Source: Bacteroidia bacterium (lineage in GTDB: Bacteria; Bacteroidota; Bacteroidia; J057; JANWXU01). From it: DNA of 37,441 bases. This document shows positions 1 to 37,441 of this stretch, piece after piece; the stretch's first letter is position 1; every line of letters starts with the position of its first letter. A program made the position numbers and the translations under genes. The notes under the pieces were generated by a model. It was not told the DNA's origin and searched no databases. It was given only the letters and a program-made list of their open reading frames with translations. The stretch is taken from positions 1 to 37,441 of the forward strand of contig JANWXU010000029.1 in assembly GCA_025057395.1 (NCBI GenBank), in the 5' to 3' direction.

Positions 1-1753
1 GTTCTTGAAGCCAAGGGTTGTTTGCCATATATCCAGAGCCTATCCCTACTTTAGTGTACAGCTGTAGTTCCACCCCATTCGAAGCCGGACGAATCTTCTG
101 GCTATCTAATTTGGCTTTAAATTTATAATTCTTGGAATCTATGGGAGCATTAAAAACTCCATCATGTAAAGACTTTACCCAGAAATCATTAAAGCTGCCT
201 GCGTCTTTAGCCATTTTATAGATAGTATTCTGCCAGTAGGCTTGAATATACTCACGAAAAGTTTGCGTCTTCCCTAAGTATTTAAGTAAACAGTCTTGAA
301 ACTGTCGCGTATCAAAAAGGTTGTAAATTGTTGGCTGCTGCAAACTAAAATGATTTTTATAAGGCTCAGCATCTCCCCAAGATTCCAGGCTGTGATGAAG
401 CGGTAGAGTGTAAGTACAAACATCAGAAGTTTCATCCACCGATTCGGTAAATGCAATAGAAACTTTTGCTTTTTTTATAGCAGCTTTAAATCTCTCAGCT
501 TCAGGATATGTATAAACAGGATTAGAATCATAAATTATTAAAACATCAATTTTGCCCCCCTCTAAGTCGGCGAGTAAACTTTGTACCTCTTTATCTATTC
601 CTTGGCGCAAATAACTATAATTATCTAAATCAATAGTATTACCATAGCTTTCAAGTAAATCATTGATTGCACATACCAAAATTTGTAATTGCAAATCATT
701 GGAGCCTGATACAACAAGAGCCCTTCCCTTGGCTTGCCAAAGCTCACGGGCTGTACTAGCAATAGTATTTCCTGCCAAGTCTTGTCCTCCTTCCAAAACT
801 TCTTTTCCCGCAAGGGCAGCAATTTCATTGTAAAGCTTCAGCAAACATTGCCCTTCCTGGCTAGGTTTCATAGGAATACGCAAATCTGCATTCGCACCCG
901 TAATAGATAAATTGCCCTCAAATTGAATATGCCTGCTAATTTTCAAATTATTTTCTACTTTTCTATTTTGGGCGTATTGGGCAGTAAACTCCGTAGGAGA
1001 CAGCCAGGTTCCTAAAAAATCGGCATTAAATGCAGCTATCACCTCGGCTTTATCAAAGCGGTAACGTGGCAAAGCCCTTACATCAAAAGCAGCCTCATGG
1101 GCTTCAATAATTGCTGAAGATGAAATGGAATCGTACACCACGTGCCGAGCACCAAATTTTTCATTAAACTCTTTAATTAATGCACGAGTGCTAGGGCTAA
1201 TAATTGAGGAGGATAGAAGAACTATACTGCCTTTAGGTGCATTATTTAGAGCTTGTAATATTTCCTCGTCACACTGTTGCCAAGAAACGGGCTTTCCTCC
1301 CTTAAGAGGTCCTTTTAACCTATAATTATCATATAAACTAAGTACATGAGCCTGTCCTCTGGCACTTACCCCGCCTTGGGTGATAGGGGAAAGTTTGTTA
1401 CCTTCTATTTTAATGGGTCTTCCTTCACGAGTCTTGACAAGAATACTATTGTACTCTAAGCCATCAAAAAAGGTAGATGCATAATAGTTGGCTACAGAGG
1501 GAGTAATTTCTTGGGGCTTATTTACATAAGGTAGGGCATATCGCACAGGGCCGCGCGTACAAGCTGAGAGCACTGCTGCAGACCCAATACTGAAGCCAAA
1601 AAATTTTAGGAAGTCCCTTCGTGTTGCTTTGATTGTTGAGCCTGATAACGCTTCTGCAAAAGGGTCTGTAAAAAATTCTTTTTTTTGCTTTTCTTCAAAG
1701 GAAGAATCATTATCGAGGTCTTCTAAGCTTAGCCAGTATCTTTTTTCTTCCAT
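1..1753 (-). CDS. actB: ActB, molybdopterin/iron-sulfur subunit of alternative complex III (5' part; runs off window start)
   Basis: About 584 codons are visible from an ATG at 1753; the reading frame stays open to base 1, so the C-terminal part, where the iron-sulfur domain would lie, is outside the window. The N-terminus has the extended pre-Tat segment typical of ActB (RYWLSLEDLDND), then an RR-containing Tat signal (ATRRDFLKFFGFSIGSAA) ending in VLSAC. Downstream stretches such as SISITGAN-like and SDVCTYTLPLHHSLESWGD resemble molybdopterin oxidoreductases. In alternative complex III this subunit sits on the periplasmic face and, with ActA hemes, passes electrons from quinol oxidation; ActB of this complex is known to lack the molybdenum cofactor. 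It follows actA after 71 bases on the same strand, the usual ActA-ActB order, so they are probably co-transcribed. The identification rests on the combined Tat signal and actA neighbour. Confidence 0.9.
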   Translation of the reverse strand, partial: MEEKRYWLSLEDLDNDSSFEEKQKKEFFTDPFAEALSGSTIKATRRDFLKFFGFSIGSAAVLSACTRGPVRYALPYVNKPQEITPSVANYYASTFFDGLEYNSILVKTREGRPIKIEGNKLSPITQGGVSARGQAHVLSLYDNYRLKGPLKGGKPVSWQQCDEEILQALNNAPKGSIVLLSSSIISPSTRALIKEFNEKFGARHVVYDSISSSAIIEAHEAAFDVRALPRYRFDKAEVIAAFNADFLGTWLSPTEFTAQYAQNRKVENNLKISRHIQFEGNLSITGANADLRIPMKPSQEGQCLLKLYNEIAALAGKEVLEGGQDLAGNTIASTARELWQAKGRALVVSGSNDLQLQILVCAINDLLESYGNTIDLDNYSYLRQGIDKEVQSLLADLEGGKIDVLIIYDSNPVYTYPEAERFKAAIKKAKVSIAFTESVDETSDVCTYTLPLHHSLESWGDAEPYKNHFSLQQPTIYNLFDTRQFQDCLLKYLGKTQTFREYIQAYWQNTIYKMAKDAGSFNDFWVKSLHDGVFNAPIDSKNYKFKAKLDSQKIRPASNGVELQLYTKVGIGSGYMANNPWLQE

Positions 1754-1824
1754 AGTTAATTATTCAAATTTTGGTGCTTTTGTAAGTAGGGATAAGTAGA
1801 AATTTTACCAAATTTATGAATTAA

Positions 1825-3033
1825 TTAATAATGACAACGCGCACACTCTAGTCCTCCTAGCGTTTCAACTGTAATTTTTTTAATCTTCCCTTGTTTAAGG
1901 TCCTCTCGAAGCTGAGCATGAATAGAACGATAGTAATCGTCTTTATTAATATCTACTTCCTTTTTTCTATGACAATCCACACACCAACCCATGCTTAATT
2001 TAGCGTACTGATATACTTCTTCCATTTGTTCTACAGGTCCATGACATTCTTGGCACTCTAAGCCTGCTACTTTTACATGTTGGGCGTGACTAAAATAAAC
2101 TAAATCTGGAAGATTATGAATTTTTACCCATTCGATAGGCTTATTATTTTGATAAGACTCATAAATCTTAGCTATCTCTGTACGGCCATATTTGGGGCCC
2201 TCTTCAATAGCATTGTGGCAATTCATACAAATATTTGTAGAAGGAATGGTAGCACTTTTACCTTTCTCTACCCCAATATGACAATACTTGCAATCAATTT
2301 GATACTGGCCAGCATGTAGTTTATGTGAAAAAGCAATAGGTTGTACTGGCTGATAATTTTGGTTAAAATTAATATTAGCCGCAAAGTCTATTGTAGAGTT
2401 TAATACGCCCAAAATGACGACTAAGCCTACTACCGTCAAAACAAATTTATTTCTAAAGATTCCCCTAGCGGAGGCTGTAAAAGTTTCCCAGTTAAGAACT
2501 CCTCTTTTTTCCTTTGCCACTAGTGCTGTAACTACAATACCCACAACTATAGCAAGTAAAATACAAACTACTAACAGTACTACAACTAATGTAAGAATAG
2601 AATAGTAAACGGAAGGATCTACCTTTTTTTCATCAGCTGCGGCTGGGGCACCAGCAGTAGCTGCATCGGGCGCCTTATAAGCAAGAATATAGTCAAATAT
2701 TGCTTTTATTTCTTCGTCTTTGAGCGCCTGCGCTGGCATCAGTGTGTTATTGTACTCAGCATAAAGCTTTTTAGCATAATCAGATTTGGGCCTTCCCGCC
2801 TTCATATAAGCCTGAGAGTTTTTAACAAAGGCTATCATCTCCTCTATCTGATTATCCCAGCGGTCATGCACCCCTTTCAGCGCAGGGCCTGTCATTTTTT
2901 TATCTACTTTATGGCAAGAAGCACAGTTAGCTTTGAATAAAGCTTCCCCATCTTGACAATAAGCTGCTCCACCCAGAAATACCAGAAATAGGAGCACCCC
3001 TGTAATAATCGCAAAAAGAATTCTCTTTAACAT
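1825..3033 (-). CDS. actA: ActA, multiheme cytochrome c subunit of alternative complex III with an N-terminal monoheme domain
   Basis: 402 residues. The N-terminus is a signal peptide/anchor (hydrophobic residues 5-25). A class I cytochrome c domain follows, with heme motif CASCH at 37-41 and a likely axial Met at TLMPAQ (Met99/100). Two membrane helices lie near 144-172 and 197-215. The C-terminal half is the pentaheme ActA domain, with CKYCH (248), CMNCH (269), CQECH (327), CVDCH (351) and CARCH (397), the last heme motif only one residue from the C-terminus. That gives six c-type hemes in one chain. In alternative complex III these hemes carry electrons from quinol towards a cytochrome or terminal oxidase. 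The product acts at the periplasmic face of the inner membrane. It is the first visible gene of the act operon, with actB 71 bases downstream. Confidence 0.92.
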   Translation of the reverse strand: MLKRILFAIITGVLLFLVFLGGAAYCQDGEALFKANCASCHKVDKKMTGPALKGVHDRWDNQIEEMIAFVKNSQAYMKAGRPKSDYAKKLYAEYNNTLMPAQALKDEEIKAIFDYILAYKAPDAATAGAPAAADEKKVDPSVYYSILTLVVVLLVVCILLAIVVGIVVTALVAKEKRGVLNWETFTASARGIFRNKFVLTVVGLVVILGVLNSTIDFAANINFNQNYQPVQPIAFSHKLHAGQYQIDCKYCHIGVEKGKSATIPSTNICMNCHNAIEEGPKYGRTEIAKIYESYQNNKPIEWVKIHNLPDLVYFSHAQHVKVAGLECQECHGPVEQMEEVYQYAKLSMGWCVDCHRKKEVDINKDDYYRSIHAQLREDLKQGKIKKITVETLGGLECARCHY

Positions 3034-3175
3034 AAACCAGCGTAATTAGTTCCAAAAATAGTAATATTTTTATATTTTAATTATTAACAATCAACTTATT
3101 AAAAAAAAATATATGTTTTTGGATTGGAGGCCCCAAATAATAAATTTTATTTGCTCTTTGAGTTTAGCTATCATA

Positions 3176-3207
3176 CAAACATATAATATTTGAATTTAAT
3201 TTTCAAA
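3176..3207 (-). promoter_or_regulatory. Candidate Bacteroidota-type promoter of the act operon
   Basis: Read on the minus strand, TTTG (3207-3204) is followed after 20 bases by TATGTTTG (3183-3176). This matches the known Bacteroidota pattern of a -33 TTTG and a -7 TAnnTTTG element. Transcription would start near 3169 and give a leader of about 135 bases before the actA ATG. The assignment is from pattern match only. Confidence 0.5.
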
Positions 3208-3225
3208 TTAAATTGAAAATTCAAA
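3189..3225. repeat. AT-rich nested inverted repeat upstream of actA
   Basis: TTTGAATTT at 3189-3197 is the reverse complement of AAATTCAAA at 3217-3225. Inside it, TTTCAA at 3201-3206 pairs with TTGAAA at 3213-3218. The structure covers the -33 element of the candidate act promoter, so it could be an operator. It could also be chance in sequence this AT-rich. Confidence 0.35.
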
Positions 3226-3312
3226 AGATAAATGCCTACTTCCCTGACTGCAGCTCCTTTGCTCGCTTAATTTGTTTGATATGTTAAGAAATAATAAAAA
3301 GTATCTTACGTC

Positions 3313-3320
3313 TTAAATTT
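3313..3320 (+). promoter_or_regulatory. Candidate -7 element for the DUF1343 gene
   Basis: TAAATTTG fits the TAnnTTTG consensus and would start transcription near 3327, just before the ATG at 3340. No TTG/TTTG element lies at the expected distance upstream, so this is weak. If real, it rules out the TTG start at 3319. Confidence 0.3.
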
Positions 3321-3339
3321 GCTTCATTCTAGATATCTA

Positions 3340-4623
3340 ATGTATCATCCCCCAAATATGATACCTCAACTAACTACAGGACTTCTAATAGTAGCATTAT
3401 TATTAGTGAATGAATTAGCCTTTAGCCAAATTCGGGTAAAAATTGGTGCTGAAAAACTCCTAGATTCTATAGCCTTGTTAAAGCAAAAAAAAATTGCCCT
3501 AGTAGTTAACCACACTTCAAGATTTCCCAATGGAGTACATCTGGTAGATACATTAAGAAAACGCTCTATAAGCATTCAGTGTATATTTGCTCCCGAACAC
3601 GGATATCAAGGTAATATAGAGGGAGGTAAACTAATTGCCCATGAAAGGGATCCCCAAACAGGAATAGCGGTTTATTCGCTGTATGGGAAACAAAAAAGAC
3701 CTAGTGCGGAGCAATTGAGGGGAGTAAATGTTGTTATATTTGATATACAAGATGTGGGCGTTCGATGTTATACTTACCTCACAACCCTTGTTTATGTAAT
3801 GCAAGCTTGCGCTGAAAATAAAATTCCTTTATGGATATTAGATCGCCCCAACCCTAATTGCCATTATATAGGGGGTCCACTTCTAAAAAAAGGATTCGAA
3901 TCCTTTGTAGGTGTGCATGCTATTCCTCTAGTATACGGTCTAACCCTAGGAGAGTATGCCCTAATGGCAAAACAAGAAAAATGGATAGACGAAACTTTAG
4001 AACTAAGAATTTTCACTATGGAAGGTTACCGTAGGTCCATGCAATGGGAGGAAACAGGCTTACCTTGGCCCATTCCGTCTCCTAATCTAAGGGAGCCGAA
4101 AGCAGCCCTCTTATATCCTATTCTCTGCTGGTACGAAGGAACGCAAATAAGTGTAGCTCGCGGCACGGATTTCCCTTTTCTAGCTATGGGCTTTCCTTTC
4201 CATACCCCTATTAAGAAACTTTTAGAAAAGAAACAAGATTCCAGCTTTAAAATGCCAGGGGGCTTAAAAGTTCAAACTATTGCCTTTCGCCCTAAAAGAA
4301 TAAAAAATGTAGCAGAAAATCCCCCTTACCTAGAAAAAACATGCTATGGCTATAAATTGGAGCCACTTGCCAGAGGAGATAGCTTATTTTTAGATGGTAT
4401 TCTTTTATTAAAAGAATTTTTCGAAATTTATATGCAAGAGAAAAATAAGCACTCTCACCTGCCCAACTTTTTTAACTCCTTTTTTGGTTTATTAGTGGGC
4501 AATGAAGAATTTCAAAAAATGATTGAGCAGGGTACTAGAGCCGAAGATATATTTCAAAAATGGAAAGCCGCCAACAGAGAATATGAAAAAATAAAAATGA
4601 AATACCATATCTACCCTTCGTAA
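3340..4623 (+). CDS. Secreted DUF1343 protein, NamZ-like exo-beta-N-acetylmuramidase
   Basis: About 427 residues from ATG 3340; ATG 3358 would start directly before the hydrophobic segment, and a TTG at 3319 is also in frame. A signal peptide (LLIVALLLVNELAFSQ) implies export. Family hallmarks are in order: LVVNHTSRF, APEHGYQG, a GKQKRPS segment, FDIQDVGVRCYTY, ILDRPNPN followed by GGPLLKKG, and a later GTDFPF segment. DUF1343 was linked to exolytic removal of N-acetylmuramic acid from peptidoglycan by work on Bacillus NamZ (YbbC), so a role in wall turnover or recycling is likely. No muramic-acid kinase, etherase or transporter is adjacent, so the recycling pathway is not encoded here. The next gene follows after 114 bases on the same strand and may be co-transcribed. 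Substrate is inferred from the family only. Confidence 0.85.
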   Translation: MYHPPNMIPQLTTGLLIVALLLVNELAFSQIRVKIGAEKLLDSIALLKQKKIALVVNHTSRFPNGVHLVDTLRKRSISIQCIFAPEHGYQGNIEGGKLIAHERDPQTGIAVYSLYGKQKRPSAEQLRGVNVVIFDIQDVGVRCYTYLTTLVYVMQACAENKIPLWILDRPNPNCHYIGGPLLKKGFESFVGVHAIPLVYGLTLGEYALMAKQEKWIDETLELRIFTMEGYRRSMQWEETGLPWPIPSPNLREPKAALLYPILCWYEGTQISVARGTDFPFLAMGFPFHTPIKKLLEKKQDSSFKMPGGLKVQTIAFRPKRIKNVAENPPYLEKTCYGYKLEPLARGDSLFLDGILLLKEFFEIYMQEKNKHSHLPNFFNSFFGLLVGNEEFQKMIEQGTRAEDIFQKWKAANREYEKIKMKYHIYPS

Positions 4624-4737
4624 AATTAAAAAATAAATAACTAATAGAATTTGCTATTTAAGTGTTTTTATATTATTATAATTATTATATCGACTGAACC
4701 CTGTAGGTATAAAAAGCCCAGAATGCTCATTTAATTT

Positions 4738-6000
4738 ATGGCCATAACGCACTCCTATACGCTTTCTTCCTCTCACACATGGGGCATACTACTATCTTTA
4801 TCTGTTCTAATTGCTAGCTGCAAAGATCCCAAGCCTACTTTCCGAAATTGGGCTTCAGAGCCCAGTACTAGTTTTTTTTATCACTTACCTACTGATTCTA
4901 TTGAAAATCTAAGTACTGAAAGCAATTTAGCCCAACTTGAATACCGCGAAAAATTTAAAAACTCTTCTGTTTTTACTGATACCACTTTTGTTATAAACGG
5001 AGCAGAATACTCTGTTTATCTGCATAATAAATTTCAAAATCAAATTGAAAAAGTAGCAATGCTCCATGCAAACGATAATTGTCAATTTAGTATTCACGAA
5101 AGTGTGATTGGTAAATACGAACTTACTATTGAAGTAGTCAAAAATAAAAGACTTCAATTTCGAAAAAAATTCGATAAATATGATTTTCAAGACGTACTTA
5201 ATAAAACCTACCTGAAGCAGAATGTTATAGCAGGTGCTAAACTATATTGTTACAATCAGAAGAATAACTCCTTTGTTTTTTTAGTCAACTTTTCGAATGT
5301 ACCCGGTGGAACAGATTGGTATGCCCAGGTCTATCTAGTAATGGACGAACTGGGCAATATTATTCACAAGGGCTTAGTAGATTATCCTCATCATTGCGAG
5401 GGTCTATTTTCCGTTACGGAAGATAAAAGATATATTCTTACCTGCTCAGAATTTTTGGACTTAGAAGAGAGAAAAGCGGTCCTCTTCAAAAACGAAGTTA
5501 CGTTTGCAAAGTTTCTAAACGATACTCTCTACAGTGTTATTTACTCCCTAACCACAGATTCCCTTCTTTGTGATACACTTGCCTATTATCAAAATGATAC
5601 TCTGAGGGTTTCAAATTACCTAAGAAAGCCTGATACCCTATCTGCTAATGCATTCATTTTCCACGTCAAAGGAGATACTCTAGTGCAATTTCAATTTAAT
5701 GGTTTTCTTAATCATGGAGAAGGATATGCTGTAGAATGTGAATTACTCAAAAAACTAGCCCTTATCGGCTACTACGACTACAAAAAGAAACTCCTGCGAA
5801 TTTACGATTGGGAAAAAAAACTGAAAGAAATGGTATACTCCGTGGAACAACTCAAAAAATTAAAAAAGCAATCTAATATTATTGAAAATGAGGAGTATAT
5901 GCAGTTCCACACCTTCGATAATAGTGGTACCATTAAATTAATTCGCTTTTACATTAATTCTGCCAAACGAGTAATTGGGTACCGCCTACTCGACACCTAA
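4738..6000 (+). CDS. Hypothetical lipoprotein of unknown function
   Basis: 420 residues. The first 28 residues are a lipoprotein signal peptide with a lipobox, LIASC, making Cys28 the likely lipidated residue; it is followed by KDPK, which partly resembles the Lys-acidic export tag of Bacteroidota surface lipoproteins. The mature part is rich in aromatic and acidic residues with alternating beta-like segments (for example LYCYNQKNNSFVFLVNFSN and TDWYAQVYLVMDELGN). I recognise no catalytic motif and no named family. Its 3' end overlaps the 3' end of the convergent kinase gene by 15 bases, so neither can have a terminator outside the other's coding sequence. Possible roles such as an outer-membrane structural or sensory partner would be guesses. 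Confidence 0.75.
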   Translation: MAITHSYTLSSSHTWGILLSLSVLIASCKDPKPTFRNWASEPSTSFFYHLPTDSIENLSTESNLAQLEYREKFKNSSVFTDTTFVINGAEYSVYLHNKFQNQIEKVAMLHANDNCQFSIHESVIGKYELTIEVVKNKRLQFRKKFDKYDFQDVLNKTYLKQNVIAGAKLYCYNQKNNSFVFLVNFSNVPGGTDWYAQVYLVMDELGNIIHKGLVDYPHHCEGLFSVTEDKRYILTCSEFLDLEERKAVLFKNEVTFAKFLNDTLYSVIYSLTTDSLLCDTLAYYQNDTLRVSNYLRKPDTLSANAFIFHVKGDTLVQFQFNGFLNHGEGYAVECELLKKLALIGYYDYKKKLLRIYDWEKKLKEMVYSVEQLKKLKKQSNIIENEEYMQFHTFDNSGTIKLIRFYINSAKRVIGYRLLDT

Positions 6001-8499
6001 ACTTTTAGTAGAATCAATTCTAAATTTTATTACTACTTCTGTTCCTATATCTTTTTTGAAGAATTGTATGCTATCCTTCATATTATAAATTTTACTCAGA
6101 CGCTCAATAATATTTCTTAAGCCTGTTCCCTTGTCAATTCTTTCCAAATTTATTCCGGGGCCATTATCGTAAATATGAAATACTATAAAGTTCTCTTCTT
6201 TTGCAGCCCCTATTTTTACAATTCCGGGTCCTGTAATTTTAGAAATACCATGTTTAATACAGTTTTCTACTACTGTTTGAATAACTAGAGCAGGCACTAA
6301 CAACATTCCTAAATCCTCTGGCCACTCAATAGAAAAACTAAAACGATCACCAAAGCGTATTTTTTCAATATCTAAATAAGTTTTTACTAATTGCATTTCC
6401 CCAGCTAAGGGTACAAAAGTTTCATTCGAAACCTTTAAGGTATATCGAATAATGTAAGCTAACTTTTCTAAGGCTTCTTCTGCTTGCTGCGGCGAAACAT
6501 GAATCAACTCGGAAATTGAATTAAAAGTATTAAACAAAAAGTGAGGATTAATCTGAGCTCGTAGAGCAATAAGCTGCGCTTCCGTAGTCTTTTGGCTCAA
6601 AATTTTCTCCTTTTCAATAAGATGAAGAATTTCCAAATGAAGTACAATCTGCCCTAGTAGGCGTCGAAAAAGATTTAAGTCACTAAAAGTATAAATTCCT
6701 TTTTGGGGAGTACCTACTATACAAAGATATACTGCCTCTGTAGTAGGCATTCGAAAAATAAAACATACCCTGCTATTTAGTAATGCATTTTCTAACGAAC
6801 TAAGAAAAGTAGGTGTATGAAACTCTTTATTAGCCGACCAAAAGTCTTGATACTGAGCCACCAAAGTACTTACTTCTTTCCAGTTTACCTTGCGGAGCCC
6901 AGGCAATGATACTAGTTCAGGCTGCTCGTTATCATTAAAAATGTAGCAAAAAGAAGCATTAAAAATTTTTATTATTGCTTTTTGGGTATTTTCTATTAAT
7001 TCCTGTAAGTGAGTTGCTTTGTTAGAAATACTTAAAAACTGAAAAACCTGCTCTTCCTTTAGACTCGAACCAATTTTAATATATTTTTGAATATAAGGCT
7101 CATAACGAAAATAAAAATAGCGAACTACAGATAGGCTTAAAACAATACTACTTAACTCCACTAAGCCACGCCATACTTCATGAAAAATCAGTTTCTTAAA
7201 TATTTCATGGAAAAAAAGATAACTTGTAAAAGTCATAAAAACCAAAAATAAATACAATAAGCTTCTAGATACTACTAGGCGAATATCTCCATACTTAATC
7301 AAAGTTCGAGAAAGTACCACCAAAGGAAAGACAAAAATAAAATTAGCTCCTACTTCTAAAATAGAATTTGGTAGAGCATAATTTTCAACAATTGAAAAAC
7401 ACTTCAATAACTTAACCCAAGCATTTAAACAAAAAAAGCTTACAATAGCCGCTATTACAATCAGGGCCCAAAAGGGTAATGACTTTTTTTCATACAATTG
7501 TAATATCCAATACCCTAGCGCCGAATAATAGAAAGCATATAATAGAAGCTCACAATATTCAAAATCCACAAAATAACACTTTATAGCTACATAGCTCACA
7601 AAAATGGCTATTCCTGCTATGCCTATGTTTACCCCAACTTTTGTTGCTAAATCAAGCTTAATATTATTATAGTCTTCCCCTACTACTATACCTAAAGTAA
7701 TAAGAACCCAAAAAATAATAGCTATAATCGAAGCCCAATGATTGAATACATAGTTTCGAAATTGTAAATCATTTTCAATTACTATAAAACGAATGCATTG
7801 AAAAATAAAAAAAAGACTTACTAACCCTAGCCAAAAGAAAAGAAAATAGTTTTTGCTGAAATTTACTTTCAAGAAAGGCCAGCTTAAAGCCAAGAGAGTA
7901 ATCCCAGAAAATGCCCCGATAATATTCAGGTAAAAAAAAATTTTGTAGCCCCTACTTGAACTGGTACCTCCTAAAAGAGGCCTATAGCCATAGAGGATGT
8001 AATAATGAGCAATTTGCTGAAAAGAGCCTCCTTTTAATACTCGACATCGGAGAAATAAAGTGGGGGGCGTTGAGTACATAATCTGGCGATAGATATAAAG
8101 ATCAGGAATATTTTTATTTTCCACCTGCAAAAGTCTATCGCCTGGCTCTAAATAATCCTGACCTATAAACACATTTTCTATTAGTGGCGAATACACACTT
8201 TTTACATATATTCCATTCTCCTTTTCTTGCCACTCAATCCAATCGAAGCTATGATAGTTAAATTGCCATTGCTTGCCTTCTAATTTGCTATTTGGAAAAT
8301 TTTCTTCTTCAACTCTCGGAGGAAGTTTCTTATTTTCGGCAAAATAAATCTTGAAAGATTGCTGCTGTATTTGAGTAATTAATTCAACTCGCTGAAAGGC
8401 TAGTATTAGAATGGATAACACCAACAAACTAAATACAACTTTTAAAACCTTACCCAACCCTAACCATAACAGCCATGATAATAATGCACGCATTATCAT
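5986..8499 (-). CDS. LytS/YehU-type sensor histidine kinase with N-terminal PDZ-like segment and eight to nine membrane helices
   Basis: 837 residues. Layout by eye: one membrane helix (about 18-36); an extracytoplasmic stretch with a PDZ-like portion at 95-170, including LEPGDRLLQVENKNI at 118-132; a block of eight or nine membrane helices from about 185 to 475; a GAF-like region at about 490-625; a helical linker; and the LytS kinase core with the phospho-acceptor His653 in QINPHFLFNTFNSISEL. The ATPase part shows VVENCIKHG (N box), DNGPGIN (G1) and GTGLRNIIERL (G2). Such kinases signal to LytTR-type response regulators by phosphotransfer. No response regulator gene is in the window, so its partner must be encoded elsewhere. 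The start could be Met1 or Met3. The gene is divergent from the phosphodiesterase gene by 49 bases. Confidence 0.9.
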   Translation of the reverse strand: MIMRALLSWLLWLGLGKVLKVVFSLLVLSILILAFQRVELITQIQQQSFKIYFAENKKLPPRVEEENFPNSKLEGKQWQFNYHSFDWIEWQEKENGIYVKSVYSPLIENVFIGQDYLEPGDRLLQVENKNIPDLYIYRQIMYSTPPTLFLRCRVLKGGSFQQIAHYYILYGYRPLLGGTSSSRGYKIFFYLNIIGAFSGITLLALSWPFLKVNFSKNYFLFFWLGLVSLFFIFQCIRFIVIENDLQFRNYVFNHWASIIAIIFWVLITLGIVVGEDYNNIKLDLATKVGVNIGIAGIAIFVSYVAIKCYFVDFEYCELLLYAFYYSALGYWILQLYEKKSLPFWALIVIAAIVSFFCLNAWVKLLKCFSIVENYALPNSILEVGANFIFVFPLVVLSRTLIKYGDIRLVVSRSLLYLFLVFMTFTSYLFFHEIFKKLIFHEVWRGLVELSSIVLSLSVVRYFYFRYEPYIQKYIKIGSSLKEEQVFQFLSISNKATHLQELIENTQKAIIKIFNASFCYIFNDNEQPELVSLPGLRKVNWKEVSTLVAQYQDFWSANKEFHTPTFLSSLENALLNSRVCFIFRMPTTEAVYLCIVGTPQKGIYTFSDLNLFRRLLGQIVLHLEILHLIEKEKILSQKTTEAQLIALRAQINPHFLFNTFNSISELIHVSPQQAEEALEKLAYIIRYTLKVSNETFVPLAGEMQLVKTYLDIEKIRFGDRFSFSIEWPEDLGMLLVPALVIQTVVENCIKHGISKITGPGIVKIGAAKEENFIVFHIYDNGPGINLERIDKGTGLRNIIERLSKIYNMKDSIQFFKKDIGTEVVIKFRIDSTKSLGVE

Positions 8500-8548
8500 T
8501 ATATATGACTGAAATTTTTTTATTTTAGTCGTTCACAATATTTTATGG

Positions 8549-9466
8549 ATGATTCTCGATTCTACTTTCCAAAAAAGCTATTGCAGTACTAGCATCTGTA
8601 TCTTGTTTTTGTTTTTTAGCATAAACTTAAAATTAAAGGGGCAAAATAATACAAACGATAGTCTCAAAATTTTAAGCTGGAACACTTACATGCTCCCTTT
8701 AGGAGCAATTATAAAAAAGCATTTTCAAAGAGCTAAAAATATCGCATTTCTTCTAAAAAAAGCGAATTACGATGTTATGGTATTCCAAGAAGTGTTTCAT
8801 AAAAAAATTTTTAGATATTGGAAAGATCAATTTGCGGAAAATTATCCCTACCAGGCCTATATTCCTATTACCTCACGTTTTTCATTTAAAACTTCAAGTG
8901 GAATTGTAATATATAGCAAGCATCCTATATTAGAAAAAAAATATATTGAGTATAAAAATTTTTGTCCCTGCTATGCAGCCGATTGCTATGCTTATAAAGG
9001 AGCATTACTTATTAAGATACAAAAAAAAATGCAACAATTTCAAATTGTTGGAACACACTTGCAAGCCCAAGAACATCCTAAAGCACATGCTATACGCAAA
9101 TGTCAATTGCAAGCCATTTTTGAACACCTCATTATGCCTAACTTAGAAAAGGGGGTTCCTCAAATCATTATAGGTGATTTAAACGTCGCAAGAATACAAA
9201 ATCCACAATTATACAAAGAAATGCTTTCTATCTTAGAAGCTATTGATGTTAACAGGGCTATCAATCCTGCTTTTACTTACGATGGACTCCGTAATACCCT
9301 TCCTAGCGGTAGGAACAAAGTATTTACCGATATCTTGGATTATATCCTTTTTCGCTCAAATAATAGCTTAGTAAAACCAGGAAATTATAAAGTAAATTAT
9401 TTTCGTGACCCCAATAATAAAGACTTATCAGACCATTATGCCATTGAAGCAACCTTCTATTTTTAA
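8549..9466 (+). CDS. Secreted endonuclease/exonuclease/phosphatase-family phosphodiesterase, sphingomyelinase-like
   Basis: 305 residues. A hydrophobic segment at 14-28 followed by polar residues is a probable signal peptide. The metal-dependent phosphodiesterase motifs are all present and in order: Asn45 in SWNT, Glu81 in FQE, His170 in THLQA, Asp210 and Asn212 in GDLN, Asp264 in DYIL, and the terminal Asp295-His296 in SDHYA. The spacing and the THLQA and SDHYA forms are closest to neutral sphingomyelinase-like members, but the family also contains nucleases and inositol phosphatases, so substrate is uncertain. An ATG four bases earlier is out of frame and soon stops, supporting the start at 8549. 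It is followed by rsmG after eight bases and by nuoA, so the three are probably one transcript. Outer-membrane or extracellular lipid hydrolysis is the favoured inference. Confidence 0.82.
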   Translation: MILDSTFQKSYCSTSICILFLFFSINLKLKGQNNTNDSLKILSWNTYMLPLGAIIKKHFQRAKNIAFLLKKANYDVMVFQEVFHKKIFRYWKDQFAENYPYQAYIPITSRFSFKTSSGIVIYSKHPILEKKYIEYKNFCPCYAADCYAYKGALLIKIQKKMQQFQIVGTHLQAQEHPKAHAIRKCQLQAIFEHLIMPNLEKGVPQIIIGDLNVARIQNPQLYKEMLSILEAIDVNRAINPAFTYDGLRNTLPSGRNKVFTDILDYILFRSNNSLVKPGNYKVNYFRDPNNKDLSDHYAIEATFYF

Positions 9467-9474
9467 AAAATATC

Positions 9475-10113
9475 GTGCGAGATTTCATTCTAATTCAAAA
9501 ATACTTTCCGTATTTGTCTAAAGAAAAAATAGAACTTCTCAAAGCCTTTTGCCAACTTTTAACTGATTGGAATACTAAAATTAATCTTATTTCTAGAAAA
9601 GATATCGATAACTTAGTGGCCCATCATCTTCTTTCTTCTTTGGCTCTTTTACATTTTGCTAATTTTGTAGCAGGTACTACCTTTTTAGATTTAGGAACGG
9701 GTGGAGGATTGCCAGGCCTACCCCTTGCCATTATTTTGCCGCAGTGTAATTTTGTTTTGCTAGACAGCACCCAAAAAAAAATAAATGTGCTAAATACAAT
9801 CATTAGAGAGTTGAACATAACTAACACTACTACTTTATGGCAAAGAATACAGGAGCATAAAGAACAATATGACTTTATCGTTGGCCGAGCTGTATGCTCT
9901 CCAATAGATTTTTATCATCTGGCAAAAAAAAACATACACTGTAAAAACAAAAACCAACAACCTAACGGTATATACTACTGGAGTGGGGGAACAATAAATA
10001 CTAAACAGTTTCCGGTTCCTACTAAAATTTTTTACTTAGCGCAGCAGTATTATAATTTACCTTTTTTCGAAACTAAATTTATTCTATATTTGAAGTGTTG
10101 TAGTAACTCATAA
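9475..10113 (+). CDS. rsmG: RsmG, 16S rRNA (guanine-527 N7) methyltransferase
   Basis: 212 residues, starting at GTG 9475; there is no in-frame ATG near the beginning, and the GTG lies eight bases after the upstream stop. RsmG (GidB) methylates N7 of G527 in 16S rRNA using S-adenosylmethionine. The SAM-binding signature FLDLGTGGGLPGLPLA is at 70-85, preceded by NLISRKDI and HHLLSSLAL, which are typical of the family. FVLLDSTQKKINVL (93-107) is the second cofactor-contact strand, and FIVGRAV (134-140) matches the family's RA motif. Length is usual. It sits between a phosphodiesterase gene and nuoA with almost no spacing, suggesting translational linkage rather than functional relation. Confidence 0.93.
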   Translation: MRDFILIQKYFPYLSKEKIELLKAFCQLLTDWNTKINLISRKDIDNLVAHHLLSSLALLHFANFVAGTTFLDLGTGGGLPGLPLAIILPQCNFVLLDSTQKKINVLNTIIRELNITNTTTLWQRIQEHKEQYDFIVGRAVCSPIDFYHLAKKNIHCKNKNQQPNGIYYWSGGTINTKQFPVPTKIFYLAQQYYNLPFFETKFILYLKCCSNS

Positions 10114-10115
10114 AA

Positions 10116-10481
10116 ATGGAAGAGTACATCAACTTTGGATTAATGCTAGCAATAGCCCTAGGTTTAGGAATAGCACTTCCCCTCCTTAACCAACTATTAG
10201 GTCCTTTTCGTCCTAAACAAAAAAAGCTTATGCCTTATGAAAGCGGAATGGATCCGGTAGGAAGCGCAAGAGATCGCTTTTCAGTAAAATTTTACCTTAT
10301 TGCAATGCTCTTTATTATATTCGATATCGAAATTGTATTCATGTATCCTTGGGCTGCTCAATATAGAGAACTTTCCCAAGCATTAGGCAGTTTCCCCCTC
10401 ATTGAAATGTTCGTATTTATTTTGATTCTTCTAGTGGGCTATATCTATTTGTATAAAAAAGGTGGGTTCGAGTGGGAATAG
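10116..10481 (+). CDS. nuoA: NuoA, NADH-quinone oxidoreductase subunit A
   Basis: 121 residues with three membrane helices (about 5-26, 61-82, 92-113), the normal size and topology of this complex I membrane subunit. The conserved loop MPYESGMDPVGSARDRFSVKFY and the following FIIFDIEIVFMYPWA are diagnostic. It starts two bases after the rsmG stop. No nuoB or other complex I gene is adjacent: the next gene, queC, is on the opposite strand 14 bases away. Either the rest of complex I is encoded elsewhere or the operon has been split. The protein contributes to proton-pumping complex I in the inner membrane. Confidence 0.93.
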   Translation: MEEYINFGLMLAIALGLGIALPLLNQLLGPFRPKQKKLMPYESGMDPVGSARDRFSVKFYLIAMLFIIFDIEIVFMYPWAAQYRELSQALGSFPLIEMFVFILILLVGYIYLYKKGGFEWE

Positions 10482-10495
10482 TAATAAACAAAAAG

Positions 10496-11236
10496 CTATA
10501 ATTCTTTAGCACGTAGAGCGTTACAATCCTGCTGAAAATCCTTATTTATTAAAATTGCTTCTTCGAATCCCTTTTTACGTAAAAGACAAGCAGGGCAATT
10601 TCCGCAACCTGCTCCCCATGCAAATTCTTGCCTCCTTCCTTCATAGCAAGTATGAGAGTGTTTTATAATAACTTCTAAGCACCCTAATTCTCGTGCTAAA
10701 AGCCAAGTTTGAGCTTTGGTTAAATTCATAATAGGCGTAATTATACGAAAGGGGTAATCCATACCCAAAGAAAGGGCCTTCTCAGCAGCTTCAACAAATT
10801 GCTGACGGCAGTCTGGGTAGCCGGAATAATCTGCTTGGCAAAAACCTGTAATAATATTATTTATTCCCAGGTGGTAAGCATATATAGCTGCATAATTTAA
10901 GAATAAAAGGTTACGACCAGGCACAAAAGTATTAGGAATACCCTTTTCTGTTTCCTGCTTAATTTCTATATTGGAATTAACCAAAGCATTCCCTCCTAGC
11001 TTTTGAAAATAATCTATTTGTAACTCTTCCCAATCTACCCCCGCAATCTTAGCAATTAATGCTGATTGCTGCCTTTCTACCCCATGACGCTGCCCATAAT
11101 TTACAAATAAAGCAAGAATGGGCTCATAGTACTGTTTAGCCCAATACAGAGCAGTTGTCGAATCTTGCCCTCCTGAAAATAACACAATCGCACCCTGTAA
11201 TAACCCTATTTTTTTACCATTCGTAAGATTCTCCAT
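10496..11236 (-). CDS. queC: QueC, 7-cyano-7-deazaguanine (preQ0) synthase
   Basis: 246 residues. QueC converts 7-carboxy-7-deazaguanine to preQ0 with ATP and ammonia, in queuosine tRNA-modification synthesis. The PP-loop ATP site SGGQDS is at 21-26, and the family segments NYGQRH, FVPGRNLLFLNYAA and GYPDCRQQFV follow. The C-terminal zinc cluster is intact, with Cys in SHTCYEG and three in GCGNCPACLLRK. The ATG at 11236 lies inside the purM 3' end, giving a 23-base overlap; no later start precedes the PP-loop, so the overlap appears real. It is the last gene of a probable three-gene operon. Confidence 0.95.
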   Translation of the reverse strand: MENLTNGKKIGLLQGAIVLFSGGQDSTTALYWAKQYYEPILALFVNYGQRHGVERQQSALIAKIAGVDWEELQIDYFQKLGGNALVNSNIEIKQETEKGIPNTFVPGRNLLFLNYAAIYAYHLGINNIITGFCQADYSGYPDCRQQFVEAAEKALSLGMDYPFRIITPIMNLTKAQTWLLARELGCLEVIIKHSHTCYEGRRQEFAWGAGCGNCPACLLRKKGFEEAILINKDFQQDCNALRAKEL

Positions 11237-12374
11237 TGTATAAAATAGTAAGAGTTTTATTAGGCTTAGGAGGCTGCACAGCCCCTATAATTTGAGCCTG
11301 ATATCCAAATTCTTGAAAAAGCGCAATAATCTCAACAGCTGCGTGCATATGTGTGTAAATTTCCAGCCTATGACCCATATTATAAGTTTGTAACATATTT
11401 TTCCAAGAAATAGATACCGTTTGTTGTATCACCCTAAAAATTGGAGGGGTAGCAAACAAATTATCCTTTAATATGTGAACCCCTTGAGCAAAACGCAAAC
11501 ACTTAGTTTGACCTCCGCCTGTACAATGGATAACCCCTCCTATATCATCTCGGTAGTTTTCCCACATTAATTTTAACACAGGCATATAAATACGCGTAGG
11601 AGAAAGAAGTGCTTTACCAATATTCAGTGGAGTTTCGGGCAGAGGGTCTAATAAGTTATTTTTCCCTGCATACACTAGTTCGTAAGGTAACTGCCCTTCA
11701 AAACTTTCCGGATAATTTTGTGCATAAGTTTTATTCAACAAATCGTGACGAGCATTGGTTAGCCCATTGCAACCAATACCACTGTTATACTCTTGTTCAA
11801 ATTTAGTTTGGCCAAAAGAGGCTACTCCTATAATCACCTGCCCTGGATGCAAGTGAATTTCTTTAATTTGATTAAGGGGAGCTCGTGCAGCTACGGTAAA
11901 GCCTATATCTAAAGTCCGTACAATATCTGCTACATCTGCCGTTTCACCTCCTGCATGTGCAACTTCAATATTCCAACTTGCTAACTTATCTATCCACTTA
12001 TAAGAACTAGCAATTAGTACCTCTAACACCTCACTAGGAATCCTAAATCTATTGCGAGCAATGGTACATGTAAAAGCTAAATGGTTACATACTCCAGCGC
12101 ACCCAATATCATCCAAATTCATAACTAAAGCATCTTGCACTATCCCCTCCCAAACGCTTATATCACCCGTCTCTTTCCAGTATAAATAAGCAATAATAGG
12201 TTTAGTACCAGCCGTATCAGAATGCATGATAAAAGCATTCTTCCCTGATTTATCTCCCAAATCAGGCAAAATTTTACAAAATGTTTTGGGTCTTAGCCCT
12301 TGCTCATATTTTGCAATAATGGTATGTAAATCACTTTTATCCCATGAAACCCCTCTTTCTAAGTAAGAATCCAT
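11214..12374 (-). CDS. purM: PurM-like phosphoribosylformylglycinamidine cyclo-ligase (AIR synthase)
   Basis: 386 residues from ATG 12374. An upstream ATG at 12416 would overlap the preceding gene and adds a segment absent from relatives; MDSYLERGVSWDKSDLH matches the usual Bacteroidota PurM beginning (YxxRGVS). The enzyme makes 5-aminoimidazole ribotide (AIR) from formylglycinamidine ribotide with ATP. Supporting segments: IMHSDTAGTKPIIAY, the metal/ATP-site region VMNLDDIGCAGV, EVAHAGGETADV, GVASFGQTKFE, and LLSPTRIYMPV followed by CTGGGQTK. Length and motifs fit the longer Bacteroidota-type PurM rather than the 345-residue enterobacterial form. It lies 23 bases after the TenI/ThiE-like gene and overlaps queC. 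Confidence 0.9.
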   Translation of the reverse strand: MDSYLERGVSWDKSDLHTIIAKYEQGLRPKTFCKILPDLGDKSGKNAFIMHSDTAGTKPIIAYLYWKETGDISVWEGIVQDALVMNLDDIGCAGVCNHLAFTCTIARNRFRIPSEVLEVLIASSYKWIDKLASWNIEVAHAGGETADVADIVRTLDIGFTVAARAPLNQIKEIHLHPGQVIIGVASFGQTKFEQEYNSGIGCNGLTNARHDLLNKTYAQNYPESFEGQLPYELVYAGKNNLLDPLPETPLNIGKALLSPTRIYMPVLKLMWENYRDDIGGVIHCTGGGQTKCLRFAQGVHILKDNLFATPPIFRVIQQTVSISWKNMLQTYNMGHRLEIYTHMHAAVEIIALFQEFGYQAQIIGAVQPPKPNKTLTILYNGESYEW

Positions 12375-12397
12375 AAGCCTTATAAAGTTAAAAAATT

Positions 12398-12952
12398 TTA
12401 ATTTTCCCAAAAACAAGAAATGCCCGCAATACCATAAGCACCAGCTTCCAGTAATAGCGGAATGTCTTTTAAGTTTACTCCTCCCAAAGCAAACACAGGT
12501 ATTTTAACTTGTGATACCCACTCTGCAAAAGTAGTGATTCCTAGTGGCTGAATTTCAGGATGAGTAGAAGTGAAAAATACAGGACTTAAAAAAGTATAAT
12601 CATAACCTTGAGCTTCAGCTTTTTTTAGCTCTTCCAAACTATGGCAAGATTTGCCCCGATATATAGCCAAGGTATCTAAAGTAGTATTTTCTTCACTTGC
12701 TTTGTAATGTATTACTTTAATAAAGGGTAAAGAAAAATACTCCATTCCTCCAATCCAAGTTATGCCACTATAACATTTTACTATTCGATTCCACTCATCG
12801 AGTGGAATATTATGCAGTAGATTTTTAGGGCGCAAGTAAATAGCATCAGCCCCCCTTTTAATAGCTTGGTCAAGCTTAATAGAAAATTCGTGCATAAAGA
12901 AGCTCTCGGGCACAATAGCAATTCGGGTAAAAGGTAACTTTTTACGCACCAT
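12398..12952 (-). CDS. TenI/ThiE-family protein (thiamine phosphate synthase or thiazole tautomerase)
   Basis: 184 residues from ATG 12952; a TTG two codons upstream is in frame but less likely. The fold signature of thiamine phosphate synthase/TenI is clear: SCHSLEELKKAEAQGYDYTFLSPVF, then TSTHPEIQPLG, IPVFALGGVN and GAYGIAGIS near the C-terminus, with an N-terminal barrel strand GADAIYLRPKN. It is shorter than typical ThiE, and I cannot see the full ThiE active-site set, so either TenI (thiazole tautomerase) or a reduced ThiE is possible. It is the first gene of the minus-strand set with purM and queC, 79 bases past the stop of the giant gene, with a terminator hairpin between them. Confidence 0.8.
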   Translation of the reverse strand: MVRKKLPFTRIAIVPESFFMHEFSIKLDQAIKRGADAIYLRPKNLLHNIPLDEWNRIVKCYSGITWIGGMEYFSLPFIKVIHYKASEENTTLDTLAIYRGKSCHSLEELKKAEAQGYDYTFLSPVFFTSTHPEIQPLGITTFAEWVSQVKIPVFALGGVNLKDIPLLLEAGAYGIAGISCFWEN

Positions 12953-12968
12953 GCCCAATTTATTTTAT

Positions 12969-13009
12969 GAAAAAAGCCCACCTCTTCTGCGCTATAAAGA
13001 GATGGGCTT
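12969..13009 (-). terminator. Intrinsic terminator of the giant surface-protein gene
   Basis: On the minus strand, AAGCCCA plus a purine/pyrimidine-rich extension at 13009-12996 pairs with the segment ending TGGGCTT at 12986-12974, with a loop of about nine bases, and runs into TTTTTT. It begins 23 bases after the giant gene's stop and ends 17 bases before the ATG of the next gene on that strand. Confidence 0.8.
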
Positions 13010-13031
13010 CTATTCATTAATTTATACTATA

Positions 13032-16000
13032 TTAGTTTTTCACTACCTTGATACTCCGAACACTTCTCTCGTCCGAAACTTTCAAAAAGTAAAATCCACT
13101 ACCATAGGACTGAAGATCCAAATACACTTCTACCCTATCACTAACTGCTCTAAAGATTTTCTCTAACAGCACTTTGCCACTTAGGTCTACTACTTCCACC
13201 TTAAATTCCCTAGATTGAATATTATCGATACTAATGTATAGCCCGCCTTTGGTAGGATTAGGATACACTTGCACCTCAAAATTAGTCTCTTCACTTCCCC
13301 ATCCTTCTCTAGGTCTCTGCGTAGTAAAACTCACTACGTTCGAAAAAGGCGTAAGTACTCCTGTTTGGAAAGAACATAAAGAACAGTTTGTTCTTATTCG
13401 CACCCCATACTCCTGGCCTGGCTGTAAATTACTAATTTGCAAAGAACTACCAGGATGCGGTACTAATTGCTGTGTCCAAGTAGCTGTGCTAGTATTAGCT
13501 AGCCCGTAAGAAACTATGTAGCATGCAGCACCACTTGTATTGGGTAACCAGCTAACATTCACCGTTGTAGGAGAAATATTTGTTACTTGAAGATTGGTGG
13601 GCGTTTGACATATACCGCCATCTCCTTCTTGGGCTGTAAACTGAACTGCGGGTGAAAATTCAGAACTCCCCTGCGTACCACATATTGCCCTTACTTGTAC
13701 TTCATAAGTACTGCCTGGTTGTAAGCCAGCAATGGCTTGAGTGGTAGCAGATAGATTAGTAAAACTGATAAAAGAACCATTTGGTAATAATCGATAACGT
13801 AATTCATAACTTGTAGCACCAGTTACTGAATTCCAAGCCACCGTAGCTTGCGTAGCACTACTACTTACCCGAACATTCTGAGGTACACTACACCCTGTTG
13901 TACTTCCTCCCCCTGATAGAGTTCTAAATGTTTGTACACTTCCACCACCACTTTGCCTGCCTCCCGAACAAACTGCTTTTACTCGTACTTCATACTCTGT
14001 ATTAGGCAGTAAGTTGGATAAAATTCTACTTGTACCACTTACCTCTGGAAGGGAAGTAAAATTAGCTTCTCCTACTCTTCTATATTCAAGAACATAGCCC
14101 GTTGCTCCATTAATGCTTCTCCAATTAACAGAAGCACTGTTGGAAGTAATAGAAGTAATATCTACTACCTCAGGACCGCTAAAACTAGCAACATTAGCAT
14201 TAGCTTGTGTACTGCAACCTGCAGCATCAGTAACTAAAACAGTATAGTTTCCTGCACTTAAATTAGTGAATTGGCCTGTTGTATTAGTAGAAAGAATAGT
14301 ACCCTCTCTTTGCAAACGATATTCATAAGGAGCCGTACCCCCTGAAACAGTAGCAGCAATAGAACCTGCGGCAGCGCAGGTTTCTGCCGTAGTATTTATA
14401 TTTATGCTTATATTACCCTGAGCCACGTTCACAGGTATCCTGCTACTTTCACAGGCTCCTCTAGCAGCCGCAACAAAAAAGGTAGAAAGATTAGTATTAC
14501 TTATAGTAAATATTGTATTTGTACTATTCACCAAGGGCGTTCCACCATTAGCTACACTATAAACTCTGAACTCAGAACCCGGTACGGGGCCAAAGGCAGC
14601 TGTAAAAGTAATAGTTCCGCCTCCCCCACAGCTACCACTTGCCGAAACCGTAGGAGGCGATGGGACTGTTGCACTTGCACTTACAGCTAAAGGAACCCTA
14701 TTACTTTCACACGCACCAATTGCAGAACTAAAATAGTAAGTAGCCGGTGGATTTGCACTTAGCTCAAATATAAAGGGTACAGTATTTCTCACTGCAAGCG
14801 GAGCACCCCCCACAGGGCTAGCATACATTCGAATTTCTGTTCCAGGAATAGATCCCATCAAAGCAGTAACGCCTACTGTAGCGCTACCACACGTTGCGTT
14901 ATTAGAAAGAATAGGCTCGCTAGGATTGGTAGTAGTAGAAGTAATACTTACAGGAATTCTTGTACTTTCACAGGTTCCCGAGCCACTAGCCACAAAATAG
15001 GTAGTAGCTGTAGTGGCGCCCGTTACAGTAGCAACAAAGGGTCCTGTAGCTACGGCTATGGGTGATCCCCCCGTAGGAACAGTATATACTCTAAGCTCTA
15101 TTCCCCCACCACTTGGCATGGTAGCAGAAATAGTAGCAAAATTATTACTTCCGCAAATACTGCCTGCTGCTGCAATAGGTGCACTCAACTCATTAGTAAT
15201 AATACCGGATACTGGAACCCAAGAACTACTACATCTTCCGTTACTTGCTTGAATAAAAAACTCACTAGTAGAGCTAAAATTAGAAACTGTTAATAAATAG
15301 GGTTCAGAGTTTCTCTGAGTAATTAGATTACCCTGAGCATCGAACAAACTTACCTGAATTCCTGTAGTAACGTTAGTCACTGTAAAAGTTATAGCACCAC
15401 TACCACAACGAGAAACATTTTCAGCCTGAGGCGCAAGAGGCGAAACACTACTATTAACGTTTACAATTACCGCCACCCGACTGCTTTCGCAGTTACCTGT
15501 AGCACTACTAACATAGTAAGTAGTTGTCGCATTAACAGGCTGCGTAGCTAAATGATATGGAAATGTATTATCTGTGCGTATAGGAGTTCCCCCAAAAGGT
15601 TGCTCGTATAGTCGCACCTCGTTACCTGCTCTTTCGCCCATTTGAACCGTGATTACAGCACCCCCATTACCACAGAAATTAAGATTAGAAGCAGACGGTG
15701 TAGAAGGTGGATTAACCACGCGAATGGGCAAAGGAATACGCTCACTTTCACAGTTGCCTATGGCAGAAGCGAGGTAATAAGAGGTATTAATGCTAGCATT
15801 GGTAATTGTGATAACATAAGGGGAAGTATTACTACTAGCTACTGGAATAGTAGCCGTAGGAGAATCGTATACCCTGAGCGAGCTACCACTTGGAGATCCC
15901 ATAATACCTGTAATAGTGACGGGTCCATTTCCACATCTAGAAATTTCTCCCGTGCCAAATATAGAAGGATTACCTGGAGTAGAACTTACAGAAATAACTA

Positions 16001-19000
16001 TCGGTATACGAGAGCTTTCGCAAGCAGCAGCACCTACTACCAAAGTGCTACTTAAATAATAGGTTGTATTTGTAGTAAGCCTAGGAGTAGTAAAAATAAA
16101 AGGTGCTTCAGTTTTGAATAGTAAATCTCCGCCTGTAGGTTGATTGTATAACCGAAACTCATTGCCTGGCACAGCACCACTTGCTGCTGTAATAGTTACA
16201 CTACCACTTCCACAACGACTAAAGCTAGGAGCAGAAGGAGCAGAGGGAGCCTGTAAAATATTAGCTGTAACACTCACACGTGGACTTTCACAATTTCCAT
16301 TAGCAGCAGCCACAAAATAAAACTCAGTAGTGCTTAAATTGGGCGTAACAAGAGCCCCAGGATTAGCGTTGGATATACTAATAGGGCTTCCTCCAGTACT
16401 TACCGTATAAAGCCGAAATTCAGAGCCTGCAGGTATGCTCATGCTAGGAGTAAAAGTAACAGCTCCTGCCCCACAACGACCGGCATCATTAACTACAGGA
16501 GCCGCAGGAATTGCAAGTACACTTCCTACTACTTGTCTTCTAGGACTTTCACAAGTTACATTACCACCTACTCGTACTACACTAGCAAAGTAAGTAACAC
16601 TAGTAGTAGCAGAAATTGTAAAAAATGCCGGATTGTTAGAACTAGAAAACAGCATATTTCCTCCTACAGCAGCATCATATAGCCGAATTTCACTACCTGC
16701 AATGCCACCCATATTTGCTGTAAAGGTAAGTACCCCGGCATTACAACGCGCTACGTCATTGATAAGCGGCATACTAGGCGTTTCAACAATAGTGATGGGC
16801 GCCAAAACCTTATTACTTTCGCAGTTACCAATTGCCGAAGCTACAAATATAGTAGTATTAACAGCTGCGTTAGTGGTAAAGGTGTAAGGGGAAGTAGTAG
16901 AAGTACTCAATAAATTTAAATTAGCATCATACCAGCGGATTTCTTCGCCTACTTCTTGACCCATTAGAGCCGTTAGCGTAACAAGCCCAGCCCCACAGCG
17001 TCCAACAGCTCGTGTAATAGGATCAGAAGGCCTAGGCGCAACAGCCCCCACCACACTAATACGCTCACTTTCACAATTTCCTATTGTACTAGAAATATAA
17101 AATAATGTATTAGTGCGGATATTGGCTGCTGTTAAAGTATAAGGAAAAGTATTATCCTCATCAACCAAGGTACCGTTTACATCGTAAAGTCGAACAGCAG
17201 AACCGGGATTAGCACCTACATTAGGGGAGAAAGTAATAGGCCCTTCTCCACAACGAGTTACTCTCCCAACAATAGGTGTTCCAGGTTTATTAACAAGTGT
17301 TACTACCACCGGTACCCTTTCACTTTGACAATCTCCTAAAGCACTTTCTAAGTAGTAAGTACTACTACTACTTATCACTGGAACTGTCAAAAGGTAAGGA
17401 CTAAAAGTGGCAACTGCTAAAAGGCTTCCGCCCCTAGGCGAATCATATAATCTCAGCTCTGCACCCGGCGTAACACCCATGGTGGCAGTAATTACAGCCA
17501 CTGAAGTACCACAAACAGTAATATTACCCGCACTTGGACGTGAGGGGGCTGTAAGCACGCGCGCTAAAACTGGAGTAAAATCACTTTCACAACCCTCTTG
17601 AGAAGCAGAAATATAAAACGTAGTACTTGTATTTATCACAGGAGTAGTTATCGTTACGTTATTTCCCGTAACAGGGGGCACTAAGGGAGCAACACTATTA
17701 GGAGAATTATATAAACGGTAGGTAAGAGTTATATTTTCTGGACTCCTAACACTAAAAGTAACGACTCCACTTCCACAAACAGTAGCTGCAGTAGCAAAGG
17801 GAGCAGCAGGCTTAGAAAGTACAGTAACCACTACTGGAGTACGATTACTTTCACAATTAGAATTGGCACTTGCTACAAAAAATGTAGTAGTTGCACTTAA
17901 GTTAGGTATTGTTAACTCATAGGGATTTATACTGCTACTTGCAACTAAACTGCCTCCTTGTACTGCGTTATATAGGCGCATTACAGTCCCTGGAACTTCC
18001 GTCATTTGAGCCGTAATTACTACTCTCCCTTCACCGCAACGCGTAGGAGCTATTACAAAAGGAGGTGAAGGTAAAGAATGAATAGTAACTACCACTTGTA
18101 TTCTTTCACTTTCACAGTTTTGATTAGCACTGGATACAAAATAGGTAGTTGTGTTAGCTACTAAGGGAATTGTGAAAGTATAGGGAGAAGTATTATCGAC
18201 TAATAGCGGTGTACCCCCTAATTGTTGAACATATAGGCGCATTTCTTGCCCTGCATTTGCCCCCATTAAAGCAGTAATAGTAATAGGCCCACTTCCACAA
18301 CGCGATACGGAAACTGCAGAAGGCACCGAGGGACCTGGCGTTACTTCCGCTGTAACTCTTATTCTTGGGCTAGCACATCCCGTTAATGTATTAATGCTTT
18401 CCACAAAATAACTATTAGTAAATGGAAGAATAGGCGTTCGAAGTTCAAACGGGAAGGTATTATCACTTGTAATTAAATTACCCCCCACTTCTGCATCATA
18501 TAAACGCATTTCGGTTCCTGGAATTTGACCCATAGTTGCACTAAATGTCACGGCTCCTTGCCCACATCTTGCAATAATACTATTACTAATAATAGGAAGA
18601 CTTGGCAACGGATGAATAGTAGCCACGGCTGTGCTCCTAGGGCTCACACAACCCGTGCGGAAATTAATAGTTTCAAAGTAAAAAGTAGTAGTAGTGGTAA
18701 CTCCTGTAACGCCCAATTCATAAATAGGGCTATTATCGGAGGCAATTATTATACCTCCTACCGGAGTCGTATACAACCGAATCTCTAGATCAGTTGTGTT
18801 TCCAAATAAGGTAGCTGTAAAAGTTAAGCCTCCGACTCCACAGCGAGAAATGTTACTAACAGTAGGCTCTGCAGGTAAAGGTAATATATTGATACTTACT
18901 GGAACTCTTTCCGAAGAGCATCCTGTTTGACCATTTAATATTCCTACAAACAAGTTAGTGGAATTGTTTAGTAAGGGAGTATTCAATTCAAAGGGCGGCA

Positions 19001-22000
19001 CAGCATCTTCAGCAATTGGCGTACCTCCTACAAGGTCTGTGAATAGTTGAGCTCGTACTCCTATAGTAAAAGAAGCACTTACAGATAGAGTTACCGTACC
19101 TGCGCCACATCGATTAGAAGCTTGTACTACAGGAGGCTGAGGAAGTGGATGGATAGTAGCCACTACTTGTACTCGATTACTTACGCAAGCTGGTACAGTT
19201 AATAAATTGGCACTTTCTACAAAGAAAGTAGTTGTAGTAGCTAAAAACCCAGTGCTGAACTCAAAGGGAGAAGTATTATCTACTAAAATAGGCTGCCCGC
19301 CTACTTGTGTGGTGTAAAGGCGAAGCTCTGTTCCTGCCGGAGATCCCATTAGAGCAGATAAGGTAAGAATACCACTACCACAGCGAGCCACCGAAAAAAC
19401 TTGAGGAGCCCCCGGTAAAGTATTGATAGTTGCAGATACAGGTAGCCTACTACTTTCACAACCCGTAAAAGGATTAGCAGAAGCAATGTAGAAGATAGTA
19501 GAGGTATTAATTTCAGGAGTTACAAGTAAGTAGGGGGCTGTACTACTTGCAAATAGGGGTATTCCCCCTGTTTGAGTATCATATAAGCGAATTTCAGTTC
19601 CTTCAGGCGAACCCATTAGTACGGTTAATGTTAAGCGCCCGCTACCACAACGAGCCCCAGTAGAAGAAGCATTGGGTACGCCTGGAATAGGGTTAATCGA
19701 TACGCTCACAGGAGAGCGGGAGCTTGTGCAGCCTGTTGAAGTATTAGTACTTTCTATATAAAGAATTGTTGAAGTAGGTAAGCTTGAAGTGGTAATAATA
19801 AAAGGAAAGCTAGAAGCACTGCCCAGCAAAGTACCCCCAGTAGGAGTATTAAAAACTCGCACAAGATTAGCTTCTGAACTAACATTTTGCACTGTAAGAG
19901 TTACTGCTCCAACACCACATCTGCTTACTGCTGCTGCCGTAGGGGGCTGTAAAGTACTGTTAACAAAACCCACAATAGGAACCCTATTGCTCTCACACCC
20001 TGTTTGTGAAGAAAAAGAAGCCAAATAAAAAGTTGTTGTACTACTAATAGTAACAGGTAACTCATAAGGGGGAGTAAAATCAGAAGCAATTACATTACCC
20101 CCTGTCTCTGTATCATACAAGCGAATTTGATTCCCTGCTGGGGTTCCCATTAAAGCGGTAAAAACGATAGTTCCGGGACCGCATCGAGTAATATTAGATG
20201 CATTTGGAGTACCTAGCTGGGAATGTACTGTAACTACTATGCTACTACGCGGACCAATACAGCCCGTAGTTGTGTTAATTGCTTCTATAAAATATGTGGA
20301 AGTAGTAAAAACATTGGGTATAACAAGCTCAAATGGCTCAGTATTATCTACTGCGACTGGAGTTCCACCACCTGAACTTAAATAAAGGCGCATTTCGTCT
20401 CCTACTACTGCTCCATTCTGGGGATTTAAAGTTACTGGCCCTGCGCCACAACGCGTTACACTATTAGCTACAGGAGCAGAAGGATTAGGAACTACTGGAA
20501 CGGTCACGACAGTGCGCTGGGAAGCACAGCTACTAATTAGGTCCATACTTTCCACAAAGAAGCGAGTAGTAGTAAATATTTCCGGTGTTGCAAGCTCATA
20601 AGGAGCAGTATTATCAATTGCTACAGGTATACCCCCTGTGGCTGTGGTATATAAGCGAATCTCACTACCTGGCACGAGACCCATCTGAGCTGTAATAGTA
20701 GCAATACCATTTCCACATCTTCCTAAGCTAGAAGCTGTAGGAGTACTGGGTATAGGATTAATACGTGCTACTACCGCTACTCTACTAAGTTCACACCCTT
20801 GATTACTTACACTAGCTACATAATAAGTAGTAGTAGTAGTAAGCGAGGGAGTAGTAAGCAAGAATGGAGCCTGACTAGCACTAGCAATAATATTATTTCC
20901 TTGGGCATCAGCATAAAGCCTAATAGTAGCTCCTGGTGGGTTACCCATTGTAGCAGTGAAAGTGACCACTCCCGGCCCACAGCGCGTTACGTTATTAACT
21001 GTAGGTACGCCCGGCGAGGGAGTAGTAATTAAATTTACTTGTACAGCTGTTCGCGTTGCACTTGTACAACCTGTAATTAAATTGGCTGCCTCTAAGAAAA
21101 AAGCTGTAGGACCACCAATTTGGGGCGTAAATAACAAGTAAGGAGGGTTTGCAGCAACAGATTCGGGAGAACCTCCAGTAGAAGTTGTGTATAAGCGAAT
21201 TTCAGTACCTGCAGGGTTGCCCATATGAGCAGTAATCACTACAGAACCACCACTCGAACAAACTGTTACGCTAGAAGCCGTAGGAGCACCTGGCAATGGA
21301 TTTATTGTAGCAACAACTGGTACTCTTACGCTTTCACAATTAGTACTTGTACTAAAGCTAGCCAAATAAAAAGTGGTAGTTGTATTCAAAAATGGCAGAG
21401 GTAATGTATAGGGGGGCACAAGCGCCAAAGCTAATGGATTATTACTAGTAGGAGAGTCGTATAGCCGCATCTCATTTCCTGCCGGAGAGCCCATAGAAGC
21501 AGTAAAGGTCAAAAGTCCACCGCCACAACGAATAACCTCCGGCGCACTAGGAGCCCCCGGCGCTGGAATAACATTAGCTATCACGCTTTGTCTACCGCTT
21601 TCACACCCAGTAAAAGAATCAAAACTACTTATAAAAAAGGTAGTAGTAGTACTAATAGTGGGGGTAGTAACAGTATAAGGTACAGAAGAAGCTGTTACAA
21701 CTGGATTAGCAGCCGTAGCAGTAGAATACAAACGTATTGTATTTCCTGCGGGAGCACCCATGGTGGCTGTAAAAGTAACCACCCCATTACCACATCTTTG
21801 AACAGTAGCAGCGTTTGGTAAACCAGGCACAACAGTATTTATAGTAACTGTAACAGGAACTCTGGCACTACGACAATTAGTTTGAGTATTTATACTTTCT
21901 ACAAAAAATGTTGTTGTTGTAAAAACCACGGGGGTGGTAATTTCATAAGGCGCTACATTATCCATGCCCATAGGATTACCACCTACACTTTGATTATAAA

Positions 22001-25000
22001 TAGCAATTTGATTTCCCGCAGGGAAACCCATCATTACAGAAATCGTTACAACGCCAGCTTGACAACGAGCCACAGGGCTTGCATTCGGTGTCCCCGGTGC
22101 CGAGTTTATTACAACTTCTACTCCACTGCGATTACTTTCACAACCAGTACTAGAATTAAAACTAGCCAAATAAAAAGTGGTAGTAGTGCTAACAGAGGGA
22201 GTAGTAATGGTAAAAGGAAAAGCAGAAGAACTTGCAAGAGGCGTTCCTCCTTGTTGAAGTGCATAAAGCCGAGCTTCATTTCCCCCCGTTACACCAATGT
22301 TAGGAGTGATAACCACTGAACCCGGATCACATCTACTAACCATCATCGACTGCGGGGTAAGAGGACTACTATTTACTTGTACTACCACAGGGGTTTTAGG
22401 ACTTACACAGTTTGTCCCTGATATTGCACTTTCTAAAAAGAAGGTAGTAGTAGTATTTATTTGGGGTGTTACAAAAGTATAAGGAGGAGTAGTAGCTTCT
22501 GCAAAAGGAGCACTTGCAGAGGGAGTTAAATACATACGCATAATAGTTCCTGGGATAAGCCCCATTTGTGCCGTAAGGGTTACCAAACCTGGTCCACACC
22601 TGGAAGTATTGGAAGCTACCGGCGCAGAAGGACTAGGAATTGCTAAAGCCACCACCTGAGTACGACTAGATTCACACCCCGTCTGAGAATTAAAGCTTGC
22701 AATAAAAAATGTGGTAGTAGTAGTAAGCAATATTCCGCTATTAAGTAAATAAGGAGCACTAGTAGCTACTTCAATTGGAAATGCAGCTGTAGAACTTGTA
22801 TACAGTCGAATTTCATTTCCGGGAGGAATTCCCATAGTAGCGGTAAATGTAACGGAGCCAAAGTCGCAACGCGACACAGGCAAAGCATTAGGCTGCCCCG
22901 GTAGTGGATTTATAGTAACAACAACAGGAGTACGCGTAGGGCTAACACATCCGCTGCTCGAGCTAAAACTTTCTACATACCATGTAACATTACTACTTAC
23001 TGTTTGAGTAAATTCATAGGGTGGAATGTTATCAATAGCAACTGGCGTTCCTCCTGTAGGGAACACATATAAACGCATTACGTCGCCGGGTACTGAACCC
23101 ATAGTAGCTGTAACTGTAACAGGACCCGGACCACACCTAGCAACATTATTTACTAGTGGCGCACTTAAAGCCGAAGTAATTTCTGCTACGGCAGCTACAC
23201 GGGAGCTAGCACAATTATTCTGTGAATTAAATGTACCAAAATAAAATGTAGTAGTAGTAGAAACATTGAATGTAAAAGTAAAAGGAGGATTTTCTTTAGC
23301 AGCTAATAAAGTTCCTCCACTTGGAGAATCCCATACCCGAATTTGGTCACCGGAACTACCAATAATAGCAGTAAAGGTAACCTTTCCGGGTTCACATCCG
23401 GCAACATTTGCTACGGTAGGGGCTCCTACACTAGTGCCTACCACAGCATTCACAGGAACACGTGCACTTGTGCACGAAGAAATGGCACTCTCGATGAAAA
23501 ATACAGTATTAGCAGTTATCGAAGGAGTAGTAAGCTCGAAAGGTTCTGCATTATCTATGGCAATAGGGAATCCTCCTGTTTGAGTTGTATATAAACGCAC
23601 CTCTGTGCCTGGTGGAGTACCCATATTAATAGAAAAAGTAACTTGCCCTGGCCCACATCGAATTACCTCGCTAGCCGTAGGATTAGCAGGAATAGAGGCT
23701 ATGTTTACTACTACGGGTGTTCTGCCGCTTTCGCAAGTAGTAATATTATTATAAGCTGAAACATAAAAAGTAGAAGTAGTAGAAACATTATTCAGTGGAA
23801 TAGTTAGTGGGGCGGGCACTGATACAAGTAGCGTTCCCCCCACAGGAGCATTATATAACCTTATCTCATCCCCTGCAGGAAAACCCATCTGTGCTGTAAG
23901 AGTAACAGGACCTGCCCCACAACGAGTAAAGTCTACAGCGCTAGGATTACCAATTTGTGGATTAATATTTACTGCAGCAGGCACACGATTACTTTCACAA
24001 CCAGTAACCAAATTAAAAACAGAAAAATAAAAGGTAGAAGTAGTGGTTATGTTAGGAGTAGTAAACTCATAAGGAGAAGTATCGTCTGTTTGTACAGGTG
24101 TTCCTCCAGTAGGCTGAGTATACATTCGAATTTCAGTGCCCGGAGGCGTTGGCATTATAGCTGTGAAAGTAGAAACTCCCGTACCACACCGCTGTAAAGT
24201 AGTTAATATAGGACTTGCCGGAATAGGATGAATCACCGCAACCACAGAATCTATAGGACTTTCACAACTACCAAATTGATTAATTGTAAAGACCTTCAAG
24301 TAAAAAGTAGTAGTAGTTACTACCCCTGGTACTGTAAAAACATAGGGTGGTGTATTATCGGTAGCTATTAAAGAAGTGGCATTAGCATCATTATATAGTC
24401 GCACTTCATTACCTGGAGGATTCCCTAGCAAAGCAGTAATGGTTATAGTTCCGGGCCCACAACGCTGTATTTGTGGCATAACAGGCTTGCCAGGATTCCC
24501 TACCGCCGATGCTTTTACCTTAATCCTTCTACTTTCACACCCTCCATTAGCTTGGTTGTATACACTTGCAATATAAAAATCTTGCGTTCCATTCAAAAAA
24601 GGCGTGGGTAGAAGATAAGTTTGCGGAGGAGTTATAGAAAGGGGGGTATTATTTTCTACTATAGGAACTCCTCCGGTTGGAAGAGTATATAGGCGCATAA
24701 TTTGGCCTGGCGGTACCCCCATAGCGGCAGTAAAAGTTACTACCCCAGGCTGGCATAACAATACATCCTGCGCTGTTGGGATTTCTGGACAATCTGAGAA
24801 AACAGCAAAAGCCCTATCTGTTAAGGGTAAAGAAAAGTTAAAACTAGCCGTCTGCTTTTGATAGGGATTTCCTCCCAAAGCCGGACCTGCAGGCGAAGAG
24901 GGCATATCTTGCCATCCTGGAGGATTAGCAGAAGCATCGTAATAGCGCATTCTGCTTTGGTCGCGATTAAAGGCAGTCCCCTCATTCATTTCTTTCCATT

Positions 25001-27701
25001 GCAATTTTATAGTCAAAATATGATCGGGAACCGAATTGGGATTGCAAGCTACTAGCGGCGGGCAAGGGGGACCCGGACAAAGCGGAGCAGTACACCCTTC
25101 ATTTATAAACCAAGTAAATCGAGCAACATCTTTCCTTGGGTTAGTAGTAGCAGTAGGAGGATCAAATACTTCATCTCTGACTCGTATGCCAATTTGGTCG
25201 GCATAATGATTAGGACTAGTTTGGTTATTAATTATTGTAGCAGGAGCATGAAATGCCGGCGTACCCACCGGATAATTCAGTGCATTTTGATAGCCACCTG
25301 CTCCCCCTACACATTCCCAAATAAACCGACCATTTCCATTCGTAATTACATAGCTTGAATCATTACCTATGGAAATTGTTGGCAAATTAGGCGGAACTAA
25401 ATCGCAAAGAATATTTATATTAAAGTTTCCTATATCAATTTTACCCTTTAGTAGGCTAAGGGAATTAAAAAGGCGTATATTTGTCAAGAGTATCAACTTT
25501 TGGCTACTGTAGCTAGTGTTCATGAATAAATTATCAATTTTAGGGCTTCCATTGCTCGCAAATTTGGTAGTTCGAACTACTGTATTCTGATCACCCTCAT
25601 TATAATGATACACATTCCCTCTATCATAAATAAAAACCGTACCATTTTCTACTACCAACGAGCAGGCCTCATTAATTCTTCCAAGGTTCCCAAGCTTTGC
25701 ATTCAATGGAGGGTCAACTACAGGGCCTGGGCAGAATAAACCAGCGGTACCCGGTGATTGAGGGCTATACCGGTCTACATTCAGATAGCTAAAATCTCCT
25801 TGAAAACCGTTATTGGGATTATTATCGATATCTGTTGCGGTATGAAGCCAGGGTGTATAGTCCACATTAGGAAAATTAAAAAAGTTTAAGTCTGCCGGAG
25901 CCAAAGGCGAGATAGTAAACCCAAAAGGATTGCAACTACCACTGGCTACATTTTGTGAACCATCTACGTAATTAGCTATATTGGTAGGATCGTTATCCCC
26001 CCACCAATTTCCACTAGCATCTATAATAGCTTGTAAGTCGTTATTAGGAAATGGATTCGAAAAAAACGAGTTATTTATAATTGCTACCAAGTTACCTGCT
26101 AAGTTATTGTTATTGATCTTTATATTCGAAGTGTTGTTAGCAGTAATTTTAGGTGTACCTGGGAAGGTACCTATACGTACTGCGTTCCTGTAGTTAGTAA
26201 TAAAATTTTCAGTAATTTTAATATTTTGTGGGGCTACTAATTCTTCGATGTGTACAGCAGCAGCTACATTAAAAGGAGCGTTAATACCAGGCCCTGTAAA
26301 ACGATTCTGAGTAATATTCCATGCTCCTACTTGGGTAGGTACGCGATATTCTATTCCTACAGAATGAAAGTCTCCTGCGCCAGTAACTACCGGATTCCCC
26401 ACATATTTGAATTGATTTTGTCGAAAAGTATTTACTCCCATCACGTTTAAGAAAAAGCAACCCCAATTTAGCCAAGTGTAATTATTAGGCTGAGGTGGAG
26501 CACTAGGATAGATAGGAGAGTTACTAGGCAAGGCTCCTGTAGCAAGGTGAAATTCGAAGTGGTTATTTTCTATTACAAAATCTGAAAGCTGAACGTTATT
26601 AAAAGCACTAGTAGCGGGTGCCCCACCATTAGGGGTTATCCTAATAAGTCTTCCCCCAAAGCCTCCATTGGTATTATGTATTGTGATACCCGGTGTAGTA
26701 GTGATATTAATATTAGTTGCACCTACCACTGTTGTACTAGTGCTGTACTGATTGGTATTACGAAAAGAATTATGGCGAATAAATACATTCCGAATAGCTC
26801 CATTAGGGTTATTAGTACGAGAAGTAACAACAAGATTAGAATGTCGGCTATATTCTATTTTATTGTGGCTAATAGTAGTATTATCACTAATAACAGCAGA
26901 AGTAAAATGATTAAGCATTATTTCTATACCAATTTCGCCGCTATTAGTAGGAGTACCTAAAATTTCATTCCACCTAATATGAGAATTTTTAGGATTTTGC
27001 AGGTGAATTCCGCAATAATTTGAATTATTCATTATAATACGATTGTAACTAATATCCACCTTTTCAAAGGTGCTTGCCCCTGCAGCGGGGTTACCTACTC
27101 CTACAAAAATGGCATACAACAAGTTTTCAAAAGTATTGCGGCGAATAATAATGCTATCTACAGGAGTATTAATACTAAAGTTCATCACAAAGCCCGTACC
27201 ATTAGCATTAGAATTGGGTATAGTTGCTAAAGCAGTATTAATCCCCATATTTACTGGGGATACTGCTGAACCAAAGTCTTTGATAATCAAGCCCTCTATG
27301 CGCACCTTTCCTCCTGTAGTTGAGGGGTTAACTCCAAAACAATACGCATTAACCCCTTGACCATCAATTATAGGTGCATTATTACCTGCACCAGCCCCAC
27401 TGGTGCTTGTATCTCCAATAATTCGTACCCTGGGCACAGTAATCTCCATATTTCGATTATCCACTCCTGTATACACCCCCGGGGCTATGTATATAGTTTT
27501 CCATCCTGTGAAGCTACTTGCATTAGCAGCTTGAATAGCCTGTTTTATAGATTTAAATGGATTTTGCTGGGTGCCGTTTCCTATACCTGGCAGCGGATTG
27601 TTGACGTTTACAAACCACGTTTGTGCTTGCCCTTCCCTTACCCCCACAAAAGAATAAAGGGCAAAAAGAATAAGTAAAGTTAAAGTATAAAGCTGATTCA
27701 T
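13032..27701 (-). CDS. Giant multidomain T9SS-secreted surface protein with 39 Ig-like repeats
   Basis: 4,889 residues from ATG 27701; an ATG at 27737 is in frame but the signal peptide (MNQLYTLTLLILFALYSFVG) begins at 27701. Domains in order: a right-handed parallel beta-helix starting with a DUF1565-like FKSIKQAIQAA and YIAPGVYTG (about 28-600); a beta-rich spacer with YVITNGNGRFIWECVG and YPVGTPAFHAP (about 660-970); 39 Ig-like repeats resembling the CHU_C-associated type (about 972-4430); a SprB-like repeat with SGGTAPYEY (about 4430-4512); three fibronectin type III domains (about 4513-4795); and a T9SS type A sorting domain, VYPNPTKGG to SIKVVKN. Signal peptide plus sorting domain imply export through Sec and T9SS to the surface. 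An adhesive or structural fibre is inferred; no catalytic site is evident. The beta-helix could bind or cleave polysaccharide, but I see no active-site evidence. Confidence 0.93.
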   Translation of the reverse strand: MNQLYTLTLLILFALYSFVGVREGQAQTWFVNVNNPLPGIGNGTQQNPFKSIKQAIQAANASSFTGWKTIYIAPGVYTGVDNRNMEITVPRVRIIGDTSTSGAGAGNNAPIIDGQGVNAYCFGVNPSTTGGKVRIEGLIIKDFGSAVSPVNMGINTALATIPNSNANGTGFVMNFSINTPVDSIIIRRNTFENLLYAIFVGVGNPAAGASTFEKVDISYNRIIMNNSNYCGIHLQNPKNSHIRWNEILGTPTNSGEIGIEIMLNHFTSAVISDNTTISHNKIEYSRHSNLVVTSRTNNPNGAIRNVFIRHNSFRNTNQYSTSTTVVGATNINITTTPGITIHNTNGGFGGRLIRITPNGGAPATSAFNNVQLSDFVIENNHFEFHLATGALPSNSPIYPSAPPQPNNYTWLNWGCFFLNVMGVNTFRQNQFKYVGNPVVTGAGDFHSVGIEYRVPTQVGAWNITQNRFTGPGINAPFNVAAAVHIEELVAPQNIKITENFITNYRNAVRIGTFPGTPKITANNTSNIKINNNNLAGNLVAIINNSFFSNPFPNNDLQAIIDASGNWWGDNDPTNIANYVDGSQNVASGSCNPFGFTISPLAPADLNFFNFPNVDYTPWLHTATDIDNNPNNGFQGDFSYLNVDRYSPQSPGTAGLFCPGPVVDPPLNAKLGNLGRINEACSLVVENGTVFIYDRGNVYHYNEGDQNTVVRTTKFASNGSPKIDNLFMNTSYSSQKLILLTNIRLFNSLSLLKGKIDIGNFNINILCDLVPPNLPTISIGNDSSYVITNGNGRFIWECVGGAGGYQNALNYPVGTPAFHAPATIINNQTSPNHYADQIGIRVRDEVFDPPTATTNPRKDVARFTWFINEGCTAPLCPGPPCPPLVACNPNSVPDHILTIKLQWKEMNEGTAFNRDQSRMRYYDASANPPGWQDMPSSPAGPALGGNPYQKQTASFNFSLPLTDRAFAVFSDCPEIPTAQDVLLCQPGVVTFTAAMGVPPGQIMRLYTLPTGGVPIVENNTPLSITPPQTYLLPTPFLNGTQDFYIASVYNQANGGCESRRIKVKASAVGNPGKPVMPQIQRCGPGTITITALLGNPPGNEVRLYNDANATSLIATDNTPPYVFTVPGVVTTTTFYLKVFTINQFGSCESPIDSVVAVIHPIPASPILTTLQRCGTGVSTFTAIMPTPPGTEIRMYTQPTGGTPVQTDDTSPYEFTTPNITTTSTFYFSVFNLVTGCESNRVPAAVNINPQIGNPSAVDFTRCGAGPVTLTAQMGFPAGDEIRLYNAPVGGTLLVSVPAPLTIPLNNVSTTSTFYVSAYNNITTCESGRTPVVVNIASIPANPTASEVIRCGPGQVTFSINMGTPPGTEVRLYTTQTGGFPIAIDNAEPFELTTPSITANTVFFIESAISSCTSARVPVNAVVGTSVGAPTVANVAGCEPGKVTFTAIIGSSGDQIRVWDSPSGGTLLAAKENPPFTFTFNVSTTTTFYFGTFNSQNNCASSRVAAVAEITSALSAPLVNNVARCGPGPVTVTATMGSVPGDVMRLYVFPTGGTPVAIDNIPPYEFTQTVSSNVTWYVESFSSSSGCVSPTRTPVVVTINPLPGQPNALPVSRCDFGSVTFTATMGIPPGNEIRLYTSSTAAFPIEVATSAPYLLNSGILLTTTTTFFIASFNSQTGCESSRTQVVALAIPSPSAPVASNTSRCGPGLVTLTAQMGLIPGTIMRMYLTPSASAPFAEATTPPYTFVTPQINTTTTFFLESAISGTNCVSPKTPVVVQVNSSPLTPQSMMVSRCDPGSVVITPNIGVTGGNEARLYALQQGGTPLASSSAFPFTITTPSVSTTTTFYLASFNSSTGCESNRSGVEVVINSAPGTPNASPVARCQAGVVTISVMMGFPAGNQIAIYNQSVGGNPMGMDNVAPYEITTPVVFTTTTFFVESINTQTNCRSARVPVTVTINTVVPGLPNAATVQRCGNGVVTFTATMGAPAGNTIRLYSTATAANPVVTASSVPYTVTTPTISTTTTFFISSFDSFTGCESGRQSVIANVIPAPGAPSAPEVIRCGGGLLTFTASMGSPAGNEMRLYDSPTSNNPLALALVPPYTLPLPFLNTTTTFYLASFSTSTNCESVRVPVVATINPLPGAPTASSVTVCSSGGSVVITAHMGNPAGTEIRLYTTSTGGSPESVAANPPYLLFTPQIGGPTAFFLEAANLITGCTSATRTAVQVNLITTPSPGVPTVNNVTRCGPGVVTFTATMGNPPGATIRLYADAQGNNIIASASQAPFLLTTPSLTTTTTYYVASVSNQGCELSRVAVVARINPIPSTPTASSLGRCGNGIATITAQMGLVPGSEIRLYTTATGGIPVAIDNTAPYELATPEIFTTTRFFVESMDLISSCASQRTVVTVPVVPNPSAPVANSVTRCGAGPVTLNPQNGAVVGDEMRLYLSSGGGTPVAVDNTEPFELVIPNVFTTSTYFIEAINTTTGCIGPRSSIVVTVHSQLGTPNASNITRCGPGTIVFTALMGTPAGNQIRLYDTETGGNVIASDFTPPYELPVTISSTTTFYLASFSSQTGCESNRVPIVGFVNSTLQPPTAAAVSRCGVGAVTLTVQNVSSEANLVRVFNTPTGGTLLGSASSFPFIITTSSLPTSTILYIESTNTSTGCTSSRSPVSVSINPIPGVPNASSTGARCGSGRLTLTVLMGSPEGTEIRLYDTQTGGIPLFASSTAPYLLVTPEINTSTIFYIASANPFTGCESSRLPVSATINTLPGAPQVFSVARCGSGILTLSALMGSPAGTELRLYTTQVGGQPILVDNTSPFEFSTGFLATTTTFFVESANLLTVPACVSNRVQVVATIHPLPQPPVVQASNRCGAGTVTLSVSASFTIGVRAQLFTDLVGGTPIAEDAVPPFELNTPLLNNSTNLFVGILNGQTGCSSERVPVSINILPLPAEPTVSNISRCGVGGLTFTATLFGNTTDLEIRLYTTPVGGIIIASDNSPIYELGVTGVTTTTTFYFETINFRTGCVSPRSTAVATIHPLPSLPIISNSIIARCGQGAVTFSATMGQIPGTEMRLYDAEVGGNLITSDNTFPFELRTPILPFTNSYFVESINTLTGCASPRIRVTAEVTPGPSVPSAVSVSRCGSGPITITALMGANAGQEMRLYVQQLGGTPLLVDNTSPYTFTIPLVANTTTYFVSSANQNCESERIQVVVTIHSLPSPPFVIAPTRCGEGRVVITAQMTEVPGTVMRLYNAVQGGSLVASSSINPYELTIPNLSATTTFFVASANSNCESNRTPVVVTVLSKPAAPFATAATVCGSGVVTFSVRSPENITLTYRLYNSPNSVAPLVPPVTGNNVTITTPVINTSTTFYISASQEGCESDFTPVLARVLTAPSRPSAGNITVCGTSVAVITATMGVTPGAELRLYDSPRGGSLLAVATFSPYLLTVPVISSSSTYYLESALGDCQSERVPVVVTLVNKPGTPIVGRVTRCGEGPITFSPNVGANPGSAVRLYDVNGTLVDEDNTFPYTLTAANIRTNTLFYISSTIGNCESERISVVGAVAPRPSDPITRAVGRCGAGLVTLTALMGQEVGEEIRWYDANLNLLSTSTTSPYTFTTNAAVNTTIFVASAIGNCESNKVLAPITIVETPSMPLINDVARCNAGVLTFTANMGGIAGSEIRLYDAAVGGNMLFSSSNNPAFFTISATTSVTYFASVVRVGGNVTCESPRRQVVGSVLAIPAAPVVNDAGRCGAGAVTFTPSMSIPAGSEFRLYTVSTGGSPISISNANPGALVTPNLSTTEFYFVAAANGNCESPRVSVTANILQAPSAPSAPSFSRCGSGSVTITAASGAVPGNEFRLYNQPTGGDLLFKTEAPFIFTTPRLTTNTTYYLSSTLVVGAAACESSRIPIVISVSSTPGNPSIFGTGEISRCGNGPVTITGIMGSPSGSSLRVYDSPTATIPVASSNTSPYVITITNASINTSYYLASAIGNCESERIPLPIRVVNPPSTPSASNLNFCGNGGAVITVQMGERAGNEVRLYEQPFGGTPIRTDNTFPYHLATQPVNATTTYYVSSATGNCESSRVAVIVNVNSSVSPLAPQAENVSRCGSGAITFTVTNVTTGIQVSLFDAQGNLITQRNSEPYLLTVSNFSSTSEFFIQASNGRCSSSWVPVSGIITNELSAPIAAAGSICGSNNFATISATMPSGGGIELRVYTVPTGGSPIAVATGPFVATVTGATTATTYFVASGSGTCESTRIPVSITSTTTNPSEPILSNNATCGSATVGVTALMGSIPGTEIRMYASPVGGAPLAVRNTVPFIFELSANPPATYYFSSAIGACESNRVPLAVSASATVPSPPTVSASGSCGGGGTITFTAAFGPVPGSEFRVYSVANGGTPLVNSTNTIFTISNTNLSTFFVAAARGACESSRIPVNVAQGNISININTTAETCAAAGSIAATVSGGTAPYEYRLQREGTILSTNTTGQFTNLSAGNYTVLVTDAAGCSTQANANVASFSGPEVVDITSITSNSASVNWRSINGATGYVLEYRRVGEANFTSLPEVSGTSRILSNLLPNTEYEVRVKAVCSGGRQSGGGSVQTFRTLSGGGSTTGCSVPQNVRVSSSATQATVAWNSVTGATSYELRYRLLPNGSFISFTNLSATTQAIAGLQPGSTYEVQVRAICGTQGSSEFSPAVQFTAQEGDGGICQTPTNLQVTNISPTTVNVSWLPNTSGAACYIVSYGLANTSTATWTQQLVPHPGSSLQISNLQPGQEYGVRIRTNCSLCSFQTGVLTPFSNVVSFTTQRPREGWGSEETNFEVQVYPNPTKGGLYISIDNIQSREFKVEVVDLSGKVLLEKIFRAVSDRVEVYLDLQSYGSGFYFLKVSDERSVRSIKVVKN
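13325..14164 (-). repeat. Three fibronectin type III domains of the giant protein
   Basis: Three consecutive segments show the FN3 pattern: SVNWRSINGATGYVLEYR with LLPNTEYEVRVKAVC; TVAWNSVTGATSYELRYR with LQPGSTYEVQVRAIC; and NVSWLPNTSGAACYIVSYG with LQPGQEYGVRIRTNC. Each ends in a Cys, unusual for FN3 in general but common in T9SS cargo proteins. They connect the Ig-like array to the C-terminal sorting domain. Confidence 0.85.
14412..24786 (-). repeat. Array of 39 tandem Ig-like repeats inside the giant gene
   Basis: Counted by hand on the translation: 39 units averaging about 88 residues (266 bases). The consensus is roughly RCGxGxVTxTAxMG, PxGxEIRLY, GGTP, PPYxxTTP, TTTTFY and CES-R, then a proline-containing linker such as PGxPN. 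Every unit has one Cys near its start and one near its end; 26 of 39 start with RCG. Units 1-24 (18318-24786) mostly carry a loop like NxxTGCES, while units 25-39 (14412-18317) mostly carry the shorter xGNCES form. The DNA of the units has diverged, with no long identical stretch seen, so the array is old rather than freshly expanded. Confidence 0.9.
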
Positions 27702-27758
27702 TTCTAATTTATGTATATGAATTTTGTATTTGTACAAGATCTTTATTATTTATTATTT

Positions 27759-27772
27759 CAACCTTTAGGTTG
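27759..27772. repeat. Short perfect palindrome upstream of the giant gene
   Basis: CAACCT and AGGTTG flank two bases, a perfect 6-base inverted repeat 58 bases before the giant gene's ATG. It lies in the 195-base gap shared with ruvB and could be an operator. No TAnnTTTG element for the giant gene was found in this gap. Confidence 0.25.
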
Positions 27773-27896
27773 TGATGCTAATATAAAAAAAAATTCAAAT
27801 ATTGTATTTTAATCAATAATTCAATGTGCAAATATCTGATAAACAAGTTTTTATTCTTAATTAAGATTGATGAAAACTTACCTAATATCTGAATAA

Positions 27897-28919
27897 ATGG
27901 ATGAAATCTTAAGAAATCTTTCGCGACCTAAAGATTTGAAGGAAGAAAGAGAAGAAATGGAATTGCGCCCCCAATCTTTTAAGGAGTTTGTAGGGCAAGA
28001 GAAAGTACTAGAAAATCTTCAAGTATTTGTAAAAGCAGCTTTATTACGAAAAGAAGCATTAGACCATGTTTTATTTCATGGTCCACCAGGGCTTGGCAAA
28101 ACCACTCTAGCTTATATCATTGCCCAAGAAATGAGAAGCCAAATCAAAATTACTTCTGGCCCTGTCTTGGAAAAACCAGGCGATCTAGCCGGTTTACTTA
28201 CTAACTTGGAAACTTGTGATATTCTTTTTATCGATGAAATTCATCGCCTAAGCCCTATAGTAGAAGAATACTTATACTCTGCCATGGAAGACTATAAAAT
28301 AGATATTATGATTGATAGCGGCCCCAATGCTCGTAGTATACAAATCAATTTAAATCCGTTTACCTTAGTAGGGGCGACCACACGAGCAGGCCTCTTAACA
28401 GCACCACTTTTAGCGCGATTTGGAATTCAATGTCGCCTAGAATATTATGATGCTGAAACTTTGAAGAAAATTATCCTTCGTTCCGCTAAAGTGTTAAATA
28501 CTCCTATTGAAGAAGAAGCGGCTTTCGAAATTGCTAAAAGAAGCAGGGGCACGCCGCGCATAGCCAATCGTTTATTGCGCAGAACTCGAGACTTTGCCCA
28601 AGTCAAAGGAAAGGGCATAATTACTACCGCCATAGCTGAACTTGCCCTTAATTCTCTAGAAGTAGATAGTGCCGGCTTAGACGAAATGGATAAGCGAATT
28701 TTGCTTACTATCATCGATAAGTTCCATGGTGGACCTGTAGGTCTTTCTACTCTAGCTACTGCAGTTGGCGAAGAAGCCGAAACAATAGAAGAAGTTTACG
28801 AACCTTACCTTATTTTACAAGGTTTCTTGAAGAGAACTCCTCGCGGCAGAGTAGCCACCGATAATGCCTATTTACACTTTAATAAAAAATTTCCAGGAAT
28901 AGCCAATTCCCTGTTTTGA
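27897..28919 (+). CDS. ruvB: RuvB, Holliday-junction branch-migration helicase ATPase
   Basis: 340 residues, normal length. RuvB forms hexameric rings that drive RuvA-bound Holliday junctions during recombination and repair. Walker A GPPGLGKT is at 62-69, Walker [10 protein letters not shown] near 110, the sensor segment VGATTRAG near 157, and the arginine-finger/sensor-2 region [13 protein letters not shown] near 218. The C-terminal winged-helix segment [25 protein letters not shown] and [13 protein letters not shown] are typical. ATG 27897 is the natural start. It is a single gene on the plus strand between two large minus-strand surface-protein genes; ruvA and ruvC are not in the window. 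Confidence 0.97.
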
Positions 28920-29091
28920 GCCTTTTTTTGTAAAAACCCAACTCGCAGTTCCAGATAGGGTAATTCCTGTCACTTCTCTAAAAATCTTTACTGCTAACCA
29001 TGAAAATAGGTATTGTACTATGATAGTATATAAAGTATAAAAAGAAAAACTTATTTTGTAGGACTACATAAAGCGAGTAAAATTTTACCCC

Positions 29092-29121
29092 AAAAAACGG
29101 AAAGGAGCCTATAGAGGCTCC
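29092..29121 (-). terminator. Probable terminator of the SprB-repeat gene
   Basis: GGAGCCT (29104-29110) and AGGCTCC (29115-29121) form a perfect 7-base stem with a 4-base loop. On the minus strand it is followed by TTTCCG and then TTTTTT. It lies about 80 bases after the stop at 29203. In the plus direction no U-tract follows, so it does not serve ruvB. The rest of the 283-base gap between ruvB and 29203 shows nothing else I can support. Confidence 0.6.
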
Positions 29122-29202
29122 CCCAGTTAAACATACCGTTGCAAAGACAAGTGCCTTATACTACCAGTACTAATAGACATAAAGCATCATGCTTGCCTGC
29201 AT

Positions 29203-32200
29203 TTATCTCTCTCTAATAAAATGATGCATCCACTGCTTCCCCCCTGCGTTTACTATTATAAAATACATACCACTAGTAAGGTCTGTAGTATTTATTGATA
29301 TAACAGGTGCAGGTCCAGGAACCTCCCCTAGCGGGTTTACTTTTCTTTCTTTTCTTACTTCTTTTCCTAATGCATCTAAAATTGAGATATCAATACTTTT
29401 AGCTACAACCAGTTGCTCATCTGGAATATATACATACAACGTATTTTGTGTTGGATTAGGGAAAACTACTAACTTTTCACTACCTGAAGCAGTCAATTCA
29501 TCAAGACTTGTTACAAAATTTGTCCTCCTCCTACAATTATTTGCGTCGGTAACAGTTACTGAATAATTTAACCCAGTAGGCACGTTATCTACAAACCAAG
29601 TTCTTGCATTATTACTCCATTCGTAAGTATAGGGAGGAGTTCCTCCAGATACTGTTAGTTCTATTCTTACTCGATCCGCAGATTGGGGAATAATGCTATG
29701 GCAAATATTAAGCTGAGGATTTAAACTAACATTTACCCTTGAAAAATTACTATTCACGCATCCTCTTTCACCTTGAATATCATTACTATCATAAACTTTT
29801 ATAGTGTATAAACCTGCAAGTGTTGGTATACGTTCACCCTGCATACTAAAGGGATAGGTACGGGTATCATTTTGCCAATGCTCATAGACTTCTACCAAGT
29901 AACTAGGTCTACCCCCCGCAGCTAAAATCGAAATATGCCCACCTTGCAATATATTCCCCCCAGACTCTACCCAATCATAACAGTTAGAACCACTTTGCTG
30001 GGCAGCTAAACGTACAATAGGAAAATTATCAATTCTTATATTTGTAGTCTTAGCACACCCGTTTTCGTCCAAAACTTCTATTGCATAATTGCCCGCTACT
30101 ACAGGAAAAGAATAGTGGTAAACTCCATCTCGCCCTACTGGGTTCACTAAAGGCGTTCGATAGGGAGGAACTAAGTTATTATTTTCATACAAAGATACAT
30201 TATAAGGAGGCATGCCCCCTTTAACTTCAACGTGAATTTGAGTAGTTGGAACTTCGTATATAGAAGGGGAACAAATTGTTGTTTTCTCTGCAGTAGCTTT
30301 CAATTCTAACTCTGGGTCTTGCGAAATTACCAAACGATGAGGATAGCAATATTGGCTAACTCGCAAACAGGCTGTATCTGCCCCTGCTAGGCAACCTGTA
30401 AACGTAAGGGGGGGCAGTACGCATAAGCGATATTCGCCTCTTGGCAAAGGAAAAGTACTAACTTGATTTATTGGGGTTATACCTGCAGCCGTAGTTCGAA
30501 ATACCAGTCGATTAGTATTAAAATCTCTTATTTCATACATACAGTCTAGACAATCGCACCTAATACCTGCACTTGTTTCAACAACAGGGTACTGAACTAC
30601 TTTGATTCTACCCCTATTTTGAGTATTACACGTAGCTGGCTCTGTGGTCACCGGTATAGCGGTAGTCAAAGTATCAAAGTAAAATGAATTAAAGGGAACA
30701 TGAAAACTCTTGAAAAATCTTGTGCGCGAGATCGAATCTAAAACTGCTATTATATAAAATTTTCCTCCCTCTACGGTAAATTGCCCTGTATTGTTTCGAA
30801 ATGAAGTAGTTCCACTCGGACCACGATAGGGAGTACCATTTAAATTCAAAATTTCAAACTGATACCTTCCTTGAAAAGGGCGGTTAGGATTAGGACCTCT
30901 TTTTACATTTAAATTTACATGTCTTACTTCATCAACTTGTATACTGCCCAACCCTCCGGCACATGGATTTTTTTGGCTAGTAATAAAATTCTGAATTGGT
31001 TCATTAAACCCCGTACTTCCTTGGTAGTTACAACAGCTCAAACAATCTAGAGTATTTACTGTTGTTTTAGGTCCTTCAGCCCTACAGCCATTTTGGTCTT
31101 CTACTATTATGTAATATTCCCCCGGTTGAAACAAGGTGAGACGATTACCCACTGGTTGTACATTTGTGAGCACATCTGGGCCTTTATTATTAGCTTGTGG
31201 ATTTTGAATATAATAAAGAGGATAAGCCTTTAACTCTTGATACCTCCTAGCATTAACATCAAAAACTATAGTACCATAAGTTGTGCACGCATCCCAGAAA
31301 GGAGTGTTGACAGCCTCAGAGCGACTAATACTAATAGGATGGGGTTCTTCTAGATTAATAGAAGACACTGTATAAACGTGATTATTAGCATCTTCAATTT
31401 CTACGGAATAAATTCCTGGACCAAGATTGCGAATTTCCGGATCCAAGCCTGCTTGTAAAAGCCGCCCTCTACTATCGTACCACTTGTAAGTATAGGGAGG
31501 CACACCGCCTGAAGCAACTGCTCTTATTATACCACTATGGCTTAGCGAACGATTAGGTGATCGATCATTTAGTACATTGCATAGAATAGGTCGAACAATC
31601 GTATGAGAACCTAACAATTGCGGAGGTGCTACTAAAGAAAAAGAAAATTCATTAGAGCATTCCGGAGATGAAAAGTCTGTTATTTTAACCGTATAATCAC
31701 CTGCACGTAAGCCACTTAGAATCATTTTATCTTGAAAATTGGGTATACTTATAAGGCGTCCTCCTACGTTAGAATACCAATTGATTCTATAAGGCAAATT
31801 AGGGCGACCCGGAACTCCGCCCGAGATACCCACAATACGAATTGCTCCATCATCTCCTGTTAACTTACTAGGAGGAGTTACATGAGAGACAATACGAATA
31901 GGTTCAGGCTCCGAAATACCAAATCTATGTTTCAAAGTGCAGCCCTTGCTATCTTCCACTACTAATTCGTAGGTACCTGCCACAATTCCTACTGTTTGAC
32001 GTCCTTGGGTTAGGGTTGAAACTTTTACTATTTGACCTTGGCTGGTAATCGTACCTCTGCTCGAAAATGTGTTGTTCAACGTTAAAGTATAAGAATAGGG
32101 AGGAACTCCTCCTACTACCCCAAATTCAATATCCCCCGCTACTTCTCCTGCACAATTTATCCGCATTCCTGCAATTTTACTTAAAACACCCGGTGCAAAG

Positions 32201-32274
32201 TGTAGGTTGTTTTGCCCACTTACTCGAACGCATAGCAAAGCTATAATAAATAATAGTATAATTCTACTTTTCAT
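29203..32274 (-). CDS. Secreted SprB-repeat protein with T9SS type A sorting domain
   Basis: 1,023 residues from ATG 32274; an in-frame ATG six codons earlier adds a short segment before the signal peptide (RIILLFIIALLCVRVSGQ), so the later start is preferred. About seven SprB-like repeats are visible, with GGVPPYSYTL, ASGGVPPYTYKWY, VKGGMPPYNVSLY, AAGGRPSYLVEVY and VSGGTPPYTYEWS, each followed by a turn such as GxYxVxVxDxxGC. The C-terminus, VVFPNPTQNTLYVYI to MYFIIVNAGGKQWMHHF, is a T9SS sorting domain. SprB repeats were named from the gliding adhesin of Flavobacterium; this protein is far shorter and may be a surface adhesin or scaffold. A TAACTTTG element on the minus strand at 32376-32369 fits a -7 box but lacks a properly spaced partner. 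Confidence 0.88.
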   Translation of the reverse strand: MKSRIILLFIIALLCVRVSGQNNLHFAPGVLSKIAGMRINCAGEVAGDIEFGVVGGVPPYSYTLTLNNTFSSRGTITSQGQIVKVSTLTQGRQTVGIVAGTYELVVEDSKGCTLKHRFGISEPEPIRIVSHVTPPSKLTGDDGAIRIVGISGGVPGRPNLPYRINWYSNVGGRLISIPNFQDKMILSGLRAGDYTVKITDFSSPECSNEFSFSLVAPPQLLGSHTIVRPILCNVLNDRSPNRSLSHSGIIRAVASGGVPPYTYKWYDSRGRLLQAGLDPEIRNLGPGIYSVEIEDANNHVYTVSSINLEEPHPISISRSEAVNTPFWDACTTYGTIVFDVNARRYQELKAYPLYYIQNPQANNKGPDVLTNVQPVGNRLTLFQPGEYYIIVEDQNGCRAEGPKTTVNTLDCLSCCNYQGSTGFNEPIQNFITSQKNPCAGGLGSIQVDEVRHVNLNVKRGPNPNRPFQGRYQFEILNLNGTPYRGPSGTTSFRNNTGQFTVEGGKFYIIAVLDSISRTRFFKSFHVPFNSFYFDTLTTAIPVTTEPATCNTQNRGRIKVVQYPVVETSAGIRCDCLDCMYEIRDFNTNRLVFRTTAAGITPINQVSTFPLPRGEYRLCVLPPLTFTGCLAGADTACLRVSQYCYPHRLVISQDPELELKATAEKTTICSPSIYEVPTTQIHVEVKGGMPPYNVSLYENNNLVPPYRTPLVNPVGRDGVYHYSFPVVAGNYAIEVLDENGCAKTTNIRIDNFPIVRLAAQQSGSNCYDWVESGGNILQGGHISILAAGGRPSYLVEVYEHWQNDTRTYPFSMQGERIPTLAGLYTIKVYDSNDIQGERGCVNSNFSRVNVSLNPQLNICHSIIPQSADRVRIELTVSGGTPPYTYEWSNNARTWFVDNVPTGLNYSVTVTDANNCRRRTNFVTSLDELTASGSEKLVVFPNPTQNTLYVYIPDEQLVVAKSIDISILDALGKEVRKERKVNPLGEVPGPAPVISINTTDLTSGMYFIIVNAGGKQWMHHFIRER

Positions 32275-32439
32275 AAAACAACTAAGTAACATTATATCAA
32301 AAACTACCTTGAACTAGTTTAGTAAAGATTCTTTTTGCACGCAAGCCCTCAAAACAACTTTTCAAAGCCAAAGTTAGAAAAAATGGATTTCAAATACTAA
32401 ATAGATTCCCTATTTATTAACAAATTTGCTAACGACTTT

Positions 32440-33252
32440 TTACTTTTCCAAAATTACTTGTGCAAGTTGAGGGTCATCCGTAATAATACCATCGATTCCC
32501 CATCCTTTTATTTTTTTTATAGCCTTTTCGTCATTTACCGTCCAACAATACACTTGCAATTTATGATTTTTTAATTTATTAACTAGTCTTTTATTTAATG
32601 CTCTATAATTCCATCCTACCCCTACACAGCCTTGTATACTTTTTTCCCAATGCCAGGGTCTAAGCTTCAAATCAATTACCCATCCTAGTAAAGGAAGCTT
32701 TCCAGTAATAAGCTTTATGCAGGCCAAATAGGGAGCTTTTCTCTTTACTTCTTTTAATATACAGTCGTCGAAAGAAAGGACAAGACAGTGATCCGTAAAA
32801 TTATAAAACTCTAGCTTCTCTACCAATTTTTGTACTACCAAGGTAGAATTTGCACGCTGTGGCTTAACTTCTAGTAAAATGATAGCTTTCCCTCGCAGTG
32901 CAACTAATACTGAATCCAATAAAGGTACCCGTTCGCTACTAAAACCAGAATGAAAATGTGCACCCGCACCCAACTTTACTATTTCACCAGCTTTCATTTT
33001 TTGAACCCTTCCATCAAAACCAGCTGTCCTTTTAAGGTAAGGATCATGAATAACCACAAACTGTGAATCTAAAGTGAAATGAACGTCTAACTCAATATAC
33101 TTGCATCCTAAAGATAGGGCAGAATAAAAGGCAGCCATTGTATTTTCGGGAGCTAAAAGCGCTCCTCCTCGGTGCGCTACTACTATAGGCTGCGCCCAAC
33201 TTTTTATGAAACCTACTATCGTTAGTAATAATATCGAAAATAATTTATACAT
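32440..33252 (-). CDS. Secreted glycerophosphodiester phosphodiesterase
   Basis: 270 residues with a signal peptide (residues 1-20, ending SWAQ). The GDPD family cleaves glycerophosphodiesters to glycerol-3-phosphate and an alcohol, with a metal ion. The active-site set is present: His27-Arg28 in AHRGG, Glu36-Asn37 in PENT, Glu54 and Asp56 in IELDVHFT, and His69 in VVIHDP. Later strands (AIILLEVKP, LVLSFDD, QVYCWTVNDE, WGIDGIITDDP) complete the barrel. Export implies periplasmic or surface hydrolysis of deacylated lipid products. It precedes the SprB-repeat gene by 165 bases on the same strand; joint transcription is possible but not shown. Confidence 0.93.
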   Translation of the reverse strand: MYKLFSILLLTIVGFIKSWAQPIVVAHRGGALLAPENTMAAFYSALSLGCKYIELDVHFTLDSQFVVIHDPYLKRTAGFDGRVQKMKAGEIVKLGAGAHFHSGFSSERVPLLDSVLVALRGKAIILLEVKPQRANSTLVVQKLVEKLEFYNFTDHCLVLSFDDCILKEVKRKAPYLACIKLITGKLPLLGWVIDLKLRPWHWEKSIQGCVGVGWNYRALNKRLVNKLKNHKLQVYCWTVNDEKAIKKIKGWGIDGIITDDPQLAQVILEK

Positions 33253-33358
33253 AAAAATTCATGTTTATGTAGCTTTAATTGAACTAAAAGTCATTACAAG
33301 TGTATAAAAAAATTGATAATTATCTGTTATTACTCTTAGAGTATGCTATACAAAACCT

Positions 33359-33376
33359 CATGGTAACTTCATGGTA
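33359..33376 (+). promoter_or_regulatory. Direct repeat CATGGTA, possible operator
   Basis: CATGGTA occurs at 33359-33365 and again at 33370-33376, an 11-base period, close to one helix turn. The pair lies 13-30 bases ahead of the candidate -7 element of the next gene, where a -33 element would be expected and is missing. An activator-type site is one reading. Confidence 0.3.
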
Positions 33377-33389
33377 CAAGATTTGTGGG

Positions 33390-33397
33390 TATTTTTG
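33390..33397 (+). promoter_or_regulatory. Candidate -7 promoter element
   Basis: TATTTTTG fits TAnnTTTG and lies 26 bases before the ATG at 33424. No TTG/TTTG is at the expected upstream distance. Pattern match only. Confidence 0.35.
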
Positions 33398-33423
33398 GTT
33401 AATCTTCCAAAAGTTTACAAATT

Positions 33424-34269
33424 ATGAAGCAAATTCTTTTACTTGCACTTATTTTAGGCAGCTTTTATTATTCCCTAATTGCACAAAATTGCACGCCTAA
33501 GCGTGATGCCTGTACCATTAGCCAAGGAGGTACTGTTCCAGCCTGTTTTTCACCCGAAAACCCACCCCCCGCCATTAAAGGTCAGCCATATGAATTAGAT
33601 ATGTCTTTCGTTATAGGAAGAACAGTAAAGCAAAGCGGATTGGAAGTTGCCATTTGGCGCCTGGAAATAATCGGCATCGATGGCTTGCCAGAGGGCTTAA
33701 CTTATACTCTCAACAGTGGCAACCCAGCAGATGCTGGAACTAACTCTATGACCTATCCCCCTGATACCAAAAAAGAAATGACAGTTGGTATCTATGGTTG
33801 CGCCAGAATTAAGGGCATCCCTACCAAGGAAACATCTGATACGCATAATATCAAGGTTAAAAGTAATGTATATATCAAATTTACTAATCAAGGTGAGCCT
33901 ACAGGCAATGAAATACCTGTTAGTACATTAGTACCCGGTTTTAATCCTGCGGTTTTTAATTATCCTTTACGTGTAAAAGCAGCCGCTTCGGTGGAAAAGC
34001 AGCTTACGCAAATTTTACAATACAAAATATATCCTAATCCGGCTTCATACGAAGCTACTCTCAGCTATGAATTACAGGAGCACCTCCCAACTAGCGTTGA
34101 AGTATTGGATACACAAGGAAAAATAATTTGGAAAACCGATCCTCAATATCAAGCACCAGGTAAATATTCCGTGGCACTTAGCTCTGATAAATTTCCGCAG
34201 GGGTTGTATTATGTACGCCTCAGGATTGGAGATAAACAAGTAACACAAAAAGTAATGTTTTTGCAATAA
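33424..34269 (+). CDS. Small secreted T9SS cargo protein of unknown function
   Basis: 281 residues. A signal peptide covers residues 1-20 (LLLALILGSFYYSLIAQ). A beta-rich central part has paired Cys (NCTPKRDAC, VPACFSPENPPP) and an Ig-like sequence PPPAIKGQPYELDMSFVI, ending in IDGLPEGLTYTL and GCARIKGIP. The C-terminal 85 residues are a T9SS type A sorting domain: IYPNPASYEATLSY, VEVLDTQGKIIW, FPQGLYYVRLRIGDKQVTQKVM. It should therefore be exported and attached at or released from the surface. I recognise no named function for the central domain; proteins with this putative-Ig plus sorting-domain layout are common in Bacteroidota. It ends at a strong terminator. Confidence 0.85.
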   Translation: MKQILLLALILGSFYYSLIAQNCTPKRDACTISQGGTVPACFSPENPPPAIKGQPYELDMSFVIGRTVKQSGLEVAIWRLEIIGIDGLPEGLTYTLNSGNPADAGTNSMTYPPDTKKEMTVGIYGCARIKGIPTKETSDTHNIKVKSNVYIKFTNQGEPTGNEIPVSTLVPGFNPAVFNYPLRVKAAASVEKQLTQILQYKIYPNPASYEATLSYELQEHLPTSVEVLDTQGKIIWKTDPQYQAPGKYSVALSSDKFPQGLYYVRLRIGDKQVTQKVMFLQ

Positions 34270-34290
34270 AATTATATACTTAACATAAAA

Positions 34291-34329
34291 AGCCTTTCGT
34301 GGCAAATACCACGAGAAGGCTTTTTTTTT
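34291..34329 (+). terminator. Intrinsic terminator
   Basis: AGCCTTTCGTGG (34291-34302) pairs with CCACGAGAAGGCT (34309-34321) with one bulged G and a 6-base loop, followed by nine T. It lies 21 bases after the stop of the small T9SS protein and 29 bases before the TonB receptor start. Confidence 0.92.
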
Positions 34330-34358
34330 AGAAGTAAGTTTTAATTCAATATTTGCTT

Positions 34359-36719
34359 ATGGTTAAACTTCTACTCAAAAATTTTACTCTTAGCCTTATC
34401 ATAGGCTTTTGTTTTTCTCCACTATGGCTCTGGAGTCAAAAAATTTTGGTAAAGGGAACTGTTTTGGACGATGAAACCACACCAGCCGAATTTGTAGAAG
34501 TAATCGGTAATAACGGAGAAAAAATGGTTTTTACCGACGAGAAAGGGAATTACGTGTTAGAGCTCACCCGGAGAGATACTATCATATTAGAATTTCGTTC
34601 CATTGGGAGAGAAAGCAAAATTATAAAAATTGCAGTACCCCCCAATGCTAATGAAATTGTGCATAATATTAGCCTAAAGGTTACAGCGGTTACCATGGGA
34701 GTAGTTACTATCACAGAAAAATTTCAAGAACAGCTTGAAAAAAATACGCTTTCGATAGAAGCTGTTTCCTCTAAACGCCTAGATCAATTCGCAGCTGTAG
34801 ATATTATCAATGCCATGACCATGGTGCCAGGTATTACTATTTACGACGAACAACCAAGTATTCGAGGAAGCAGTGGTTATACTTACGGCGCAGGTTCACG
34901 CGTTTTAACTTTGTTAAATGGCTTGCCCATGGTAACCGCAGATAGGGGCTCTGTAAACTTCGATATGCTTCCCACTGATAATATTAAACAAATCGAAATC
35001 TTTAAGGGTGCAGCTTCTGTGTTATATGGTACCGGTGCAATGGGGGGCGTAATTAATGTAATTACCGATGACCCTAAAGAAACTCCTAGAACTTCAATAC
35101 GTTTTCGAACAGGAATGTTTGATAGACCACCTAACCCTGAAGTAGAATGGGCAGCTCCGCGTAACGGATTAAGCTCTTCTTTACACTTTTTCCATAGCCG
35201 CAGAATTAAAGAAAATTTTGATTTTACTACCCAAGTAGACTTAATATATCGCGAAGGCTATCGCCTATACGAAAATAGTACTCGTGGAAGAGCGCTTATA
35301 ATGGCAAAATATCGTGTACCTAGTGTCACCGGCTTATCTATAGGCCTTAATACCCAATACTTAATAGATTCCACCGGCTTAGTAATTGCCTGGAAAGATT
35401 ACCCTAAAAATGGACTAAAGCCGCGGGATGGTTTTCTATCCTACAATTTTCTTCACCGTATCTCCATAGACCCTTACATCTCCTACTTAGGCAAGCGTTC
35501 ACAACATTTATACCAAGGAAGGATATTTGCTGCTATTAGTTATGTTACTACAGGTAGAGGCCCCGATGCATCTAACCAAGATAACACCTCTGTGCTATAC
35601 TTCAACGAATACCAGTATAAAACCTCGTTTTTAGACGATAATCTTCAAATGATTGCCGGAGTTAACTATACAAGAAGTGTAGTACAGTCCAAAGGCGTAT
35701 ACGGAAACGGCGTAGGAAATCAACTTTCCACATTTTTGCAATTTAAATACGAGTGGAGCAAATTTAACTTTGTAGTAGGAGCAAGGTATCAATACGAAGA
35801 TGTGGAAGGCGATACGTCTATTACTCGCTCTCCCGAAACACCCAAAAAGAAGTCTACCACTATGAACGATCCTATATTTAGAGTAGGAATTAACTATCAA
35901 CCTGCTAAAGCCACCTACCTTCGTATATCTTGGGGGCAAGCTTTACGTAGCCCCTCTGTAGCAGAACGTTTTACCTCTACATTTGCTGGGCCCTTGCAAG
36001 TCTTGCCTAGTCCTGGTATAAGGATAGAAAGGGGGTATAGTGCAGAGGTGGGCATTAAGCAACTTTATAAGTTCAATAAAATTAAAGGATTTATAGACGC
36101 AGCGGCTTTTACTATGCAGTTTAAAGACATGGTAGAATTTTGGGCAGACCAAAGTCGTTTTACTGCGTTTAGAGCACAAAATGTTTCCCGTGCATCTATT
36201 AATGGCTTCGAAATCAATGGAAACTTAGAAAGCCAGATTACTCCTAAATTTAACGTATTTTTTTCGGGAGGAGTTACTTACGTTGATCCTAGAGATTTAA
36301 ACGGCGATCCCGAGTGGGAGGGAGATGCCAAGGCTGAACTCTCTGAAATCCTACTTCGCTTTAGCCGAGGAGGACGTGATAACCCTGTTACTTTAAAGTA
36401 TAGAAATCGCTGGCTGGTACGCTCTAACCTCCAACTTAGTTATTCTAAATTTAGCTTTACTACCAATTATAGCTATACAAGCCACATGGTTAATGTAGAC
36501 AAAGTATTTTTATTAGAACAATTTTTCCCAGGTACCAAAGCCTTTAGAGCAGTACATAATAAAGGCTGGCATTTAGTAGATTTTATTTTTGCTTACCAAA
36601 TCTCCAAAAACATTATTTCTTTCCACATCTTTAATGTTTTTAATACAGAATATGTGACTATTCCCGGGACCCTGGGAGAACATCGCAATTTCGCTATTCA
36701 ATACAAAATCGAATTTTAA
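34359..36719 (+). CDS. TonB-dependent outer-membrane receptor
   Basis: 786 residues from ATG 34359; a TTG two codons earlier is in frame. After a signal peptide (FTLSLIIGFCFSPLWLWSQ) comes a carboxypeptidase-regulatory-like domain (VKGTVLDDETTPAEFVEVIG to LELTRRDTIILEFRSIG), then a plug domain with VPGITIYDEQPSIRGSSG, LLNGLPMVTADRG, DNIKQIEIFKGAASVLYGTG and GGVINVITDDP, and a 22-strand-type beta-barrel ending in an aromatic residue (AIQYKIEF). It should import a ligand across the outer membrane using TonB energy. The ligand is not evident; no SusD-like lipoprotein follows, which argues against a SusC polysaccharide system and leaves siderophore, vitamin or other small-molecule uptake. It is flanked by terminators on both sides, so it is probably a single-gene unit. 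Confidence 0.93.
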   Translation: MVKLLLKNFTLSLIIGFCFSPLWLWSQKILVKGTVLDDETTPAEFVEVIGNNGEKMVFTDEKGNYVLELTRRDTIILEFRSIGRESKIIKIAVPPNANEIVHNISLKVTAVTMGVVTITEKFQEQLEKNTLSIEAVSSKRLDQFAAVDIINAMTMVPGITIYDEQPSIRGSSGYTYGAGSRVLTLLNGLPMVTADRGSVNFDMLPTDNIKQIEIFKGAASVLYGTGAMGGVINVITDDPKETPRTSIRFRTGMFDRPPNPEVEWAAPRNGLSSSLHFFHSRRIKENFDFTTQVDLIYREGYRLYENSTRGRALIMAKYRVPSVTGLSIGLNTQYLIDSTGLVIAWKDYPKNGLKPRDGFLSYNFLHRISIDPYISYLGKRSQHLYQGRIFAAISYVTTGRGPDASNQDNTSVLYFNEYQYKTSFLDDNLQMIAGVNYTRSVVQSKGVYGNGVGNQLSTFLQFKYEWSKFNFVVGARYQYEDVEGDTSITRSPETPKKKSTTMNDPIFRVGINYQPAKATYLRISWGQALRSPSVAERFTSTFAGPLQVLPSPGIRIERGYSAEVGIKQLYKFNKIKGFIDAAAFTMQFKDMVEFWADQSRFTAFRAQNVSRASINGFEINGNLESQITPKFNVFFSGGVTYVDPRDLNGDPEWEGDAKAELSEILLRFSRGGRDNPVTLKYRNRWLVRSNLQLSYSKFSFTTNYSYTSHMVNVDKVFLLEQFFPGTKAFRAVHNKGWHLVDFIFAYQISKNIISFHIFNVFNTEYVTIPGTLGEHRNFAIQYKIEF

Positions 36720-36740
36720 TCAATTTGTTACTTACGTATA

Positions 36741-36782
36741 ATTAAGGCTGAAATTTCAGTAATTTTCAGCCTTAATTTTTTT
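36741..36782 (+). terminator. Intrinsic terminator of the TonB-dependent receptor gene
   Basis: A 13-base perfect stem, with ATTAAGGCTGAAA at 36741-36753 and TTTCAGCCTTAAT at 36764-36776, a 10-base loop and a T-rich tail to 36782. It starts 21 bases after the stop. The stem is symmetric, but only the plus strand has a gene that needs it. Confidence 0.92.
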
Positions 36783-36793
36783 AGTTTTGGAGC

Positions 36794-37441
36794 ATGTTAA
36801 AAACTCATATTAAATACCTCGACCCCCTAATTGTAAGCAAACTCAAAAATATTGAGGTAAAGGCCAGAATGATTGTGGAGGGATTCATCACAGGCTTGCA
36901 TAAAAGTCCGTACCATGGTTTCTCTGTAGAATTCGCCGAGCACCGTCCTTATAATACTGGCGAATCACTTAAAAATATTGATTGGAAAGTTTTCGCTAAG
37001 TCCGATAAGCTCTATACCAAAAAGTTTGAAGAAGAAACAAATATGCGCTGCTACCTAGTAATGGATACTAGTGATTCTATGCGTTACCCTGTAGCCTCTG
37101 ATCGGCTTTCTAAGTTAGAATATGGTGCTTACCTCATGGCTGCACTGGGCTATCTTATGATAAAGCAAAGAGATGCCGTAGGACTCGCCCTTTACGATGA
37201 TTCACTATATGAATATATACCCCCCAAAGCAAAATATACATGGCTCCTACCTATTTTTCACAAATTAGAAGCTGTAATTGAACGTAAAGAATATTTCACT
37301 CATAAAACAGCAACCGCCACCGTACTCCACCAGCTAGCTAATAAATTGCACCAAAGGGGTTTTATTGTACTCATTACAGATATGTTTACAAATCTACACT
37401 CCATCGAGGAGCTCTTTCCCGCCCTACAACACCTAAGACAT
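36794..37441 (+). CDS. DUF58 domain protein (5' part; runs off window end)
   Basis: 216 codons from ATG 36794 remain open to the last base, so the C-terminus is missing. The DUF58 signature is clear: GLHKSPYHGFSVEFAEHRPY, GESLKNIDWKVFAKSDKLYTKKFEEE, then a von Willebrand A-type metal site DTSDSM (Asp91 to Ser95) and a later FIVLITDMF strand. DUF58 proteins usually sit beside a MoxR AAA ATPase and VWA/BatA-type genes, where they are thought to act as ATPase partners in stress or envelope functions; such neighbours would be expected beyond the window edge or elsewhere. No signal peptide is present, consistent with a cytoplasmic protein. Confidence 0.92.
   Translation, partial: MLKTHIKYLDPLIVSKLKNIEVKARMIVEGFITGLHKSPYHGFSVEFAEHRPYNTGESLKNIDWKVFAKSDKLYTKKFEEETNMRCYLVMDTSDSMRYPVASDRLSKLEYGAYLMAALGYLMIKQRDAVGLALYDDSLYEYIPPKAKYTWLLPIFHKLEAVIERKEYFTHKTATATVLHQLANKLHQRGFIVLITDMFTNLHSIEELFPALQHLRH

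Follow-up and report, generated by a model that had tools for sequence, protein, structure and literature searches.

A giant Ig_7 repeat protein, probably a type IX-secreted surface fibre, is one of a large family of duplicated giants in a Bacteroidia genome

The grappling hook protein GhpA is 5,898 aa in length and forms a heptamer, and the GhlA fibre is built of 49 beads and is about 180 nm long (PMC13319060). Among cargo of the type IX secretion system (T9SS), proteins with a type A tail use PorV and are either statically anchored or released (PMC12618676). Bacterial proteins of more than 5,000 aa reach a maximum of 31 per strain and are mostly non-homologous (PMC11573180). Giant repeat adhesins are usually met singly and are regarded as length-variable. 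The gene described here belongs to a family with a link to the grappling-hook fibres whose structures were solved recently, and it is this family of giants, rather than the architecture or length of any single protein, that is notable.

The giant gene lies within the window (the whole stretch of 37,441 nucleotides that was analysed), and its parts are collected in Table 1. Its frame runs without a break from an ATG at 27701 to a stop codon ending at 13032, and a longer ORF call differs from this 4,889-aa frame by an upstream TTG only. A sequence-only reading had proposed one frame with a beta-helix, 39 Ig-like repeats, a SprB repeat, three FN3 domains and a T9SS tail, and this was confirmed by Pfam, NCBIfam and AlphaFold. 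Profile searches of the translation placed Ig_7, SprB, fn3 and Por_Secre_tail all above their curated cut-offs. The pectin-lyase-like label did not hold at the profile level, as no Pfam model names the beta-helix of the head; its fold rests on AlphaFold and PDB fold matches. The sorting domain is found at the extreme C-terminus (TIGR04183 and PF18962, 41.6 and 48.3 bits, above cut-off), and the Pfam match to Por_Secre_tail, which passes the curated cut-off, spans residues 4812-4881. A conserved NWWGDN motif closes the beta-helix head, and stretches resembling the head-stalk connector (residues 661-968) occur in other T9SS proteins. A similar hydrophobic leader opens each of the six head-sharing paralogs.

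Table 1. Parts of the giant gene, with positions in the window.
Feature	Position	Strand	Basis or remark
Giant T9SS fibre gene	13032..27701	-	4,889 aa; about 498 kDa without signal and tail
Sec-type signal peptide, residues 1-27 (MNQLYTLTLLILFALYSFVGVREGQAQ)	27621..27701	-	Read by eye from the translation
Head, predicted right-handed parallel beta-helix, residues 28 to about 545-660	25722..27620	-	AlphaFold and fold matches; common to five paralogs
Head-stalk connector, residues 661-968	24798..25721	-	Poorly modelled
Stalk, 39 Ig_7-type repeats, residues 969-4431, one Cys pair each	14409..24797	-	Pfam, Cys-pair cutting, structure prediction
SprB repeat, residues 4436-4463	14313..14396	-	Pfam PF13573, 31.0 bits against a cut-off of 28
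Three fibronectin type III domains, residues 4510 to about 4795	13317..14174	-	Pfam PF00041, 99 bits, three stretches; PDB FN3 matches
T9SS type A sorting domain, residues 4812-4889	13035..13268	-	TIGR04183 and PF18962 above cut-off

The host genome encodes one SprA (2,148 bits), three PorV-family proteins and five PorP-family matches, four of them above cut-off, together with at least 150 type A tails. The giant thus shows the features of T9SS type A cargo, namely a C-terminal sorting domain, a signal peptide (read by eye) and a genomic SprA and PorV, and the proposed T9SS export route is supported by the type A tail above cut-off and the genomic SprA and PorV. It does not resemble an SprB-type gliding adhesin, as the tail is of type A and PorP/SprF gave zero matches within the window. 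Our working model, and the most likely one, is a static arm on the cell surface that presents a binding head. Two further genes for type A cargo are nearby, one encoding a 1,029-aa SprB-repeat protein (29203-32292) and the other a protein of 281 aa whose tail is its sole known domain (33424-34269).

When cut at its regularly spaced Cys pairs, the stalk divides into exactly 39 repeats, which measure 84-98 aa and contain one Cys pair each. Over the full translation Ig_7 (PF19081) scored 1003.8 bits against a cut-off of 27.3, with 37 stretches passing individually, and these scores exclude a chance match. Any two repeats are on average 37% identical and neighbours 38%, and Tandem Repeats Finder detected no tandem repeat at the DNA level, indicating an old array rather than a stutter of the assembly. 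Repeats 11-13 were predicted as consecutive beta-sandwiches (AlphaFold on the 45-row alignment A2, mean pLDDT 97.5). The Cys pair is present at about 100% across some 1,110 domains of the host genome, and each bead is probably locked by a disulphide. The pair was dropped as a special feature of these beads because other Ig_7 arrays also have it. Scaled by the length of GhlA, 39 beads would measure about 143 nm, with the FN3 domains and the head extra. By this analogy the stalk may be roughly 140-160 nm long, in keeping with the earlier estimate of over 100 nm if extended.

The head was modelled by AlphaFold on an alignment (A1) with its five paralogs, six sequences in all. Strand-turn coils extend over about residues 27-545, with block pLDDT mostly 60-90 and a few low loops; the model overall has a mean pLDDT of 55.1 over 1,000 residues and a pTM of 0.57, and is poor beyond residue 545. 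All listed PDB fold matches are, judged by their names, known or probable right-handed beta-helices, and the head is predicted to be a right-handed parallel beta-helix of the pectin-lyase-like kind. No close orthologue of the head was found in the order, the top match in other genomes reaching 63 bits. A contig scan for named relatives, with the host's own genome left out, returned just generic NWWG-motif beta-helix proteins from many phyla, and this line was rejected.

In the host genome (4,080,717 bases in 244 contigs, 96% complete, 0.3% contamination), an Ig_7 search gave at least 150 scored matches on about 45 long ORFs. A profile built from the 39 repeats of the window gene was then used to scan 80 stretches, selected to surround long ORFs that had matched Ig_7 or T9SS models, 1.34 Mb including the window, and detected 1,121 repeat domains. 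Within these selected stretches at least 54 ORFs carry five or more repeats, jointly more than 1,000, and total 186,945 aa, equal to 561 kb or 13.7% of the genome as a lower bound. Half of them (27 of 54) are complete and the other 27 are cut by contig ends, and we infer a gene number between about 40, the inferred lower figure, and 54. Thirteen ORFs, two of them cut by contig ends, reach 5,000 residues or more, and 11 of the 13 carry nine or more beads of the window type. Grouped by head, the 40 ORFs with four or more beads fall into the six-member beta-helix group, a loose group of 25 joined by weak similarity, one pair and seven singletons. Pfam matches to the heads include DUF7948 with SBBP beta-propellers, IgGFc_binding, GEVED, DUF2341 and PKD, with LTD and matrixin weak.

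Some other features of the scanned stretches are recorded here. ORFs of at least 1,000 aa total 894 kb, or 22% of the genome. The longest two (C88:18484-41388 and C167:9745-33567, 7,635 and 7,941 aa) end in T9SS tails and have 0 and 2 beads, so that this genome must encode giant cargo of at least one other kind. On contig C88, a 26-bead giant overlaps a second frame with five beads and a tail (3956-5737 and 5683-18210, locus L021), a frameshift that is either a sequencing error or a broken gene.

The six beta-helix paralogs were compared repeat by repeat, all against all, after removal of each repeat's mean similarity. Offset 0 was the best diagonal in 15 of 15 pairs, with a permutation p of 0.004 or less in 14; the pair C211-C15 was not significant. 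The window gene (contig C166) and its nearest paralog (C111) align gap-free over 39 to 39 beads at a mean identity of 46%, with a score of 2.90 against a permutation maximum of 1.27, and C180 and C222 align over 31 to 31 beads. Against five giants with unrelated heads, the window gene gave chance scores only. Bead counts are not constant, with 33 in C224 and 32 in C211, while C8 and C15 reach contig ends after 22 and 24 beads. Late beads followed by the same C-terminal region are found on two fragments (C38 and C44), which are probably the missing halves of C8 and C15 in one or the other pairing. Because repeat i matches repeat i across paralogs, we conclude that the family grew by duplication of the whole giant gene, and that the copies then kept their beads nearly unchanged in number and order as sequence identity dropped to about 46%. 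The sequence-only reading thus stood in its architecture, repeat count, export route and stalk of over 100 nm, but not in singling out the specific architecture and length as notable, since five paralogs in the same genome have the same head, C111 also has 39 repeats and dozens share the stalk. As to whether an identical architecture had already been characterised, it does occur in paralogs, none of them characterised.

Beyond the host, 22 genomes of the order were compared, among which the host is the sole member of its taxonomic family. First-look counts, which are unscored candidates and show relative load rather than domain number, gave 2,073 Ig_7 candidates in the host versus 38-381 in each of the 21 others, and 784 candidates with beads of the window subtype versus 5-73 in the other genomes listed. 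Of 395 genomes of the class, just 12 had any match at 1e-30 to beads of this subtype. From these counts the Ig_7 expansion appears to be lineage-specific. A genome of the same order (G002, 56% complete) has ORFs of 4,954 and 4,521 aa on contigs C80 and C57 (loci L176 and L177) with Ig_7 beads of a different subtype. The giant gene sits between a divergent ruvB and a gene for a thiamine-phosphate-synthase-like protein, and it was not found in the stretches examined beside ruvB in eight relatives. An AIR-synthase-like protein with the N-terminal half of PF00586 only is encoded at 11214-12416, and its gene overlaps both queC and that for the thiamine-phosphate-synthase-like protein; the three form an unusual group immediately downstream of the giant. 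Promoter and terminator scans gave chance-level results, and the window has zero Rfam matches and zero tRNA genes.

Several other explanations bear on what the head and stalk do. Most of the top fold matches of the head are carbohydrate-active beta-helix proteins (lacto-N-biosidase LnbX, DFA-IIIase, GH87 glucanase and RbmB lyase), as would be expected of a lyase or hydrolase on a long arm, with the fibre acting as a tethered polysaccharide degrader. However, the matches also include phage tailspikes and the adhesin PfbA, TM-scores to the targets are low (0.2-0.6), and Pfam assigns no enzyme family to the head. Moreover, residues 114 to 568 include no position that is acidic (Asp or Glu) in every one of the six heads, R351 and H446 being the sole invariant charged or His positions there, and a binding role is thus more likely than a conserved glycosidase or lyase site. 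The six heads are diverged and the alignment gaps roughly placed, and a shifted active site could be hidden. An enzymatic head appears quite improbable to us, and the head sequences suggest that it binds a ligand rather than catalyses. The stalk, in turn, could point to a GhpA-type grappling hook, copies of which would bundle into a thick filament with tips that snare the flagella of prey, as happens in ixotrophic predation. Fragments of GhpA (Aureispira) make up all eight of the best PDB fold matches of the three-bead model, the stalk profile matches GhpA at 1.8e-122 over 23 stretches (next best 0.0023), and the size and T9SS secretion of GhpA fit as well. Yet a generic Ig_7 array used as a control (L188, a 1,207-aa ORF of another genome of the order) matches GhpA at 5e-99 as a single sequence, whereas the three window beads as a single sequence give zero GhpA match; since an ordinary array matches better than the window beads, the relation is one of the Ig_7 domain family and not orthology. 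The head profile likewise has zero matches among PDB sequences at E<=1, GhpA included. TssC, of the type VI secretion system of ixotrophy, gave no match in the genome, but a control search was equally silent. We regard a hook of the GhpA type as unlikely, and prey capture as in Aureispira as a possibility.

The reality of the giants and the cause of their constant length must also be weighed. That half of the 54 ORFs reach contig ends and that a frameshift interrupts a gene on C88 might suggest mis-assembled or collapsed repeats in a fragmented genome. But the complete ORFs run for up to 6,651 codons without an internal stop, the repeats are diverged (37% identical in the window gene, matched repeat domains never above 72%), completeness is high and contamination low, and the register is conserved between unlinked contigs, which mis-assembly cannot yield; an artefact is scarcely credible. 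A different matter is whether repeat number is under selection at all, or was simply frozen when the beads became too dissimilar to recombine. The latter fits with a fibre family of the kind we favour, and we give it even odds. Neighbouring repeats are no more alike than any two, a DNA tandem repeat is absent, and register conservation would arise without a length ruler; on the other hand, the paralogs with 33 and 32 repeats indicate that losses occur and that the array is not wholly immobile.

Taken together, we favour a single-chain T9SS surface fibre with a beta-helix binding head on a 39-bead stalk, one of a modular duplicated family, with a probability of about 0.7. The giant would be exported by Sec and carried across the outer membrane by the type IX translocon (SprA with a PorV shuttle), and the type A tail would be cut off, leaving the C-terminal FN3 end on the surface of the cell. 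The stalk of 39 stiff Ig_7 beads would then keep the N-terminal head roughly 140-160 nm out, where it may bind a glycan or surface polymer. The family would be modular, one stalk type being combined with many heads, and would have grown by duplication of whole giant genes, with bead number and order changing little later as sequences diverged. A bolder extension sees a bacterium coated with a repertoire of dozens of length-set fibres, exchangeable grappling or capture arms that bear individual heads on a common type of disulphide-locked Ig stalk, made by whole-gene duplication and with length under selection; we offer it tentatively and think it rather doubtful. At least 13.7% of a 4-Mb genome is given here to one stalk type under many heads, and paralogs that are about 46% identical agree in the number and order of their beads. 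This makes a selected versus a frozen stalk length directly testable in paralogs and strains.

Compared with known systems, all 39 repeats belong to Pfam PF19081 Ig_7 (CHU_C associated) and differ from it in copy number and genome-wide expansion. GhpA of Aureispira sp. CCB-QB1 (PDB 9flp and others) is likewise a T9SS-secreted giant with the same Ig_7-type stalk fold, homologous at the profile level; however, similarity between the heads is undetectable, the repeats are of a different subtype and the host genome has dozens of paralogs. GhpA forms a heptamer with a hook, whereas the present giant is described from its sequence and predicted structure. The Flavobacterium gliding adhesins SprB and RemA are also large T9SS surface adhesins, and the giant contains one SprB repeat. 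It shares the type A tail with RemA, whereas SprB carries a tail of type B and uses a PorP/SprF shuttle; the stalk of the giant is Ig_7. GhlA of Litorilinea aerophila (PMC13319060) is similarly a single giant chain of beta-sandwich beads forming a surface filament, but has DUF11 beads and a trimer model and belongs to the Chloroflexota. Finally, many giants per strain are known from the huge-protein survey (PMC11573180), where they are mostly non-homologous, whereas here 11 of the 13 share one stalk type.
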